DNA of 64,000 bases from Woeseiaceae bacterium (GTDB lineage: Bacteria; Pseudomonadota; Gammaproteobacteria; Steroidobacterales; Woeseiaceae), in assembly GCA_028277185.1 (NCBI GenBank), contig JANQGQ010000010.1, positions 1 through 64,000 on the forward strand, given 5' to 3'. This document shows, one piece after another, positions 1 through 64,000 of this stretch. The position numbers were made by a program, and so were the translations under genes. The notes beneath the pieces were generated by a model. That model was not told where the DNA came from. It did not search any database and was given only the letters and a program-made list of their open reading frames with translations. Every line of letters begins with the position of its first letter. The first letter of the stretch is position 1.

Positions 1-1
1 G

Positions 2-292
2 ATCTCGAAGCAGTATCCGAGTGCGTTTTTCGGTACGTCGCTGGCGGCGACGTTGACGGCGAACGGGATCGACACGCTGGTGATCACCGGCCTGACGACG
101 AGCGGTTGCGTTCGCGCAACCTGTGTCGATACCGTATCGCACGGCTTCGTTCCCATCGTCGTTGCGGATGCCTGCGGCGACCGGCACCCGGGACCGCACG
201 ATGCAAACCTGTTTGACATGAACGCCAAGTACGCCGATGTTGTCGAAGAAGCGGCAGCGACAGCCTGGTTCGAGAGTATGCAGCATGACTGA
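2..292 (+). CDS. Isochorismatase-family cysteine hydrolase, C-terminal fragment
   Basis: The gene enters the window from the left in frame 2, and 96 residues to the stop are visible. The fragment reads KQYPSAFFGT, then DTLVITGLTTSGCVRAT, then VVADACGDRHPGPHDANLFDM. This is the C-terminal half of the isochorismatase-like fold, with the nucleophilic cysteine in SGCVRAT. The closest family by eye is the N-carbamoylsarcosine amidase type, which hydrolyses small amides. The substrate cannot be named without the N-terminus, where the catalytic Asp and Lys lie. The stop overlaps the start of the HMG-CoA lyase gene by 8 bases, so the two are probably co-transcribed. Confidence 0.85.
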   Translation: MSKQYPSAFFGTSLAATLTANGIDTLVITGLTTSGCVRATCVDTVSHGFVPIVVADACGDRHPGPHDANLFDMNAKYADVVEEAAATAWFESMQHD

Positions 293-1202
293 GCGACGGA
301 TACAAATCGTGGAGGTCGGCCCGCGCGACGGTTTGCAGAGCGAACCGGAGATCCTGCCGACGGAAAGCAAACAGGCCTACATCGAGAAGGCCATCGACGC
401 CGGGATCAGGCGGCTCGAAGTGGCCAGTTTCGTGCATCCGAAGCGGGTGCCGCAGATGGCGGATGCCGAGGCGCTGATCGAACGCCTGCCGGAGCGGGAC
501 GACGTGTCCTACATCGGTTTGATCATGAACGAACGCGGCCTGGACCGGGCGCTCGCGACGAAGATCGGCGAGATCGGCATGGTCGTCGTTTCCACTGACA
601 CGTATAACCAGAAAAACCAGAACGTCACGACGGCAGAATCCGTCGCGGCCTGGCACGCGATCAGCCGTCGCGCGAAAGACAACGGTCTGCGCGCGAACGT
701 GATGATCTCGGCTGCTTTCGGCTGCCCTTACGAGGGCGAAGTGAGCGTCGAGCGTGTGCTGGAGCTTGCGGAACAGGTACTCGAATCGGAGCCTGTGGAG
801 CTCGGCATCGCGGATAGCATCGGCGTCGCCGTTCCGGCGCAGGTGACGGACCTGCTCGGACGTGTCAAAGACCTGACTGGCGATCTGCCGCTGCGTTGCC
901 ACTTCCACAATACGCGCAACACGGGCCTGGCCAACGCGCAGGCTGCGGTCGACGCCGGCGTTACGTATCTGGACGCCAGTATCGGCGGCATCGGCGGCTG
1001 TCCGTTCGCCCCGGCAGCCACCGGCAACATCCCGACCGACGATCTCCTGTACATGCTCGACCGCTCGGGCGTCGAGACCGGCGTGTCGCTCACGAAGATC
1101 ATCGACACGAGCCGCTGGCTCGAAGCGGAGCTCGGGCGAGGAGTGCCGGCAATGCTGCCGAAAGCCGGCATGTTCCCGACAGGAAGGCAGGCGGCAGCCT
1201 GA
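285..1202 (+). CDS. mvaB: Hydroxymethylglutaryl-CoA lyase
   Basis: This 305-residue protein should cleave HMG-CoA to acetoacetate and acetyl-CoA, the last step of leucine degradation. It has the HMGL-like TIM-barrel signatures: VEVGPRDGLQ near the N-terminus (catalytic Arg and metal-binding Asp), CHFHNTRNTG (metal-binding His pair), and the C-terminal loop GGIGGCPFAPAATGN carrying the catalytic cysteine. An upstream in-frame ATG exists at 237. I prefer the ATG at 285 because the protein then begins MTERRIQIVEVGPRDG, as is usual for the family, and overlaps the previous gene by only 8 bases. Homocitrate synthase and isopropylmalate synthase are less likely because of the short length and the cysteine loop. 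The acetoacetate it produces could feed the acetoacetyl-CoA synthetase at 17658. Confidence 0.93.
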   Translation: MTERRIQIVEVGPRDGLQSEPEILPTESKQAYIEKAIDAGIRRLEVASFVHPKRVPQMADAEALIERLPERDDVSYIGLIMNERGLDRALATKIGEIGMVVVSTDTYNQKNQNVTTAESVAAWHAISRRAKDNGLRANVMISAAFGCPYEGEVSVERVLELAEQVLESEPVELGIADSIGVAVPAQVTDLLGRVKDLTGDLPLRCHFHNTRNTGLANAQAAVDAGVTYLDASIGGIGGCPFAPAATGNIPTDDLLYMLDRSGVETGVSLTKIIDTSRWLEAELGRGVPAMLPKAGMFPTGRQAAA

Positions 1203-1207
1203 GCCGC

Positions 1208-1570
1208 GTGGCCGCAACACGCATTCATCATCTGAACTTTGTTGTCCGCGATCTGGACAAGGCGTGCCGGAGATTCGAATCGCTGCTCGGCGTCGGTCCG
1301 TTCGAGACCGTCGATCACGCGGCCCGCGGTTCGCACATCGCGTACTGCGAGATCGGTGAATCCCGCCTCGTGCTCGTCTGCCCGTACGACCCCGATTCGG
1401 TTCCCGGCCGATACCTTGCCAAACACGGCGAGGGTTTCTTTTTGTTGTCGGTCGGCACGGACGAGATGCCGAATGGCGCAGACATACGCGAAGGCATTCT
1501 GGATTGGCAAGTTGCCGACATGGGCGAAGCGTATGACGCCGTACTTCAGCTCACCAGCGATTCCATGTGA
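1208..1570 (+). CDS. VOC (glyoxalase-fold) family protein
   Basis: This 120-residue protein starts at a GTG six bases after the HMG-CoA lyase stop. It begins VAATRIHHLNFVVRDLD and continues RFESLLGVGPFE, typical of a vicinal-oxygen-chelate module with a metal-binding His in HHLNFVVRD. The C-terminus GILDWQVADM...VLQLTSDSM supplies the last beta strand, so the protein looks complete even though it is short. No substrate can be inferred. Methylmalonyl-CoA epimerase-like and dioxygenase-like members share this layout. Its position suggests co-transcription with the lyase and perhaps a role in CoA-ester or branched-chain catabolism, which is inference only. Confidence 0.75.
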   Translation: MAATRIHHLNFVVRDLDKACRRFESLLGVGPFETVDHAARGSHIAYCEIGESRLVLVCPYDPDSVPGRYLAKHGEGFFLLSVGTDEMPNGADIREGILDWQVADMGEAYDAVLQLTSDSM

Positions 1571-1600
1571 GAGTGCTCCTGTGCCGATCGGTACGTGGAT

Positions 1601-2005
1601 ATGAGCGAATGGCGACTAGCGGAGACTGGTCTCATCGGCGGGCCGGTACAACTCGGTATGCCATTGGAAGACGTAAAGTGCGTGCTCGGGAAGAAGTACG
1701 ACAGCTTCCGACGCACGCATGATGCCACCAACGAGATACTTGCATTCGTTGCTCAGGGTATTCACGTCGTAGTTGACGGTGACGGTACTAGCGTGGCGGG
1801 AGTTATTGTGTTCTCGCCGAATAGCGTTTGGTTGGCCGACGTTCAGCTGTTACATCAACCGATATCCAGTCTGCAGGAAACGTTGGTTACGAGGGGTTTC
1901 GCGTTTGAATACGATGATGTGGGACTCTGGAACCCGGAAGTGAATGCGTGTCTGATCGACGTTGACGGGCTGGTTGATGGCGTTCAGATCGGTAGCAGCG
2001 GTTAG
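1601..2005 (+). CDS. Hypothetical protein, lower-GC orphan
   Basis: This is a 134-residue soluble protein with no signal peptide or membrane helix. I do not recognise the family. It begins MSEWRLAETGLIGGPVQLGMPLEDVK, and a G-x-x-x-LGM-x-x-x-V-x-x-x-LG pattern at the start recalls small immunity-like or SMI1-like proteins, but this is only an impression. A GTG two codons upstream (1595) could also start it; the ATG at 1601 is chosen by default, since no strong ribosome site is visible. Codon use is visibly richer in A/T at third positions (gtt, gta, ttg, gat) than the neighbours. This suggests recent acquisition, or a gene under weaker selection. Confidence 0.55.
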   Translation: MSEWRLAETGLIGGPVQLGMPLEDVKCVLGKKYDSFRRTHDATNEILAFVAQGIHVVVDGDGTSVAGVIVFSPNSVWLADVQLLHQPISSLQETLVTRGFAFEYDDVGLWNPEVNACLIDVDGLVDGVQIGSSG

Positions 2006-2018
2006 TCTGCTGCTACAC

Positions 2019-3671
2019 TCAAAAGCTCCGTTTGATTTCGACCAGGAACTGCACGTCGTCTATCGACGGATCGCCATCGAGCGGGAAGGCCAGGTCCACG
2101 TGAACCATTTTGTCGGACGATGCCCGGGTCGGCGCCAGCCGCAAACCGAAGCCCACGTTGCGCAGCCAGCCCAGCTCTTCTTCGCCGACCGGGTTGCGAC
2201 CCCAGGTGCGGCCGGCGTCGGCAAAGACCGCCCCGCCGATGCGCACGAGGCGAAACGGATACCAGTCCGTGAAGAAGCGCTGCTCGATCGTGAACAATAG
2301 CTTCGCGTCGCCGCTCTGGTAGCGCAACGGGTAGCCTCTTAGGCCCGTGTCGCCGCCGAGCTGCACCGGGTTGTCGAGGTCCAGGTTGTCCCCGGCCGTT
2401 GCAGAGAGCGTCATGAAGAATGTGCGTTTGTCGGCCCAGTGCCAGTAGTAGCGGGCATCGAACGTCGCCAGGGTGTTGGCCGCGCGTCCTGACTCGTGAC
2501 GCCCGGTGGCTGAAAGCTCGACGAGCAGCGCCGCGTCTTCCAGCCGGCCGAATCCCTTACCCGCCGATACGCTGAATATCGCGGCATCGCGGTCCGAACC
2601 GAGGCCGCTGTCGGCCCAGCCGATCGACGCGGCGAGTCGTGTGCCGAAGAAGAAGTCCTCGGTTCTGCCGATCTGATTACGGTTGTTGCCGGTCTCGAAG
2701 CGGTCCTCGATCAGCTCGATGCCGACGTAGGGGTAGACGAACTTGCGGTCAGCCGGCACCACGGTCTCGAGCAGTGTGTCGGGCACGGCGGCGAAGCGAT
2801 TGTCGTCGTAAACGAAACCCGTCGTGAAACGCCGCGTCCAGCGGCCCCGCAGTCCGTTGGACCAGCCCGCAAACACGCTCGCGAATTCGCGCTCCTTGCG
2901 ATACTCCGCGGCTTCGTTGCCGAGTCGGTAGAGCGGTTCGTTGCGGACGTCGTCGAGCACGGATACTCCGCCAGACCAGCGGGTATCGAGCGCAATGAAC
3001 GGCCGGGTGAAGCCGAGAAAATTCGATCGCCCGTCGGAATTGTCGGCGAGGCGGGCGTACAGCGACCAGCGGTCCCGGGTGATGTTGCTGTCGGCGAACT
3101 CGACGCTGTTGCCCGATCGGTCGACGTCGTCGATCCGCGCGACCCGCAGCAGCTGTCCGCGCCCGAACAGGTTGGTGTCCTCGACGCCGATCTTGGTCCG
3201 GTTCTCTCCGCCGGCGCGGGAAAACGAGATGTCCGGGACGAGCGTCCACGTATCGCGCGTCGCGACTTCTACGTCGACGAGTTCGCCGTCGACGGCGACC
3301 GGGCGCACCCTGGCGTCGAACAGGAACGTGTTCTGTCTGAGGATGCGCTCGGACTCCTCGAGCAGCCGCGGCGAGAAGGCATCGCCCTCGGCGAACAGGA
3401 GCTGGCGCCGGATCAGACTGTCGCGCGTAACGACGTGCCAGCGGTTCGCCAACGCGTATAGCCAGTTGTTCTCCTCGGGGTCGGAGAGGTCGAACACGTT
3501 CTCCTTGTCGAGAATGACCCGGCCGACGGTTGCCGCCTCCGGGATCGCTTCGAGCGCGAGGGTCGGCCGATCCGAGCCGACCGCATCCGGGTCTTGTCCG
3601 GCGGCAAGCGGGAGAGCGTGGCATAAGGCGGCAAGCGCGATGATGAAGGCCGTGAGAGCTTGGCGTGTCAC
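2019..3671 (-). CDS. Omp85-family outer-membrane protein with one POTRA-like domain
   Basis: This 550-residue protein has a signal peptide (about residues 1-25, ending LAAGQ). It has one POTRA-like segment at about 85-165 (RDSLIRRQLLFAEGDAFS...VEVATRDTWTLVPD) and then a long beta-barrel. The barrel contains the GLRGYP-type motif (LGGDTGLRGYPLRYQSGDAK), the hallmark inward loop of BamA/TamA/FhaC barrels. It ends in phenylalanine (VEIKRSF), as outer-membrane proteins recognised by BamA usually do. BamA has five POTRA domains and TamA three, so this is neither. It belongs to the poorly characterised short Omp85 proteins. It is divergent from oadGAB and shows no functional link to it. Confidence 0.8.
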   Translation of the reverse strand: MTRQALTAFIIALAALCHALPLAAGQDPDAVGSDRPTLALEAIPEAATVGRVILDKENVFDLSDPEENNWLYALANRWHVVTRDSLIRRQLLFAEGDAFSPRLLEESERILRQNTFLFDARVRPVAVDGELVDVEVATRDTWTLVPDISFSRAGGENRTKIGVEDTNLFGRGQLLRVARIDDVDRSGNSVEFADSNITRDRWSLYARLADNSDGRSNFLGFTRPFIALDTRWSGGVSVLDDVRNEPLYRLGNEAAEYRKEREFASVFAGWSNGLRGRWTRRFTTGFVYDDNRFAAVPDTLLETVVPADRKFVYPYVGIELIEDRFETGNNRNQIGRTEDFFFGTRLAASIGWADSGLGSDRDAAIFSVSAGKGFGRLEDAALLVELSATGRHESGRAANTLATFDARYYWHWADKRTFFMTLSATAGDNLDLDNPVQLGGDTGLRGYPLRYQSGDAKLLFTIEQRFFTDWYPFRLVRIGGAVFADAGRTWGRNPVGEEELGWLRNVGFGLRLAPTRASSDKMVHVDLAFPLDGDPSIDDVQFLVEIKRSF

Positions 3672-3748
3672 GTTGGGCGAGAACCGTCCAGGGGACGCTT
3701 ACGCTACCACACGAGCCGCGACGGTATCAGTCGTCTCCATCAGATGCG

Positions 3749-3754
3749 TATAAT
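3749..3754 (+). promoter_or_regulatory. Perfect -10 box upstream of oadGAB
   Basis: TATAAT lies 30 bases before the oadG start, which would place transcription initiation near 3761. No convincing -35 hexamer is seen 16-18 bases upstream, so the promoter may need an activator. It sits in the divergent region shared with the Omp85-like gene. Confidence 0.45.
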
Positions 3755-3784
3755 CGGCCGCGTGCAGCAGGCAGGGAAACAGCG

Positions 3785-4024
3785 ATGGAAAGCAGTCTGA
3801 TCGGGCAGGGCATGGCCCTGATGCTCGTCGGTATGGGAACGGTGTTCGTATTCCTGACTCTCCTCGTCGCGTCGATGAGCGCGATGTCGGCGGCGGTAGC
3901 ACGGCTCGCGCCGCCCGCTCTCCGACCCTCTCCATCCGACCGGCCCGCGTCGGAAGATCCTGCTGTCATTGCCGCGATTGTCGCCGCCGTCGAACTGCAT
4001 CGGCGCGGCGGACGCGGGTCTTAG
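3785..4024 (+). CDS. oadG: Oxaloacetate decarboxylase gamma subunit
   Basis: This is a 79-residue protein with one N-terminal membrane helix (about 7-35: GQGMALMLVGMGTVFVFLTL) and a short cytoplasmic tail rich in Pro, Ala and His, ending VAAVELHRRGG. This is the OadG layout: the subunit anchors OadA to the OadB channel and stabilises the complex, and the tail binds Zn2+. The start is the ATG before MESSLIGQ. A longer in-frame start at 3665 would add 40 residues unlike any OadG. It is first in the operon, 15 bases before oadA. Confidence 0.88.
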   Translation: MESSLIGQGMALMLVGMGTVFVFLTLLVASMSAMSAAVARLAPPALRPSPSDRPASEDPAVIAAIVAAVELHRRGGRGS

Positions 4025-4039
4025 CACAGGTTTCGGTTC

Positions 4040-5827
4040 ATGAGCGAACACAAGCCGCTGGGCATTACCGAGCTGGTCCTCCGCGACGCGCACCAAAGCC
4101 TGCTGGCGACCCGCATGCGCATCGACGACATGCTGCCGATTGCCGACAAGCTCGACCGGGTCGGCTTCTGGTCACTGGAGTCCTGGGGCGGCGCCACGTT
4201 CGACGCCTGCATTCGTTACCTCGGCGAGGACCCCTGGGAGCGGATCCGCCGCCTCAAGGCCGCGATGCCCAATACGCCGCATCAGATGTTGTTTCGCGGG
4301 CAGAACATCCTCGGGTATCGCCACTATGCCGACGACCTCGTCGAGAAGTTCGTCGAGCGCGCGGCGACCAACGGCATCGACGTGTTTCGCATCTTCGACG
4401 CGCTCAACGACATGCGCAATCTCGAAGTCGCCATCAAGGCCGCGGTCGACGTGGGCAAGCACGCTCAGGGGACGATCGCGTACACGGTCAGCCCCGTGCA
4501 TACGCCGGAGCTCTGGGTCGACCTCGGCCGGCGGATCGAGGACATGGGCGCACACTCGCTGTGCATCAAAGACATGGCGGGTCTGCTGAGCCCGTACGCG
4601 GCCTTCGAGCTGGTCAGCCGGCTCAAGGAAGCGCTGGATATTCCTCTCCACCTGCACTGCCACGCCACGACCGGGCTATCGACGGCCGCCTGCGTCAAGG
4701 CCGCCGAAGCGGGTGTCGATCGCATCGACGCGGCCGTCTCGTCGATGAGCATGACCTACGGGCACTCGCCGACGGAGACCATGGTCGCAACGCTCGAAGG
4801 TACCGATCGCGCGACCGGCCTCGACATCTCGCTCATCGAAGAGATCGCTGCGTACTTTCGCGACGTGCGCAAGAAGTACGCGAAGTTCGAGGGCGCGCTG
4901 AGGGGTGTCGATTCGCGGATACTCGTGGCTCAGGTGCCCGGGGGCATGCTCACCAACCTGGAAAACCAGCTCAAGGAGCAGAACGCCGGCGACCGGCTCG
5001 ACGAGGTGCTCGAGGAAATCCCGCGGGTCCGCAACGACCTCGGCACCCTGCCGCTCGTTACACCGACGTCGCAGATCGTCGGCACGCAGGCGGTCATCAA
5101 CGTGCTGTCCGGCGAGCGCTACAAGGTGATCTCGAAGGAGACGGCCGGCGTTCTCAAGGGCGAGTACGGGTCCACACCGGCGCCCGTCGACGGCGCGCTG
5201 CAGGCGCGAGTGCTCGAGGGCGCTGACCCGATTACCGTGCGTCCCGCCGACCTGCTCGATCCCGAACTGGAGCATCAGACCGCGGAGTTCAGGAAGCTTG
5301 CGAAAGAACAGGACATTCGCGTCGCCGACGCGGAAGTGGACGACGTACTGACCTACGCGCTGTTTCCGCAGATCGGTCTCAAGTTTCTCAGTAACCGCGA
5401 CAACCCGGACGCGTTCGAGCCGCCGCCGGGCAGCGAGGCTCCCGTCGCCGCGACGCCGGCGCCGGCGGCTGTGGCACCGGCGGAAGGCCCGGCGACCTAC
5501 TCGGTGCGGGTCGACGGCAAGACGTACACGGTCGAAATCACCGCCGGCGGCGACATCGGCGATGTCAAGCCAGCGGCGCCGACGCCGGCGCCCGAACCGG
5601 TTCCATCGGGAGCGGGCGAAGCGGTCAAAGCGGTTCTTGCCGGCAACGTCTTCAAGGTCCACGCAGCGCCGGGAGCGCAGGTCGCCGAGGGGGACCCGCT
5701 GCTCGTCGTCGAGGCCATGAAGATGGAGACGGTCGTCGCCGCGCCGCGGTCGGGGACCGTGGGCAGCGTTTTCGTCAAAGAAGGCGATACTGTCGCCGTC
5801 GGCGACGACCTGCTGACGCTCAACTAA
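4040..5827 (+). CDS. oadA: Oxaloacetate decarboxylase alpha subunit (biotin carrier)
   Basis: This 595-residue protein has an N-terminal carboxyltransferase TIM-barrel ([17 protein letters not shown] near residues 10-28; HCHATTG for metal ligands). A conserved carboxylase domain follows, then an Ala/Pro-rich linker (about 460-530), and last a biotinyl domain with EAMKMET, where Lys561 is the biotin site. It transfers the carboxyl group of oxaloacetate to biotin. OadB then decarboxylates carboxybiotin, coupled to Na+ export. The order oadG-oadA-oadB and the separate OadB subunit separate it from pyruvate carboxylase subunit B, which has a similar domain order. A methylmalonyl-CoA decarboxylase is excluded by the carboxyltransferase type. 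Confidence 0.95.
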
Positions 5828-5830
5828 GCC

Positions 5831-6961
5831 ATGGACATGATCCGCGAGATCTGGCTCGACAGCGGGCTCTATCAGATCTCCTGGCAGCAGGCGGTCATGC
5901 TCGTGATCTGCTCGGCACTCCTGTATCTGGGGATCGTGAAGAAGTTCGAGCCGCTGCTCCTCGTCACGATCGGCTTCGGCGGTCTGTTGTCGAATATCCC
6001 CGGAGCGGAGATCGCTACGGGCGACGGTCTTCTGCATCTCGCGTACACGGTCGGCATCGAGACCGGCGCGTTCCCGCTGATCATCTTCATGGGCGTCGGT
6101 GCGATGACGGATTTCGGGCCGCTGCTTGCCAATCCGCGGACGCTGTTCCTCGGGGCTGCCGCGCAATTCGGCATTTTCGCGACGCTGCTCGGTGCGTTGG
6201 CGCTGACCGAGATCGGCTGGATGGATTTCTCGCTGCGGGAGGCCGCGGCCATCGGGATCATCGGCGGTGCCGACGGACCGACCGCGATTTACGTGGCGGG
6301 GCAGCTCGCGCCGAACTTGCTGGGCGCCATTGCGGTTGCCGCCTACTCCTACATGGCGCTGGTGCCGCTGATCCAGCCGCCCATCATGCGGGCGCTGACC
6401 ACGGAATCCGAACGCCGGATCAGGATGGTGCAGCTCCGCGAGGTCTCGAAGACCGAGCGCATCCTGTTTCCCATCCTTCTCCTGCTGCTGGTCGGCCTGC
6501 TGCTGCCGTCGGCCGCGCCGCTTTTGGGGATGCTCTGCTTCGGCAACCTGATGCGTGAATGCGGCGTCGTCGAGCGGCTGTCGAATACGACGCAGAACGC
6601 GCTGATCAACATCGTGACGATCTTCCTGGGCTTAGCGGTCGGTTCGAAGCTGTCCGGCGAGGAGTTTCTCGCGTTCAGCACGCTCGGCATCCTGGTGCTC
6701 GGCATGGTGGCCTTCGCAATAGGCACGGCCAGCGGCGTCCTGATGGGCAAGCTCTTAAACGCCGTATCGAAACAGGATATCAACCCGCTGATCGGCGCTG
6801 CGGGCGTGTCGGCGGTACCGATGGCGGCGCGCGTCGCGAACAAGGTCGGTCAGGAGGCGAATCCGCAGAACGTCCTCCTGATGCACGCGATGGGGCCGAA
6901 CGTCGCCGGCGTGATCGGCTCGGCCGTCGCCGCGGGCATCATGATCCTATTCGCAGGTTGA
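5831..6961 (+). CDS. oadB: Na+-pumping decarboxylase beta subunit
   Basis: This 376-residue polytopic inner-membrane protein has about nine to eleven hydrophobic segments. The signature stretch [21 protein letters not shown] (about 147-167) contains the Asp that participates in Na+ and proton coupling (Asp203 in the Klebsiella enzyme). A second conserved block, [18 protein letters not shown], lies near residue 318. It decarboxylates carboxybiotin on OadA and exports Na+. It follows oadA after three bases. Its stop codon lies within a 14-base tandem duplication. Confidence 0.95.
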
Positions 6962-6984
6962 CGAGGGCCGGTTGACGAGGGCCG
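6957..6984. repeat. 14-bp tandem duplication across the oadB stop
   Basis: gttgacgagggccg occurs twice in immediate succession (6957-6970 and 6971-6984). The first copy contains the oadB TGA stop codon. The repeat leads directly into the hairpin at 6978-6996. It looks like a recent slippage duplication. Confidence 0.8.
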
Positions 6985-6996
6985 GTCGACGGCCCT
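6978..6996. terminator. Hairpin between convergent oadB and the peptidase gene
   Basis: agggccg-gtcga-cggccct forms a perfect 7-bp GC-rich stem with a 5-base loop between two convergent genes. Neither side has a real T-tract, so intrinsic termination would be weak. It may act as a Rho-assisted or bidirectional stop. Confidence 0.35.
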
Positions 6997-7004
6997 TCGC
7001 GGTC

Positions 7005-8435
7005 TCAGGCGGCTTCGGCGCGGCTGCTGAATTCCAGATAGTGATCCATCAGGACCTGCGCGACGCTGCTGGTCAGGCGCTTGCCCGTAGCAATGTGCAG
7101 GAACTCGTTGGGACCGTGCGCATTCGAATTCGGACCCAACAGACCGGTGATCAGGAACTGCGCTTCCGGGAAGCGCTCGCCGAGCATGCCCATGAACGGG
7201 ATCGTGCCGCCCGTGCCCATGTACATGGACGGTTTGCCGAAGAAGACGTCGGAGGCGCGCTGCATCGATGCCTCGAGCCATGGTGCAACGGGCGGGGCGT
7301 TCCATCCGGCCATTGCGGAGTCCGGCTCGAAGCGGACCGCCGCGTTCGGCGGCGGATCGGCTTCGAGCAATGCCTTGACGGCACCGGCAGCCTCATCGGC
7401 GTTCAGCGTCGGCGGCAGGCGGAACGACAGTTTGAGCGTCGTGTAGGGCAGCAGCACGTTGCCGGCATTGACCAGTGCCGGCAGCCCGTCCGCGCCGGTC
7501 ACGCTCAGCGTGGGGCGCCAGGTGTTGTTCAGCAGCAGCTCCTGCGGCGATTCCGTGAGCGCGGGATCTTCGACGGCCCAGGGAAACTTCCCGTACACGG
7601 AGTCGCCGAGCGTTGCCGCGGCTTTCTCTGCTTGCTGCAGTCGCTGCTCGGGCACATCCGCGTACAGTGCGTCGGGTTTGAGCCTGCCGCTCTGCTCGTC
7701 CTCGAGACGCGACAACAGCTGGCGCAGGATTCGGAAGCTGGACGGCACGATGCCGCTTGCGGTGCCGCTGTGTACGCCTTCGTTCAGAACGTCGACGCGC
7801 AGCGTACCGGTCAGGTTGCCGCGCAGGGACGTCGTGCACCAGAGCTGCTCGTAGTTGCCGCACTCCGCGTCGAGACAAACGACGAGGCTTGGCGAGCCGA
7901 TCCTGTCCTTGAGCAGCTCGATGTAGTGCGGCAGGTCGAAACTGCCGGACTCCTCGCAACCTTCGATGAGGATCACGCAGCGCGCGTGTGGAACCCCCTG
8001 CTCGCGGAGTGCGCGAATGGCAGTCAGCGAGCCGAAGGTGGCATAGCCGTCGTCAGCGCCGCCACGGCCGTAGAGCTTGCCGTCGCGGATGACGGACTTC
8101 CACGGGGCGAGGTCCGGCGCCCACCCGCTGAACTCCGGCTGCTTGTCGTAGTGGCCGTACAGCAGCACGACGTCGTCGGAGTCACCCGGTACGTCGATGA
8201 ACAGGATCGGCGTGCGGCCGTCGAGCTTGACGACTTCGACGCTCATGCCGTCCACAGGCTGTTTCTTCGCCCAGGCTTCGAGCTGGCGAACGGCCTTCTC
8301 CATGTGGCCGTTGGCTTCCCAGTCCGGATCGAAGTGGGGCGACTTGTTCGGGATTTCGATGTAGTCACAGAGCTCCGGAATGATCTCGGAATCCCAGATT
8401 CCTTCGACGAAGTCGGCCGTTTTCTCGTGATTCAT
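7005..8435 (-). CDS. M20-family metallopeptidase (dipeptidase type)
   Basis: This 476-residue cytoplasmic protein has no signal peptide. The di-zinc ligands of the M20 family are present: YGHYDKQPEF (His), GRGGADDGYA (bridging Asp), CEESGS (catalytic and metal Glu), LDAECGN and NSNAHGPNEF (last His). The central lid domain is present (NEGVHSGTASG). The overall pattern matches carnosinase-like M20 dipeptidases rather than ArgE or DapE. It is the second gene of a minus-strand pair, 33 bases after the MBL-fold hydrolase. An AGGA ribosome site lies 8 bases before the ATG. Confidence 0.9.
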   Translation of the reverse strand: MNHEKTADFVEGIWDSEIIPELCDYIEIPNKSPHFDPDWEANGHMEKAVRQLEAWAKKQPVDGMSVEVVKLDGRTPILFIDVPGDSDDVVLLYGHYDKQPEFSGWAPDLAPWKSVIRDGKLYGRGGADDGYATFGSLTAIRALREQGVPHARCVILIEGCEESGSFDLPHYIELLKDRIGSPSLVVCLDAECGNYEQLWCTTSLRGNLTGTLRVDVLNEGVHSGTASGIVPSSFRILRQLLSRLEDEQSGRLKPDALYADVPEQRLQQAEKAAATLGDSVYGKFPWAVEDPALTESPQELLLNNTWRPTLSVTGADGLPALVNAGNVLLPYTTLKLSFRLPPTLNADEAAGAVKALLEADPPPNAAVRFEPDSAMAGWNAPPVAPWLEASMQRASDVFFGKPSMYMGTGGTIPFMGMLGERFPEAQFLITGLLGPNSNAHGPNEFLHIATGKRLTSSVAQVLMDHYLEFSSRAEAA

Positions 8436-8468
8436 GCTTGAGTCCTATAGCTGTTGACCGGACCGGCG

Positions 8469-9359
8469 CTAGCGGGTCCGGCTGCGGGTGAGCGAGCGGT
8501 ACAGAGTCTGCGTCATGCGTTCCGTCGTGATAAACATCCAGTCGTAGTCGTCGTGAAACTCGGCAAGCGGATTGGCGGCGAGCACGTCCTCCTCGCTCAT
8601 CTCCTGATCGACCAGGTCCAGGACGGCGGCGCGTGCGCGTCTGAGCATGTCGAGATCGGATGCGAGGCCTTCCTTGTCGGTCATACTGCCGTGTCCCGGT
8701 ACAACCCGGGTCTCGTCGTCGATCATTGCAAGCAGCTGTTCCTGGGCCGCGATGTAGCCGTCAACGTCGCCGCCGTTGTCGAGGTCGATGAACGGAAACA
8801 TGCCGTGAAACTGGAGGTCGCCGGTCACGAGCACGTTCACGTTGCGGAACAGAATCGCCGCGTCGCCGTCCGTGTGCGCTTTTTTAAGGTGGAACACGAA
8901 GGCCTCGTTGCCGTTGACGTGAAAGGTCACCTCGTCGGAGAACGTGACTTCCGGGAGGCCTGCCGGACCGCCGGCTGCATCCGGGTTTTCCAGCAGCCGC
9001 TTGCGGATGTTGTCGTGGGCGAAGATCACGGCGCCGTTTTCGGCGAAGTGGGCGTTGCTGCCCACGTGGTCGCCATGGACGTGCGTATTGATGACGAAGT
9101 CGACGTCGCGCCCGGCGAGGTCCCGGGCCTTGGCGTAAATCAGTTCGGCTACGGCTCCGAGCCCGTCGTCGATCAGGACGATCCGATCGTGACGACCGTC
9201 GCCGGTCAGGAGCGTCATGTTGCCGCCCGCGAATCCGTCGGCGCCCTCGAGCAGGTGGATGCCGGGGACGACCTCGGTCGACTTGATAGCCGTGACGGGG
9301 TCCTGGGCAAGTGCCGGCGAAGCCGCAAGCGGCAGGAGGAGCAGGGCGAGTTTCTTCAT
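8469..9359 (-). CDS. Secreted metallo-beta-lactamase-fold hydrolase
   Basis: This 296-residue protein has a signal peptide (MKKLALLLLPLAASPALAQ) and is therefore periplasmic. The metal-binding motif THVHGDH (HxHxDH) is followed by further His and Asp ligands (VLVTGDLQFHG, VPGHGSM). The enzyme class is the general MBL hydrolase fold. Family relatives include cyclase-like proteins, glyoxalase II and quinoprotein-relay accessory proteins, so no substrate is assigned. A longer in-frame start at 9524 is rejected because the signal peptide clearly starts at 9359. It is likely to head a two-gene unit with the M20 peptidase. Confidence 0.85.
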   Translation of the reverse strand: MKKLALLLLPLAASPALAQDPVTAIKSTEVVPGIHLLEGADGFAGGNMTLLTGDGRHDRIVLIDDGLGAVAELIYAKARDLAGRDVDFVINTHVHGDHVGSNAHFAENGAVIFAHDNIRKRLLENPDAAGGPAGLPEVTFSDEVTFHVNGNEAFVFHLKKAHTDGDAAILFRNVNVLVTGDLQFHGMFPFIDLDNGGDVDGYIAAQEQLLAMIDDETRVVPGHGSMTDKEGLASDLDMLRRARAAVLDLVDQEMSEEDVLAANPLAEFHDDYDWMFITTERMTQTLYRSLTRSRTR

Positions 9360-9547
9360 CGGGCTTAGGCTCCGCAGGCGGAATCGGGCAGACAAGTGTT
9401 CCCGAAACCGGGCCCGAGCGCCAGTATCCATGGGCGATCGCGGCGTCGGCATACTCGCATTCGGGTATGGCCAAAGCCGTGCGATTGGTTCAAAGTACGC
9501 GGCCTTCGAAACACTCCAAAACACGACAGTTCAGGAATCCAGGCTCC

Positions 9548-10540
9548 ATGACGACGTTCGGCACTCAATTCACCAGTCACTTCGCGATCGCCCGCTACGA
9601 GGATGGAACCTGGCAGGCACCCGCTATCGAGCCGGTCGCGCCGCTTTCGCTGCATCCGGCGGCCCACGTGTTGCACTATGCAAGCACTTGTTTTGAGGGC
9701 TTCAAGGCCTACCGCTGGAGCGACGGCAAGGCGCGCGTCTTTCGCCTGCACGATCACGTAGGGCGCATGCAAAAGAGTGCGGCGTCGTTGCGGCTGCCCG
9801 TGCCGGATGCCGATCTGTTGGCCGGCATGGTGACCGGTCTGGTGGCCCGACACATCGACGACATCCCGGAGCCGCCCAGTTCGCTCTACCTGCGCCCCAC
9901 CTTGATCGGCACGCTCGAGAACATCGGCGCGGCGGCGTCGCCTTCCTCGACCGCGCTGCTGTACGTGCTTGCATCCCCTGTCGGAGACTACTTCACGGGC
10001 GGCGCCAGGCCGCTGAAGCTGCTGGTCGACGACGAGCGGGCTCGCTCGACCGAGCAACTGGGCAGCACCAAGACCGGCGGCAACTACGCCGCGGCACTCG
10101 GCCCGACGCTGGACGCGAAAGCGGAATTCGGTGTCGATCAGGTGCTGTTCTGTCCGCATGGGGACGTCCAGGAGACCGGCGCAGCCAACTTTCTGTTGAT
10201 CAGCGGCGAAGAAGTCATGACCAAGCCGCTCGACACGAGTTTTCTCCATGGCATGACCCGGGCAAGCATCCTGGCTCTCGCTGCCGATCTCGGCTATCGC
10301 GTGGTCGAGCGGGACTTCACGGTTGCGGAGCTCCTCGAGAAAGCGAAGACCCACGAGGCCGCGCTCAGCGGCACCGCGGCGTGCCTGGCGCCGGTCGGAA
10401 CGCTCGTCTATCGCGGTGAGGAGATACCGGTACTCGATGGCGGCGCGGGCGAGCACACGACGCGCCTCAGGAAAGCGCTGCAGGACGTTCAATACGGCCT
10501 CGCGCCCGATACGCACGGCTGGCTGACCGAGGTCGGATAG
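9548..10540 (+). CDS. ilvE: Branched-chain amino-acid aminotransferase
   Basis: This 330-residue class IV PLP aminotransferase has YASTCFEGFKAYRW near residue 45, the PLP lysine in LGSTKTGGNYA (Lys175), and ETGAANF and FLHGMTRASIL further on. These are the diagnostic BCAT signatures and separate it from D-amino-acid transaminase and ADC lyase. It interconverts Val, Leu and Ile with their keto acids using 2-oxoglutarate. The ATG at 9548 gives the usual N-terminus; in-frame starts upstream add 79 residues of low quality. It is convergent with hemN, 8 bases away. The acetolactate synthase genes of the same pathway lie elsewhere in the window (44276-46783). Confidence 0.92.
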   Translation: MTTFGTQFTSHFAIARYEDGTWQAPAIEPVAPLSLHPAAHVLHYASTCFEGFKAYRWSDGKARVFRLHDHVGRMQKSAASLRLPVPDADLLAGMVTGLVARHIDDIPEPPSSLYLRPTLIGTLENIGAAASPSSTALLYVLASPVGDYFTGGARPLKLLVDDERARSTEQLGSTKTGGNYAAALGPTLDAKAEFGVDQVLFCPHGDVQETGAANFLLISGEEVMTKPLDTSFLHGMTRASILALAADLGYRVVERDFTVAELLEKAKTHEAALSGTAACLAPVGTLVYRGEEIPVLDGGAGEHTTRLRKALQDVQYGLAPDTHGWLTEVG

Positions 10541-10548
10541 TATCGGCG

Positions 10549-11940
10549 TCAGATGGCCTTCGAGAAGCGCTCGACCGGCGTGTTGCCGAGGTAGCGGTCG
10601 AATACCATCGCGATGTTGCGCAACAGGTATCTGCCGCGGGGAAGTATCCGGATGCTGCCTTCCCCCCGCTCGAGAAGCCCGTCCGCTTCCATGACGTCGA
10701 GGTTTGCCAGCTCGTTCGCGAAGTACTCCCTGAAGCGGATGTCGAATGCGCGCTCGATCTGCGAAAAACTGAGCTTGTCGTAGCACATCAGCGACTGAAT
10801 GATCGCGCTGCGGATCTGGTCGTCGTAGTCGACGACCATGCCCTTCCTGACCGGAAGCGTTCCGCTTTCAATCAGTTCTTCGTAGTCCTGCGTTTTTACG
10901 GCGTTCTGTGCATAGACGTTGCCGATGCTGCCTATGGAGCTGACACCGAGCCCGATCAGCTCGCAATGCCAGTGCGTCGAATAGCCCTGGAAGTTTCGCT
11001 GCAGCGAACCGTCGCGCTGCGCCTCGGCGAGATCGTCGTCAGGCAGCGCGAAATGGTCCATGCCGATGTAGACGTAGCCGGCGTCGGTCAGGCGCTGGAT
11101 CGTTGCGCCCAGAATTTCCAGCTTGCCGGCGGCGGACGGCAGATCGGCTTCGCTGATGAGGCGCTGACTGCGGAAGCGGTCCGGCAGGTGGGCGTAGTTG
11201 TAAACCGACAAGCGCTCCGGGCGAATCGCGAGCGTCGCGTCCAGCGTGCGGGCGAAGCGCTCCGGGTCCTGCCTGGGCAGCCCGTAGATCAGGTCGAAGG
11301 AAATCGAATCGAAGCCGAGTTCGCGCGCGTCCGCAACCAGCTGCTCCACGCTGCCGACGGGCTGGATGCGATTGATCGCCTGCTGCACCTCGGGATCGAA
11401 ATCCTGAATGCCGAGACTCAGGCGATTGAAGCCCAGCGCGGTCAGCTCCTCCAGGCGTTCGCGGTCGACCGTGCGCGGGTCGACTTCGATAGAGAACTGC
11501 CGGTTCTCCGACGTATCGAGGGAAAAACTGTCGCGCAGTTGCCCGAACACCCGGTCGAGCTGTTCCGCGTTGAGGTAAGTGGGCGTGCCGCCGCCGAAGT
11601 GGATTTGTTCGACGACCCGAGACCGGTCGAACAGTCCGCCCTGCATCTCAATCTCACGACACAGAGCATCGATGTAGCGGGCAACGCGCGCGGCATTCCG
11701 GGTCACGATCTTGTTGCAGCCGCAGTAGTAGCACAGCGCTTCGCAGAAGGGGACGTGGACGTAGAGCGAAAGCGGCAGCCCCGCCGAATTGCTGTTCCTC
11801 GCGTTCTCCGAGTAGGTGTCGGCGTCTACGTCCGGCGTGAACTGCAGCGCCGTTGGATACGATGTATAGCGAGGGCCGCGGCCGTCGTAGCGCGTAATGA
11901 GTTCCGGATCGAACCCCGTCTCGCAATGATGGGTGTCCAT
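10549..11940 (-). CDS. hemN: Oxygen-independent coproporphyrinogen III oxidase
   Basis: This 463-residue radical SAM enzyme decarboxylates two propionates of coproporphyrinogen III under low oxygen. The 4Fe-4S cysteines are in VPFCEALCYYCGC (Cys66, Cys70, Cys73, with the extra Cys75 typical of HemN). The N-terminal YDGRGPRYTSYPTALQF and the C-terminal HemN domain (KGMVVDYDDQIRSAIIQSLMC) identify true HemN rather than the HemW chaperone. It lies downstream of ctaA on the same strand with a 56-base gap, so the pair may be a heme-related transcription unit. Confidence 0.94.
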   Translation of the reverse strand: MDTHHCETGFDPELITRYDGRGPRYTSYPTALQFTPDVDADTYSENARNSNSAGLPLSLYVHVPFCEALCYYCGCNKIVTRNAARVARYIDALCREIEMQGGLFDRSRVVEQIHFGGGTPTYLNAEQLDRVFGQLRDSFSLDTSENRQFSIEVDPRTVDRERLEELTALGFNRLSLGIQDFDPEVQQAINRIQPVGSVEQLVADARELGFDSISFDLIYGLPRQDPERFARTLDATLAIRPERLSVYNYAHLPDRFRSQRLISEADLPSAAGKLEILGATIQRLTDAGYVYIGMDHFALPDDDLAEAQRDGSLQRNFQGYSTHWHCELIGLGVSSIGSIGNVYAQNAVKTQDYEELIESGTLPVRKGMVVDYDDQIRSAIIQSLMCYDKLSFSQIERAFDIRFREYFANELANLDVMEADGLLERGEGSIRILPRGRYLLRNIAMVFDRYLGNTPVERFSKAI

Positions 11941-11996
11941 CCCATTATGGTCGATCTTTCGCGGTCGGCCGGGAATGGGTAGTTATGCGTATCAGA

Positions 11997-13034
11997 CTAC
12001 CGGCGAGCGCGGCTCAGGCTGTGGGTCAGGAACAGCGCGACGGTGAGCAGCAGCATCGCGACGGCCTGATGCAGTGCGCCGAGGAGCACCGGCACGGCGA
12101 GCAGCAGCGTCGATACGCCGAGAGCCGCCTGCAGCAGCGCCGTATGCAGCAGCGCCGTCGCGGCGAGTCGGGCGCGCGGCGGCAATACGGCTTGCCGCGA
12201 GCGCCACCAGTAAACCGCGATCAAACAAACGGTCGAGAGCGCCAGCAGGCGGTGGTCGAACTGCGCCGTGCTCGCATTTTCGAAGAAGTTTCGCCACCAG
12301 GGGTCGAGTGCGAACAGGCCGTCCGGGATCAGCGAGTCGCCCATCAGCGGGAAGGTGTTGTAGATCTTGCCGGCGCGCAGTCCGGCAACGAAGCCGCCGG
12401 ATACGATAGTCGTTACGAGGAGGCAGACGAGTGCCACGGTCCGCGCAAACCAGGGGTGGCGTTCGTGCCGGTCGCCGTGGAACCACAGCGACAGGGCGAC
12501 CCAGAACATGAAGCCGAATACCAGGAATGCCAGGCTCAGGTGCGCCGTGAGCCGATACTGGCTGACGGCCGGCATGTCGACGAGGCCGCTCTTGACCATG
12601 TACCAGCCCAGCAGGCCCTGCAGACCTCCGAGTGCGAACATCAACAGGTACCTGGGAGTTTCCCGCGGGCGTATGTCGCCCCGCAGAAGGAAGGCCACGA
12701 ACGGCACGAAGAAGGCGATCCCAAGAATCCGGCCGAGCAGGCGGTGAAGGTACTCGAGCCAGAATATGCTTTTGAAAGCCTCGACGTCCATGTGCGAGTT
12801 GACCTTCTCGAACTGCGGCGAGGCCTGGTACTTCGCGAACTCCTCGGCCCAGCCCTCGGCGCTCAGGGGGGGCAGCACACCGGTCACCGGTCGCCAGTCG
12901 GTCATCGAGAGACCCGACCCGGTCAGCCGGGTGAAGCCGCCGAGCACGACCATGGAGAACACCAGGGCGCACATGGTGAACAACCAGATGGCTACGCGGC
13001 GATGGCGCGCCTGGTCCGAGAGGTGAGCTGTCAT
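11997..13034 (-). CDS. ctaA: Heme A synthase
   Basis: This 345-residue polytopic membrane protein has about eight helices. Conserved elements are VVLGGFTRLTGSGLSMTDWRPVTG at the start, EYLHRLLGR (heme-ligand His), GGLQGLLGWYMVKSGL and FDHRLLAL (second His). It oxidises heme O to heme A for cytochrome c oxidase. The sequence matches the proteobacterial type 2 COX15/CtaA without the paired extracellular cysteines of Bacillus CtaA. The start MTAHLSDQARHRR is preferred to an in-frame start 30 codons upstream because the first helix is preceded by a short basic segment. It is divergent from the FMN oxidase gene. Confidence 0.92.
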   Translation of the reverse strand: MTAHLSDQARHRRVAIWLFTMCALVFSMVVLGGFTRLTGSGLSMTDWRPVTGVLPPLSAEGWAEEFAKYQASPQFEKVNSHMDVEAFKSIFWLEYLHRLLGRILGIAFFVPFVAFLLRGDIRPRETPRYLLMFALGGLQGLLGWYMVKSGLVDMPAVSQYRLTAHLSLAFLVFGFMFWVALSLWFHGDRHERHPWFARTVALVCLLVTTIVSGGFVAGLRAGKIYNTFPLMGDSLIPDGLFALDPWWRNFFENASTAQFDHRLLALSTVCLIAVYWWRSRQAVLPPRARLAATALLHTALLQAALGVSTLLLAVPVLLGALHQAVAMLLLTVALFLTHSLSRARR

Positions 13035-13098
13035 AACGGAATCGATCGCTGCGGTTCGGGGCGGGCGCCCCGCGACTCCACAATGGTATTCTGTGGGG

Positions 13099-14277
13099 AT
13101 GCAACTTTCAAAGTGCCGCAACATCGCGGATCTGAGAATTCGGGCCCGCAGGCGCTTGCCCGCGGCCGTGTTTCACTATCTCGACGGCGGCGCCGACGAC
13201 GAGATCACCCTCCGCCGAAACACGGACGCCTTTGCCGACTACGAACTGCTGCCGAGCCAACTCTCGGATGTGAGCCGTCTCGAAACCGGGTCCACGCTGT
13301 TCGGGCAGAAGCTGGACTGGCCCGTCATTCTTTCGCCGACCGGGGCATCGAAGCTCTTCCACGCCGACGGCGAACCGGCCGTCGCGAGAGCCGCGGAACG
13401 CTACGGCACGGTCTACAGCTTATCGACACTCGGCACGACGACGATCGAGGATGCCGCCGCCGTGACCGGCGGACCCAAGCTGTTCCAGCTCTATATGTTC
13501 GCGGATCGCGGCATGACCGAGGATTTCATCGCCCGCTGCCGTTCGGCAGGTTTTACCGCGCTGTGTCTGACCGTCGATACACCGGTCGCGGGCAACCGCG
13601 AACGGGACTTCGTGCATGGTTTCGCTACCGGCCCGCGCAGTCCGAAGCCGCATAGCCGCGTACGGCAAATTGCCAGCTTCCTGAGACATCCGGACTGGCT
13701 GTATCGCGCGCTCGTCAAAAAAGACCTGGAAATGGTGAACATCACGAGCAACACTGCCTTCAAAGTGCAGATCGACCGCAGCATACGCGACTTCATCGAC
13801 GCCGAACTCGAGCGTTCCCTGACCTGGCGGGACGTGGAGTGGCTGGCGGAGCGCTGGCCGGGGCCCCTTGTTATCAAGGGCGTGCAGACCGTCGAGGATT
13901 GCCGCAAGGCCGCCGATGCGGGCGCGACGGCGGTCATGCTGTCGAATCACGGCGGACGGCAGCTGGAATCCGCGCCGGCGCCGGTCGATTGCGTCGCCGC
14001 CGTCGCCGACGCTCTGCGGGACCGTCTGGAGATCATCTGCGACGGGGGGATTCGCCGCGGCAATCACATCGTCAAAGCGCTGGCGCTCGGCGCCAATGCC
14101 GTCAGCGTGGGACGGGCGTACCTGTACGGCCTGGGGGCGGGAGGCGAGGCGGGCGTGCTGCGGTCGCTCGAGATTCTTAAGGACGAGTTCGAACGAACGC
14201 TTGCGCTGATCGGCTGCAATGCCGTGAACAAGCTGTCCAGGAGCTACGTCCGGCGGCGTAGCGAAGCGATTCGCTGA
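13099..14277 (+). CDS. FMN-dependent alpha-hydroxy-acid oxidase/dehydrogenase
   Basis: This 392-residue TIM-barrel flavoprotein is of the L-lactate dehydrogenase / glycolate oxidase family. It begins with the usual NIADLRIRARRRLPAAVFHYLDGGADDE. Active-site elements include VILSPTGASKLFHADGE, LTVDTPVAGNRERD, and SNHGGRQLE with the catalytic histidine. A later ICDGGIRRG...LGANAVSVGRAYLYGL block binds the FMN phosphate. It oxidises a 2-hydroxy acid, probably L-lactate or a related acid, to the 2-oxo acid and passes electrons to quinone or O2. The exact substrate is uncertain. A GTG at 13093 could start it two codons earlier. Confidence 0.9.
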   Translation: MQLSKCRNIADLRIRARRRLPAAVFHYLDGGADDEITLRRNTDAFADYELLPSQLSDVSRLETGSTLFGQKLDWPVILSPTGASKLFHADGEPAVARAAERYGTVYSLSTLGTTTIEDAAAVTGGPKLFQLYMFADRGMTEDFIARCRSAGFTALCLTVDTPVAGNRERDFVHGFATGPRSPKPHSRVRQIASFLRHPDWLYRALVKKDLEMVNITSNTAFKVQIDRSIRDFIDAELERSLTWRDVEWLAERWPGPLVIKGVQTVEDCRKAADAGATAVMLSNHGGRQLESAPAPVDCVAAVADALRDRLEIICDGGIRRGNHIVKALALGANAVSVGRAYLYGLGAGGEAGVLRSLEILKDEFERTLALIGCNAVNKLSRSYVRRRSEAIR

Positions 14278-14541
14278 CGCTGCCCGCGGGTGTCGCAAGC
14301 CCCGCTATTTTGCGCATTTTCGCTCCGCGCAACGGGCATGCCGTAATTCGCAACAGGCTCCGGTTCGCTGGCAACCCGAAAAAATCCCGGAGAAATCCGG
14401 CTTTACCGCGTTTGTAACAAAAGTCGCGCAGACTGCGGTATCCGCGTATTGGGCTTATTCGCGCATTTGTGAGTAGGATTAGTGCGTCGGCAAACGTGTG
14501 GCTAGGTCGCCGCACGGGCCGTCTGGTGTCTTGAGGTAACT
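14278..14541 (+). promoter_or_regulatory. 264-base leader upstream of the cold-shock gene
   Basis: This stretch has no gene. It is locally A/T-richer (for example 14380-14480) than the surroundings and ends with a good TTGAGGT ribosome site 6 bases before the csp ATG. Long structured leaders are common for cold-shock genes (established for E. coli cspA). No clear -10/-35 pair or conserved cold box could be fixed by eye. Confidence 0.3.
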
Positions 14542-14754
14542 ATGGCAGATGAGAGAGTGTCGGGGACCGTGAAGTGGTTCAACGACGATAAGGGCTTCGG
14601 ATTCATTGAACGCGAGGACGGCAAGGACGTCTTCGTTCATCACAGCGCGATCGTGATGGAAGGGTTCAAGACTCTGAAGGAAGGACAGAAAGTCACGATG
14701 GAGGTTACGCAGGGTCAGAAAGGTCCGCAGGCCGAGAACGTCATCGCGGAATAG
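14542..14754 (+). CDS. Cold-shock-domain protein (CspA family)
   Basis: This 70-residue single cold-shock domain has both RNA-binding motifs: KGFGFI (RNP1) and VFVHHSAI (RNP2), preceded by GTVKWFNDD. It is an RNA chaperone that melts secondary structure in mRNA. Which E. coli paralogue it matches (CspA to CspG) cannot be decided by eye. It stands alone and is convergent with the TauE-type transporter gene. Confidence 0.96.
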
Positions 14755-14852
14755 CGGGCTGGCTGGCGCCTGCCTGAGGGCTCTTGCCGCCGGGCTTCGG
14801 AAGCCTCATGGTGGCGAGAGGCGGGCGCTCCCCGGATCCTGTGGTCCGCATC

Positions 14853-15602
14853 CTATAGTCCCCCGATTATCAGTCGTATTCCGACGATGAACAGGAATGC
14901 GTAAACGAAGATGAAGAAGACGCGGTCCGATACGCGACGATGCAGCCACACGCCGAGGTAGACGCCGATTGGTGCGAAGATCGCGAGGGCTGCCGAGGTA
15001 GCGAGGTTCGCGGCCGACAGCTGACCGAGCCACGCGTACGGTATGAGCTTCGTGTAGTTGACGAGCGTGAAGAAGACCGCGGTCGTCGCCACGAAACGCG
15101 TCCGGTCGAGCGGTCGCCTGAGCATGTACATGTTGACGGGCGGCCCGCCGGCATGCGCGATGAAACTCGTAAACCCGCTGACCGCGCCGGCCGGCACGGC
15201 GAGGACGCGCGGAAACGGCGGCAGGCCGCCTTTTCGCGGCGAAAGTCTGGATACCCAGTAATGCAATGCAAACGCGACCGCGACGACGCCGACGCAGAGG
15301 CGAATCGTGTCGGCACTCAGTGCGTCGAACAGGTAGGTGCCGAGCGCGATGCCGAGCAGGGAGGCCGGCATGAGCACCTTGAGCTCGGACAGGTCCCAGC
15401 GCCCGCGGTATGCCCAGAGCGTGACGAGGTCCATCAGACAGAGAATCGGCAGAAGTATCGCCGCCGCCTGCACCGGCGACACCACGAGCGCCATCAGCGG
15501 CACGGCCGCCGTGCCGAGTCCGCCGCCGAAGCCGCCCTTGGCGATTCCGAACATCAGCACGGCCGGTATCGCGACGGCGTAAAACCAGGGATCGGTAATC
15601 AG
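14853..15602 (-). CDS. TauE/SafE-family sulfite/organosulfonate exporter-like membrane protein
   Basis: This is a polytopic inner-membrane protein of about 249 residues and seven to eight helices. The N-terminal repeat signature reads FGIAKGGFGGGLGTAAVP and the second repeat SGFTSFIAHAGGPPVNMYML, typical of TauE/SafE. The first canonical start is a GTG at 15560, but this would remove half of the first helix. In-frame translation continues upstream as LITDPWFYAVAIPAV, the usual N-terminus of this family. No ATG, GTG or TTG lies just upstream. The likely start is therefore a rare CTG at 15602 (GGAG lies 8 bases before it) or the following ATT. It is almost back-to-back with the next gene. Substrate unknown. 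Confidence 0.82.
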   Translation of the reverse strand: MITDPWFYAVAIPAVLMFGIAKGGFGGGLGTAAVPLMALVVSPVQAAAILLPILCLMDLVTLWAYRGRWDLSELKVLMPASLLGIALGTYLFDALSADTIRLCVGVVAVAFALHYWVSRLSPRKGGLPPFPRVLAVPAGAVSGFTSFIAHAGGPPVNMYMLRRPLDRTRFVATTAVFFTLVNYTKLIPYAWLGQLSAANLATSAALAIFAPIGVYLGVWLHRRVSDRVFFIFVYAFLFIVGIRLIIGGL

Positions 15603-15604
15603 CT

Positions 15605-15985
15605 TTGAAACTCCGGATTCGTAACAACAGTGTTCGCCTGCGGCTCGAGGCGTCCGAGGTCCAACGTCTGGCCGAGACCGGTGTCGTCGAGGCGATAACG
15701 GTGTTTCCCGGCGGGCGCGAGCTGGCCTATGCCGTGGAGAGCAGTCCGGCCAACGTCGTCCCGAGCGCCCACCTGTCGGAGACGCGGATTACGGTCCGGC
15801 TCCCCGAGACCGGCGTGCTTGCATGGGCGAACAGCGACCAGGTCGGATTCAAGGGCGAACAGCGTCTCGACGGCGGCGGGGTGCTGACTCTGCTCGTCGA
15901 AAAGGACTTCCGCTGTCTCGCACCACGGCCCGGCGAAGACGAGTCGGACCTGTTTCCGAATCCCCGGGAGAGCGAAGCGGGCTAG
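15605..15985 (+). CDS. Conserved hypothetical protein (DUF7009-like)
   Basis: This 126-residue soluble protein begins at a TTG as MKLRIRNNSVRLRLEASEV. It continues RLAETGVVEAI...PGGRELAYAVES and later ITVRLPETGVLAW and VLTLLVEKDFRCLAPRPGEDE. This is a small conserved family of unknown function (DUF7009, from memory). The conserved MKLRIRxNSVRLRL opening supports the TTG start. The start codon lies three bases from the divergent TauE-like start, so each gene's ribosome site falls near or inside the other gene. Confidence 0.7.
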   Translation: MKLRIRNNSVRLRLEASEVQRLAETGVVEAITVFPGGRELAYAVESSPANVVPSAHLSETRITVRLPETGVLAWANSDQVGFKGEQRLDGGGVLTLLVEKDFRCLAPRPGEDESDLFPNPRESEAG

Positions 15986-15993
15986 CCTTCGCC

Positions 15994-16566
15994 TCACGAC
16001 GCGTTGTTGAGCGCGCGCAGCAGTATCCTCGGATTGGGGCGGTCGACGATGTGCTTCGATACCTCGGTGTAGCGAATGATGCCGGCTTTGTCGACGACGA
16101 TCGACGTTGGCCACACCGTGTCCTCGCCATATTCGCGGTTCCAGGCTCCCGGGACTCCTCCGCGGTGCACGAGATCGAGCGCCCGCGCGATCGCAAGTCC
16201 GTCGTCCAGCCAGAAATCGAAATCGACGTCGAAGAACTCCGCAACGCGTCTCGTCGTCTCGAGCGGTTCGGGCGTTACGAGAATCAGGCGCGCGCCGAGA
16301 TTCGTTATCTCCTTGTAGGCGGCAGTCAGATCTTTGACCTGCTTGCTGCAGAACGGGCACCAGCCGCCGCGGACGAAGATGACGACGGCGGGCGTGCCTT
16401 CGAGCACGCTCGAGTCCAGCTTGTTGCCTGCCTCGTCCCGCGCGATGAACAAGGGCATCGGCTGACCGGGCCTGAGCGCATCGGGGGTCGGGCGCGATCC
16501 GCGTTGCCACAGATACCAGCCGATCGCGCCGGCGGCGATGACAGCGGCTATGCCGTAGAAGACCAT
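15994..16566 (-). CDS. Membrane-anchored peroxiredoxin-like (AhpC/TSA) protein
   Basis: This 190-residue protein has one N-terminal helix (about 1-20, VFYGIAAVIAAGAIGWYLW) that acts as an anchor or uncleaved signal, so the redoxin domain is likely periplasmic. The domain contains VIFVRGGWCPFCSKQVKDL, a CPFC-type thioredoxin active site, followed by a cis-Pro region (DTVWPTSIVVD). It should act in thiol-disulfide or peroxide reduction. It lies 17 bases downstream of the quinone oxidoreductase gene on the same strand, so a two-gene redox unit is likely. Confidence 0.83.
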   Translation of the reverse strand: MVFYGIAAVIAAGAIGWYLWQRGSRPTPDALRPGQPMPLFIARDEAGNKLDSSVLEGTPAVVIFVRGGWCPFCSKQVKDLTAAYKEITNLGARLILVTPEPLETTRRVAEFFDVDFDFWLDDGLAIARALDLVHRGGVPGAWNREYGEDTVWPTSIVVDKAGIIRYTEVSKHIVDRPNPRILLRALNNAS

Positions 16567-16583
16567 TCAGGAACCTCTCAGTC

Positions 16584-17597
16584 TCAGGCCACAGCGGCCG
16601 TGGTCAGAACGATCTTGCCCATGTGGGTACCCGTTTCCATGTGCCGATGCGCCCGGGCCGCTTCGGCAAGCGGAAACGTGCTGTCCACGACGGTCTTCAC
16701 CTGGCCGGTCGCGAGCGCGGGGAGCAGGATCTCCCGCGCACGGTCGCGTATCGCCGTCTTTTCGGCGACCGATCGCGGCCTGAGCGTGGAGCCCGTCAAT
16801 GCAATGCGCCGGGCGACCAGCGGGCGCAGGTCGACGCTCGTTCGGTACCCACCCTGGAAGGCGATCAGCGAATACCGTCCGCTGTCACGGAGCAGCGACA
16901 GATTGAGGTCGACGTAGTCACCGGCAACCATGTCCAGCACGACGTCGACATTGGCTCCTCCCAGATGCTCGCGGCATACTTCGCTCCACTCGGTTTCCCG
17001 ATAGTTGATTGCCAGGTCGGCCCCAAGTTCCTCGCAAAAGCGGCACTTCTCGTCGCTTCCCGCCGTCGTGACAACCCGGCAGCCGCGTGACTTCGCAAGC
17101 TGAATTGCCATCGTCCCGATGCCGCTCGACCCACCGTGCACGAGCAGAGTCTCGCCGTCGGCGAGTCCACTGCGCATGAATACGTTGTAGACGACCGTCA
17201 GGCCGGTTTCCGGTACGCCCGCGGCCTCCGTGGTCGTCATGTTCCGCGGAACGTTCATGCAGCTGCCCGCATTCGCCACGGCATAAGCTGCGTAACCGCC
17301 GCCGTGGGTCAGCGCCATCACCCGATCGCCCACGTGCCAATCGTGAACGCGGTCACCGACGGCCGCGACGGTCCCCGCGACCTCGAGGCCGGGCAGCGGG
17401 CTGGCATCCTCGGGCACGGGATAGCGGCCTTCGCGCTGCAGAATGTCCGGCCGGTTCACGCCCGCTGCGGCGACCTCGATCAGCACCTGATCCGCCGTGG
17501 GCGCCGGCACGGCAGTTTCGAACGGCTCGAGCACATCGGGGCCGCCCGCTTCCCGGATGCGAATCGCGAGCATCGATTGGCGGGCTTTGGATTCCAT
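16584..17597 (-). CDS. Zinc-type alcohol dehydrogenase-like NAD(P)H:quinone oxidoreductase
   Basis: This protein of up to 337 residues is in the medium-chain dehydrogenase family, quinone-oxidoreductase branch. It has GVNRPDILQREGRYP and LPGLEVAGTVAAVG in the N-terminal domain and the NADPH Rossmann motif LVHGGSSGIGTMAIQLAK near 150. The PTAGDP-type members lack structural zinc, and none of the zinc-binding cysteines are seen here. It closely resembles the mammalian TP53I3/PIG3-type quinone reductases. The start may be the ATG at 17597 or the internal ATG at 17573 (MLAIRIREAGGP), which matches most relatives. It is divergent from the acetoacetyl-CoA synthetase gene. Confidence 0.88.
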   Translation of the reverse strand: MESKARQSMLAIRIREAGGPDVLEPFETAVPAPTADQVLIEVAAAGVNRPDILQREGRYPVPEDASPLPGLEVAGTVAAVGDRVHDWHVGDRVMALTHGGGYAAYAVANAGSCMNVPRNMTTTEAAGVPETGLTVVYNVFMRSGLADGETLLVHGGSSGIGTMAIQLAKSRGCRVVTTAGSDEKCRFCEELGADLAINYRETEWSEVCREHLGGANVDVVLDMVAGDYVDLNLSLLRDSGRYSLIAFQGGYRTSVDLRPLVARRIALTGSTLRPRSVAEKTAIRDRAREILLPALATGQVKTVVDSTFPLAEAARAHRHMETGTHMGKIVLTTAAVA

Positions 17598-17657
17598 GTT
17601 CGCTTGATACCGTTTATCGTGTCGCTCGGCAACCGACCCGCGGTAAAAGAGGCGGCG

Positions 17658-19589
17658 ATGCGCGACAATCCAATACTCTGGCAACCCGATTCCGAGCGGG
17701 CCGCGGCCAGTGCGATGCACCGTTTCATGCAGCAGGCGGATTGCCGGGACTACGAAAGTCTCTACCGCTGGTCCATCACGGAGCTGCCCGAATTCTGGTC
17801 GGCGTTGGCAGACTTCACGGATATCCGGTTTCACAAACCGGCGGACACCGTCATCGCGCGACCCGACCAGATCATGGGAGCGGGGTGGTTCAGCGGTGCC
17901 ACGCTCAACTATGCGGAGCACGTTCTGCGGCACGCCGGCCAGCGCGATGCCATCGTGGCGCTCGACGAGACCGGCGCGCGTCGCACGCTGAGTTTCGACG
18001 AACTGCGGCACGACGTCGCACGCATAGCGGCGGGGCTCACGGCGTTCGGCGTCGGCAAGGGTGACCGCGTGGCGGGATTCCTGCCGAACTGCCCTGAAGC
18101 CATCGTGGCGATGCTTGCGGCGACGAGCCTCGGCGCCATCTGGTCGTCCTGCTCGCCGGATTTCGGCGTCCGCGGTGTCGTCGATCGCTTCGGTCAGATC
18201 CGGCCGAAAGTGCTGTTCACGGCGGACGGCTACTACTACAACGGCAAGCGTCACGATTCGCTCGCAGCGGCGCGCGAAGTTGCCGATGCGATCGACAGCA
18301 TCGAGGCGACGGTTGCGGTCGACTTCGCCGGGCGCGGCAGCGACGTCCCGGGTGGGTTTCTGCGCTGGGAGGACTTCGGCGACGCGACGGCTACCGAGCC
18401 GGTTTTCGCCCCGGTCGCGTTCGACCATCCGCTGTTCGTCCTGTACTCCTCGGGAACCACGGGCGTGCCCAAGTGCATCGTCCACGGTCACGGCGGCACG
18501 CTGTTGCAGCACCTGAAGGAACACGTACTGCACACGGACCTGAGCGAACGGGATCGGCTGTTCTACTTCACGACCTGCGGCTGGATGATGTGGAACTGGC
18601 TCGCCAGCGCGCTGGCGAACGGCACCACGCTGGTCCTCTATGACGGGTCGCCGTTCCTCGACGAAGGGCGCAACCTGTGGCGCCTCGCGAGCGAAGAAGC
18701 CGTCACGGTTTTCGGCACGAGCGCGAAGTACCTGGCCGCGGTCGAAAAAGCCGGCCGGCGTCCCGGAAACGAGTTCGATCTCGACGCGATGCGAACCGTA
18801 TTGTCTACCGGGTCGCCGCTTGCGCCCGAGGGATTCGACTTCGTGTATCGCGACGTCAAAACCGACGTGCAGCTATCGTCCATCGCCGGCGGCACCGACA
18901 TCGTCAGCTGCTTCGTGCTCGGAAATCCCGTGCTGCCCGTCAGGCGCGGCGAAATCCAGTGCCGCGGGCTGGGCATGGCGGTCGAAGTGTTCGACGCTCA
19001 GGCGCGGGCGGTGATCGGTCAGCAGGGCGAACTCGTCTGCACCCGGCCGTTTCCGAGCGCGCCGGTTGCCTTCTGGAACGATCCGGACGGGGCGAAGTAT
19101 CGCGCGGCGTACTTCGACACTTACGACGCCGTCTGGGCGCACGGCGACTATGCCGAGCTGACTGAAGCGGGCGGCATGATTATCCATGGACGATCCGACG
19201 CCGTTCTGAACCCCGGCGGCGTGCGCATCGGGACGGCCGAGATCTACCGGCAGGTCGAGAGCCTGGACGAAGTCGTCGAAAGCATCGCGGTCGGACAGCA
19301 GTGGGACGACGACGTGCGGGTCGTGCTGTTCGTGGTGCTGCGCGAGGGCCTCGAACTCGACGACGAGTTCCGTGCCCGCATCCGCCAGGTCATCCGCGAC
19401 AACACGACGCCGCGGCACGTGCCGGCGCGAATACTCGCCGTGCCGGAGATTCCACGGACCCGCAGCGGCAAGATCGTGGAACTCGCGGTGCGAAGCGTCG
19501 TGCACGGCGAGCCCGTGCGCAACACGGAGGCGCTCGTCAATCCGGAGGCGCTCGAGTTCTTTCGCGATCGCCCGGAGCTCAATGCCTGA
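17658..19589 (+). CDS. Acetoacetyl-CoA synthetase
   Basis: This 643-residue AMP-forming ligase has the N-terminal ACS extension ([18 protein letters not shown]), which marks acetoacetyl-CoA rather than acetyl-CoA synthetases. It has the P-loop [19 protein letters not shown] (about 263), [10 protein letters not shown], and the C-terminal catalytic lysine in [10 protein letters not shown]. It activates acetoacetate with ATP and CoA. A ribosome site AGAGG precedes the ATG. This would complete leucine or ketone-body catabolism together with the HMG-CoA lyase at 285. The stop overlaps the next start (TGATG), indicating translational coupling. Confidence 0.94.
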
Positions 19590-20115
19590 TGTCGATGGCG
19601 CGCGGTATTGAGGGTGCGGAGGTGTATCGTGGGGCCGTGGAGGCGGCGTGGATCGACGTCAATGCGCATATGAACGTTGCGTACTACGTGCTCGCATTCG
19701 ATCTCGGTGTCGACGCGCTCTGGACGCGCTTCGGCATCACGGGCGAGTCGATCGGGACCACCGGCGGTTCGACGTTTGCGGTCGAATGTCACGTTACCTA
19801 CCAGGCCGAACTCGTAGAGGGTGACGCGTTCGTCGTTACGAGTCAGGTACTCGCGTACGACGAAAAGCGAATTCATCAGTTCCAAAGGCTGTACCGCTTG
19901 CGGGATTCGCGGCTGGCCGCGACGGCCGAATGGATGAACCTGTTCGTCGATCTCGAGACACGTCGCGTGACGCGCTGGCCGGACGCCGTGCTCGAGCGCA
20001 TACGCGGCTTCGTTGCCGGGCAGGGTGAGACCCCGATGCCGGCAGAGGCCGGCAAGCGGATGTCGGTCCGGTCGCCGCTCGCGGCGGGTGTGCACAACTA
20101 CGGAGAGCGGACGGC

Positions 20116-20119
<4 letters not shown>
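19589..20119 (+). CDS. Hotdog-fold acyl-CoA thioesterase (4HBT type)
   Basis: This 176-residue protein has the hotdog signature AWIDVNAHMNVAYYVLAFD, with the active-site Asp/His region of 4-hydroxybenzoyl-CoA-type thioesterases. VECHVTYQAELVEGD and RIHQFQRLYRL follow. The layout resembles betainyl-CoA and carnitine-pathway thioesterases, but that is only a resemblance. It starts at an ATG overlapping the synthetase stop and itself overlaps glpK by four bases, so the three genes form one translationally coupled unit. A role in releasing CoA from short acyl-CoA is plausible. Confidence 0.85.
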
Positions 20120-21603
<1,484 letters not shown>

Positions 21604-22625
21604 CTTTCGAACTGCGTCGTCGATCGACGCCAGCTCCGGCGTTCGGCAAAGCGCCGGGCTTCGGCACGGTCGAGTTCGAGCGCCTCCAGGCAGGCTTGTT
21701 GCAAATCGTCGTCGAGAATTCCCGTCACGCCGTTCTGAACCACGTCGATCGGTCCGTCCACCGGTAGCGCAGCAACCGGCAGACCGCAGGCCATGGCTTC
21801 CAGCATGACCAAACCGAAAGTGTCCGTGCGGCTCGGGAATACGAACACGTCAGCGCCGGCCAGGTGCGAGGCCAGCTCGCGGCCAAAGCGATAGCCGAGG
21901 AAATGGCAGTCAGGGTACTCGACTTCCAGCCGGGCGCGATCCGGTCCGTCGCCGATGACGACCTTGCTGCCGGGCAGTTCCAGTCCGAGAAAGGCCTCGA
22001 TGTTCTTCTCGACCGCGACTCGCCCCATGTAGACGAAGACCGGGCCGTCGAGATCGTAGTCGTAAGGATCGTCGGGACTGAAGAGAGCGGTATCCACGCC
22101 GCGCGACCAGATCACGACGTTGTCGAAACCGCGGGCGGTGAGCTTGTCGCGGATCGCCTCCGTCGGCACCATGATCCGGACGGCTCTGCCGTGAAACCAG
22201 CGCAAGAGGCTGACGGTCCAGCCAATCGGTATCGGGAAGCGGGCCCGGACGTACTCCGGAAACTGGGTGTGATAGGCCGTCGTAAACGGGATACCGTGAC
22301 GCCGACAATAGCGCCGCGCCGCCAGCCCGAGCGGACCTTCGGTGGCGATGTGGATACAGTCGGGACCGAACCCGTCGAGGTCGCGGCAGACGCCCCGTCC
22401 GGCGAACAGTGACAGGCGGATCTCCGGATAGGTCGGCATCGGGATCGTCCGCCGGTTCTCGGGCGTGACCATCAGCAGCTCGTGACCCATCGCCTCGAGT
22501 TCGTCCCGCGTCTGTGAGAGCGTCTGGACGACGCCGTTGACCTGCGGTTTCCAGGCGTCTGTCACAATCGCAATGCGCATGCGGCGCATACTTCGCGCCA
22601 TCTGTGAAAGCTGTGTTACAGAAAC

Positions 22626-22654
22626 TTAACATTGAGGTGACAAGCTGGTTTAGA
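22626..22654 (+). promoter_or_regulatory. Candidate promoter for the PAP2 phosphatase gene
   Basis: TTAACA (22626-22631), a 17-base spacer, then TTTAGA (22649-22654). The -35 matches five of six consensus bases and the -10 only three, so this is a weak candidate. It lies in an A/T-rich patch between divergent genes. Confidence 0.28.
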
Positions 22655-22685
22655 CTTTCATCGATCTGTCACGGCCCGGTCACGC

Positions 22686-22707
22686 GTCTGTCAGACCTCC
22701 GACAGAC
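22686..22707. promoter_or_regulatory. Inverted repeat upstream of the PAP2 gene
   Basis: GTCTGTC, 8 bases, GACAGAC: a perfect 7-bp inverted repeat located 33 bases before the PAP2 start, downstream of the candidate promoter. It could be an operator or a short leader hairpin. No regulator is identified. Confidence 0.35.
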
Positions 22708-22739
22708 AATCCGCAGCGTGAAACACTTGGTGCAGCGGT

Positions 22740-23267
22740 ATGGTAGTTATTGATTATTTTGACGATTTGGAGCTTGCTGCCTGTCGTCGTATCAATGCTC
22801 TCAGCAGGTGGCGAGGCGTCAAGGCGTTCTTCAGCGCCGTATCGCGACTCGGCGACTACCCGGCGTGGGTCGGCTTCGGGCTCGTTTGTGCGGTGCAGCA
22901 GGGCGCCAATGCGCCGACCTTCGTCGTCCAGACCTTGCTGACCGCGGGCGCCGGCATCCTGATCTACAAGCTGCTCAAGCAGCGGCTGGTCAGAGAGCGG
23001 CCATACATCAGGCACCACGGCAAGATCACCTGCGGCACCGCGCCGCTGGATCGCTACAGCTTTCCGTCGGGGCACACGCTGCACGCGGTCAGCTTCGCCG
23101 TGCTGTACGGCTTTTACGAGCCGCTCATGCTGTTCGTGCTGATTCCCTTCGCGCTGCTCGTCGCCGCCTCACGGGTCATTCTCGGGCTCCACTATCCGAG
23201 CGACGTCCTCGTTGGTGCCGGACTGGGCGGTGCGATCGCGACGACCAGCGTACTGCTCGTCGCCTGA
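22740..23267 (+). CDS. PAP2-family membrane phosphatase
   Basis: This 175-residue polytopic membrane protein has about five helices. The three PAP2 motifs are present: KQRLVRERP (motif 1), PSGH (motif 2) and SRVILGLHYPSD (motif 3). It therefore dephosphorylates a lipid phosphate, such as phosphatidic acid, undecaprenyl diphosphate or phosphatidylglycerol phosphate. The start is at the ATG at 22740. Placement beside a glycosyltransferase, DgkA and an LpxH-like enzyme supports an inner-membrane lipid role; diacylglycerol made here could be rephosphorylated by DgkA. Confidence 0.9.
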   Translation: MVVIDYFDDLELAACRRINALSRWRGVKAFFSAVSRLGDYPAWVGFGLVCAVQQGANAPTFVVQTLLTAGAGILIYKLLKQRLVRERPYIRHHGKITCGTAPLDRYSFPSGHTLHAVSFAVLYGFYEPLMLFVLIPFALLVAASRVILGLHYPSDVLVGAGLGGAIATTSVLLVA

Positions 23268-23292
23268 GCCACCCGCCACCCGCCGCCCGCCA

Positions 23293-23670
23293 TCAGCCCG
23301 CGAAGAAGCGCTGCCAGCCGATCGTCGCCCAGGTGGCGGTCGTAAGCATCAGGCTGAGCAGTACGGCGGCCGAGCCCAGATCTTTCGCCCGTCCGGAGAG
23401 TTCGTGATGCTCGTGCCCGACGCGATCGATCGCCGCTTCGATCGCCGAGTTCAGGAGCTCCACGACGAGTACGAGCACGCAACTGCCGATCAGCAGCAGG
23501 CGTTCGAGCGCTGAGCTGCCGAGCCAGAGTGCCACGGGCGCGAGGATCAGCGTGACGACGAACTCCTGACGGAACGCGGCCTCGAAGCGCCAGGCGTGCT
23601 TAAGACCCTGCGCCGAGTAGACCGACGCTCTCAGAACTCGCCGTAATCCGGTGTTCCCGGGTTTTGCCAT
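23293..23670 (-). CDS. dgkA: Diacylglycerol kinase (DgkA family)
   Basis: This 125-residue inner-membrane protein has three helices. The conserved motif VVELLNSAIEAAIDRVGHEHHELSG... with A-K-D-L-G-S-A after it contains the Glu and Asn residues that bind Mg-ATP in DgkA. It phosphorylates diacylglycerol (or undecaprenol in Gram-positives) to phosphatidic acid and recycles lipid. Length is normal for the family. It follows the metallophosphoesterase gene on the same strand by 58 bases. Confidence 0.94.
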   Translation of the reverse strand: MAKPGNTGLRRVLRASVYSAQGLKHAWRFEAAFRQEFVVTLILAPVALWLGSSALERLLLIGSCVLVLVVELLNSAIEAAIDRVGHEHHELSGRAKDLGSAAVLLSLMLTTATWATIGWQRFFAG

Positions 23671-23728
23671 ACGTAAATCAGATGCCGAACGCTACTCGCC
23701 CGGGCGCTACCATAGCAGAGCCTTCGCT

Positions 23729-24523
23729 TCAGGCAGCCAGTTTGCGGCGACGGCTGTCCGGAAACAGCGGCTCGAGGTCGATCCCGCCGGAGCGATACCG
23801 CAGCAGTTCGAGTTCGCCGGCGGCATTCTCCGCGACGGCGCTGCGGTGTTCGACCCAGTCGCCGTCATTGACATAGCGGACGCCGTCGATGTCGCGGGCG
23901 CAAGGCCTGTGAATATGGCCGCAAATCACGCCGTCGAAGCCGCGCCCGCCGGCATACGATGCCGCGGTGTTCTCGAAGCGTTCGATGTACTCGTTGGCGG
24001 CTTTGAGGCGGTTCTTGATCCGCGTGGCAAGCGGCGAGAAGCGGCCGCCGAAACGGGAGCGCAGCGCGTTGAAGCGCACGTCGGTTTCGACGAGCAGCGT
24101 GTAGGCAGCGGATGCAAACTTCTCAAGGTTCGTGCCTTTACGAATGGCGGCGTCCAGCGCGTCGCCGTGAAATACGAGGTAACGGTCGCCTGCCTCCGTA
24201 ATGTGCTCGGCCTCGAGCCGAATCTCCACGCCGAACAGCGACTGACCGGCCATCTGGCGGAACTCGACGTCGTGGTTGCCGGGAATGTACACGACGCGCG
24301 TAGGCCCCTGCGCGATCGCGACGAGTTTCCCGAGCAGCGCGCGGTGGGATTCGAGGAACGTCGGCTTCACCTTCATCCTCTCGAGGTCGACGATGTCGCC
24401 GACCAGGTAGATCGTGTCGGCGCTGACGGCGGAGAGGAAGTCGGAGAGGTCGGCGGCGCGGGATTGGATGGCGCCGAGATGAACGTCGGATAGCCAGAGG
24501 GTGCGGAAGTGCTTAGTCGTCAT
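23729..24523 (-). CDS. Calcineurin-like phosphoesterase, UDP-2,3-diacylglucosamine hydrolase-like
   Basis: This 264-residue enzyme has dinuclear metal motifs in order: LWLSDVHLGA (DxH), VGDIVDLE (GDxxD), IPGNHDVEF (GNHD), FHGDALD and VICGHIHRP (GHxH). The arrangement and the loop ending in GRFSPLATRIKNRLKAAN match the LpxH/YbbF-like group, and more exactly the second LpxH-like subfamily found beside LpxH in many genomes. A second metallophosphoesterase is possible, so the lipid A step is not firmly assigned. It is divergent from the kinase at 24680 and shares an upstream region of 156 bases. Confidence 0.85.
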   Translation of the reverse strand: MTTKHFRTLWLSDVHLGAIQSRAADLSDFLSAVSADTIYLVGDIVDLERMKVKPTFLESHRALLGKLVAIAQGPTRVVYIPGNHDVEFRQMAGQSLFGVEIRLEAEHITEAGDRYLVFHGDALDAAIRKGTNLEKFASAAYTLLVETDVRFNALRSRFGGRFSPLATRIKNRLKAANEYIERFENTAASYAGGRGFDGVICGHIHRPCARDIDGVRYVNDGDWVEHRSAVAENAAGELELLRYRSGGIDLEPLFPDSRRRKLAA

Positions 24524-24607
24524 GTTCGGTCCTTCGCCCCGGATTCGATTAGCACGGCGCGAAGGCTAGGCGGCGTATTTGACGCCCGGCTTAAGGTTTG
24601 GTGACAG

Positions 24608-24636
24608 TTGTGCGAAACGGGCTGAGTCGCTAGATT
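24608..24636 (+). promoter_or_regulatory. Candidate promoter for the kinase-phosphatase genes
   Basis: TTGTGC (24608-24613), a 17-base spacer, then TAGATT (24631-24636). Both boxes are partial matches, with ideal spacing. The transcript would start near 24643, 37 bases before the kinase ATG. Confidence 0.35.
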
Positions 24637-24679
24637 GCGTCCGGTTTACGTTCACTGAAACGCTGGGTGGTTTTCCACG

Positions 24680-25984
24680 ATGCTGCGCGCACGGCAGAAG
24701 CTGGGCAAGTACACGATCCTCGGCCGCATCGCGTCGGGTCCTCTCGCCGACGTCTATCGTGCGTACGATCGTATTCAGCGGCTGCGCGTAGCGCTCAAGG
24801 TCCCACGGATGGCGGACCATAGCGGGCACGACGAGTTCCTCAAAGAAGTGCAGGTCGCGACCCGCCTCAGGCACCCGAACCTGCTCGGGGTGCTCAACGC
24901 CAGCTACATCGGCGAGCACTTCGTGATTGCGATGGAGCTCGGCGAAGAATCGCTTGCCGACCGGCTCGAACGGCGAATATCGACGGCGAACGCGCTGGAT
25001 CTGACCGGCCAGGCGCTGCAGGCACTCGCCTGTGTCCACGAAAACAAGGTCATCCACTGCGATATCAAGCCCGAGAACTTCATCCTTTTTCCAGGGAACC
25101 GCCTCAAGCTTTGCGACTATGGTTTCGCGAAGGTGAGTCTCAGGACCCTGAAGGCCTCGGGATCCGGAACGATAGACTACATCGCACCTGAGCAGGCCAT
25201 GGGACGGCCCAAGTTTCAGTCCGACGTCTTTTCGATGGGGCTCGTCATCTATCGGCTGTTGTCGGGCACACTGCCCGAATGGCCCTTCGAGTGGCCGCTG
25301 CCCGGCCAGGACCGGTTGATGCAGCGGGTTCGGCCGGATTTCGTGCGCTTTCTCGAACGGGCGATTCAGATCGATCCGAAGCAGCGCTTCGTCAACGGCA
25401 TCGCGATGCAGGCCGCGTTCGAGCGCCTGCGCGCGCACGCCCGCCGCCAGCGCGACGGTCGGAAGCGTGCGGGTGGCAAGAGTTCCGGTGTGCACAACGT
25501 GAGCTGGCAGCAAATCCGCTGGCGGGAGTTTCGCCGTCGCTTCGGCCGCACCCTCGACCTCAAGCACCGTTGCCGCCACTGCGAAGGGCCGGTAGCGGAG
25601 AGCATGCAGGCCTGCCCGTGGTGCGGCTTCGACAATCCGACGCGCCGGGCCGAGTCGGTCATGCCGTCGTCCTGCCCGCGCTGCGAGCGCGGGGTGAAGA
25701 AGGACTGGGACTACTGCGCCTGGTGCTACGGTCCCGGATTCGTCGAAGAGACGACGCGGCGCTACCCGGACAAACGTTACACCGCCACCTGCAGCAACAA
25801 GCGCTGTCGCGGACCCTTGATGCCGTTCATGCGCTATTGTCCCTGGTGCCGAACCAAAGTTCGCAAACCGTGGAAACTCGAGGGCAGCAAGTCGACCTGC
25901 AAGGCCTGCGGCTGGGGGATTGCGGCGGACTTCTGGAACTTCTGCGCCTGGTGCCGGGAGCCCGTGCCGAGGAAGCAGGGATGA
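24680..25984 (+). CDS. Ser/Thr protein kinase with four C-terminal zinc ribbons
   Basis: This 434-residue cytoplasmic protein has no membrane helix. The kinase domain (about 10-255) has the ATP lysine in RVALKVP (Lys40), the catalytic loop VIHCDIKPENF with HCD in place of HRD (Asp128 kept), and CDYG (Asp146) in place of DFG. A GSGTIDYIAPEQ activation segment is present. Residues 295-430 hold four paired CxxC knuckles: CRHC/CPWC, CPRC/CAWC, CSNKRC/CPWC and CKAC/CAWC, i.e. four zinc ribbons. A zinc-ribbon kinase next to PP2C and vWA genes recalls the TerY-associated triad (family knowledge). It heads the locus. Its stop overlaps the PP2C start. Confidence 0.9.
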   Translation: MLRARQKLGKYTILGRIASGPLADVYRAYDRIQRLRVALKVPRMADHSGHDEFLKEVQVATRLRHPNLLGVLNASYIGEHFVIAMELGEESLADRLERRISTANALDLTGQALQALACVHENKVIHCDIKPENFILFPGNRLKLCDYGFAKVSLRTLKASGSGTIDYIAPEQAMGRPKFQSDVFSMGLVIYRLLSGTLPEWPFEWPLPGQDRLMQRVRPDFVRFLERAIQIDPKQRFVNGIAMQAAFERLRAHARRQRDGRKRAGGKSSGVHNVSWQQIRWREFRRRFGRTLDLKHRCRHCEGPVAESMQACPWCGFDNPTRRAESVMPSSCPRCERGVKKDWDYCAWCYGPGFVEETTRRYPDKRYTATCSNKRCRGPLMPFMRYCPWCRTKVRKPWKLEGSKSTCKACGWGIAADFWNFCAWCREPVPRKQG

Positions 25985-26838
25985 GCGCGGCCGACATGCT
26001 GCTGTTGGATGGCGCCACTACGCCGGCGCAGCAGCTGGCTCCCATGGGCGGCGGACGACTGCTTGCGTACACGGCCCGGGCACCGGACAAGGACACTCAT
26101 AACGAGGACACGGTCGCCAGCATCCCCTGGGGACCCGATGCCTGTGTACTCGTCATCGCCGACGGTGCCGGCGGGCTCCCGGCTGGCAAGCGGGCGTCAC
26201 TGTTGGCTGTGAGGACGCTCGCCGAGTCGCTCGAGGTTGCCGAGGGCAAGACGACGCTTTTGAGAACCGCGGTGCTCAACGGTATCGAAGCTGCGAACGA
26301 AGCGATTCGCGCCGAAGCCAACGGTTCTGCGACGACGCTGACCATCGTGACGATCGAGGGGCATCTGGCGCGCAGCTACCAGGTCGGCGACTCGGAAGCC
26401 GTGATCGTCGGACAGCGCGGCCGAATCCGACTCCAGACGCTTGCCCATTCGCCGACCGGCTTTGCTGTGGAGGCGGGCTTTCTCGACCAGCGGGACGCGC
26501 TGCATCATGCCGACCGTCATGTCGTGTCGAATTTCGTGGGCAACGACGACATGCGTATCGATATCGGCGCCGGGGTGATTCTGAACCCGCGCGACACGGT
26601 GCTCCTCGCCAGCGATGGGCTGACGGACAATCTGCATATCCACGAGGTCGTCGAGCGCATGCGCACGGGTACGCTCGAAAGCGCCATGGATCGGATCGTC
26701 GGTCTTGCGACGCGGCGCATGGCCGAAAGCGACAATAAAACGCCGTGCAAACCGGACGATCTGTCGTTGATCCTCTACCGCAAACCGTACCAGCGCGCGA
26801 AGCCGGGACAACAGCGCCAGCCGGCATCCGACGGTTGA
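25981..26838 (+). CDS. PP2C-type Ser/Thr protein phosphatase
   Basis: This 285-residue cytoplasmic phosphatase starts at an ATGA overlap with the kinase, so the two should be made in matched amounts. PPM-family metal-binding residues are in HNEDTVA, VIADGAGGLPAG (the DGxGG motif), LASDGLTD and PDDLSLIL. SATTLTIV and YQVGDSEAVIV are the usual strands. The protein probably reverses the phosphorylation made by its partner kinase and possibly by the membrane kinase at 29401. Substrates are not known. The FHA protein at 35368 is an obvious candidate reader of the phosphate mark. Confidence 0.92.
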   Translation: MSAADMLLLDGATTPAQQLAPMGGGRLLAYTARAPDKDTHNEDTVASIPWGPDACVLVIADGAGGLPAGKRASLLAVRTLAESLEVAEGKTTLLRTAVLNGIEAANEAIRAEANGSATTLTIVTIEGHLARSYQVGDSEAVIVGQRGRIRLQTLAHSPTGFAVEAGFLDQRDALHHADRHVVSNFVGNDDMRIDIGAGVILNPRDTVLLASDGLTDNLHIHEVVERMRTGTLESAMDRIVGLATRRMAESDNKTPCKPDDLSLILYRKPYQRAKPGQQRQPASDG

Positions 26839-27007
26839 ACGGGCCGCAGCCGCGTATTAAGGTCTTGGAACAGGAAATCCGCGTCGCGACAGGGCCTTGG
26901 CCGCGAAACCGACGGAACTTGCGGCCTCGCCATCGGTTCAAACTCGTAGAGCCGCTATCTTCTACTGCATCTGTCGCGCCGTTGGCGGGCCCGGAGGCTT
27001 CCAGACC

Positions 27008-28147
27008 ATGAAGACGACCCACACTACTGCTTCGATTCCCGCGTGGTTGCGGCCGCTCCTGCTGGCTTTGGCGGTGCTGGCCGTCGGCACGGCGTGCAAT
27101 GAGGATTCCGGGCCGTCATCCCCAAGCGGCGGTGGCTCGTCAGGTGGCGGCGCTTCCGGCGGCGGCTCATCCGGCGGCGGTTCGTCGGGCGGCGGCTCGT
27201 CCGGCGGTGGCTCGTCCGGTGGCGGTATGCCCAGCCCCGGGGGTTCGTCCGGAGGTGGCTCGTCCGGCGGCGGGATACCGAGTCCCGGCGGCCCGTCCGG
27301 TGGCGGTTCATCCGGCGGCGGTACGAACATCCCCACGCCCGGCGGTTCAACCGGAGGTGGCTCACCCGGAGGCGGCATGCCGAGTCCGGGAGGGTCGACT
27401 GGCGGTGGCTCGTCCGGCGGAGCCGGCATCCCGTCGCCGACTGGCGGTTCGGGCGGTTCCGACATGGGCATACCCGCACCCGGCGGCTCCGGCGGCGTGG
27501 GCGGACCCGACATCGGTGGCGCGGGCGGTCAGAGCGGCGGCGACAGCGCCGGCGGCGACGGTGATGGCGACGGCGACAGCAGCGGCGATTGCGGCAGCGC
27601 CGGCGGTATTCCGGGCGGTGTCGGCGGCATGGGCCAGGACGGCGACTGTCTCGGCGGCGGAGGTGGTGCCGGCAGCAGCGCCGATGGCGCTGCCGGGATG
27701 GGCGGCGAAGGCGGCAGTGTCGGCGAGTTTCCCAGCGAAAGCGACGCGGAGCGCGCCGAGCGGCTCGGCCAGGTCCTCGATGAGTCCTTAGGCGATTTCG
27801 ACGAGGTGCTGCACGAGGAACAGGAAGAGGTCGCGGCAGTCGGCCGCAACACCGAGGGCTTCGGCGGCGGTGGCGGCGGCAGCGGCGGGGTCAGCCTCGG
27901 CGAGCAGGCCGGCAGCGGTGGCAGCGGCGGTTCCGTGGCCGTCGTCAACGAAGGCGCGGTGCGCCCCGAATCGCCGACGGCTTCGATGTCGGAGGACGAG
28001 ATCCGCGAGCGGACGCCGGAAGACGTTCCGATGGCGGCTGACGACGACATCATTGCGCGCCAGCTCCGCGAGGCGGCGCTGGCCGAGGAGGACGCCGAGC
28101 TTCGCGAGCGCCTCTGGGAAGAGTATCGGAAGTACAAGGGACTGTAA
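27008..28147 (+). CDS. Gly/Ser-rich putative lipoprotein
   Basis: This 379-residue protein has a hydrophobic N-terminus (about 14-32) ending in AVGTACNED. The Cys at about 33 could be lipidated, although -3 is Gly rather than Leu, so the lipobox is poor. About 40-290 is low-complexity: SSGGG and GIPSPGG-type repeats, then Gly/Asp-rich sequence. The last 70 residues are charged and probably helical (EDEIRERTPEDVPM...LWEEYRKYKGL). I do not recognise the family. The ribosome site GGAGG is 10 bases before the ATG. It may be an envelope-spanning flexible tether in this locus (inference). Confidence 0.7.
   Translation: MKTTHTTASIPAWLRPLLLALAVLAVGTACNEDSGPSSPSGGGSSGGGASGGGSSGGGSSGGGSSGGGSSGGGMPSPGGSSGGGSSGGGIPSPGGPSGGGSSGGGTNIPTPGGSTGGGSPGGGMPSPGGSTGGGSSGGAGIPSPTGGSGGSDMGIPAPGGSGGVGGPDIGGAGGQSGGDSAGGDGDGDGDSSGDCGSAGGIPGGVGGMGQDGDCLGGGGGAGSSADGAAGMGGEGGSVGEFPSESDAERAERLGQVLDESLGDFDEVLHEEQEEVAAVGRNTEGFGGGGGGSGGVSLGEQAGSGGSGGSVAVVNEGAVRPESPTASMSEDEIRERTPEDVPMAADDDIIARQLREAALAEEDAELRERLWEEYRKYKGL
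27127..27430 (+). repeat. Low-complexity Gly/Ser codon repeat
   Basis: Within the gene above, units close to ggcggctcgtccggcggt recur many times, encoding SSGGG runs broken by PSPGG. Unit boundaries are imperfect. Such tracts tend to change length by slippage, so copy number may vary between strains. Confidence 0.75.
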
Positions 28148-28165
28148 GGAGTGGTGAGTCCGGCC

Positions 28166-29395
28166 ATGTTGCGTGCCGTCGGAATTGCAGCGGTGGCGTT
28201 GTTCGCCGCCCAGGGTTGCGCCGTCAAGGAAGTCGTGACGGCGGAGGAAACCGAGTTGGTGGTCGCCGCCGCCCCGGTCGAGGAGCATTTGCTGCTCGAT
28301 ATCGGGATCGTCGAGTTCGACAATGGCGTGCCCGAGGACAACGACCCGGCGAGTACCGGTGTCTTCGAGGAGATACGCTCGGCCGAGGCCCGGTACCTGC
28401 CGTATCACCTGAAGTCGACGCTGCAGGGCACCGGCCATTGGGGCGCCGTGCGCGTGGTGCCTTCGGAACAGGCCTTTACCGACGTCATCGTCAGCGGCAG
28501 CATCGAGAAATCGGACGGCGAGTTCGTGACGCTCAGAGTGCGGGTAGACGATGCAAGCGGCCGACACTGGTTCGAGAACCGCTACAGCGCGCAAACCGGA
28601 ATGTCGTCGTATTCGACGAATCGCGACCGGCGTCAGGACCCCTATCAGAAGGTCTTCAACGATATCGCCAACGATCTCCATCAGCACGCCCAAACGCTCG
28701 GCAATGAGCAGGGCGCCCGGATTCGCGAGATATCGGAAATGCAGTTTTTCGCCGACATGTCGCCGGCGCCGTTTGCGGATTACCTGGCCACGGATGAGGA
28801 CGGCATGCGTACGCTCGTCCGACTCCCGGCCGAGAACGATCCGAGCGTCGCGCGCCTGCGGCAGATCCGCGAGCGCGACCGCCTCGTCGTGGACACCCTC
28901 AACGACCACTACGCGAATTTCTATTACGGCATCGCGATCCCATACCATGCCTGGCGCAAGACGGCTCGCGAGGAGTCGATAAACTACCGTCAGGTAAGGC
29001 GTTCGGGGACGATCAGGGCGCTCATGGGCGCGGTGGTGCTGGCGGGCTCGCTGGCAATGGATACCGACAATAGTTCGAGTCGTTCGACGCGCCGCATGAA
29101 GCGTTCGCTGCAGGCGATCGGTGTTTCCCAGGGCGTCGATCAGATCTTCATGGGTTTCTCGCGGCGTTCCGAGGCCGGACTTCACGCCGAGGCGATTCGC
29201 GAGCTGTCGGAATCCTTCGGTTCCGAAGCGGCGCCCATGCTCGTGACGGTGCGGGGCGAGACGCGGCGTCTGACGGGCACTGCGGCGGCTCAGTACGAGA
29301 GTTGGCGTCGCCTGCTCCGGGAAATCTACGAGGCCGAGACGGGCTTCCCGAGCGACGAAGAACTGGGGACACCCGAGCGCGCGCCTGAAACCTGA
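28166..29395 (+). CDS. Lipoprotein of unknown function in the kinase/vWA locus
   Basis: This 409-residue protein has a signal sequence and a convincing lipobox (FAAQGC, lipidated Cys near residue 18). The mature part starts with an acidic stretch, followed by a domain with LLLDIGIVEFDNG...YLPYHLKSTLQGTGHWGAVRVVPS and DVIVSGSIEKSDGEFVTLRV. This resembles the TolB-N-like or Curli-type secretion domains that compute beta strands (structural impression only). A later hydrophobic segment is TIRALMGAVVLAGSLAM. I do not recognise the family. It lies 18 bases after the previous lipoprotein and 5 bases before the membrane kinase, so it is surely co-transcribed. A GTG at 28151 is an alternative start. 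Confidence 0.7.
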   Translation: MLRAVGIAAVALFAAQGCAVKEVVTAEETELVVAAAPVEEHLLLDIGIVEFDNGVPEDNDPASTGVFEEIRSAEARYLPYHLKSTLQGTGHWGAVRVVPSEQAFTDVIVSGSIEKSDGEFVTLRVRVDDASGRHWFENRYSAQTGMSSYSTNRDRRQDPYQKVFNDIANDLHQHAQTLGNEQGARIREISEMQFFADMSPAPFADYLATDEDGMRTLVRLPAENDPSVARLRQIRERDRLVVDTLNDHYANFYYGIAIPYHAWRKTAREESINYRQVRRSGTIRALMGAVVLAGSLAMDTDNSSSRSTRRMKRSLQAIGVSQGVDQIFMGFSRRSEAGLHAEAIRELSESFGSEAAPMLVTVRGETRRLTGTAAAQYESWRRLLREIYEAETGFPSDEELGTPERAPET

Positions 29396-29400
29396 TTGCC

Positions 29401-31749
29401 ATGAGTGACCGGTCTGGTTTGCGCGAGCTCCGGCCCGGCGCCGAGCTGCTTGATCGCTATCGGTTGAAGCGCCGGCTCGGCCGTGGCGGGGAAGCCGAGA
29501 CCTGGCTGGCTGCCGACCGGATGACCGGGGCAGCCGTCGCGCTGAAGATCCTCAACGCTCCCGATGGGAACCGCGGTGTTCTGCATCGCGAGTGGCAGAC
29601 GTCGATTCGGCTCGTGCATCCGCACATCGCCCGCACTTTCGAGTTTCACGACGATGCAGCAGGCGCCTTCTACAGTCTGCAGTACGTCGAAGGCCCCGCT
29701 GCCGGCGTGCTTGCCGGCGCCGCGGCCAGGGCGGTGCTGCCGGTCATAGCGGCGATTGCCGACGCGCTGCGCTACGCCCACGGAAAAGGCATCGTGCACC
29801 GGGACGTCAAGGCCGACAACGTCCTGCTGGATGCGAACGGAGCGCCGTACCTGATCGATTTCGGCGTTGCCGCGCCGGTCGGACAGGCCGCCAGCGGCGG
29901 TTCGCCGATTGCCGCCTCTCCAGCACAGCTCGATGGCGGGGTTGCCGCTACCGGGGACGACGTGTTCGCGCTCGGCGGGCTGGCCTACGAGTTGTTGGCC
30001 GGACGGGCGCCGTACTCCGGAGCCGATCTGGCCGAAGCGATCGAACACGAAGTGCCGCCCCCGGTCGCTGCCGCCAACGGTGAAGCGCTTCCCGAGGCGG
30101 TAACCGCGCTCGTCGCGGCGATGCTTGCGAAGGACCCGGCGGCGCGGCCCGGTGCTGCCGAAGTCGTCGAAACCCTGGCCGCCGCAGGCTTTCGGCCGGG
30201 CGCCGCTCCCGCGGACCTCGTCGCCAGACCCGGAGACTCCGGCACGGAGACTGTCGAGTCTCAGGCGGCCCGTTTCCGCAAGCCCGCGCCGTCCGCCACG
30301 ACGCCAGCGGCGGCGGAGCCGCGCGGCGGTATACAGCCGCTTGCGGTGTATGGATCGTTCGCCGTCCTGCTGCTGTTGCTTCTCGGCGTCGTGTTCTACC
30401 TGCCGGACCGCGTTGCCGACGCGCCGCCCGCGGAACCGGCCGACGAACCCGCCGTCCCGGCCGAGCCGGAGCCCGAGACGACCCCGGTTATCCGTGACGA
30501 GCCTCCGGCACGGGATGCCAGGGTGGAATCCCGGCAGGTCACCGAAGCCGTTTTGGGCCGCTTGCTGTCGATGATGCAGACGCTCGAAGCGCGTGCCGTG
30601 CAGCGCTGGGGCGGATTGACCTATGCGCAGGGCAGGGCGGCGTACGAGGCAGGCGACGAGGCCTTCCTCGATCGCGACTACGAAACCGCGGCTGCCGAGT
30701 ACGAAAAGGCGATCGGCTTGCTCGAACCTCTGCTGGACCAGGTCAACACGGTGTTTGCCGACACGCTTGCCCGCGGTCTCGCGGCGCTCGACGACGGCGA
30801 TGCGACGGCGGCGCTGGAAGCACTCGACCTCGCGGTGGCGGTAAGCCCCGGCGACCGGCAGGCGCAGGAGGGGCTCGAACGGGCGAGAAACCTGGAGCAG
30901 GTATTGTCCCTCGTCGCGTCGGGGGAGCGCTACGAGGGCAACCTGGAGTTCGATCTCGCTCTCGAGGCGTTCGGACGTGCCAACGAGATCGATCCGCTCT
31001 GGGCGCCGGCAAGCGACGGTATTGCCCGGGTGCGGGCAGCGGCGATGCAGATGGACTTCGACTCGCGAATGAGCGAGGGGCTTGCCGCGCTTGCCGTCGA
31101 GGACTTCGCCACCGCGCGGGCCGCCTTCAGGCGGGCCGAGGCATTGCGCCCCGGATCCAGCGAGGCGCGCGACGGACTGCTGCAGGTGGATCAGGGCGTG
31201 CGGCTCCAGCGTATTCGCCTGCTCGAACAGGAGGCGGCGGCGGTAAGCGCGGACGAGCGCTGGGAAGACGCCGTCAGCACTTACGAAGCGATCCTCGAAC
31301 TCGATCCGAATCTGGCCTTCGCACAGCAGGGGCTTCAGGACGCCAATCGGATGGTGAACGTCCACCGGGAGTTCGATCGCTACATCGCCGAACCCGATTC
31401 CCTGAGCTCGCCGGCGACGATGCAGCGCGCGACGAACCTGGTCGTATCGGTGACGCGTCTTCCGGAAGTCGGACCGAGGCTCGAGGCTCAGCGCGACGAG
31501 CTGTCCCGCCTGTTGAAACGTGCAGCGACACCCCTTACCGTCGAACTGGTATCGGACAACGTCACCGAGGTGTCGATTCACCGCGTTGGCCGGCTGGGCA
31601 GTTTCAGCTTGCGGCGCGTGGAGCTGCGGCCGGGAACGTACGTTGCCGTCGGCAGCCGGCCTGGCTATCGCGACGTGCGGGTTGAGTTCCGCGTTGCGCC
31701 CGAAGAGGACATGCAGCCCGTCGTCGTGCAGAGTGAGGAGCCAATTTGA
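29401..31749 (+). CDS. Transmembrane Ser/Thr protein kinase with periplasmic repeats
   Basis: This 782-residue protein has a cytoplasmic kinase domain (about 19-265) with GRGGEAE, ATP lysine Lys49 in VALKIL, HRDVKADN (His133, Asp135) and IDFGVA. A linker follows, then one transmembrane helix (about 316-335: YGSFAVLLLLLLGVVFYLP). The periplasmic part has an acidic Pro/Glu-rich stalk, then about 350 residues of helical TPR-like repeats (AAAEYEKAIGLLEP, ALEAFGRANEIDP, AAFRRAEALRPG). A C-terminal PEGA-like segment (RVELRPGTYVAVGSRPGYRDV) closes it. The topology suggests sensing in the periplasm and phosphorylation in the cytoplasm. Its stop overlaps the TTG start of the next gene by four bases. 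Confidence 0.9.
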   Translation: MSDRSGLRELRPGAELLDRYRLKRRLGRGGEAETWLAADRMTGAAVALKILNAPDGNRGVLHREWQTSIRLVHPHIARTFEFHDDAAGAFYSLQYVEGPAAGVLAGAAARAVLPVIAAIADALRYAHGKGIVHRDVKADNVLLDANGAPYLIDFGVAAPVGQAASGGSPIAASPAQLDGGVAATGDDVFALGGLAYELLAGRAPYSGADLAEAIEHEVPPPVAAANGEALPEAVTALVAAMLAKDPAARPGAAEVVETLAAAGFRPGAAPADLVARPGDSGTETVESQAARFRKPAPSATTPAAAEPRGGIQPLAVYGSFAVLLLLLLGVVFYLPDRVADAPPAEPADEPAVPAEPEPETTPVIRDEPPARDARVESRQVTEAVLGRLLSMMQTLEARAVQRWGGLTYAQGRAAYEAGDEAFLDRDYETAAAEYEKAIGLLEPLLDQVNTVFADTLARGLAALDDGDATAALEALDLAVAVSPGDRQAQEGLERARNLEQVLSLVASGERYEGNLEFDLALEAFGRANEIDPLWAPASDGIARVRAAAMQMDFDSRMSEGLAALAVEDFATARAAFRRAEALRPGSSEARDGLLQVDQGVRLQRIRLLEQEAAAVSADERWEDAVSTYEAILELDPNLAFAQQGLQDANRMVNVHREFDRYIAEPDSLSSPATMQRATNLVVSVTRLPEVGPRLEAQRDELSRLLKRAATPLTVELVSDNVTEVSIHRVGRLGSFSLRRVELRPGTYVAVGSRPGYRDVRVEFRVAPEEDMQPVVVQSEEPI

Positions 31750-34184
31750 GCTTTGACCACCTGATTGTCCGCGACGTCGAGGGCGAACGTCGCGTAGCCG
31801 CGAGCGCGCTGCCGCTGCGTCTCGGAACGGGTGGCGATAGCGACATCCGTCTGCCCGGTCCCGGCGGCGGCCCTGTCGTTCTCATCGATCTGCTCGACGG
31901 CGCGCCGTTTGCCCAGCCCGTCGGTCGCGACGGCAGCATCACGCTCAACGGAGAGCCTCTGGTCGCCAGCCGCAAGCTCGACGACGGTGACACGCTGGCT
32001 TTTTTCGGCAGTCGTATCGAGGTCTCGGCTGCGGACGATCGACTGATGCTCAGCGTACGCCTCGAGGACAGCGCCTACGTGACGCGTCCGCCGGAGCTCG
32101 AGGACACCGAAGCGGCCGCGCGTGAGGAAGCGATCATGCCCGCGGCGTTCCGGCGCGCCGCCGAAACCCGCGCGCTCGAGCCTGCCGCGGACCGCCACAT
32201 ACTGCGCTGGGTGCTGATAAGCGGCTTCGTCGTGTTGGGGGTACTCGCCTGGTTGCTGTTCACGTCGCGCAGCATCGAAATTGCCGTGACGCCGGAGGCA
32301 CCCGACAGAATCGACATCCGCGGTGGCTGGTTCCGGTTGCCGCTCGGCAACCGTGTTCTGCTTCGCGAGGGCGACTACTCGCTCGAGGTGGAGAAGGCCG
32401 GCTACTACGACGTCAACCAGTCGTTCACGGTGGACGACACGCCAAGCCGCACGATCGAGGTGACGCTCCGCAGGCGTCCCGGGGAGGTGATCGTGTACAC
32501 GGCCGACGGCGCGCAAGCGACCGTCACGATCAACGGCAGCATCGTGGGTGAGGCGCCGTTGGGGCCCGTCGAGCTGCAGCCGGGCGAGCACACGCTCGAA
32601 GTGCAGTCCGAGCGATACCTGCCGGTTCTGCACGCGTTCGAGATGGCCGGGCTGGCCAGATCCGATCGAATCACCGTGCAGCTCGTGCCGCGCTGGGCCA
32701 ACGTGACGATTACGTCCGAACCGTCGGGTGCGAACATCCTCGCCGACGATGAGCTCGTCGGCACCACGCCGGCCGTGATCGAGCTGATCGAAGGGGAGCA
32801 CACGCTCTCGGTAGTCCGCGAAGGGTTCAAAGCGTGGGACGGAAACGTCGTAACGCGGCCCAACGAGGCCCTGGAGCTGCCGTTGATCGAGCTGGAAGCC
32901 GCCGATGCGCGGTTGCTCGTAAATACGGTGCCGCGCGGCGCGAACGTCACGGTGGACGGGCGCTACCGCGGTCAGTCGCCGATCACGATCGATCTGGCTC
33001 CCGACGTCAACTACACGATTGGCCTGTCCAAGGCCGGCTACGGTTCGGCGACACGCGAGGTTCGCCTCGCGTCGGCCGCAAGCGAGCAGATAACCGTCGA
33101 TCTGAGCGCGAGGACGGGGCGCGTTACGGTCAACGTCTCGCCGGCCGACGCGACGGTCTACGTTGACGGCCGCGCCCGGGGTACCGGCACGACGACGTTG
33201 GACCTGAGTTCCGCGCCGAAGCGCATCGAAGTACGCAAGGCCGGGTACGAGACCTGGCAACGGACGATCACGCCCAGGCCGGGCTATCCGCAAACGCTGA
33301 GCGCGCGCCTCAGGAGCGATGCCGACATCGCGGCCGCAAGCATTCAGCGCGAGCAGACGACCGAAGAGGGTCACGTACTGCGGCGGATCGAGCCCGGCGA
33401 GTTCCGGCTGGGCTCGTCGCGCGGCGAAGCCGGCAGGCGGGCAAACGAGGTGATCGTTCCGGTGAGGCTGACGAGGCCGTTCCTGATCGGCGTGAACGAG
33501 GTGACGAACCGGCAGTTCGCGGCTTTCGATCCGGCCCACGACTCCGGCGCCGATTTGAGTCCGACCATGGCGGGCGACAACAATCCGGTCGCGAACGTGA
33601 CGTGGACGCAGGCCGTCCGATATCTGAACTGGCTGAGTGCCAAAGAGGGCCTCAATCCCGTCTACAAGGAGGAGTTCGGCGAGTGGGTGGCGATCCGGCC
33701 GTTCCCGAACGGCTATCGCCTGCCGACCGAAGCGGAATGGGCGTGGGCAATCCGCTATGAGGGCAACCCCAATGCGCTCAGGTTTCCCTGGGGCGAAGGC
33801 TGGCCGCCGCGCAGGGTCACGGGTAACTTCGCCGACCAGTCCGCGGATGGCATTGCACCGACGCTGATACCCGATTACGACGACGGCTTCACGGCAACTT
33901 CGCCCGTCGGCAATTTTCCGGCCAATGCAGCAGGCCTGCACGATGGCGGCGGCAACGTTGCCGAATGGACCAACGATTACTACGCCGTTCCAACGCCCGG
34001 TCAGACACGGCCGGTCGTCGACCCGCTGGGTCCAGAGCGCGGGCGAAGCAACGTGATTCGCGGATCGAGCTGGCGACACGGCACGGAAACCGAGCTAAGG
34101 CTGAGCTATCGGGATCAGGGCACCGAGGCGAGACCTGACTTAGGTTTCCGGATCGCGCGCAATCTGGAACCGGCCGCAGAGTAG
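31746..34184 (+). CDS. FHA-like / TM / five-PEGA / formylglycine-enzyme-like membrane protein
   Basis: This 812-residue protein starts at TTG (TTGA overlap with the kinase). Residues 1-105 look like a degenerate FHA domain (RLGTGGDSDIRLPG, LNGEPL, LDDGDTLAFFGS). A helix follows at about 155-173 (LISGFVVLGVLAWLLFT). Then come five PEGA-type repeats of about 60 residues (for example VTITSEPSGANILADDELVG, VNVSPADATVYVDGRARG). Last is a formylglycine-generating-enzyme-like domain (about 545-805) with YRLPTEAEWAWAIRYEG, GNVAEWTNDYY and VIRGSSW. The whole protein has no cysteine that I can find, so the catalytic Cys pair of true FGE is absent and this domain is probably a binding module. It likely sits in the periplasm beside the kinase. 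Confidence 0.88.
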   Translation: MSFDHLIVRDVEGERRVAASALPLRLGTGGDSDIRLPGPGGGPVVLIDLLDGAPFAQPVGRDGSITLNGEPLVASRKLDDGDTLAFFGSRIEVSAADDRLMLSVRLEDSAYVTRPPELEDTEAAAREEAIMPAAFRRAAETRALEPAADRHILRWVLISGFVVLGVLAWLLFTSRSIEIAVTPEAPDRIDIRGGWFRLPLGNRVLLREGDYSLEVEKAGYYDVNQSFTVDDTPSRTIEVTLRRRPGEVIVYTADGAQATVTINGSIVGEAPLGPVELQPGEHTLEVQSERYLPVLHAFEMAGLARSDRITVQLVPRWANVTITSEPSGANILADDELVGTTPAVIELIEGEHTLSVVREGFKAWDGNVVTRPNEALELPLIELEAADARLLVNTVPRGANVTVDGRYRGQSPITIDLAPDVNYTIGLSKAGYGSATREVRLASAASEQITVDLSARTGRVTVNVSPADATVYVDGRARGTGTTTLDLSSAPKRIEVRKAGYETWQRTITPRPGYPQTLSARLRSDADIAAASIQREQTTEEGHVLRRIEPGEFRLGSSRGEAGRRANEVIVPVRLTRPFLIGVNEVTNRQFAAFDPAHDSGADLSPTMAGDNNPVANVTWTQAVRYLNWLSAKEGLNPVYKEEFGEWVAIRPFPNGYRLPTEAEWAWAIRYEGNPNALRFPWGEGWPPRRVTGNFADQSADGIAPTLIPDYDDGFTATSPVGNFPANAAGLHDGGGNVAEWTNDYYAVPTPGQTRPVVDPLGPERGRSNVIRGSSWRHGTETELRLSYRDQGTEARPDLGFRIARNLEPAAE

Positions 34185-34265
34185 TCCGTGGCCGGTCTCT
34201 TACGAATCGTGAGACAATTTGGCCGCGACGCGGTCAAAGATCGAAACGGACATCGGAGCGAACGA

Positions 34266-34535
34266 ATGGCTATGCAACGATTGGCGACGCTGCTTGCGGG
34301 TCTCGCCTTGCTGACGGCGTCTGCCGTTGCGCAGGACGACCGCGGCGAGCAGGAGGCACCGGATACCGAGGCGAGTGCCGAACAGGTCGACGAGCCCGCA
34401 GCAAGCGACGATACCGAACTACTCGACGATCCCGAACTCGATATGCAGGGATTCGACCCCACCGCCGACGACGACTTCATTCCGAGCGAAGAGATCCCGG
34501 CCGACGAACCGATTGCGTTCCCCACCGATATTTGA
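34266..34535 (+). CDS. Small acidic exported protein
   Basis: This 89-residue protein has a signal peptide (MAMQRLATLLAGLALLTASAVAQ, cleavage after AVA-Q). The mature part is strongly acidic (about 65 residues, with few Lys or Arg), for example SDDTELLDDPELDMQ and PSEEIPADEP. A ribosome site GGAG lies 8 bases before the ATG at 34266. I do not recognise the family. It sits three bases before the ExbB-like gene and so belongs to the same transcript. It could be a periplasmic plug or partner for that machine, which is inference. Confidence 0.6.
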   Translation: MAMQRLATLLAGLALLTASAVAQDDRGEQEAPDTEASAEQVDEPAASDDTELLDDPELDMQGFDPTADDDFIPSEEIPADEPIAFPTDI

Positions 34536-34538
34536 ATC

Positions 34539-35339
34539 ATGCAAAAGAAGAACATCCCAGTCGAATTTGTGTTTCAGCTCTTTGCGCTGATTATCGCCGT
34601 GATCGTCGTTCACGCGTTTTATGTTTCCGTCGTCCGTCCGAACGCCGAGCAAATCATCGAGGAACAGAATGCCGCCGCGGCCGCGGATCCGGACTATGTG
34701 CGCGAGCGCCATGTGTGGGTACTCATCAAGGATCTGGAACAGGAGGCCTGTTTCATCCTGATGTTCTGGGCGCTTGCAATCATGGGCTACAAGGCCGTGA
34801 AGATAATGGGTGAGCGGCGGCTGCTCGATATCGAACTCGTGCCGGTTGCGGAGGGTATGCGAATACTCCCGGAGGATACGCGCGAGTTTGCGCGTCAGGT
34901 CCAGTCGCTGCCTGAGGACCGGCAGCGAATGCTGCTGCCGCGCGCGCTTATGAATGCGTTGCGCCGTTTCGGCACCACGCGAAACATCCAGGACGTGTCG
35001 AGCAGCACCCACACGATTTGCGAGTCCGAAGCGGAACGCCTGGAGTCCGAGTTGTCGATGATTCGCTACATCTCCTGGGCGATTCCGAGTATCGGCTTCA
35101 TCGGTACGGTCCGCGGTATCGGCGAGGCACTCGCACAAGCGGACAAAGCCGTGCAGGGGGATATCGCGGGCGTTACTCAAAGCCTGGGCGTCGCGTTCAA
35201 CTCGACATTCATCGCGCTTCTCATCAGCATCTTCCTGATGTTCCTCGTGCACCAGCTCCAGCTCATGCAGGAGCGTCTGGTGTTCGACAGCGAGGCATAC
35301 TGCGACGAGAAGCTGATCCGCCACATGCAGGCGGACTGA
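34539..35339 (+). CDS. MotA/TolQ/ExbB-type proton-channel subunit
   Basis: This 266-residue inner-membrane protein has hydrophobic segments at about 9-32, 69-89, 178-198 and 216-240, with a cytoplasmic helical part at 90-175. The last two helices carry the ExbB/TolQ/MotA signature: ISWAIPSIGFIGTVRGIGEA, then AGVTQSLGVAFNSTFIALLISI, including the small-residue and Thr pattern that lines the ion path. These proteins form pentamers around a dimer of ExbD/TolR/MotB. No classical ExbD or MotB gene is nearby. The two vWA proteins at 36725 and 37838 have the N-terminal helix and Asp expected of the partner, so this is likely the A subunit of a new motor. Confidence 0.9.
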   Translation: MQKKNIPVEFVFQLFALIIAVIVVHAFYVSVVRPNAEQIIEEQNAAAAADPDYVRERHVWVLIKDLEQEACFILMFWALAIMGYKAVKIMGERRLLDIELVPVAEGMRILPEDTREFARQVQSLPEDRQRMLLPRALMNALRRFGTTRNIQDVSSSTHTICESEAERLESELSMIRYISWAIPSIGFIGTVRGIGEALAQADKAVQGDIAGVTQSLGVAFNSTFIALLISIFLMFLVHQLQLMQERLVFDSEAYCDEKLIRHMQAD

Positions 35340-35367
35340 GCCGGTCCGGACCCATCGAGGCGGAATC

Positions 35368-36735
35368 GTGAGTCTGCTGGCTGCACACATCAACGACGCC
35401 GGGATTACGGTTCTCGGCGAGCGCGGTGTCGTTTACCGCGAACCCGGATTCGCGCTGCTCGACGATCGGGAGCTTTATACCGGCGAGAAGGCCTTCGCGA
35501 ACGCGAGGCTCAAGCCGCGGCGCATACACAACCACTACTGGAGTTCGCTCTCGGCCGAGCCGCTCAGCGACGCGCGGTTTCGGCACCTCACGGCAGCGGA
35601 TCTCGTCAGCCTGCAGCTCGAGTCGCTATGGGCCTTGTCCTCGAAAGCGGGTGACCGCCTCATCGTCGCCGTCCCGCCGAGCATGAACGGTGAGCAATTG
35701 GGCCTGTTTCTCGGTATCGCCGACGCGCTCGGTATCCCGATCGTCGCCATGGTGGACGCGGCCGTGTCGGCGACCCGCCGCGAGTATCCGGGAGCCGTCC
35801 CGGTACACGTCGATCTCGGTCTGCACGGAGCGCTCCTGACGCGGCTCTCGCAAAACGGGCAGGCGCAGGTCGAGCGGAGCGCCGTGGTGGACGATGTCGG
35901 CGCCGTGGCGCTCACGGATACGTGGATCAAGTCGATTGCCGGCGCATTCGTCAGGCAGTCGCGCTTCGATCCGCTGCACACCGCGGAAACGGAGCAGCTG
36001 ATGCAGGACCGGCTGCCGGAGTGGCTGTCGCTCCTCGCTGCGCGGGACAGTGTCGAAGTCGCGATCGACTACCGGGGTATCGAACACCGCGCCGAACTGG
36101 ACAGACTGGAAGTCATAGCGGCGGTCGAGCCGCTGTATCAGCGGCTCGTCGGGCAGCTACGCGCCCTGTTTCGGGCCGACGAACACCCCGCGATTCAGCT
36201 CAGCGATCGCGCCGCGCGGCTTCCGGGTCTCGCGGATGCGCTTTCCGCGCGGGTGGGTGGCGACGTCTTCATGCTCGAGGCCGGCGCGACCGCGCGCGGA
36301 CTGCTGGCCCGCTGCCGCGAGATGCAGCGTTCCTCGAGCAGCGTGGCTTTGCTGAAGCAGCTGCACTGGGATCAGTCGCCGGCCGCAATCGGGCAATCGT
36401 CGCAGGGCGACGACGGCAAGAGGCCGAGCCATCTGCTGTTCGGTGCGCGCGCCTGGCCGATCGACAGTCAGGTACTCGTGCTGGGCTCGCAGCCGGCAGA
36501 AGGCGAGCGCTTCGTCGATTTGCCCGCGGACATGCCCGGTGTCTCGCGGCGGCATTGCGCGCTTCGCCAGCAGGGCGGACAGTGCATCGTCGAGGACTAT
36601 TCGCGCTACGGGACTTTTCTGAACGGTCACCGGATTGAAGGTTCGGCCGTGCTGCAGGCGGGCGATCAGCTCAGGATCGGCACGCCGGGACACGAGTTCA
36701 AGCTGATCGTGACGGAGGCCGCGCATGCGCCGTAG
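35368..36735 (+). CDS. Actin/Hsp70-like ATPase fold fused to an FHA domain
   Basis: This 455-residue cytoplasmic protein starts at GTG after GAGGCGGAATC. Residues 1-340 resemble the ASKHA fold (actin, Hsp70, PilM, FtsA): a first phosphate-loop-like hairpin (AAHINDAGITVLGERGVVY), RLIVAVPPSMN, and a second one (VHVDLGLHGALLTRL). Residues about 370-450 form a good FHA domain: VLVLGSQPAEG, PGVSRRHCALR, DYSRYGTFLNGHRI and LQAGDQLRIGTPG, with the Ser-Arg-Arg-His phosphothreonine-binding pattern. It should read phosphate marks made by the locus kinases. Its stop lies 11 bases inside the next gene. ATP binding is not proven; the Gly-rich loop is less complete than in DnaK. Confidence 0.78.
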   Translation: MSLLAAHINDAGITVLGERGVVYREPGFALLDDRELYTGEKAFANARLKPRRIHNHYWSSLSAEPLSDARFRHLTAADLVSLQLESLWALSSKAGDRLIVAVPPSMNGEQLGLFLGIADALGIPIVAMVDAAVSATRREYPGAVPVHVDLGLHGALLTRLSQNGQAQVERSAVVDDVGAVALTDTWIKSIAGAFVRQSRFDPLHTAETEQLMQDRLPEWLSLLAARDSVEVAIDYRGIEHRAELDRLEVIAAVEPLYQRLVGQLRALFRADEHPAIQLSDRAARLPGLADALSARVGGDVFMLEAGATARGLLARCREMQRSSSSVALLKQLHWDQSPAAIGQSSQGDDGKRPSHLLFGARAWPIDSQVLVLGSQPAEGERFVDLPADMPGVSRRHCALRQQGGQCIVEDYSRYGTFLNGHRIEGSAVLQAGDQLRIGTPGHEFKLIVTEAAHAP

Positions 36736-37822
36736 ACGTCGCGAAGGCAACGTATTCAGCATGTCGTTTCTCGACTGCATGAGCTGCGGTTTCGGCGCCG
36801 TGATCCTGTTCTTCATGATCATCAACGCGCAAGTTAAGGAGACTACGGAGAACGATCCCAGCAACCTGATGGCCGAAACGCGGATGCTCGAAGAAGAGAT
36901 ACTCGAAGGGCGGAAGAATCTGGTGCTGGCGAGGAATACGCTCGAGCAGGTGGAAACCGAGCAGGAGACCGCCGAGGGCGAGATAGCGCGAATACTGGCG
37001 CTGATAGAGGAGCTGCGCGCCGAACTCGCGGAGTACGATGAGGATTCGCTTGCGAAGATCGAACGCGTCGAGCAGCTCCAGTCGGATATCGAGCTGCTCG
37101 AAGAAGAGGTCAAGCGGCTGCTTGCTTTACGGGAAGAGCAGGAAAACCAGGGCACGAGGCTCAGGGAGTTCAAAGGGGAGGGCGACCGGCAGTACCTGAC
37201 GGGCCTGAAGCTCGGCGGTCAGCGAACGCTCGTGCTCGTGGACCGGTCGGCCAGCATGCTCGACAGCACCATCGTCAACATCATTCGCCGGCGCAACATG
37301 TCCGATGCAGAGAAGCTGCGTGCCGTCAAATGGCGGCAGGTCGTCGCGACCGTGGACTGGCTGACGTCGCAGTTCCAGCCGGGCAGCGAGTTTCAGATCT
37401 ACATGTTCAACAACGAAGCGCAGCCGGTGATCAGGGGCAGCGACGGCACCTGGCTCAAGGCCGACGACGCCAGCCAGCTCAACGAGGCGATTCGCGTGTT
37501 GCGGCGGACGGTGCCGGAAAACGGCACCAACATGCGGGCGGCCTACGCGATTGCCGACAGTCTTACGCCCAGGCCCGACAACATCATTCTGCTGGTCGAC
37601 GGGCTGCCCACGCTGGGAGAGTCGACGAGCGCCCGGAACATGATCAGCGGCCGGGAGCGGGTCAACCTGCACCGCCGCGCCATCCGCGAACTCCCCAACG
37701 GCGTTCCGGTCAATATTCTTCTGTATCCAATGGAGGGCGATACGGACGCCGCCATCCTCTACTGGACGCTGGCTTATGCCACGCAGGGTTCGTTCATGAG
37801 CGTCAGTCGTGACTGGCCTTAA
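36725..37822 (+). CDS. Membrane-anchored vWA protein with ExbD/MotB-like helix (1)
   Basis: This 365-residue protein has a poly-Arg N-terminus (MRRRRREG), then one helix: FSMSFLDCMSCGFGAVILF (11-29), with Asp17 in the position of the ion-carrying Asp of ExbD and MotB. Residues 45-150 form a long coiled coil. The vWA domain (about 160-365) has a canonical MIDAS, LVDRSASM (Asp173, Ser175, Ser177), and later DGLPTLG. Topology by positive-inside is N-in with the vWA domain periplasmic. The start codon at 36725 overlaps the FHA gene by 11 bases. The vWA may bind a metal-dependent ligand or another envelope part. It is a likely partner of the ExbB-like protein. Confidence 0.87.
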   Translation: MRRRRREGNVFSMSFLDCMSCGFGAVILFFMIINAQVKETTENDPSNLMAETRMLEEEILEGRKNLVLARNTLEQVETEQETAEGEIARILALIEELRAELAEYDEDSLAKIERVEQLQSDIELLEEEVKRLLALREEQENQGTRLREFKGEGDRQYLTGLKLGGQRTLVLVDRSASMLDSTIVNIIRRRNMSDAEKLRAVKWRQVVATVDWLTSQFQPGSEFQIYMFNNEAQPVIRGSDGTWLKADDASQLNEAIRVLRRTVPENGTNMRAAYAIADSLTPRPDNIILLVDGLPTLGESTSARNMISGRERVNLHRRAIRELPNGVPVNILLYPMEGDTDAAILYWTLAYATQGSFMSVSRDWP

Positions 37823-37837
37823 CTCGAGGAGTGTCTG

Positions 37838-38839
37838 TTGAAGCGCCGCCGCCGCAACGTCGAAGCGTTCAGCCTGTCGTTCCTCGACTGCATCTGCTGT
37901 GGTTTCGGTGCAATCATTTTGCTGCTGGTGCTCAGCAAGATCTACGAACCCGTCATCATCGAAAAAACGCAGGATGACCTGGAGTCGTTGATCGCCCTGC
38001 TCGAGCAGGAGCTGTTCGAGATACGGGGCGAAACGGCCGTGCTGGACCGCACGCTGGAAGACAAGCGCGAGCAGACGTCGGCGACCAGGCTCCAGCTGGC
38101 ACGGCTGCAGGGTGAGCTGAGTACGGTGCGCGGGCAGTTTCAGGCAACGCAGCAGGAGTCGGAGTCGATACTCGACGAGGGCGCACTGATGGCGGCCAGG
38201 CAGCGTCTGACCGAGGAAATGCGTCGGCTGCAGCCGTACTTCCGCCGGGCAAGCGACGATGCGGTCGGCGGCATTCCGGTCGACAGCGAGTACATCATCT
38301 TCGTGATCGATACCTCGGGCAGCATGCAGCAATACAACTGGCGACGCGTTCAGGAAAAGATCACCGAGACCCTGGATGTCTATCCGGAAGTGAAAGGCAT
38401 CCAGATCATGAACGACAACGGGAACTTCATGTTCTCGCAGTATCGCAACCGCTGGATTCCGGACTCGCCGGGCCGCCGGCAGGCGATCGTCAACACGCTC
38501 CGTACGTGGCGGCCGTTCAGCGACTCCAATCCGGCCGATGGCATCATCTACGCGATCAATACGTTCTGGCAGCCCGACAAGAAGATCAGCATCTACGTGT
38601 TCGGCGACGAGTTCAGCGGCCGCTCCGTCGAGGCGGTCGCACGGCAGATCGACGCGGTAAACCGGAAAACGGCCGACGGTAATCGGCTCGTTCGCATTCA
38701 CGCCGTCGGCTTCCCCTATCTTTTCAACAGCGGCGGCAACGTTCCGCCGACGGCCGTGCGCTTCTCGCAGCTCATGCGGGTTATCTGCGAGCGCAACGGC
38801 GGCACCTTCGTGGCACTTACAGACTTCCGCGGCGCCTGA
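37838..38839 (+). CDS. Membrane-anchored vWA protein with ExbD/MotB-like helix (2)
   Basis: This 333-residue paralogue starts at TTG, 8 bases after a good GAGGAG site. It has the same plan: MKRRRRNVEA, then the helix FSLSFLDCICCGFGAIILL with Asp17, a coiled coil at about 45-135, and a vWA domain (about 150-333) with a canonical MIDAS DTSGSM (Asp158, Ser160, Ser162). FLDC and CGFGA are identical to the previous protein, but the vWA domains differ markedly. Two such proteins suggest either a heterodimeric B subunit or two alternative partners. The last residues are FVALTDFRGA. It is 15 bases after the first vWA gene. Confidence 0.87.
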   Translation: MKRRRRNVEAFSLSFLDCICCGFGAIILLLVLSKIYEPVIIEKTQDDLESLIALLEQELFEIRGETAVLDRTLEDKREQTSATRLQLARLQGELSTVRGQFQATQQESESILDEGALMAARQRLTEEMRRLQPYFRRASDDAVGGIPVDSEYIIFVIDTSGSMQQYNWRRVQEKITETLDVYPEVKGIQIMNDNGNFMFSQYRNRWIPDSPGRRQAIVNTLRTWRPFSDSNPADGIIYAINTFWQPDKKISIYVFGDEFSGRSVEAVARQIDAVNRKTADGNRLVRIHAVGFPYLFNSGGNVPPTAVRFSQLMRVICERNGGTFVALTDFRGA

Positions 38840-38917
38840 GGGCTGCCACGATTCGTCAGATTTCATCGGCGCCGTGCCACGGAGCCGCCGTCAGCGCGAC
38901 CCGGTTCCGCCCTTTAA

Positions 38918-38951
38918 TAGTCTCCACGGAACAGCCGTCACATGGAGACTA
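38918..38951 (+). promoter_or_regulatory. 9-bp inverted repeat covering the ribosome site of the OmpA-like gene
   Basis: TAGTCTCCA (38918-38926) pairs perfectly with TGGAGACTA (38943-38951) across a 16-base loop. The right arm contains the GGAG ribosome site (38944-38947) of the gene starting at 38957. As RNA it could hide the site and make translation conditional. As DNA it could be an operator. A TTTAAT -10-like box overlaps the left arm (38913-38918), which would favour the DNA reading. Confidence 0.5.
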
Positions 38952-38956
38952 ATGAC

Positions 38957-39688
38957 ATGAAACGAACGACTATCGCGATCGCCGCTTCGGCCATCATCGC
39001 CGCGACGCTTGCCGCGGTACCCGCACAGGCGAAAGCATCGAAGGAAGAAACGGTCGGCGTGGGCGCCGGCGGCCTGATCGGCGCCGCGGCCGGCGGACCG
39101 GTCGGGTTCATCATCGGCGCCGCGATCGGTGCCAAGATCGGCGACAGCTTTCATCAGAAGAACGAGCGCATCGATACGCTGTCGGCAGACCTCGATGTCT
39201 CGCGCGAAACGATAAGCGATCTCGAACTGGACGTCGCCGCGCTCAACCGCGACATCGACGCGATGGCCGACGATCTCGCTCACATGCAGCGCGTGTCGTA
39301 TCCGGAGCTGACGCGTCTGCTCGAAGCCGGCGTGGCAATGGACCTGCCGTTCCGTACCGACGAGCACGTTCTGCCGGAGTCGACGACCGAACGGTTCGCC
39401 GTGCTCGGCAAGAAGCTTGCGACGATGCCGAACGTGCAGGTTCGGCTCGACGGTTTTGCCGATCAGCGCGGCGCAAGCGAGTACAACCAGACGCTGTCCG
39501 AGAAGCGCGTTGCCGAGGTCCGCGAACTCCTGCTGGCAGCCGGCGTGTCGCCGGAGCGGATCACGACCGCCGCGCATGGCGAAACCGAGGTAACGGACCC
39601 GTCGCCCGACACTCTGGCTCTGGAACGTCGCGTAAGCGTCACGCTGAGCCTTGCCGGCGAGGCATCGTTTGCCGCGAACCCGGAGTAA
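38957..39688 (+). CDS. OmpA-family outer-membrane/periplasmic protein with glycine zipper
   Basis: This 243-residue protein has a signal peptide (about 1-24, ending PAQA). A Gly-zipper follows (VGVGAGGLIGAAAGG...GFIIGAAIGAKIGD), then a coiled coil (NERIDTLSADLDVSRETISDLE), then a C-terminal OmpA-like peptidoglycan-binding domain (VRLDGFADQRGASEYNQTLS, RVAEVRELLLAAGVSPERI). It matches the Gly-zipper OmpA proteins such as the sortase-associated PdsO group, with no sortase gene seen here. The start at 38957 gives a proper signal peptide; the ATG at 38942 would put five extra residues in front. It may anchor the preceding machine to the cell wall, which is inference. Confidence 0.87.
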   Translation: MKRTTIAIAASAIIAATLAAVPAQAKASKEETVGVGAGGLIGAAAGGPVGFIIGAAIGAKIGDSFHQKNERIDTLSADLDVSRETISDLELDVAALNRDIDAMADDLAHMQRVSYPELTRLLEAGVAMDLPFRTDEHVLPESTTERFAVLGKKLATMPNVQVRLDGFADQRGASEYNQTLSEKRVAEVRELLLAAGVSPERITTAAHGETEVTDPSPDTLALERRVSVTLSLAGEASFAANPE

Positions 39689-39712
39689 CCCCGCACTCCG
39701 GACCCCCGGGAG

Positions 39713-39741
39713 ACCGGCCAGCTTGCTGGCCGGTTTCTTTT
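39713..39741 (+). terminator. Intrinsic terminator after the kinase/vWA locus
   Basis: accggccagc-tt-gctggccggt is a perfect 10-bp stem followed by ttctttt. This is the strongest intrinsic terminator in the window and ends the block of genes that starts at 24680 or 27008. Confidence 0.85.
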
Positions 39742-39849
39742 CGTTCAGGAGTACGCGATCGATTAGTCGGTGCGAAACACCAGTCGCTGCTCGCGCCAAG
39801 CCGTCCGTTTCTCAAGGTCGGGCGCCGAAACGAGCTAGCGGGGCAGCAG

Positions 39850-40242
39850 CTAGCGCAGGCGGATCAGCTTGCCTTTGCGCTTGACGATATTCTTGTAGTC
39901 CCATTGCATCTCGCGCGATTCCTCGAGCCATAGAAGAAGGGCCTTCTCGTCGATCTGCGAGGCCTTCGTGAAGCGTAGCTCCGCCGCCTTGAACTTTCCT
40001 TCGGGCGAAAGACCCGGAGTTGTAAAGGACTGCCCGCTCCAGAAGAGAAGCCGGACACAGGACTTGAGCTTGCTGTAACCGATAATCGGGTTGCCGTCGA
40101 GGAACCACACCGGATGCCCGTGCCAGATCTTGCGCTCCGCCTCCGGCAGCCCCCGGTCAATCACCCGCCGCAGCGCCGCGCAGATCTGGCTATCCTCCCC
40201 AACCTGCGCTGCATTGAACTGATCTATCGATGTGTACTTCAT
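39850..40242 (-). CDS. DUF1801-domain protein
   Basis: This 130-residue cytoplasmic protein has KIWHGHPVWFLDGNPIIGYS and RLLFWSGQSF. This is the fold of the YdhG/DUF1801 group, often annotated as iron-chaperone-like, although the function is not settled. It has no signal peptide. It is transcribed toward the terminator at 39713 and is not part of the preceding locus. Length is normal. Confidence 0.82.
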   Translation of the reverse strand: MKYTSIDQFNAAQVGEDSQICAALRRVIDRGLPEAERKIWHGHPVWFLDGNPIIGYSKLKSCVRLLFWSGQSFTTPGLSPEGKFKAAELRFTKASQIDEKALLLWLEESREMQWDYKNIVKRKGKLIRLR

Positions 40243-40571
40243 ACCCCCAATCTACCATGCAAGCAGCCGCACAAAGCCCTTTGTCTCTATGAGCGAGGAA
40301 ACTCTGCGTTCGCATTTCCTGGTGCAACTGAACTGCAAACGCTTGATTGAGAAACGCAGCGAATCCGGCTGGATCTGTTGCTTTTCTCACGGAGGCGACC
40401 CAAACCGGGAAACGACAGAGTAGACTCGCTGGAGACATCCGTTCGCCCATCGTTTCTCGTGATTCTCCGCGGTTTTGGGTCGGTCGGATCGTCTACTTCT
40501 CCATATTTTTCAGAGAGTTGTCGGTATACTGGATGCATGTACAGGCGCCAGCAACGCTGAGGTAGAAGCCC
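40243..40571. other. Intergenic region, no gene seen
   Basis: This 329-base gap separates the DUF1801 gene from the HNH gene. It is lower in GC than its neighbours. Short open frames on both strands show no family resemblance. The right end has the promoter-like box and a GAGG ribosome site of the HNH gene. Confidence 0.6.
40525..40530 (+). promoter_or_regulatory. -10-like box before the HNH gene
   Basis: TATACT matches five of six consensus bases, 42 bases before the ATG at 40572. No good -35 is seen. Confidence 0.3.
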
Positions 40572-41947
40572 ATGACAACCGCTCTCACCGCCATCTCGCC
40601 ATCACCTCACCCGAACACCGAAACCCTCGGCCGCCAGATCACCGAGTTGCGCGGCTACATCTACGCCGCGACCTACCGCCTGCTGGTGCTCATTCGCGAA
40701 TTCGACGAGCAGGACGGCTGGCATCAGCATGGTCTGTGTTCCTGTGCGCACTGGCTGAACTTCATTGCGGCATCGGCCTGAACGCGGCCCGCGAAAAAGT
40801 CCGGGTGGCGCGTGCCCTGAAGGATTTGCCGAAAATCAGCGCCGCCTTCGAGCAGGGACGGCTGAGCTATTCCAAGGTCCGCGCGATGACGCGCATCGCC
40901 GACGCGAGCAACGAAGACTACCTGCTGGTAGTCGCGAAGCACGGTACGGCGCAACACGTGGCGGGGCTCGTATCCAGATACCGCCGCTGCCGGCGCCTGC
41001 GGGACATCGAGATCGCCAACCAACAGCAACAGAACCGCAGGTTCTCGTATTACTTCGACGACGACGGCTGCCTGATGTTCAACGGTCGTCTGCCGGCCGA
41101 GCAGGGTGCACTGGTCGTCAAGGCGCTGCAGATGGCTGTTGAGAAAGCGTTCGCGGAAGCGTCCGGCCAGCGCGAGCCCGAGGCTGAATCCGAGGCGGAA
41201 TCCGGGCACCAGCCCGAACCTATCGCCGCACGCCGCGCGGACGCGCTGGCGACGATTACAGAGACATACATGAATTCCGAACCGGTAGCGAACGCGACGG
41301 GCGACCGCTATCAGGTCGTCGTGCATGTGTCCCGGGATACCTTGCATGACGTTACCGCGGAAACGTCCGACGAAGCCGGTGCGGAGCGGGCCCATCTCGA
41401 GAACGGTCCGCACGTTACCGCGGAAACGTCACGTCGGATCGCTTGCGATTGCTCGACAGTACACGTCGTAGAGGACGATCGCGGCGAACCGCTGTCCATT
41501 GGCCGCCGCAGCCGCTCGATCCCGCCGGCGATTCGTCGTGCGCTCAGACTCAGGGACCGGGGCTGCCGATTTCCAGGCTGTACTCACACCCGCTTCGTCG
41601 ACGGCCACCACATACAACACTGGGCCGACGGCGGCGAGACGAGCCTCGACAACCTGGTTCTATTGTGCCGGCGCCATCACCGGCTGGTGCACGAGGGAGG
41701 TTATGGCTGCAGACGGACCGCTGATGGGCATGTCGTGTTTACGGCACCGAATCGAAGTACGTTACCGGAGTCCTGGCCACTGCCGGGCCTCGTCGCCAAT
41801 CGGAATCCGTGCCAGTGGTTTCAGCGGAGGATTGCTGATCTGGAGATCGATTCGGAGACCTGCGTGCCGGAGTCGTACGCCGGTGACACAATGGACTGGC
41901 ACATGGCCGTTTCAACGCTGTTCGACATTGCTTCGCCGCCGCACTGA
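40572..41947 (+). pseudogene. DUF222/HNH endonuclease gene with a frameshift
   Basis: The start ATG at 40572 (GAGG 9 bases before) gives a typical DUF222 N-terminus: TLGRQITELRGYIYAATYRLL...CSCAHWLNF. After residue 64 this frame fails and ends at 40781. The family sequence resumes in the -1 frame as HCGIGLNAAREKVRVARALK and runs to 41947. The break is at about 40761-40764 and fits loss of one base. Near the C-terminus the HNH motif is intact: CRFPGCTHTRFVDGHHIQHW and LVLLCRRHHRLVHEGG. Either the gene is broken, or a sequencing error or programmed shift exists. No slippery sequence is evident. The family is often multicopy. Confidence 0.85.
41349..41430 (+). repeat. 19-bp direct repeat inside the HNH gene
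   Basis: acgttaccgcggaaacgtc occurs at 41349-41367 and 41412-41430, 63 bases apart (21 codons, so in frame; both encode VTAETS). Each copy is also a near-palindrome around ccgcgg. It may reflect an internal duplication or a self-target site. Confidence 0.75.
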
Positions 41948-42044
41948 GCCTCACTCAACGCCAGGTGAATCGATCACGGGTGCTGTGTCGGGCGCATGGG
42001 ACACAGGTACAATCGGCGTCCACTTTTTGCCACGTACCTTGCCC

Positions 42045-42383
42045 ATGCGCCTCGAAGACCGACGCTGCAAACCTTGTGAAGGCGGCGTCAAGCCTCTGAC
42101 CCGCGAGCAGATTGAGCCATTGCTCGCCGCGCTCGATCCGGACTGGTCGCTCGATGAAGAAGGCCGGACCCTGTCGCGCGTGTTCGGGTTTCCTGCCTAC
42201 AGCCGTTCGCTGGCTTTCGCCAACGCGGTTGCCTGGATCGCCATACGCGAGGGTCATCATCCCGAACTCCTGCTGTGTTACGACAGGGTCGAGGTGCACT
42301 GGACGACCTACGCGATCGACGGTCTGTCCGACAATGATTTCATCTGCGCGGCCAAGACGGATCGCCTGGTGACGTCGCCTTGA
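42045..42383 (+). CDS. phhB: Pterin-4-alpha-carbinolamine dehydratase
   Basis: This 112-residue protein has the family motif EGHHPEL with two His that act in catalysis, followed by VEVHWTTYAI. The N-terminus MRLEDRRCKPCEGGVKPLT is typical of bacterial PhhB. It dehydrates 4a-hydroxytetrahydrobiopterin for pterin recycling and may also assist phenylalanine hydroxylase, which is not seen here. The stop overlaps the next TTG start by three bases. Confidence 0.93.
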   Translation: MRLEDRRCKPCEGGVKPLTREQIEPLLAALDPDWSLDEEGRTLSRVFGFPAYSRSLAFANAVAWIAIREGHHPELLLCYDRVEVHWTTYAIDGLSDNDFICAAKTDRLVTSP

Positions 42384-43381
42384 CGGCCACAGCTGCGAAG
42401 GCCACTACCGTTGGGTTTGCCGACGTCCTCAGAGCCCGTGATCGGCTCGCCGGCGTCGCGGTGCGTACGCCGTTCATCGAGAACGCGGAACTGAATAATC
42501 GCGCCGGTGGGCGGGTGCTCGTCAAGGCGGAGAACCTGCAGCGCACCGGATCGTTCAAGATTCGCGGCGCGTACAACCTCATGTCGCAGCTCGACGCCAA
42601 CGCGGTGGCTGCCGGCGTGGTCGCCTGGTCGTCCGGTAACCACGCGCAGGGCGTGGCGTTGGCCGGGAAGCTGCTCGGTATCCCGACGCGGATCGTCATG
42701 CCCGCGGACGCGCCCGCCGCGAAGCGGGAGGCCACGCTGCGCCTGGGCGGCGAGATCGTGCCTTACGACCGTTACACCGAAGACCGGGAGGCAATCGCGA
42801 GAGACCTGGCGGCGGCGTCTGCTGCGGCGATCGTGCCGTCCTACGATCATCCTGAAATCATCGCCGGGCAGGGTACCGTGGGTCTCGAGATGGCGGAGCA
42901 GGCAGCCGAAATCGGCGTAGTGCCCGATCGTGCGCTCATTTGCTGCGGTGGCGGCGGGCTGACGGCCGGTTCGGCGCTGGCGCTTCGTCAACGCTTTTCA
43001 GACCTGCAGATACACACCGTGGAACCGGAGGGTTACGACGATACGGCTCGTTCGCTCGCGAGCGGTCGCCGCGAGTCGGCCGACGTTAGCCGAGTTTCCA
43101 TCTGCGATGCGCTCCTGAGCCCGATGCCCGGAGAGCTGACGTGGCCGATACTTAAGAACGAGGTCGAGAGCGGCCTGGTCGTCAGCGAGGACGAGGTCCG
43201 CGCCGCGATGCGCTTCGCGTTCCGCGAGCTCAAGATGGTGCTGGAACCCGGCGGCGCGGTTGCGCTGGCGGCCTTATTGGCGGCGAAGCTCGATTTCGCG
43301 GGCAGCGCGACGCTCGTTCTGCTGAGCGGCGGCAACGTCGACCCGGCGCTGTTCGCGGCGATTCAGGCGGAACCGAACTGA
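42380..43381 (+). CDS. Threonine/serine dehydratase family PLP enzyme
   Basis: This 333-residue fold-type II PLP enzyme has the PLP lysine in RTGSFKIRGA (Lys60), SSGNHAQGVALAG, and the phosphate loop CCGGGGLTAGS. The single catalytic domain without ACT domains matches the catabolic threonine dehydratase / serine racemase type rather than biosynthetic IlvA. It probably converts threonine to 2-oxobutyrate, feeding the branched-chain pathway whose acetolactate synthase lies just downstream at 44276. It starts at TTG, overlapping phhB (TTGA). It overlaps the convergent ParA gene by 19 bases. Confidence 0.88.
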   Translation: MTATAAKATTVGFADVLRARDRLAGVAVRTPFIENAELNNRAGGRVLVKAENLQRTGSFKIRGAYNLMSQLDANAVAAGVVAWSSGNHAQGVALAGKLLGIPTRIVMPADAPAAKREATLRLGGEIVPYDRYTEDREAIARDLAAASAAAIVPSYDHPEIIAGQGTVGLEMAEQAAEIGVVPDRALICCGGGGLTAGSALALRQRFSDLQIHTVEPEGYDDTARSLASGRRESADVSRVSICDALLSPMPGELTWPILKNEVESGLVVSEDEVRAAMRFAFRELKMVLEPGGAVALAALLAAKLDFAGSATLVLLSGGNVDPALFAAIQAEPN

Positions 43382-44136
43382 GGTTTCTTGAGTACGCCGG
43401 GGCGCGGCGCCGAGCGGCCGTTGCCGAGGGACGTGACCTTCGATGTCGTGCGTCGTCGCGCCTGCCAGCTGTCCAGCCAGTCCACGATTCGGTCGATTTG
43501 TTCGCGATCCTGACGAACCCGTGACAGCGGCATCTCATGCAGGCCGAGACCGCTTTCGGCGGAGTGAACGAAGTTCTGGCTGTCGCGCAGTACGGCGATT
43601 ACGGGTATTCCCAGCGAATCGAGGAAGCGCATCAGCTTCGCAAAGCTCTTGGTGTGGCGGCGCGTCCGGTTTGCGACGACGGCGAGTTTTCTGTCACGCC
43701 GGTCCACTTTCGCTACGAGCAGGAGATCGGCGATGCACCTCGAGGCGGCGTGGATGTCCATGGTCGACGGCAGTACCGGGACCAGGATGCTGCTCGCGTC
43801 GCGCGTGAGCTCCCGCAGTGTGTCGTGGCTGATGCCGGCCGGGGAGTCGATAATCAGATTGAGCGTGTCGCTCGGCACGCGGAGCTGCCAGCTGCGGGTC
43901 GCCTGCATGCTGGGCTTGCTGGCCGCGATGCCGTGGATTTCCGGCCGGTCCGCCGGGCGGCGTTCGAGCCAGGCCATCGTCGAGCCCTGCGGGTCGTAGT
44001 CCATGACCGCGGGCGCCGTGTCGCGTTGTGCGTAGCAGGCGGCAAGGTTGGTTGCCAGCGTAGACTTGCCGCAACCGCCCTTGGGGTTGAGGATCACGAC
44101 CTTGTTACGTGGCGCATTTTGCGCAAATCTCTGCAC
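43363..44136 (-). CDS. ParA/MinD-family ATPase, orphan
   Basis: This 257-residue cytoplasmic ATPase has the deviant Walker A motif NPKGGCGKSTLATN with the signature lysine Lys19, MDYDPQGS, and NLIIDSPAGIS (Walker B). The C-terminal part has basic patches (RRRTTSKVTS), possibly for nucleoid or membrane contact. No parB, parS site or cellulose or flagellar genes lie next to it, so its cargo is unknown. It sits between the convergent dehydratase and ilvB, which reads in the same direction 139 bases upstream. Confidence 0.87.
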   Translation of the reverse strand: MQRFAQNAPRNKVVILNPKGGCGKSTLATNLAACYAQRDTAPAVMDYDPQGSTMAWLERRPADRPEIHGIAASKPSMQATRSWQLRVPSDTLNLIIDSPAGISHDTLRELTRDASSILVPVLPSTMDIHAASRCIADLLLVAKVDRRDRKLAVVANRTRRHTKSFAKLMRFLDSLGIPVIAVLRDSQNFVHSAESGLGLHEMPLSRVRQDREQIDRIVDWLDSWQARRRTTSKVTSLGNGRSAPRPGVLKKPQFGSA

Positions 44137-44275
44137 GTTCGTTTCCCGCGAAAGCCCTGGTACTCGGAACCCGGCCCGTGGAACCCATTGTGCCGCAAGG
44201 GCCGGAGGCTGCCTTGGATCAGTTCACATAATAGCGCTGTGATCCCGCCCTGTCAGTCGGTGACGCATCCGGGAA

Positions 44276-46126
44276 TCAGAACATCTCGCTGGGGCCCGGC
44301 TGGCCGACATCGCCCTGATTGCGCGCCTTGATGAAGTCCCCGGTGATCATCTGGCTGTACGGCATGCCCGGGCCCACCATGGGATACACGCCGGCGTCGG
44401 GATCGATGACCACTTCGAGAAACGCCGGTCCGTCGAAGGCCATGAATTCCGCGATCACCGCTTCGAGCTGGTCCTTCCGGTCGAGTTTGCGGGCGAAACG
44501 GAAGCCGTCGGCTTCCGCGGCCCTGACGAAGTCCTTGCGGTGGAGCGATTTGTCCGAGGCCGCCATGCGGGAGTCGTAGTACAGCTTCTGCCACTGTCGG
44601 ACCATGCCGTCGCCGTAGTTGTTAAGCACGACGACCTTGATCGGCAGCTTGTAGGTCGTCGCTGTTTCGAGCTCGCCGATGTTCATGCGCATGCTCGCAT
44701 CGCCGTCGATGTCGATGACTACGCGGTCCGGTGCAGCAAACTGCGCGCCGATCGCCGCGGGCAGGCCGAAGCCCATCGTGCCCATGCTGCCGGAGGTCAG
44801 CCACAGCCGCGGTTCCCGGTAGTCGAAGTACTGCGCTGCCCACATCTGGTGCTGGCCGACACCGGTCGAGATGATCGCTTTACCGTGGGTGTGACGGTTG
44901 ATCGCCTCGATGACGGCGTAAGGTTGTATCAGTTCGCTGTCGCGGTCGTAGTTGAGGCAATGCTCGGCCTTCAGTTTTGCGATCTCGGCATGCCAGGTGG
45001 AGTAGTCCTTGCCGAAACCCATCTCCCGGCCGAAGCGAAGGAGATCGGTCAGATCGCGCTCGAGCACGCCGACGTGGTGCCAGTCGACCTGCTTGACCTT
45101 GCCGATTTCGGCGATGTCGACGTCGAAATGCGCGACTTTCTTCGCCGCGGGTGCGAACTGGTCGGGGACACCCGCAACGCGGTCGTCGAAGCGTGCGCCA
45201 ACCGCGATCAGCAGATCGCAGTCCTCGACCGCATAGTTGGCCGACGCCAGTCCGTGCATGCCGAGCATGTGTAGCGCAAGCGGGTGCGTCGTATCGCTGG
45301 CGCCGAGCGCCATGAGCGTCGTGGTGACGGGAATGCCGTACTCGTTGGCAAGGCGACGCATGGCCTTGGTCGCGTTGCCGTTGATCACGCCGCCGCCCGC
45401 GTAGATCAGGGGACGCTCGGATTCGCCGAGCATCGTAAAGAAACGCGCGGCCAACTCCTCCGACAGCCGGTTGTCGTGCACGGCGGCCAGCCTCCGCCGG
45501 TAACCCGGCAACGGCAGCCCGCCTTCGCCGCGAAACACGCCCTTCCAGTTCTGGACGTCCTTGGGGATGTCGACGACCACCGGACCCGGCCGGCCCGTGC
45601 GGGCCAGTTCGAAGGCGCTGCGAACGGTCGCCTCCAGCGCTTCCGGTTCTGTTACGAGAAACACGTGTTTGGCGACTGCGCCCATGATGGCCGAGACCGG
45701 GGCTTCCTGGAACGCATCGGTCCCGATCGCGCCGCGCGGTACCTGGCCGCAGATGACCACGATAGGGACCGAGTCCGCCATGCAGTCGCGAACCGGCGTC
45801 ACACAGTTCGTGGCCCCGGGTCCCGAGGTGACCATCACGACGCCTACCCGGCCGCTGGCCCGCGCATAGCCCGCGGCCATGAACCCGGCGCCCTGCTCGT
45901 TGGCCGGAACGATCAGCGGCATGCCGGCCGAACCGTCCGCCTTGCGGTTTCGATCGTTGTAGCGGAAGACCGCGTCGTAGGTCGGCAGGATAGCGCCGCC
46001 CGAGTAACCGAATATCGTATCTACACCTTCGTCGGCGAGTACCTGCACGGCGATGTCGGCACCGCTCATCAGCGTTCCCGCCAGCGGGTGTTCGGAATGG
46101 ACGGCTTGACTGCTTGCTTCGCTCAT
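44276..46126 (-). CDS. ilvB: Acetolactate synthase, large subunit
   Basis: This 616-residue ThDP enzyme condenses two pyruvates (or pyruvate with 2-oxobutyrate) to acetolactate or acetohydroxybutyrate, the first common step in valine, leucine and isoleucine synthesis. N-terminal ThDP-binding Glu region: GTLMSGADIAVQVLADEGVDTIFGYSGG. FAD-binding and central domain: RPLIYAGGGVINGN. C-terminal ThDP motif: IDGDASMRMNIGELET...VVLNN. The usual partner is in an operon with it, but here the small subunit gene reads divergently (46262). Valine sensitivity should come from that small subunit. Confidence 0.95.
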   Translation of the reverse strand: MSEASSQAVHSEHPLAGTLMSGADIAVQVLADEGVDTIFGYSGGAILPTYDAVFRYNDRNRKADGSAGMPLIVPANEQGAGFMAAGYARASGRVGVVMVTSGPGATNCVTPVRDCMADSVPIVVICGQVPRGAIGTDAFQEAPVSAIMGAVAKHVFLVTEPEALEATVRSAFELARTGRPGPVVVDIPKDVQNWKGVFRGEGGLPLPGYRRRLAAVHDNRLSEELAARFFTMLGESERPLIYAGGGVINGNATKAMRRLANEYGIPVTTTLMALGASDTTHPLALHMLGMHGLASANYAVEDCDLLIAVGARFDDRVAGVPDQFAPAAKKVAHFDVDIAEIGKVKQVDWHHVGVLERDLTDLLRFGREMGFGKDYSTWHAEIAKLKAEHCLNYDRDSELIQPYAVIEAINRHTHGKAIISTGVGQHQMWAAQYFDYREPRLWLTSGSMGTMGFGLPAAIGAQFAAPDRVVIDIDGDASMRMNIGELETATTYKLPIKVVVLNNYGDGMVRQWQKLYYDSRMAASDKSLHRKDFVRAAEADGFRFARKLDRKDQLEAVIAEFMAFDGPAFLEVVIDPDAGVYPMVGPGMPYSQMITGDFIKARNQGDVGQPGPSEMF

Positions 46127-46261
46127 CGTCGCTTAGCTCGTGGGCCAACAGTGCTCGCTTCGAGTGTCGAGCAATTGCTATTGCATTGCAATACTCAGGG
46201 GACCAGGCGACTATCCGCGATAATTCGTTCGCAAATAGTTTCAACTGAGTTTTTTATCCGT
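46127..46261. promoter_or_regulatory. Shared ilvB/ilvH divergent promoter region
   Basis: The 135 bases between the ilvB and ilvH starts are A/T-richer than the flanks. They contain a perfect palindrome ATTGCA-T-TGCAAT (46180-46192), next to GCAATTGC (46171-46178). These are candidate operator sites for coordinate control of both genes. The regulator is not identified, and -10/-35 boxes could not be fixed. Confidence 0.4.
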
Positions 46262-46783
46262 ATGCGTCACGCGATATCTGTTTTGCTGCAAAACGAAGTC
46301 GGCGCACTGACGCGCATGACCGGCATGTTCTCGTCGCGCGGCTACAACATCGAATCCCTGAACGTTGCTCCGACGCAGGACGAGACGGTCTCGCGCGTAA
46401 CGCTCGTAGTAACCGGATCGGATGCGGCCATTGCCCAACTCAACACCCAGCTTGCGAAGCTCGTTGACGTCGTGAATATCCACGACATGACGCTCGGCGA
46501 TCACTTCGAGCGCGAGCTCGTCATCGTCAAGATCAAGCTTGCGGCGGGCGGCCGGCCAATCGTCGAAAAACTCATGGTCGAGTCCGGTGCCGAGCTGCTG
46601 GACGACGGCGAGAGCAGCTTCACGCTCCTCCTGACCGGGAGGATTGCCGAGGTCGATCGTTTCGTGGATGCGGCCGCCGCTGCCGGCGAGGTCTCGGCAG
46701 TCGCGCGCAGCGGCAGCGTCGCGGTCTCGAAGGGCGAAGTCACGCTGTCGAGCTTCGACCGGCACCACGCGCTGTCCGGGTAA
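46262..46783 (+). CDS. ilvH: Acetolactate synthase, regulatory small subunit
   Basis: This 173-residue protein has an N-terminal ACT domain (MRHAISVLLQNEVGALTRMT, SRGYNIESLNVAPTQ) that binds valine, and a C-terminal ALS small-subunit domain (LVIVKIKLAAGGRPIVEKL). It confers full activity and valine feedback on IlvB. The start ATG at 46262 gives the normal N-terminus. It is seven bases before proB and heads a plus-strand run ilvH-proB-proA-glpD, while its enzyme partner ilvB is divergent. Confidence 0.95.
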   Translation: MRHAISVLLQNEVGALTRMTGMFSSRGYNIESLNVAPTQDETVSRVTLVVTGSDAAIAQLNTQLAKLVDVVNIHDMTLGDHFERELVIVKIKLAAGGRPIVEKLMVESGAELLDDGESSFTLLLTGRIAEVDRFVDAAAAAGEVSAVARSGSVAVSKGEVTLSSFDRHHALSG

Positions 46784-46790
46784 GGTAACG

Positions 46791-47918
46791 ATGGCGGCCG
46801 GCGTCGAGCTCGGCGGTCTGGGCCGCCTCGTGGTCAAAGTCGGATCGTCGTTGTTGATACGCGCCGACGGCGGCCTCGATCGTTCCTGGCTCCAGACGCT
46901 GATTGCCGACGTCGCTACGCTGAAGGAACGCGGCTCCGACGTAATCGTCGTCTCGTCCGGTGCCGTCGCCCTCGGGGCGTCCCTTCTCGGCATCAATCGG
47001 CGGCGCGCCCGGCTGCCGCAGCTACAGGCTGCCGCGGCTGCCGGCCAGGTCAGCCTCGTCAACGCGTATGAGACGGGCCTGGGCGAGTTCGGGATCGGCA
47101 CGGCGCAGGTGCTGCTGACACGCAGCGACACCGAAAACCGGCGCCGGTTTCTCAACGCCCGCGCGACGCTTTCGGAACTTCTCGGACGGCGCATCGTTCC
47201 GATCGTCAACGAAAACGATACCGTGTCGACGGATGAAATCCGCTACGGCGACAACGACAGGCTTGCTGCGCGCGTCGCGCAGCTCGTGATGGCCGACGCA
47301 CTGATCCTGCTGTCGGACGTCGACGGGCTCTACGAAAGCGATCCGCGCGACGATCCCGATGCCGTGCACGTCGCCGACGTCCGACGGATCGACGAGCGCA
47401 TTCGCGGCATGGCCGGCGAGACCCGGACCGATACCGGCAGCGGCGGCATGGCGACCAAAGTCGAAGCGGCGCGGATCGCAACCCACGCAGGTTGCGAGAC
47501 GTTCGTAACGCTCGGGAGCCGGCCCCACCCGCTCGAGGCGCTTGCCGCGGGAGCGCGGCATACCGTCTTTCGCGGCAACGGCACTCCGGCGGCGCGGCGC
47601 AAGCAGTGGCTGGCGGGCAGCCTCGACGTCGCGGGCACGCTCGAAATCGATGCGGGCGCGGCGGCTGCGCTTCGCGACGGCGGCAGCTTGCTGCCGGTGG
47701 GTGTGGTCTCGCTCGACGGCGAGTTCCGTCGCGGCGACGTGCTGCGCATTACCACCGGCGGCGGCCGGGAACTCGGCCGCGGACTCGCCGAGTACGGTCA
47801 CGCCGAGGCAGAGAAGCTCCTGGGCGCGCGCTCTGACGACATCGAGCGGCGGCTCGGCTATCGCGGCAGACCGGTGCTGGTGCACCGCGACGAATTGGTA
47901 CTATTCGACAATGACTGA
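46791..47918 (+). CDS. proB: Glutamate 5-kinase
   Basis: This 375-residue enzyme has the amino-acid-kinase domain (about 1-260), with [42 protein letters not shown] and [21 protein letters not shown]-terminal PUA domain (about 275-370) is present, as in E. coli ProB. It phosphorylates glutamate for proline synthesis and is usually feedback-inhibited by proline. Its stop lies 8 bases inside proA, so the two are translationally coupled. Confidence 0.95.
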
Positions 47919-49212
47919 CGGAAGTGAAGCGGTGGACATCGCCGGACAAGGGGACATCGGCTCGATGATGAGCCGCCTGGGAGAGCTGGCGCGGACAGCG
48001 AGCCTAAGTCTCGCACGGTCGGAGGCGGCCCTGCGCGACGCGGCGATCGAGGCGGCCGCAACGGAACTCGAGGCATCGACGGCGGCGATTCTCGCGGCCA
48101 ACGCCCAGGACATGGCCGCCGCGCGTGAGCGCGGTCACGGCCCGGCCATGCTCGACAGGCTCCTGCTCAGCGAAAGCCGGGTGGCCGCGATGGCCGACGC
48201 GCTGAGGACGATCGCGGCCCGGCCGGACCCGCTGGGCGTCACGCTGGCCGAGTGGACGCGGCCGAACGGGCTGACGATACGGCGTATCAGCGTTCCGCTG
48301 GGCGTCATCGGCATCGTCTACGAAAGCCGGCCCAACGTGACCGCCGACGCCGCCGCGCTCTGTCTCAAGTCCGGCAACGCGGTCATCCTCCGCGGCGGCT
48401 CCGAGAGCCAGCGCTCGAACCGTGCGATCCATGCCTGCCTCGAACGCGGCCTGGCGTCGGCCGGTCTCGACAGCCATGCCGTGCAGCTCGTGCCGGTGAC
48501 GGACCGGGCTGCCGTTGGCTACATGCTGGGGTCGATGACGGATTCGATCGACGTCGTCGTGCCGCGCGGCGGCCGCGGCCTGATCGAGCGGGTGCAGCGC
48601 GACGCCCGGGTGCCGGTAATCGGGCATCTCGAAGGGATTTGCCACGTCTACGTGCACGACGATGCAGACGCCGCCATGGCCGAGTCGATCGTCGTGAATG
48701 CGAAGATGCGGCGTACCGGTATCTGCGGTGCGGCCGAGACGATTCTGGTCCATCGTGGCGCCGCCGACACGCTGGTGCCGCGCCTCGTCGGCGCGCTCTC
48801 TGCCGCCGGCTGCGAGGTTCGCGGCGATCCGGCGGTGCAGCGCCTCGCGGGTGAGGTCGTCGCGGCGACCGAAGCCGACTGGCAGACGGAGTACCTGGAC
48901 GCCATAGTGGCCATGCGCGTGGTCGACGATCTCGACGCCGCCATCGAACACATCGCCGAATACGGTTCCGGTCATACCGAGAGCATCGTCGCGGCCAGCG
49001 ACGAGGCGGCCGGGAGCTTCTTTCGGAACGTCGACAGCGCCATCCTGCTGCACAACGCCTCGACGCAGTTCGCCGACGGCGGCGAGTTCGGCATGGGCGC
49101 CGAGATCGGCATCGCGACCGGCAGGATTCACGCGCGCGGCCCGGTCGGCGCCGAGCAGCTCACGAGCTACAAGTATCTGGTATCGGGCACCGGCCAGACC
49201 AGGCCTGCATGA
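47911..49212 (+). CDS. proA: Glutamate-5-semialdehyde dehydrogenase
   Basis: This 433-residue NADPH-dependent enzyme of the aldehyde dehydrogenase fold reduces glutamyl-5-phosphate. It has [34 protein letters not shown], and the catalytic cysteine in [10 protein letters not shown] (Cys272). HTESIVAAS and [18 protein letters not shown] match ProA. The order proB-proA gives the standard proline module. The next gene, glpD, starts at ATGA over its stop. Confidence 0.96.
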
Positions 49213-50804
49213 CTAAGCGGCCCGCGGCCGTCGATCTCGTAGTGATCGGCGGCGGAATCAACGGCGCCGGTATTGCGCGCGATGCCGCTATGCGCGGTCT
49301 GTCCGTTGCGCTGTTCGAAAAGGGGGACTTCGGCAGCGGTACGTCGGCGTGGTCCAGCCGGCTGATACACGGCGGCCTGCGCTATCTCGAGTACTTCGAG
49401 CTGCCGCTCGTCTACGAATCGCTGAACGAGCGCCGCATTCTCCAGCGCATTGCGGGCCATCTCGTGCGACCCATCCGCATCGCGATACCGGTTTACACCG
49501 GAGCGCGGCGCGGACGCGGACTGATCAGGCTCGGGCTGACAGCCTACGATCTGCTGTCGTTTCGCAAGGTGCTGCCCAATCACGACATGCTGAACCGCGA
49601 CGAGACGCTTGCCGCGGAGCCCGGCCTCAATTCGGACGGCCTGTGCGGCATGGGTCGCTACTTCGATGCACAGGTGAGGTTTGCCGAGCGCCTCGTCCTC
49701 GAAAACGTGCTGGATGCCGAAGGCCACGGGGCGATGGCGGCCAACTACAGCCCGGTGACCGGCGTACTCGACGGGGGCAGTCGGGTGCGCGGGGTCACAT
49801 ACCGGGACGGCCCCGACGGGCCCGAGCGATCCATCGAGGCACGTGCCGTCGTCAATGCGGCGGGGCCCTGGGTGGATTCGGTGCTCGCGACCGCCGAGGA
49901 GCCGGCGCCTGACCTGATCGGCGGTACGAAAGGAAGTCATGTCGTCGTCAGCCGGTTTGAAGGTTGTCCGACGGACGCGATCTATGTCGAGGCAAAAAGC
50001 GACGGCCGGCCGTTTTTCATCATTCCGTGGAACGGACTCGTCCTGATCGGCACGACGGATATTCGCTATGACGGCGGCCTGGACAGCGTCCGCGCGACTA
50101 CGCCGGAAGTGGACTATCTGCTCGCCGAATGTAACCGGGTTTTTCCTCTCGCCGGTCTCGGTCCGGACGACGTTCACTATGCGTATGCCGGCGTGCGGCC
50201 GCTGCCGAAGCGGACGTCGGGTCCCGAGTCGGCGATAACGCGCCGGCATATCATCCACAAGCACGGTGACGGTCTGGGCGGCATGTACTCCATCATCGGA
50301 GGCAAGCTCACAACGTACCGGAATCTCGCGCGGCAGACGGTCGACGGCGTTGTCCGCGATCTCGGCCTCGATGTGCCGCCTTCGCGGTCCGATGAGTTCC
50401 CGCTGCCCGGCATGCACTCGCTCGGCGATGCCGAGGCGGCCCTGAACGCACGCGGCTGGCTTTCCGACGAAGGCGTGCAGAGGGTGCTCGCCGTCTATGG
50501 CGGCCGCGTTCTCGACATGATCGCCGAGGTGGACGCCGGCCGCCTGCCGGCCGGAGCGCTGGACGAAGCCGGTCGCGTTCTCGCCGCCGAGGCGGGCTTT
50601 GCGCTGGCAACGGAATGCGCGGTGACGCTGGCCGATATCGTGCATCGCAGGCTGATGCTCGGATTCGACGCCGATCAGGGCAGGCCGCTGTACCCGGCGC
50701 TGGCCGACGAAGCCGCGCGGATTGAGCAGTGGACGCCGGAGCGCCGGCAGGCGGAGCTGGACGAACTGAACGCTTACAGCGATTCGTTCCGGCTCGGAGG
50801 CTGA
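49209..50804 (+). CDS. glpD: FAD-dependent glycerol-3-phosphate dehydrogenase
   Basis: This 531-residue respiratory enzyme oxidises glycerol-3-phosphate to dihydroxyacetone phosphate and passes electrons to quinone at the inner membrane. It has the FAD dinucleotide motif [41 protein letters not shown] (the GlpD active-site region), [13 protein letters not shown] and YAGVRPLP. The C-terminal DAO_C domain is present. It is coupled to proA by ATGA, an unexpected operon partner, since glpK is elsewhere at 20116. The end overlaps the convergent aceK by 31 bases. Confidence 0.94.
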
Positions 50805-52552
50805 GTCCGGGCCGGGACGAGCGTGTTGCCGCGGTGCTCGGTCCAGTTCGGGGTGGCGTAGGGGAGGACGTCGATCACCTCGCCAGCCTCGAAGCGGCGC
50901 TTCAGCCGGGCCCAGAAGTCCGGGCTCAGGAGGTCGCCGTGGAACTCGAGGAACGCGCTTCGCGCGGGTTCGCGGAACCCTAAGAATTCGATGAATTGCT
51001 CGGGGAACACGTCGTTCGGCCCGACATAGAACCACGCTCCTGCGCGCATTTCGTCCATATCGTCCCGAGGCTCCGGCAGTCGGCGGAAGTTGCAGTCCGT
51101 CACGAGGCAGAGTTCGTCGTAGTCGTAGAAGATGACACGGCCATGCCGGGTTACGCCGAAGTTCTTGAGCAGCAGGTCGCCGGCAAAGATGTTGCTCATT
51201 GCGAGATCGCGAATCGCCTGGCCGTAGTCCATGGCCGCAGCCTGCGCCGCGGTCTCATCGGCGGTCTCCAGGTAAAGGTTCAGAGGAGTGAGTCGGCGCT
51301 CGATGTAGCAATGCTCGAGCACGATGTGTTCGCCCTCGATTCGGCAGCTCTGACCGCAGCTTTCCAGAAGGTTACGCGTGAGCTCGGGCTCAAAGCGTTT
51401 CGTGGGTAGCCGCAGTCGCTTGAACTCCTGTGCATCGATGAGTCGGCCGGCACGGTCGTGCTTGAAGACGAGGTCGTACTTCTCCATCACGTCCTTCCGC
51501 GCCATGTCTTTCGGGTAGGCGAAGCGGTCGCGGATGATTTTGAACACGATGTCCGCCGAGGGCAGCGTGAAGACTTCCATCACCATGCCCTTGTCGCCCG
51601 GCGCATGGACGAACAGGTCGGACGAGTGCTCGAGGTGCCGGAAGAACGCCCGGTAGCGCTCGGTCTTGCCCTGTTTCGCCCGGCCGAGGACGGTGTAGAT
51701 CTCAGCGAGGGACTTGTTGGGGAGGATGCTTCGGACGAATGCGACCGTCGCGCTCACGTTGTCTATGTCCGCGTGGAAATAGCTTCGCGTGAAGCCGAAT
51801 ATCATGCTGGCGTCGTTGCGTGTCAGGATGACGGCATCGGCGACGACACCCTCGTCGGTGTTACGCAGGGCAATGAGCAGCGGCGCGACGAGACCGGCGC
51901 CGGCGATGCGCCCGACGAGGAAGGCGCGCGTCGAGCGGAAGAAAACGCTCGTCAGCATGTCGATCGTTTCCACATGCAGGTCATCGCCAAGCGCGTCGAT
52001 TTGCGCTTCGATTTCCGCGGCGATAAAGCGTACGGTCCGGTCACGATCGCGGCAGGGCACCGAGAACGGATAGTCGCCGAGCATTTGATCGATCAGGTGC
52101 TCGATATCGCCGCGGTTGCGATACGTTCGCACTTCGCGGCCGGGCGACACGTGATCCGGAGGGGCAATATCGGCCGCGGCGAATTCAATTCGATGGTCGA
52201 CGCCGATGGTGTTGAAGGTCCTTCGGGTTATCGAGCTGAAGAACGTCTTGAAGAACGCGTTGTCCGCGTAACTGCCGATCCGGCGCGTGTAGTGCGCTTT
52301 GACGTCCGCCCAGAAGTCGCGGTCGCCGGCGAATTCGCCGAGTACGGCGGTCGTTTCGTCCACGGCCAGCCGTACGCGGCGATCGTATAGTTCGATACGC
52401 TCGACGGCGTCCGTCCGCGCCGCCTGCCAGTCCCGGGTCTCGAACGTCACGCGGGCCCGCCGCGTGATGCTGCGGAACTCCTCGTTGTACGCGAGAAACG
52501 CGTCGACAATGGATCGAGCGACGTCGTCCGCGCTTGCCGGCGCCGATGCCAT
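50774..52552 (-). CDS. aceK: Isocitrate dehydrogenase kinase/phosphatase
   Basis: This 592-residue bifunctional enzyme phosphorylates and dephosphorylates isocitrate dehydrogenase to divide carbon between the TCA cycle and the glyoxylate bypass. The AceK signature HAPGDKGMVMEVFTLPSADI (ATP loop) and the catalytic block MSNIFAGDLLLKNFGVTRHG...FYDYDELC identify it. The N-terminal regulatory half begins MASAPASADDVARSIVDAF; an extra in-frame TTG at 52576 exists. It lies 10 bases downstream of icd, its target enzyme, on the same strand. Isocitrate lyase and malate synthase are not in this window. Confidence 0.95.
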   Translation of the reverse strand: MASAPASADDVARSIVDAFLAYNEEFRSITRRARVTFETRDWQAARTDAVERIELYDRRVRLAVDETTAVLGEFAGDRDFWADVKAHYTRRIGSYADNAFFKTFFSSITRRTFNTIGVDHRIEFAAADIAPPDHVSPGREVRTYRNRGDIEHLIDQMLGDYPFSVPCRDRDRTVRFIAAEIEAQIDALGDDLHVETIDMLTSVFFRSTRAFLVGRIAGAGLVAPLLIALRNTDEGVVADAVILTRNDASMIFGFTRSYFHADIDNVSATVAFVRSILPNKSLAEIYTVLGRAKQGKTERYRAFFRHLEHSSDLFVHAPGDKGMVMEVFTLPSADIVFKIIRDRFAYPKDMARKDVMEKYDLVFKHDRAGRLIDAQEFKRLRLPTKRFEPELTRNLLESCGQSCRIEGEHIVLEHCYIERRLTPLNLYLETADETAAQAAAMDYGQAIRDLAMSNIFAGDLLLKNFGVTRHGRVIFYDYDELCLVTDCNFRRLPEPRDDMDEMRAGAWFYVGPNDVFPEQFIEFLGFREPARSAFLEFHGDLLSPDFWARLKRRFEAGEVIDVLPYATPNWTEHRGNTLVPARTQPPSRNESL

Positions 52553-52562
52553 GAACCCGACG

Positions 52563-53861
52563 CTACATGTTGGCAATCATTGCGTCGCCGAACTCGCTGC
52601 ACTTGACCTTGGTCGCGCCCTCCATCAGACGGGCGAAGTCGTAGGTAACCGTGCGCTGGCTGATGGTCGCATCCATGGCGGCGATGATCGCATCGGCCGC
52701 CTCGGTCCAGCCCATGTAGCGCAGCATCATTTCTCCGGAGAGGATCAACGAGCCGGGATTGACCACGTCCTTGCCGGCGTACTTCGGCGCCGTGCCGTGA
52801 GTCGCCTCGAACACGGCGTGACCGCTCGAGTAGTTGATATTGCCGCCCGGCGCGATGCCGATACCGCCCACCTGAGCGGCGAGTGCGTCAGAGAGGTAGT
52901 CGCCGTTCAGGTTCATCGTGGCTATGACGTCGAATTCCTTTGGCCGGGTCAGAACCTGTTGCAGCGTGATGTCGGCGATAGCGTCCTTGATCAGAACCTT
53001 GCCGCCTGCAAGCGCGGCCTCCTGTTCTGCATTCGCCGCGTCGCCGCCCTTCTCGGCTTTGGTCCGCTCCCATTGGTCCCAGGTGTAGGTCGAGTCGGCG
53101 TATTCGCGTTCGGCGAGTTCGTATCCCCAGTTACGGAAAGCGCCTTCGGTGAACTTCATGATGTTGCCCTTGTGCACGAAGGTCACGCTCTTGCGGCCGT
53201 TGGCGATGGCGTATTCGATGGCGGCACGCACCAGACGCTCCGTGCCTTCCTGCGACACGGGCTTGAGCCCGATGCCAGAGGATTCGGGGAAGCGAATCTT
53301 GCCGTACTCGGCCGGGAAGTGCTCTTTGAAGAGGGTGAGGAAATCCTGATTCGCTTTGGAGCCGCGCTCGAACTCGATACCGGCGTAGATGTCTTCGGTG
53401 TTCTCCCGGAAGATTGCCATGTCGACGCTGCCGGGATCGCGTACCGGGGAGGGGACTCCGTTGAACCAGCGGACCGGGCGCAGGCAGACGTACAGGTCGA
53501 GCAGCTGGCGCAGCGCCACGTTGAGCGAGCGGATGCCGCCGCCGATCGGGGTCGTGAGCGGACCTTTGATGGAAACCAGATAGTCGCGGCAGGCGTCCAC
53601 CGTTTCTTCCGGCAGCCAGCTCTGGAAGAGATCGTTGGCTTTCTGTCCGGCATAGATCTCCATCCAATGGATCTTGCGCTTCCCGTCGTAGGCTTTGGCG
53701 ACAGCGGAGTCGAGGACCCTCACGGTGGCCCGCCAGATATCGGGCCCGGTTCCGTCGCCCTCGATGAACGGCACGATCGGATTGTCGGGAACGCTCAGCG
53801 CGCCGTTTTCGATCGAAATTTTCGCGCCGCCGGCCGGGGGCGTGGGTGCTGCTGAAGCCAT
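52563..53861 (-). CDS. icd: NADP-dependent isocitrate dehydrogenase
   Basis: This 432-residue dimeric-type enzyme converts isocitrate to 2-oxoglutarate. It has [13 protein letters not shown] at the start, [12 protein letters not shown] (the AceK-phosphorylated Ser, about Ser112, the equivalent of E. coli Ser113), [14 protein letters not shown], and the C-terminal [20 protein letters not shown] and [15 protein letters not shown]. This group uses NADP. The phosphosite is present and aceK follows, so control by phosphorylation is well supported. It lies 92 bases downstream of the TonB receptor, with its own promoter possible. Confidence 0.96.
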
Positions 53862-53953
53862 TTGTTACTCCGTCGTTTGAACGTGTCGCCGGATTTTCGG
53901 CGGCAGGTATTATGAGCGTTTTCGAGGCCCGGCCCAAGCGCCGGAGCAGCGGG

Positions 53954-56002
53954 TCAGTTCGCCGCGTAGCGGACCTCGACGAAGAGTTCCCGGCCGCGCC
54001 CCGGAAAGTAGCGATAGTTGCCGAAGGCGAAGTCGGCACGATCCGCATAGCGCCGATCGCTCAGATTGTTGAGGCGAAGCACGACGTCCACGCTCTCTGT
54101 GGGCGAGATCCGGGCGCGCAGGTTGGTGATCGTGTGGCCCGGATAGCGGAACTGGTTTTCGGCGTCGAGGTAGTACGATCCCATACCGGTGAACTGGGCT
54201 GCCAGGGCCCAGGTTTCCGACGGCGTGAACTCGATCTCCGCGCTGCCGAGCCAGCGCGGCGCGGTGTCGACGTCGCGCCCGGAAACGAAGGTTTCGCCGC
54301 GGCTTGCCACCGTGTCGAAGTCGTAGCGGTGGCGGGCATAGCTCAGGTCGAGGTCGAAGCGCAGCAGGCGGCTCGGAACCCAGTCGAGCTGGGCCTCGAT
54401 ACCCTCGTGGCGCGTGCGGGCGCCGCTCACGTTGAAGCCCTCCGAGTCGCGGAAGACGCTGTCTCGTTTCCGCATCGCGAATGCCGCGAGGTCGACGGCG
54501 ACCCGATCGCCGCCGCGGCGAATACCGATCTCTATGCTGTCGAGTCGCTCGGAGTCGAGATCCGCCACCTGCTGACCGCTCTGCAGGCGATAGAGTTCGG
54601 TCATTTGCGGTGCCCGGAAGCCCCGGCCGAGTCTGAGGTAGGCCGAGCTGGTCTCCGACAGCGCGAACCGCAATGCGAGGTTGGGGGCGAAGTTCGTGAA
54701 CGTGTCGCTGCGGTCGGCCGGCCGCGAGTACAGGCAGCCGCCGAAGCCGCAGACGCTGCCGTCGTCCCGGGTATTGCCCGTCAGCATCCGGTTGCGGTAC
54801 GTGTAGTGTGTGTACTCGCCGCGAATCCCGGCGCTCAGCGACCAGCGTGCGCTCAGCGCGACGTCCGCCTGGCCGTAAACCGCGAGCACGGCCGAGCGAA
54901 CGTCGAAATCGTAGTGCTTGCCCGGCGGCCGCGTCTCGACGAGGAACGGCGACCCCGTGGTCGGCCCCGACTGGGTCTGCTCCAGATAGGCGTCCGCGAG
55001 ATCCAGATCCAGCCCCAGGCTCCAGTCGACGTTATCCCGGCGGCCGCTCAGCATCGACAGGAAACCGGCGCTGACGTGGCCGTTCTCCTCCAGCGGTTGG
55101 CCCGGAAGGAAGTGCTGCAGGAACTCCATCGACGAGTGCCGAAGGTAGGGACGTATGTCGATACGCCGCCCGGCGTGCTCACGGGACCAGATGGCATAGA
55201 CGCGCTGGGCCACGGCGCGACGGAAGGCTTCGGGATTGACGTTACCGCGGTTCAGCGCGGGGTCGCGGTACGCGTCCTCGCCGAAAATGAAGCCCGCCGT
55301 CTCCTGGTCCAGCCAGGTCGCGGAAGCGGCCAGCTCCAGATCGCCGCCGGCGAAGCGCCGGCGCGTCTTCGCGTGCGCCTTTGCCTGACTGTATCCGGAA
55401 TCGGCGCGAAAACCGCCGTCGTCGGCGAACACCAGCGCGAATACGGAGTTGGCATCGCCAGCCAGCGGGAGCCGCAGGCGCGCGCGCACGAAGTCGTTCG
55501 CACCGGACTCGATGGCCGCGAAACCCGATCCGGAGGGTTCCGGCATCAGTGCGTTCACGGTGCCGTGCAATGCGTTCGAACCGTAGAGGGCGTTGGCGGG
55601 TCCGCGCAGGATTTCGATGCGATCGGCCAGTTCGGTAGGTAGCTCGAACAGCTGGTTGACGTTACAGAATCCGGCGGGCCTTAGCGGGATGCCGTCTTCG
55701 AGCATCAGAAATGCGCCGCAGGATCCCGCCCCGGTCAGCACGGGCGAGCGGATTGCGGTCAGGTGCTCCTGGCCGCTGCCGCGCGACAGCCAGACGCCGG
55801 CGGCCCGCGTCATCAGCTCGTGGATGTGCTGATGATTGACGGCCTCGATCTCGCTTCGTGCGAAGCCCGTGATGCTGCCGGGGTACTCGGCGAGAGCGGC
55901 GGGCGCCCGCGTCGCGGTTACGACGATCTCTTCGAGCGGGTCGTTGGCGGCCGCTGTCAGGGGGAGCAGGAGCGCGGCGATTTGCAGAAGCGGGAAGCGC
56001 AA
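53954..56002 (-). CDS. TonB-dependent outer-membrane receptor
   Basis: This 682-residue protein has a signal peptide (about 1-18, ending TAAAN). The N-terminal EEIVVTATRAP is TonB-box-like. The plug (about 35-150) includes IHELMTRAAGVWLSRGSGQ, LEDGIPLRPAGFC and LRGPANALYGSNALHG. A 22-stranded beta-barrel follows, with VEVRYAAN at the end. Two plug cysteines (TGAGSCGAF, PAGFCN) may form a disulfide. It takes up an unknown ligand (siderophore, cobalamin or carbohydrate) with TonB energy. No substrate can be deduced from the neighbours. Confidence 0.92.
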   Translation of the reverse strand: MRFPLLQIAALLLPLTAAANDPLEEIVVTATRAPAALAEYPGSITGFARSEIEAVNHQHIHELMTRAAGVWLSRGSGQEHLTAIRSPVLTGAGSCGAFLMLEDGIPLRPAGFCNVNQLFELPTELADRIEILRGPANALYGSNALHGTVNALMPEPSGSGFAAIESGANDFVRARLRLPLAGDANSVFALVFADDGGFRADSGYSQAKAHAKTRRRFAGGDLELAASATWLDQETAGFIFGEDAYRDPALNRGNVNPEAFRRAVAQRVYAIWSREHAGRRIDIRPYLRHSSMEFLQHFLPGQPLEENGHVSAGFLSMLSGRRDNVDWSLGLDLDLADAYLEQTQSGPTTGSPFLVETRPPGKHYDFDVRSAVLAVYGQADVALSARWSLSAGIRGEYTHYTYRNRMLTGNTRDDGSVCGFGGCLYSRPADRSDTFTNFAPNLALRFALSETSSAYLRLGRGFRAPQMTELYRLQSGQQVADLDSERLDSIEIGIRRGGDRVAVDLAAFAMRKRDSVFRDSEGFNVSGARTRHEGIEAQLDWVPSRLLRFDLDLSYARHRYDFDTVASRGETFVSGRDVDTAPRWLGSAEIEFTPSETWALAAQFTGMGSYYLDAENQFRYPGHTITNLRARISPTESVDVVLRLNNLSDRRYADRADFAFGNYRYFPGRGRELFVEVRYAAN

Positions 56003-56062
56003 GAGTCTGTCCGGGAGATAGAAGAATTCGCCTTAAGCTGACCGCGCAGGCCAGACTTGGTT

Positions 56063-56311
56063 TCAGCGGACGACCTTTTCCAGTACCTGAGTAGGGGCGT
56101 CGGTCTTGCGGTAGTAGTCGTGGCGCTCGGCCATGTCGGCGAATGCGGCATCCCGCTCCGCCTCGCTGGCGTACCAGTGCAGGCGCTCCCAGCCGTCGCC
56201 CAGGAGGCGGGCAAGCGTGTCGCCGGGCGGCAGCGTTACGCGGATGCCGAAGCGGCGATCGCGGTCCACAAGCCCGGGCTCGACGAGGTTGTGCTGATGG
56301 CAGTAGTCCAT
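56063..56311 (-). CDS. Small conserved-looking hypothetical protein
   Basis: This 82-residue soluble protein begins MDYCHQHNLVEPGLVDRDRR and has a helical stretch (SEAERDAAFADMAERHDYYR). No signal peptide or helix is seen. I do not recognise the family. It is 60 bases upstream of the TonB receptor on the same strand, so the two may be co-transcribed. A longer in-frame start is possible but runs into the opposite-strand ATPase gene. Confidence 0.6.
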   Translation of the reverse strand: MDYCHQHNLVEPGLVDRDRRFGIRVTLPPGDTLARLLGDGWERLHWYASEAERDAAFADMAERHDYYRKTDAPTQVLEKVVR

Positions 56312-56354
56312 ATGGGTTCCGGTAGCGCCCGTCGCTCGTTTCCTTGTGCGGTGC

Positions 56355-56363
56355 AGTATAAAT
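56355..56363. promoter_or_regulatory. Bidirectional -10-like boxes
   Basis: On the plus strand TATAAA (56357-56362) lies about 110 bases before the ATPase start. On the minus strand TATACT (56360-56355) lies about 45 bases before the small hypothetical gene. Neither has a clear -35. Confidence 0.3.
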
Positions 56364-56471
56364 CGACCGCCGGGGTCGGCGGTAGCGCGCGCTGGTGATC
56401 GCCCCGCCGTTCGGCTCCCGGGCCGCCGCGCTGGCGGCGGCGGCCGGAAACGACGAGAATACCGGGTTCCG

Positions 56472-59400
56472 ATGCTGGGCGAGCATGAGCTCATGACCGA
56501 CGCAACCGGCAAGCACCCGGTGTCCGTGAGCCGGAAGAAATCCGAATCCGGAAGCGAGTTCTTCTCGGTCGGCGCGCCCCTCAATCCGCTGAAACCGAGC
56601 TACATCCGCCGCCCCGCGGACGAACTGCTGTTCGAGGCGCTGCTCGCCGGACGCTACGCGCATGTCCTGGCCCCCGACCATTCCGGCAAATCCAGTCTGC
56701 TGACGGCGACGGCGGCCCGACTCGAAACGAACGGCGTCGCGGTGGCGGTTCTCGATCTGGCTCAGCTCGGCCACCGCGACGGCGGCAGTGAGGCCGGGCG
56801 CTTTTACTACAGCGTGGCGTACCGAACTTTGAGGCAGCTGCGCATTCGCTTCGATCTGCAAACCTGGTGGCAGGACAAGGCGATGTTCAGCAATCGCCAG
56901 CGACTGCACGAGTTTTACGGCGACGTAGTCCTGCGGCAAACGAGCCAGCCCGTCGTCGTTCTGATCGACGAGGTGCAGTGCGTGGAAACGCTGCCCTTTA
57001 CGGATCAGCTGCTCAACAGCGTTCGCTCGGCCTACGATGCGCGCACTACCGATCCCGAATTTACGCGCTTGACCTTCGCTCTGTGCGGCGAGGGCGATCC
57101 GTCGACCTTCGTCGCGACAGCCGAGCAGTCGCCGTTTCAGGTAACGCAGTCGATACCCTTGAGAAACTTCACGCGTGAGGAGCTGGCTGCCTACCGGACC
57201 GAACTCAATCTGAGTTCGGAAGAAGCTTCGCTTGCGCTGGATCGAATCTACCACTGGACGGGCGGCCAGCCCTATCTGACGCAGAAGCTGTGCCGCGCGG
57301 TCGCACGCGAGAAGCCGGCAGGCGAGATAGCCGCCCTCGTCGACGGTCTGGTCGCGCAGCAGTTCACGAACCGGGCCTCGCTCGGCAACGAGCCGATGCT
57401 GAGCCACGTACAGCGCCGCGTCGTCGAGGACAGCGACGACACCGAAGCGCTGCTGAATCTGTACGGCCGTATTCGCAAAGGCGTCAGCGTGCCGACCGAT
57501 TTCGGTTCGGCGCAGCAGCGGCGGCTCGTCGCACTCGGACTGCTGGAACTGCGCGAAAGCGGCGACCTGGGGCTGCCGAACCGGATTTTTGCCGAGGTGT
57601 TCACGGCGCGCTGGGCCAACGAAAACCTGCGCGTGCACTGGCGAACCCCGGTGCTCGTGGCGTGTGCGGTCCTGGCCTTCGTGGCGGTTCCGTTCTGGTA
57701 CACACAGGGGCTGCCGCGACCTTACGTGAACGTACTGAGTGACGTCGACAGCGACCTCGATGTTGCCGAGACCGCCTGGCTGAATCTGCGCTCGTTTCCC
57801 GGGCATGGCGATACCGCCGACACGCTGTACAAGCTGTTCATCGAACGACGCGGCGAACTTGCCGATACCCGCGCCGCCATCGACGCCGTTGCGTTTCGTG
57901 CAGACAGCTTGCCGCAGGGCGAGGGCCTGGCGGATGGCTTGCTTGCGGGTTACCACGACCGGGCGCTGCGGCAGGCGCTGCGCTACGAGGATCGCGACGC
58001 TGCGATCGTCGAGTCGCTCGACGCGCTCGTGAGCCCGACACCCGAAAGGCGGCGGCGCGCGGCGCGCCTGATCGGCAGCGACTATCCCGAACTCGTCGCG
58101 ACGCTGGACTTACCCGAAAACGGCGACTGGTATCTCGACCGCGGCAATCTGACCGTCAATGCGATCGATGCCGCCGAAGTCAGGCAGTGGTCGCTCGGCC
58201 CGGACGGAATCCGAACGTCCCCGTCATGGGCGATCACGGCACTCGAGGTGGCGCCGGTCGTCCGGCGTGTCGTCGTGGATCAGGCCGGCGTCGTCAATCG
58301 TGCGAGTCTGGAGCTGAGCATCAGCCATGCCCGTCACGCCGACCTCCGGATCAAGGTCATTGCCCCGTCCGGGAAAGCCGTCGAGGTCACGACCGGTCTG
58401 GAGCGCTCGTCGAACATCGATACGATCAGAATCCCGGCCCCGGCGCTCGAGGCGATGACCGGCGAGTCGCTGGCGGGCACCTGGAGTCTGAGTATTCGCG
58501 ACGAGGGGCCGGGCGTCGCCGGGCATCTCGTGGGCTGGGATCTGACGCTCAACAGCCAGGGGCTGGTCGAGGACTTCCAGCGCGGTCTCGACATACCCGA
58601 CCCCATCGAAGTGCCGGCGACCGACGTTTGGGTCAGCGACGATGCGCGCTATGCCGTGGCGCGGGCGACGCAGAGCGACAACGCGCGATTGTGGGATCTG
58701 GCCTTCGCCAAGCCGGTACGTGCGCTGGCGCTCGGTCAAAGCGAGACGCTGATCGGACTCGACGCCGGCGCCCGCCGGCTCGTCACGGCAACGCTCGAAT
58801 CGGTCAATCTCTGGGACACGGCCAGCGGCGACCGGGGCGCGACGCTGCCCGTCTCCGGCGCGGGTAGCGGGGCGAGGCTCACGGCCGACGGCGCGCACCT
58901 CTTCGTGCAGTACCCCGGCGATACGGAGACGCGCTTCGAGGTTTGGTCGCTGGATACGCTCGAGCGCCGTGCCGAGTTCACGATTGCCGGCGCGCCGGCG
59001 CTGATCGCGGTGGACGGGTCGGGAACCCGCCTTGCCGTGGCCGATTTCGATCAGTCGGTGCGGGTCTGGGATCTTGCCGCGGGCGCGCTGATCGCACAGC
59101 TCAACCTCCGGGCACAGCCCAGCATGCTGGCACTGACGAGCAGCGGCGATAGTCTCGGCATCGTCTACGGTCGTTCGGGAGCGTCGCTGTGGACCATCGG
59201 CGACACGGCCCGGCGGCTCTTCGAGGTGCTGGAACCCGGTGACTGGGACCTCGCGTTTTCACCGTCCGGGCTACGCGTCGTCGTGGGCCGGCCGGCAACG
59301 GGCTACCAGGTACTCGATGCGCGTACCGGAAAGGCGCTCGGACCGCACGTCGGTCTCGGCGCGCGGCCCGCCGCCCCGCTTGCGTTCAGCGACGACGAGA

Positions 59401-60524
59401 GCATCCTTCTGTCGGGGAGTCCGGGCGGCGGCCTGCGCCTGTGGCGTGCCCCGGCTAACGCGCCGCTTGCGCCCGCATCCGGGGCGCGGCACGCGTATTG
59501 GGAGCCGACCGCCGATACCGTCGCGGCGCTGACTGCCGACGGCAGGAGCATTCTGACGGGCGATCAGGACGGCCACCTCCACGCGATACCCGCGGATACC
59601 GACCCGCTCAAGCTGTCGCGGGCGCTCGAGGAAGAACTCAGCTTTCTCGGTCACGCTACGCCGGTCACCCACATCGCCGCGGCGCCGGGCAACCTGTGGG
59701 CCGCCACGGCCGCGGCCGACAACACCGTGCGCGTCTGGAGCGTAACTGACGGCCAGCCCAGAGCGTGGGTCGGCGAAATCGCGGGTTCGCCGGTCAATGC
59801 CATGGCGTTCTCGCCGGATGCCGCCGTGCTGGCCGTCCTGAGCGGGACCCGCCTGACCCTTCTGGAGAGGATGACCGGCGATCGACTCCTCGAGGTCGAA
59901 CTATCGTCGGCCTATGCAGCGCTTGCGTTCGTCGACGTCGATCGTCTCTATCTGGGGGGGCAGGATGGTTCCCTGAGTATCGTTCGTACCGGCGGCGGGC
60001 AGGCCAGCGTCACGAAGGTCTGGCAGGGTGAGGCAGCTCTCAGGCACCTCGCCCACATGCCGCGACGTCGGGCACTGCTGATTGGCGATAGCGAGGGGAC
60101 GGTTCGTCAGTTCGACATGGCGACTGGCGACATAGGGCGCTTGTCTCTCGTCCTGCCGGAGCGAATTCGGGAACTCGCGGTCGCGCCCTTCGGTACGCGG
60201 GTCTTCGTCAGGACGGAGCGCTGGGTCCACGAAGCGATCAGCGGCGCGGACGGTCTGGCCTGGAGCGATGCCTATTTTGTCCCGCCCGGCGGCTCGGGCC
60301 GGGAGCTGGTGTTCGTGCCGGTCCGCGGCTTGCCCGGCGTGCTGCACGTCCTTCGCCGCGACGTGGATCGCCTGACGCTTGCGGCGCTCGACAGCGATCA
60401 GGGACCGCTGGTCTTCGGCGAGCGGGAGGATTTGGTTCCGGAGTGGCGCCGGCGTCTCGGCTTGACGGCGGAATCTGCCGACGGCATGGCGGTGCCGCCC
60501 GAACCGCGAGCCGAACGCCGCTAA
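56472..60524 (+). CDS. Large AAA-like ATPase / TM / P-domain / WD40-like fusion
   Basis: This is a 1350-residue protein. Residues about 30-330 form an AAA-like domain: FFSVGAPLNPLKPSYIRRPA, a modified Walker A APDHSGKSSLL (68-77; first Gly is Ala), and Walker B VVVLIDEVQ (about 161-169). One helix lies near 390-412 (TPVLVACAVLAFVAVPFWY). After a helical linker, a P/Homo-B-type beta domain is at about 589-697 (LSISHARHADLRIKVIAPSG, LAGTWSLSIRDEGPGVAGHL). The rest (about 705-1320) is a run of WD40-like repeats (VRVWDLAAGALIAQ, NTVRVWSVTDGQP). The N-terminal part is cytoplasmic and the P-WD part periplasmic by topology. It is STAND-like but unusual. An alternative start at 56493 (MTDATG) is possible. 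Confidence 0.87.
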   Translation: MLGEHELMTDATGKHPVSVSRKKSESGSEFFSVGAPLNPLKPSYIRRPADELLFEALLAGRYAHVLAPDHSGKSSLLTATAARLETNGVAVAVLDLAQLGHRDGGSEAGRFYYSVAYRTLRQLRIRFDLQTWWQDKAMFSNRQRLHEFYGDVVLRQTSQPVVVLIDEVQCVETLPFTDQLLNSVRSAYDARTTDPEFTRLTFALCGEGDPSTFVATAEQSPFQVTQSIPLRNFTREELAAYRTELNLSSEEASLALDRIYHWTGGQPYLTQKLCRAVAREKPAGEIAALVDGLVAQQFTNRASLGNEPMLSHVQRRVVEDSDDTEALLNLYGRIRKGVSVPTDFGSAQQRRLVALGLLELRESGDLGLPNRIFAEVFTARWANENLRVHWRTPVLVACAVLAFVAVPFWYTQGLPRPYVNVLSDVDSDLDVAETAWLNLRSFPGHGDTADTLYKLFIERRGELADTRAAIDAVAFRADSLPQGEGLADGLLAGYHDRALRQALRYEDRDAAIVESLDALVSPTPERRRRAARLIGSDYPELVATLDLPENGDWYLDRGNLTVNAIDAAEVRQWSLGPDGIRTSPSWAITALEVAPVVRRVVVDQAGVVNRASLELSISHARHADLRIKVIAPSGKAVEVTTGLERSSNIDTIRIPAPALEAMTGESLAGTWSLSIRDEGPGVAGHLVGWDLTLNSQGLVEDFQRGLDIPDPIEVPATDVWVSDDARYAVARATQSDNARLWDLAFAKPVRALALGQSETLIGLDAGARRLVTATLESVNLWDTASGDRGATLPVSGAGSGARLTADGAHLFVQYPGDTETRFEVWSLDTLERRAEFTIAGAPALIAVDGSGTRLAVADFDQSVRVWDLAAGALIAQLNLRAQPSMLALTSSGDSLGIVYGRSGASLWTIGDTARRLFEVLEPGDWDLAFSPSGLRVVVGRPATGYQVLDARTGKALGPHVGLGARPAAPLAFSDDESILLSGSPGGGLRLWRAPANAPLAPASGARHAYWEPTADTVAALTADGRSILTGDQDGHLHAIPADTDPLKLSRALEEELSFLGHATPVTHIAAAPGNLWAATAAADNTVRVWSVTDGQPRAWVGEIAGSPVNAMAFSPDAAVLAVLSGTRLTLLERMTGDRLLEVELSSAYAALAFVDVDRLYLGGQDGSLSIVRTGGGQASVTKVWQGEAALRHLAHMPRRRALLIGDSEGTVRQFDMATGDIGRLSLVLPERIRELAVAPFGTRVFVRTERWVHEAISGADGLAWSDAYFVPPGGSGRELVFVPVRGLPGVLHVLRRDVDRLTLAALDSDQGPLVFGEREDLVPEWRRRLGLTAESADGMAVPPEPRAERR

Positions 60525-62404
60525 CGATCGTCCCCTCGCAACGCCCGGACGATCGCTTCCAGGCGCGCGGCCGTTGCGAGGTGTGCGGGCACGAGTTGGC
60601 CGACCCGCGCGGCCACGCGGGCGAAGAGGCGCCGGGGCCAGCGGCGGACGTCGTCCTTGGCGCTGCGGCTGAACCAGCTACCCCAGAGCCCTCCCAGCGA
60701 AACGGGGATCACCGGCACCGGCCGGCGCTCGAGGATTTTTTCGATACCTGGCCGAAAGCGCTGGATTTCGCCGTCGCGGGTGATGCCGCCTTCCGGAAAA
60801 ATGCAGACGATGTTGCCTGCGGCGAGCTCGGCATCGACGAGTTCGAACGCCGCTTTCATGATCGTTTCGTCCTCCCTCGCCGAGGCGATCGGTATCGCCT
60901 TGGTCTGACGGAAGAACTGTTTCAGAAGCGGGATCTCGAAGATGCGGTACCACATCACGAAGCGCATGGGGCGGCGAATCGAGGCGGCGAGGATAATCGG
61001 GTCGACGTAGCTGACGTGATTTGCAACCACGATGGCGGCGCCGGTTTCCGGTACGTTACCGGCGCCGGTCACGCGGAGGCGGTACAGCAGGCTCGTGAGC
61101 AGCCAGGCGAGGAAGCGCAGAAGAAACTCCGGCAGCAGGGAGTAGATGTAAATCGCTACGAGTAAGTTGAGGACGGCAAGCGCGAGAAAGAGTTCGGGTA
61201 TCGAAAAGCCCAGCGCGAGAATCGTCAGGGACAGTATGGAGGCACCGACCATGAACAGCGCGTTGATGATGTTGTTCGCGGCAATGATGCGCGATAGATG
61301 ACGTCGTTCGGAACGCTGCTGGATCAACGCATATAGCGGAACGGTGAAAATGCCGCCGAATGCACCGAGCAACGCGAGATCGAGGAGGACCCGCCACGTG
61401 CCGGGGCGCGCCAGAAACTCGCCGACCGTGCTGACGCTGCCCGCCGCGGCAACGGGTTGCGCGAAGTACAGGTCGACGGCGAACACGGTGAGGCCGATCG
61501 ACCCCAGCGGCACGAGCCCGAGTTCGACGCGGTGTCCCGAGAGCCACTCGCACAGCAGCGAACCGACGCCGACGCCAACGGCAAATGTAACCAGCAGCGC
61601 CGTGGCGACGGTGGCGTCGCCGTTGAGGACGTCAAGCGTATAGGCAGGTACCTGCAGCGTCATGGCGGAGCCGTAGAACCAGAACCACGAGATACCGAGT
61701 ACTGCCAGAAAGACGCTGCGTTTCTCGCGCGCGAAACCGACGATACGCCAGGTCTCCCGCCACGGGTTCCACTGCACTTCCAGATCGGGATCTGCGGCAG
61801 GTGTGCGCGGAACCCCGCGCGCCGACAGATAGCCCAGTATCGCGAAGGCAAGCAGGCAGGACACGAGAACGGCCAGGGACTCGGCGTCGATCGCGACCGA
61901 GATACCGCCGACGATCAGGCCCATGATGATCGCGATGTAGGTCCCTGCAACGACGAGAGCGTTGCCGCCGACGAGCTCATTGTCGGCGAGCCGCTGCGGC
62001 AGATACGCGTACTTGACTGGTCCGAACAACGTCGACTGCAAGCCCATCAGAAACAACACGGCAAGAAGAAGCTCGAATTGGCCGGTCAAAAATGCCGCTG
62101 ACGCGAGACTCATCAGAGCGACTTCCAAAAGCTTGATGCGCCGCATCAGCATCGACTTCTCGTACTTGTCGGCAAGCTGGCCGGCCGTCGCCGAGAACAG
62201 GAAATAGGGAAGGATGAACAGCGCGCCGGCTACATTGGCGAGCTGACTGTCGTTCATCCCGGCAACCGCTATTCCCTGGAAGGTCACGAGGATCAGCAGC
62301 CCGTTGCGGAATACGTTGTCGTTCAGCGCGCCGAGGAACTGCGTGACGAAGAAAGGCGCGAAGCGGCGCTGGCCCAGCAGCCTGAACTGGCTCTTCCCGG
62401 CCAT
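60521..62404 (-). CDS. MFS transporter fused to PlsC-type acyltransferase (LplT-PlsC-like)
   Basis: This 627-residue protein has about twelve N-terminal helices (FFVTQFLGALNDNVFRNG; GPVKYAYLPQRL) of the LplT lysophospholipid-flippase type. A C-terminal PlsC domain (about 440-627) follows, with the acyltransferase motifs NHVSYVDP (HX4D) and FPEGGITRDG. This resembles the 2-acyl-GPE recycling system Aas/LplT but without the acyl-ACP synthetase domain of Aas. It likely imports lysophospholipid to the inner membrane and reacylates it. An extended -10 promoter lies before it (62442-62434). It is convergent with the large ATPase (4-base overlap). Confidence 0.92.
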   Translation of the reverse strand: MAGKSQFRLLGQRRFAPFFVTQFLGALNDNVFRNGLLILVTFQGIAVAGMNDSQLANVAGALFILPYFLFSATAGQLADKYEKSMLMRRIKLLEVALMSLASAAFLTGQFELLLAVLFLMGLQSTLFGPVKYAYLPQRLADNELVGGNALVVAGTYIAIIMGLIVGGISVAIDAESLAVLVSCLLAFAILGYLSARGVPRTPAADPDLEVQWNPWRETWRIVGFAREKRSVFLAVLGISWFWFYGSAMTLQVPAYTLDVLNGDATVATALLVTFAVGVGVGSLLCEWLSGHRVELGLVPLGSIGLTVFAVDLYFAQPVAAAGSVSTVGEFLARPGTWRVLLDLALLGAFGGIFTVPLYALIQQRSERRHLSRIIAANNIINALFMVGASILSLTILALGFSIPELFLALAVLNLLVAIYIYSLLPEFLLRFLAWLLTSLLYRLRVTGAGNVPETGAAIVVANHVSYVDPIILAASIRRPMRFVMWYRIFEIPLLKQFFRQTKAIPIASAREDETIMKAAFELVDAELAAGNIVCIFPEGGITRDGEIQRFRPGIEKILERRPVPVIPVSLGGLWGSWFSRSAKDDVRRWPRRLFARVAARVGQLVPAHLATAARLEAIVRALRGDDR

Positions 62405-62433
62405 TCGGCCTCCCGAGGACGAATCCCGGCCCG

Positions 62434-62442
62434 ACTATAGCA
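62434..62442 (-). promoter_or_regulatory. Extended -10 promoter for the MFS/PlsC gene
   Basis: On the minus strand TGCTATAGT (TGn plus TATAGT) would start transcription near 62427, 23 bases before the ATG at 62404. The extended -10 makes a strong -35 unnecessary. Confidence 0.5.
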
Positions 62443-62531
62443 GAGCGCCCGCCGCCGGCAGGGGGCCTCCCGGGCCGGGGCGACGGCCTCGAAAACTGCG
62501 AACTGGCCGCGCTTTTGGCGGCCGACGCCGG

Positions 62532-62540
62532 TGCTATGAT
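62532..62540 (+). promoter_or_regulatory. Extended -10 promoter for the EexN-like lipoprotein gene
   Basis: TGCTATGAT (TGn plus TATGAT) would start transcription near 62547, 20 bases before the ATG at 62567. It is a near twin of the minus-strand box at 62434. Confidence 0.5.
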
Positions 62541-62566
62541 GCGGCTTTACTTATTCCGTCTGAATC

Positions 62567-63229
62567 ATGGATTTGTCGACCGTAATCCTGCGCGCTACGC
62601 CGTTGGTGCTGCTTCTCGCGGCCGCGTCGGGCTGTGATAGCGAGCCGCCGGCGCGCACCGTTCAGGAGTTCGTGGACAATCCGATCCTGCTCGAGGCGGC
62701 CGTGGTTCGCTGCGCGGCGAATCGCCTCGAGACGCGCTACGAAGCGGAGTGTGTCAACGCCCGCGAGGCGGTCAAACGCGTCGACGCGGCCAAGGCCGAA
62801 GCCCGCCGGGCGGAGCTCGAGGCTCAGTCCGAGCGCAAACGACTACAACTGCGGCGTACGCAGCAGGCGGCGGCGGAAGCGCGCAGGCTGGCGGCGGAAG
62901 ACCAGCGCCGCCGCGAGGAGGCGGCCTATCTGGCGCAGTTTGGCCACCTGCCGCCGGACGCTGCGGCTGGCGCCGATGCCGGTGTCGACGGTCTCACCGG
63001 CAATGCTCCCGGCGCGGTGCTGCCCGAACCGCTGCCGCAGGAATCTTTCGCCGCAGAACCGGTTACCTCACCGGACGCCGCCCCGGCGCCGGTCAGTGCG
63101 CCGCCGGAGCCGAACGCGCCAGCGGCCGACGTCGTGCCCGAGACGCCGCCAGACGATACGCCGGCCGATCTGGAGGCGATCCGCGAGGAACTGCGCCGCA
63201 GAGGCGAACAGAACGATCAGGGCGGGTAG
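62567..63229 (+). CDS. EexN-family-like lipoprotein
   Basis: This 220-residue protein has a lipobox LAAASGC (Cys near 23). The first mature part has EFVDNPILLEAAVVRCAANRLETRYEAECVNAREAVKR, the two-cysteine arrangement typical of EexN-type lipoproteins (family knowledge; EexN acts in plasmid entry exclusion). A charged coiled coil (about 70-125, AEARRAELEAQSERKRL) and a Pro/Ala-rich tail follow. No conjugation genes are nearby, so an entry-exclusion role is not implied. It is an outer-membrane or inner-membrane lipoprotein of unknown function. Confidence 0.75.
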   Translation: MDLSTVILRATPLVLLLAAASGCDSEPPARTVQEFVDNPILLEAAVVRCAANRLETRYEAECVNAREAVKRVDAAKAEARRAELEAQSERKRLQLRRTQQAAAEARRLAAEDQRRREEAAYLAQFGHLPPDAAAGADAGVDGLTGNAPGAVLPEPLPQESFAAEPVTSPDAAPAPVSAPPEPNAPAADVVPETPPDDTPADLEAIREELRRRGEQNDQGG

Positions 63230-63259
63230 ACGCCCCGTTTAGTCGTCCCCGAGCGAGTC

Positions 63260-64000
63260 CTATTCTCCCGGCTCGTCCTCGTCGGGGCCCGGAATACCGA
63301 AAGTCCGAACCTCGGCAGGAGGGGCGTCCGCTTCTCCGGCGCTCCGGCTGCCGTCGGCAACGGCCGGCGGCTTCTGCGGCAGGCGGCTGGTCTGAGCGGT
63401 CAGTACCTGGACGAATTTTTGCGCACCTGGCGGCGCGGTGCCGGCGCCGCTCGCGAAGATCTTCTCTGGCGTCATGTCCGGCGCGCCGTAGTACGCCGCG
63501 TTTGCCTTGCGGTCCATTGCGACGCCCGAGCCCTCCAGCGAAACGCCGGCGAACAGACCGCGGCTCCGCGAGTAGGAATACACCTCGGCCTTGAGCTGCA
63601 CGTCGGTTGCGGCGCTGGTCGTACGGCCCACGGGGCCGGCCGCGATCGACGCGTCGGCTCCCAGCGTGAGCGTGCCGTTCGCCAGACCGTCGACTCCCCT
63701 CTGACTCTTGAAGACCAGGATGACGTCGGTTGCCTGCGCGCCGATCTGAAAGCCGAAGCTGCCCGCGGTCAATGAGACGAAAGCGGGATTGCTCCAGCTG
63801 TTGTCCGGGCGCCGCACGATCAACACGCCTTTCCCGTGGCGAGCGCCCACGCCGAAGGCAGCCTTGACGACGCTCGGGATGACGGCGACGGCGTAAGCGC
63901 TCGACAGGAGCGTGGGAGGGATCGACTGTTCCGGAATCTGAAGCAGCTGGTTGAGGACCTCGGTTGCCTCGGCAACGCGCTTTTCCTCGCGCGTCGCGGC
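63260..64000 (-). CDS. SYLF/Ysc84-domain lipid-binding protein, partial
   Basis: The gene leaves the window at the right edge, and 246 residues from the C-terminus are visible, beginning AATREEKRVAEATEVLNQLL. SYLF signatures are AYAVAVIPSVVKAAFGVGARHGKGVLIVR, NPAFVSLTAGSFGFQIGAQATDVILVF and YSYSRSRGLFAGVSLEGSGV. Family members bind phospholipids. A Pro-rich tail (about the last 55 residues) is not part of the domain. A signal peptide would lie in the missing part, so location is unknown. Confidence 0.88.
   Translation of the reverse strand, partial: AATREEKRVAEATEVLNQLLQIPEQSIPPTLLSSAYAVAVIPSVVKAAFGVGARHGKGVLIVRRPDNSWSNPAFVSLTAGSFGFQIGAQATDVILVFKSQRGVDGLANGTLTLGADASIAAGPVGRTTSAATDVQLKAEVYSYSRSRGLFAGVSLEGSGVAMDRKANAAYYGAPDMTPEKIFASGAGTAPPGAQKFVQVLTAQTSRLPQKPPAVADGSRSAGEADAPPAEVRTFGIPGPDEDEPGE

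Follow-up and report, generated by a model that had tools for sequence, protein, structure and literature searches.

The closest described relatives of the locus analyzed here appear in PMC12204202 (Mol Biol Evol 2025, msaf138; section 8 and Fig. 4c,d), which presents a second TM-vWA family whose members occur mostly as heterologous pairs and, in Proteobacteria, adjoin tolQ homologues that lack an accompanying tolR or exbD. The AF3 models in that section show TolQ-like pentamers in which the transpore-helix (TPH) Asp is encircled by a ring of Thr residues. We analyzed a 64,000-nucleotide stretch of a Woeseiaceae bacterium genome (GCA_028277185.1, JANQGQ010000010.1:1-64000; hereafter the window), and found that three of its genes, H, J and K, share the features given there: a tolQ-like gene lies with an adjacent heterologous TM-vWA pair in nearly all informative loci, tolR and exbD are absent from the operon, and both the helix Asp (D17 in J and K) and the motor Thr residues (T190 and T223 in H) are present. 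H/J/K is almost certainly the same core as in that family, which includes Idiomarina sequences, and the motor-vWA combination is thus already predicted in that part of the paper.

The core is embedded in a run of 12 ORFs (A to L), all on the + strand between positions 24680 and 39688 (Table 1). Stop and start codons overlap at the A/B, E/F and I/J junctions, and intergenic distances of 3-28 bp separate C/D, D/E, G/H, H/I and J/K. These overlaps and short gaps, together with wider spacing at B-C (169 bp), F-G (81 bp) and K-L (117 bp), would fit either a single transcript or two. For D, an alternative GTG start at 28151 is possible. The original prediction of about twelve same-strand genes of these kinds, several of them overlapping, agrees with the Pfam, AF2 and Foldseek assignments; its strong terminator corresponds to a visible GC stem of ~10 bp and a T-run. 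In a terminator scan, terminator-like sites were overall no commoner than in shuffled sequence. A Pfam search of C, D and G matched no family.

Table 1. The twelve genes and the likely terminator, in window coordinates
Feature	Position	Strand	Basis
A, zinc-ribbon Ser/Thr kinase, accessory	24680..25984	+	Pfam Pkinase 1.8e-34, DZR 3.6e-8
B, PP2C phosphatase, accessory	25981..26838	+	PP2C_2 2.9e-16
C, Gly/Ser-rich lipoprotein candidate	27008..28147	+	conserved C-terminal motif DDDIVARQLREAA..E.DPELREKLWEEYRKYK
D, lipoprotein, TolB-N-like domain and long helical hairpin	28166..29395	+	lipobox Cys, AF2, Foldseek, hhalign
E, TM protein, TPR on the periplasmic side; Ser/Thr kinase at the N-terminus in some lineages only	29401..31749	+	Pfam Pkinase, TPR
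F, TM protein with periplasmic PEGA and FGE-type domain, N-terminal extension before TM	31746..34184	+	PEGA 2.4e-47, FGE 2.6e-36
G, small exported acidic protein with FPTDI at its C-terminus	34266..34535	+	C-terminal motif
H, TolQ/ExbB/MotA-like motor subunit	34539..35339	+	PF01618 (MotA_ExbB) 2.3e-14
I, ASKHA (Hsp70-like) and FHA domains	35368..36735	+	AF2/Foldseek; FHA 1.6e-13
J, putative first axle subunit: Asp17-bearing TM helix, then a coiled coil and a MIDAS-containing vWA domain	36725..37822	+	Pfam vWA 6e-6
K, putative second axle subunit: Asp17-bearing TM helix, then a coiled coil and a MIDAS-containing vWA domain	37838..38839	+	Pfam vWA 3e-4
L, glycine-zipper/OmpA protein, PdsO-like, lineage-specific	38957..39688	+	OmpA 5.9e-13
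Likely operon terminator, GC-rich hairpin followed by T-run	~39706..39735	+	GC stem visible

The motor core and conservation of the gene set

An alignment of relatives shows the segments GFIGTVRGIG and FNSTF in H, with T190 and T223 invariant; a PDB sequence search with H returned a weak TolQ match only. J and K each begin with a helix of the SFLDxxxCGFGA type, in which Asp17 is at least 95% conserved in J as well as in K. Although the Pfam vWA matches of the pair are weak, both MIDAS motifs are complete, and DxSxS with the later Asp is kept in 28 of 28 diverse sequences of J and 28 of 28 of K. The segment from Asp17 to the MIDAS measures about 157 residues in J and about 142 in K, and both linkers exceed all 200 shuffles in their 3.5-residue (heptad) periodicity. 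Linker lengths compared across relatives as a test of heterodimerization gave no rank correlation between J and K; by homology, we infer a J/K heterodimer that would join H at a 5:2 stoichiometry.

The genome contains 13 ExbD and 13 MotA/ExbB matches. All 13 ExbD lie within about 1.5 kb of an ExbB other than H, and the only MotA/ExbB genes without a nearby ExbD are H and one at a contig end (C1:590), which is probably flagellar. Pfam and profile searches detected no ExbD/TolR-type B subunit in the operon, and because each ExbD adjoins another ExbB, this 98%-complete genome has no ExbD to spare for H. A distant ExbD, the partner whose existence would have spoken against the original prediction, can therefore be rejected for this genome. 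Together with the conserved Asp17, motor Thr and MIDAS residues, these data support the predicted ion-driven motor, with a vWA pair taking the place of the B subunit.

To place the core in its genomic context, we scanned genome contigs with K, obtaining 424 relatives, of which the best 80 were examined. In tblastn comparisons of all proteins across these best 80 of 424, the order C-D-E-F-(G)-H-I-J-K was constant wherever the contig was long enough, and tblastn and HMM searches combined recovered a fixed order C-D-E-F-G-H-(I)-J-K in gammaproteobacterial families, in a second class of the phylum and in Acidobacteriota MAGs. HMMs detected blocks within 20-kb stretches from other families and the second class, with H identities of 42-46%, and also in two Acidobacteriota MAGs (L074, L078) and a Halioglobus genome (L083). 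There are exceptions: one locus (L065) has the block F-E-D-C inverted, two (L143, L144) place H after K, several lack I, and one (L142) has an H relative alone, the rest of the system being absent. Retention of gene order in nearly all informative relatives is far above chance, and the gene set is a conserved unit rather than a chance neighbourhood; the lack of conservation that would have undermined the original prediction was not observed.

H was found in 31 of 369 sampled Gammaproteobacteria genomes, spanning 16 families. Within its own family, which we call Woeseiaceae after the closest named relatives, it is present in 93 of 101 genomes (44 of the 45 good ones) and in 12 of 12 genera, including genomes as small as 1.2-2.0 Mb, and the system is essentially single copy in Woeseiaceae. 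At 7-10 loci outside the family, two extra lipoproteins and an M48 peptidase lie downstream of K and a TPR protein lies upstream of C, a further pointer to outer-membrane upkeep.

This distribution bears on whether the locus could be an anti-phage or conflict system akin to Zorya or to the vWA/PP2C/kinase conflict systems. H is weakly similar to ZorA (8e-4) and the A kinase resembles PD-T4-6 models in PADLOC; however, the PADLOC scan of 10 proteins gave no ZorC/D/E match, L reached ZorB at only 0.006 and in its OmpA part, and a plasmid search found no copy of the system. A family-core, essentially single-copy system that is also kept in streamlined genomes makes a defence role hardly credible, and we rejected it on these grounds. 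T6SS core genes are likewise absent, generic OmpA and FHA cross-matches falling far below cut-off. The earlier exclusion of T6SS, Zorya and Ter systems holds.

Lipoproteins, membrane partners and the small protein G

C and D are probably outer-membrane lipoproteins. The C-terminal motif of C is conserved as far as the most distant loci, and the lipobox Cys of D is invariant in 25 relatives. The AF2 model of D has a pLDDT of 82, with most of the N domain at 90-98, and TolB accounts for most of its top 20 Foldseek matches (best E 1.8e-3, probability 1.00), with low TM-scores over the full chain. The likeness is weak by E-value and by profile comparison and lies in the N-terminal domain; D has a helical hairpin where TolB has its propeller. 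An hhalign comparison of D with TolB N-domains gave P=1.1e-3 and 20% probability, compared with <1% for four controls, whereas a PDB sequence search with D found no match. The model of D has a TolB-like fold, and these comparisons suggest, but do not prove, homology to TolB.

The fold raises the question of whether the operon is a second Tol-Pal-like system that stabilizes the outer membrane at division, with H acting as TolQ, J/K as TolR, D as the TolB-like and L as the Pal-like component. The TolQ-like H, the modelled fold of D and the OmpA-type L all fit this assignment. On the other hand, L is restricted to Woeseiaceae-type loci among the loci compared, TolA is absent, and neither E nor F showed a conserved TM His like that of the SHLS helix of TolA. 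Moreover, genes of the canonical TolQ/R/B type sit together on another contig (C36), separate from the operon, which therefore represents an additional machine. We regard a Tol-Pal equivalent as possible but doubtful. L itself scored 130.5 bits against TIGR03789 (PdsO; cut-off 152.2); a sortase link through this PdsO-like protein was considered and rejected, as the two dedicated-sortase matches of the genome lie on other contigs.

F was originally described as carrying five PEGA repeats, of which Pfam places four over threshold. Its FGE-type domain has GldK/PorK as best NCBIfam relative (3.7e-20), and the combination of a motor, lipoproteins and an FGE protein would suit a motor for gliding or protein secretion comparable to GldKLMN/T9SS, in which F takes the part of GldK. 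The match nevertheless reaches only 72.6 bits against a cut-off of 350, Pfam and NCBIfam searches found no counterpart of GldL, GldM or GldN among the operon proteins, and the system is kept in very small genomes, where a gliding machine would be unlikely; we therefore consider this assignment quite improbable. Nor can F be a formylglycine-generating enzyme: the window protein contains no Cys, and among the relatives listed the FGE part has at most one. Because catalysis requires a Cys pair, we rejected an enzymatic role.

G keeps its position between F and H while its length and composition vary, and its C-terminus is the recurrent feature. Immediately before H, 82 of 86 loci have an ORF whose last residues fit [FYLM]-P-x-[DN]-I, as opposed to 0 of 1740 control windows; P and I are set by the search pattern, and the ending has F in 76 and D in 74 of the 82. 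The four loci without it are L142, which lacks the system; L143 and L144, in which H is displaced (L143 has an ORF with a matching tail inside the F-H interval); and L078, where the H frame is over-extended and G was found by the G HMM. In the second class of the phylum, G consists of a signal/TM segment and about 15 residues (SAASFPVDI), with little else. MIDAS sites bind acidic residues, and a free acidic tail of this kind would therefore suit the MIDAS of the vWA pair.

The kinase, phosphatase and FHA layer

A contains the motifs ALK, HCDIKPEN and DYG along with seven CxxC, and the metal-site Asp motifs DGAG, SDG and DDL are present in B. Among family genomes A occurs in 43 of 61 (33 of the 37 good ones), and in all 32 genomes with both genes on one contig it lies on the same strand as H, 8.8-14 kb upstream; one streamlined genus retains H and is missing A. 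The AF2 model of I (pLDDT 90) matched the Hsp70 NBD in Foldseek with TMt up to 0.72, indicating an Hsp70-type ASKHA domain joined to FHA. Classical pThr-binding FHA domains use the Arg of beta3-4, the Ser of SRxH and the Asn of SxNGT; the window protein has SRRH, with GS in place of GR at the beta3-beta4 Arg and SRYGT in place of the SxNGT Asn.

Presence of a kinase domain in E agreed with presence of an FHA signature in I at 74 of 76 judgeable loci, 50 having both and 24 neither (16 with a degenerate FHA and 8 without I). The two discordant loci have a broken reading frame (L023) and a pseudokinase, with HGG for HRD, alongside a degenerate FHA (L065). In most of the distant relatives, E lacks the kinase and has its TM segment at residue 18-93, the N-terminal extension of F is often missing, and I either does not occur or has an FHA that has lost the SRxHC/GTxLNG signature. 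On a tree built from H+J+K, two clades carry the kinase/FHA state, one of Woeseiaceae with L072 and L081 and one of L141 and L152, with kinase-free lineages between them; at least two gains or losses are thus suggested, some branches being weakly supported.

According to the original prediction, the machine is gated by Thr phosphorylation. On this reading, A and E would phosphorylate, the FHA of I would read and B would reverse an essential motor switch. The covariation of E kinase and SRxHC signature agrees with this scheme, as does the linkage of A to the operon across Woeseiaceae and the presence of A/B near the operon at L068. Yet most of the distant lineages have the machine without kinase and FHA signature, streamlined relatives have lost A, and two of the classical FHA residues are replaced in the window itself. 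An essential switch thus appears unlikely, and phosphorylation as a universal gate can be rejected; the same losses suggest that it regulates the motor in some lineages and is not part of the core. Judged by its sequence distribution, the phospho part is a lineage-specific layer.

A proposed force transducer and its relation to known systems

We propose that the operon probably encodes a trans-envelope force transducer powered by ion-motive force. Five copies of H would form an inner-membrane wheel, and one J and one K a heterodimeric axle with N-terminal helices in the H pore, where Asp17 may carry the ion. The drive shaft across the periplasm could be a coiled coil of roughly 100 residues and about 15 nm, with the vWA domains as load-bearing heads, and the J/K axle may rotate. 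This axle would act on a periplasmic part made up of C and D, as outer-membrane lipoproteins, together with the inner-membrane proteins F and E. The Asp of the free FPxDI end of G could be a ligand of the MIDAS in J or K, working as a clutch or anchor, and in some lineages, including that of the window, the E kinase, the FHA of I and the A/B pair would act as regulators. The cellular task is most likely upkeep of the outer membrane or peptidoglycan rather than motility or defence.

A bolder version of the force transducer, which we put forward tentatively, is a widespread and largely core PMF-driven trans-envelope machine that would stand alongside Ton and Tol. Its heterodimeric vWA shaft, MIDAS-coupled to the free FPxDI tail of the tiny periplasmic G as a metal-dependent clutch, would pull on or turn TolB-like and Gly-rich outer-membrane lipoproteins, with phospho-signalling repeatedly gained or lost. 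If true, Gram-negatives would own one more general route by which inner-membrane ion energy reaches the outer membrane, a route retained by essentially all good Woeseiaceae genomes, even those below 2 Mb. Single-residue handles on force transmission by such motors would be offered by the FPxDI tail, the two Asp17 residues and the MIDAS sites. Kinase and FHA, which occur together or not at all, show how a layer of regulation can be added to and removed from an old motor.

Among known systems, Tol-Pal shares with the operon a motor with conserved Thr, an Asp helix partner, the TolB-like fold modelled for D and an OmpA/Pal-like L, but has TolR/TolA instead of vWA shaft heads, and the PEGA, FGE and TPR extras occur in the operon only. 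GldKLMN of T9SS and gliding likewise combines an ion-driven motor with FGE-fold and lipoprotein partners, although GldK is a lipoprotein, whereas F is membrane-anchored with PEGA repeats. ZorAB of Zorya resembles the operon in that its MotA/ExbB-type subunit has a partner carrying a membrane Asp, yet Zorya has the OmpA-type ZorB and effectors, while the operon has vWA proteins, no effectors and a core-genome distribution. Unlike the present operon, the text on the vWA/TolQ-like family in PMC12204202, the only match in literature searches for the whole operon, does not include C, D, E, F, G, I or the kinase layer. The earlier description of the system as undescribed is therefore too broad for the motor-vWA core; what seems undescribed is the whole conserved machine, with the TolB-like fold of D, the Phe-Pro-x-Asp-Ile tail of G and the remaining components that surround this core.

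Variation of the operon among relatives

At one rearranged locus (L065), a block inversion sets the operon half F-E-D-C against H-I-J-K; E is a pseudokinase there, with HRD replaced by HGG, and the FHA domain of I, the ASKHA-FHA protein, is degenerate. A strong relative of the motor subunit H (1e-99) was found in another genome (L142, G500:C39), and no other operon genes were detected within ~10 kb of it. Outside Woeseiaceae, the operon extends downstream of K with an M48 metallopeptidase and two family-less lipoproteins (loci L139, L083, L117, L140, L148, L154 and L155), and the same lineages carry a TPR protein upstream of C.

Downstream flank and sortases

In the window, an HNH-endonuclease-like ORF, which may be an insertion, separates the operon from a pterin-dehydratase-like gene, relatives of which lie directly 3' of the operon in L072, L081 and L150; in L077, such a relative is close by. 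The window's own genome (G000) encodes a proteobacterial dedicated sortase that scores 209.7 bits, above the cut-off, and has a second, weaker match; the PdsO-like protein L adjoins neither.

Coordinates of the features discussed
Feature	Position
Block inversion	L065:11033-18424
Post-K extension	L139:15314-18136
HNH-endonuclease-like ORF	window 40475-41947
Pterin-dehydratase-like gene	window ~42000
Dedicated sortase	G000:C23:39921-40442
Weaker sortase match	G000:C7:47887-48348
Paired ExbB + ExbD	G000:C20:29853-31673
Paired ExbB + ExbD	G000:C6:165296-166573

ExbB/ExbD loci in the same genome

Paired ExbB genes occur together with ExbD genes at two loci, where one ExbB reading frame is long, at about 460-470 aa; both loci are reminiscent of extended TonB-type motors.

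Follow-up and report, generated by a model that had tools for sequence, protein, structure and literature searches.

A probable TolQ-like motor with a vWA-domain axle, encoded in a conserved trans-envelope operon of Woeseiaceae

Two adjacent genes of a Woeseiaceae bacterium, here called vWA1 and vWA2, encode membrane proteins whose role is very probably that of a proton-carrying central axle in a rotary, TolQ-like motor of the inner membrane. From the evidence, all of it computational, we judge it about 80% probable that the pair supplies both axle (B) subunits of a 5:2 motor driven by protons, in which the TolQ-like protein from the same operon forms the pentamer. The pair lies in the window (the whole 64,000-nucleotide stretch of DNA that was analysed), within a conserved nine-gene trans-envelope operon that is new here and barely described before. 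The nine genes encode two lipoproteins, a kinase/TPR protein, an FHA-like/PEGA/FGE protein, a small secreted protein, the TolQ-like protein, an Hsp70-like/FHA protein, vWA1 and vWA2 (Table 1).

Table 1. Genes and predicted membrane helices of the operon and its surroundings, in positions of the window; ORF starts were assigned mechanically
Feature	Positions	Strand	Remarks
Second Ser/Thr kinase with zinc ribbons	24680..25984	+	same place in congener; not core
PP2C phosphatase	25981..26838	+	not core; in close relatives it lies some 11-15 kb upstream of vWA2
Gly-rich lipoprotein, lipobox VGTAC	27008..28147	+	conserved C-terminal ~40 residues
Lipoprotein LP2, conserved, family unassigned, lipobox AAQGC	28151..29395	+	
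Ser/Thr kinase domain (HRD and DFG present), TM, TPR region	29401..31749	+	
FHA-like N-terminal domain, TM, PEGA repeats, FGE-sulfatase domain	31746..34184	+	
Small acidic protein with signal peptide	34266..34535	+	start codon inferred; poorly conserved
TolQ/ExbB/MotA-family protein (266 aa)	34539..35339	+	T190 = 35106-35108, T223 = 35205-35207
Cytoplasmic protein: divergent Hsp70/actin-like ATPase-type domain, C-terminal FHA	35368..36735	+	end overlaps vWA1 start
vWA1 (365 aa)	36725..37822	+	Arg-rich N-terminus, transpore-type TM helix with Asp17 and Cys21, coiled coil, vWA, C-terminal Trp-Pro
vWA1 predicted TM helix, residues 14-38	36764..36838	+	Asp17 codon 36773-36775
vWA2 (333 aa, TTG start)	37838..38839	+	architecture as vWA1; MIDAS DTSGS
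vWA2 predicted TM helix, residues 15-33	37880..37936	+	Asp17 codon 37886-37888
OmpA-like protein with glycine zipper	38942..39688	+	PdsO-like, under NCBIfam cut-off; not core

The vWA1 protein begins with MRRRRREGNVFSMSFLDCMSCGFGAVIL and vWA2, read from its TTG start, with MKRRRRNVEAFSLSFLDCICCGFGAIIL; 15 bases separate the two genes. Both proteins open with at least four arginines, followed by the pattern F-S-x-S-F-L-D-C-x-x-C-G-F-G-A-x-I-L in which the Asp is residue 17. The arginine-rich start, shared helix pattern, coiled coil, vWA domain and MIDAS described in the original prediction were all found where it had placed them. Hydropathy averaged over all vWA1 and vWA2 homologues indicates a single membrane segment close to the N-terminus of each protein, with its centre at residue 24; the helix is thus predicted to be inserted in the membrane, as had been supposed. 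The net charge of the 14 residues ahead of F-L-D averages about +3, which by the positive-inside rule predicts an N-in topology for both proteins, with the coiled coil and vWA domain in the periplasm. AF2 monomer models, built on 19 (vWA1) and 18 (vWA2) sequences and of moderate confidence (mean pLDDT 75-80, low across the first ~15-20 residues of both proteins), consist of a helix (residues 14-38 in vWA1, 15-33 in vWA2), a long coiled-coil helix (residues 45-141 and 45-111, respectively) and a Rossmann-like domain after it. The Foldseek matches of both models are vWA and integrin I domains; in Pfam, vWA1 matches VWA_2 barely above the cut-off and vWA2 matches VWA barely below it. The D-x-S-x-S motif of the MIDAS is complete in vWA1 (D173/S175/S177, plus T268 and D292) and in vWA2 (D158/S160/S162, plus D257), where Ser230 probably occupies the MIDAS Thr position.

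Two collections of homologues were compared. For the class-wide set, 274 genomes were drawn evenly from the host's class; vWA1 was found in 20 of these, the host's own included, with vWA2 adjoining in nearly all, and the set supplied 19 vWA1 and 18 vWA2 sequences. The named loci, many of them from metagenome assemblies, are the best 80 of the 588 confirmed stretches that the vWA2 alignment recovered when GTDB contigs were scanned. In the class-wide set plus the named loci Asp17 never varies: it stands in 92/92 vWA1 rows extending into the region and in 98/98 vWA2 rows, the latter count being partly circular for the named loci because one of the two patterns used to find vWA2 includes the Asp; the vWA1 count, for which no pattern with the Asp was used in selection, and those of the class-wide set are free of circularity. 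The conservation of Asp17 on which the original prediction depended is thus borne out. Gly24 is likewise invariant in both proteins, and Cys21 occurs in 92/92 vWA1 and 96/98 vWA2 rows; of the two cysteines of the "CxxC", C21 is the second, and the first (Cys18) is not conserved. In the class-wide sequences F15, L16, D17, C21 and G24 are unchanged in both proteins down to about 28-37% identity, so that the helix pattern is not due to chance. The MIDAS residues are near-invariant in vWA1 and vWA2 alike, and Trp-Pro ends vWA1 in every row that reaches the C-terminus.

The TolQ-like protein matches Pfam MotA_ExbB (PF01618) with 53.6 bits against a cut-off of 22.9; 19/19 homologues match the family too. 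Over positions 147-255 the profile of the TolQ-like protein aligns without gaps with the TolQ chain of an E. coli structure (E 0.018), which places T190 on T145 and T223 on T178. In TolQ these threonines make up a polar ring that hydrogen-bonds TolR Asp23 (PMC12583513); T190 and T223 are invariant in 82/82 TolQ-like homologues. The protein may cross the membrane four times, as MotA does, since its hydropathy is highest near residues 23, 80, 182 and 227. The gene was present in the operon in 58/58 loci, these being the ones among the best 80 of 588 that have at least 3.7 kb upstream. Most of the operon resembles a signalling and adhesion scaffold (kinase, FHA, PEGA, TPR, lipoproteins), and the helix might accordingly be a mere membrane anchor; the vWA pair would then act as a sensor or a scaffold, beside a non-rotating channel or assembly platform formed by the TolQ-like protein. 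This is very unlikely, since anchoring would make the invariant D17, C21 and Thr pair superfluous.

If the TolQ-like protein is the outer part of a motor, which protein is its axle? The host genome has 13 MotA_ExbB matches and 13 ExbD matches, none of the latter on the host contig JANQGQ010000010.1. An ExbD profile made from the host genome, which recovers each of 12 left-out ExbDs at E 2e-17 or better, detected no ExbD in the operon when the 80 named and 19 class loci were searched. (Its sole real matches are two genes of a single locus, about 6 kb off and on the opposite strand.) ExbD is present elsewhere in the bacterium's own genome and in 33/33 other genomes checked. The TolQ-like gene being constant and ExbD missing from the operon, the axle position is vacant and the vWA pair is the candidate to fill it. 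The absence of an ExbD-type gene nearby, with the MotA_ExbB match and both proton-ring threonines, also upholds the proposal that the 34539 protein is the motor partner.

A separate family of vWA proteins, of a side-attached kind and with an SHLS motif, is found next to tolQ + tolR pairs (PMC12204202). By analogy, vWA1 and vWA2 might bind the side of the TolQ-like motor as TolA and TonB do, the axle being another, unrecognised protein. We consider this highly improbable. No SHLS motif was found in the first 90 residues of 99 vWA1 and 98 vWA2 rows, the cluster has no tolR pair and the operon no ExbD, so that the pair does not fit the SHLS-type transducers; moreover, side attachment gives the invariant helix Asp no role.

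Whether the axle helix is related to ExbD by descent is a distinct matter. No match to the ExbD/TolR family (PF02472) was found, Pfam detecting the vWA domain alone in vWA1 and vWA2. The ExbD profile gave sub-threshold matches alone to the vWA proteins (E 0.016 or worse); at E<=1, 8 of its 19 matches were vWA rows, mostly through the hydrophobic segment past the Asp. Alignments of the 44-residue helix region were also compared by hhalign with the ExbD helix of the host genome, using column shuffles and other segments as controls. The vWA1 helix scored 26% (E 7e-4), above 20/20 shuffles (maximum 9%) and every other segment tried (maximum about 4%), with Asp on Asp and a five-residue gap after the Asp; the vWA2 helix scored 0.9%, the level of the controls. 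The two vWA helices are mutually homologous (99.7%). For the helix that had been proposed as ExbD-like in both proteins, profile likeness to ExbD is thus marginal in vWA1 and absent in vWA2. The statement that the pair works like the B subunits ExbD, TolR and MotB is well supported; it is based on the Asp, the partner and the gene replacement, not on sequence homology. Conserved small residues (C21, G24, A25) stand where TolR carries leucines, so the vWA helix must pack differently. This, the slight profile likeness and the low model confidence at the N-terminus count against the axle reading. The near-invariant Cys21 is separated from Asp17 by a single turn and might conceivably belong to a gate.

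Compared with known motors, the system resembles TolQ-TolR and ExbB-ExbD in having a MotA_ExbB pore protein with Thr145/Thr178 equivalents and a B-helix Asp about three residues into the membrane segment. It differs in that the B subunits end in a vWA domain instead of a small alpha/beta domain, in the small-residue CGxGA that replaces a Leu-rich segment, and in the fourth membrane segment that hydropathy suggests for the TolQ-like protein. With MotA-MotB it shares the probable four segments of the A subunit and the Asp of the B helix, but its B subunits lack the OmpA-like peptidoglycan-binding domain; in only some of the loci does an OmpA-like gene come next, as a separate gene. This gene has the same location mainly in Woeseiaceae relatives.

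The closest described counterpart is the TPH-vWA family with a TolQ partner (Mol Biol Evol 2025, msaf138, PMC12204202; query from Idiomarina). That work predicted vWA proteins whose transpore helix resembles that of TolR and has a conserved Asp, the proteins forming heterologous pairs that co-occur tightly with tolQ and without tolR, and AF3 models were given. Judged by this description, not by sequence, our pair would belong with them: there is a vWA domain behind an Asp helix, a heterologous pair, a TolQ homologue with the Thr ring and no TolR/ExbD, and a spread through Proteobacteria and Verrucomicrobia. The idea that the vWA proteins would make a new stator class was reached independently of that work but is no longer new, the arrangement having already been predicted and modelled. 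The main text of PMC12204202 mentions no kinase, FHA/forkhead domain, phosphatase or wider operon for the TPH-vWA family; what is added here is the description of the operon, the exact mapping of the threonines, the finding that the system is core throughout the host family and the Trp-Pro with which vWA1 invariably ends. In the literature searched, no experiment on any member was found.

Recurrence of the operon genes was counted in the 48 loci, among the best 80 of 588, whose sequence continues for 8.8 kb or more upstream of vWA2. The TolQ-like, FHA-like/PEGA/FGE and vWA1 genes are present in all 48, the kinase/TPR gene in 47, LP2 and the Hsp70-like/FHA gene in 46 each and the Gly-rich lipoprotein in 41; the small secreted protein was recognised in 8/48 only. 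Some of these annotations need comment. The Hsp70 label on the 35368 protein stands for weak matches (best PDB match DnaK, E 0.0044; Pfam HSP70 in 1/9 members). The FHA-like domain of the PEGA protein is missed by Pfam and supported by hhalign (93%). The FGE domain of this protein (31746) matches NCBIfam GldK at E 4e-20, far under the cut-off. GldL-GldM-GldK of type IX secretion is presumably an analogous case of a motor gene beside an FGE-domain envelope protein; the similarity of the 31746 protein to GldK is that of a general FGE domain. The kinase domain is optional, many homologues retaining the membrane and TPR part alone. Kinase domain and canonical FHA motif occur both in 24 cases and neither in 24, with FHA only in 7 and kinase only in 0; linked loss of the two was considered and is unsupported on the tree, where 2 independent pairs lie on supported branches. 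The zinc-ribbon kinase and PP2C phosphatase are near the operon in the host's relatives only.

In the host family, Woeseiaceae, the system is core, being present in 58/61 genomes and 37/37 good ones. Phylum-wide presence is sporadic (15/398), and by MAG record titles the loci belong to Gammaproteobacteria, Rhodospirillales, Desulfobacterales, Myxococcales, Acidobacteria, Phycisphaerales and Kiritimatiellia. Among the matches listed, the nearest named relatives are Woeseiaceae; no close relative was found in plasmid records. This distribution bears on whether the cluster could be an anti-phage defence related to Zorya, as might be supposed from the weak ZorA match of the TolQ-like protein (E 8e-4), which would place it with ZorA-ZorB in the 5:2 motor family, and from the matches of the kinases to PD-T4-6 kinase models. 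Defence systems are typically patchy, whereas this one is in every good family genome; genes for ZorC, ZorD and ZorE were not recognised, nor any other effector gene; the long cytoplasmic ZorA tail is absent; and the PD-T4-6 models are also matched by generic kinases. Zorya or another defence system was accordingly rejected as extremely unlikely.

In the proposed 5:2 motor, one vWA1 and one vWA2 would each place their N-terminal helix inside the TolQ-like pentamer, and each Asp17 in turn would bind and then release a proton at the T190/T223 ring. This exchange would turn pentamer and axle against each other, and the coiled coils would pass the motion to the periplasm, where the vWA domains may bind a partner via a metal ion at the MIDAS. 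Likely partners from the same operon are both lipoproteins and the membrane proteins with PEGA/FGE and TPR regions. That vWA1 and vWA2 accompany each other in 79/80 named loci, mostly 30 bases or less apart, favours a heterodimer. The known MotB, TolR and ExbD axles are homodimers, and a variant in which vWA1 and vWA2 form two homodimeric axles in two motors has this precedent; the constant pairing and the single TolQ-like gene per operon make it unlikely. Kinase and FHA domains suggest control from the cytoplasm, and those of the host operon would probably tune the motor from that side. We can only tentatively envisage a distinct machine in which the heterodimeric vWA axle and TolQ-like pentamer drive or engage lipoproteins of the outer membrane by way of a PEGA/FGE and TPR scaffold in the periplasm, switched on the cytoplasmic side by Ser/Thr phosphorylation, FHA readers and the Hsp70-like ATPase.

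To our knowledge a function has been assigned to few motors of this kind, and the operon supplies a list of candidate parts for this one. If our reading is right, a general ligand-binding fold can take the place of an axle's output domain, and two different proteins can be obligate partners in one axle. That the motor is core in a marine family and keeps the same neighbours in distant phyla points to a probably important role in the envelope.

Our analysis of the genome from which the window comes (4.4 Mb) returned 13 matches to MotA_ExbB and 13 to ExbD, which adjoin one another in nearly all cases. The exceptions are the match in the window, i.e. the TolQ-like protein, and one at the start of contig C1, which is possibly MotA. 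The TolQ-like protein has three conserved acidic residues immediately ahead of a membrane segment, Asp65 (81/82 homologues), Glu67 and Glu69 (82/82 each); such residues are not known from TolQ or ExbB. Its Cys71 is also kept (81/82), as is Cys21 of the vWA helices (92/92 homologues of vWA1 and 96/98 of vWA2).

Features in and around the operon (window positions)
Feature	Position	Remarks
TolQ-like Asp65, Glu67, Glu69	34731-34745	
TolQ-like Cys71 codon	34749-34751	
vWA1 terminal Trp-Pro	37814-37819	directly before stop
OmpA-like protein	38942-39688	directly after vWA2; below cut-off of PdsO model
Predicted protein	40475-41947	HNH-nuclease-like C-terminus, read by eye

The operon is arranged differently in two loci. 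In a Myxococcales MAG (L088, 6685-18697) it consists of two facing halves, with TolQ-like, Hsp70-like, vWA1 and vWA2 genes on one strand and PEGA/FGE, kinase/TPR and lipoprotein genes on the opposite one. In locus L046 (12202-15110) the TolQ-like gene follows vWA2 instead of preceding the Hsp70-like gene.

Downstream, the OmpA-like protein scores 130.6 against the sortase-associated PdsO model, below the cut-off of 152.2; an OmpA-like gene is close to the operon in 25 of the 80 loci kept (best 80 of 588 stretches). By eye, the C-terminus of the predicted protein (CRFPGC...HHIQHW...LCRRHHRLVH) resembles that of DUF222/HNH proteins.

Finally, the alignment shows that vWA1 homologues end exactly at Trp-Pro, usually as Asp-Trp-Pro. 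Such an invariant C-terminal tail suggests a binding contact.
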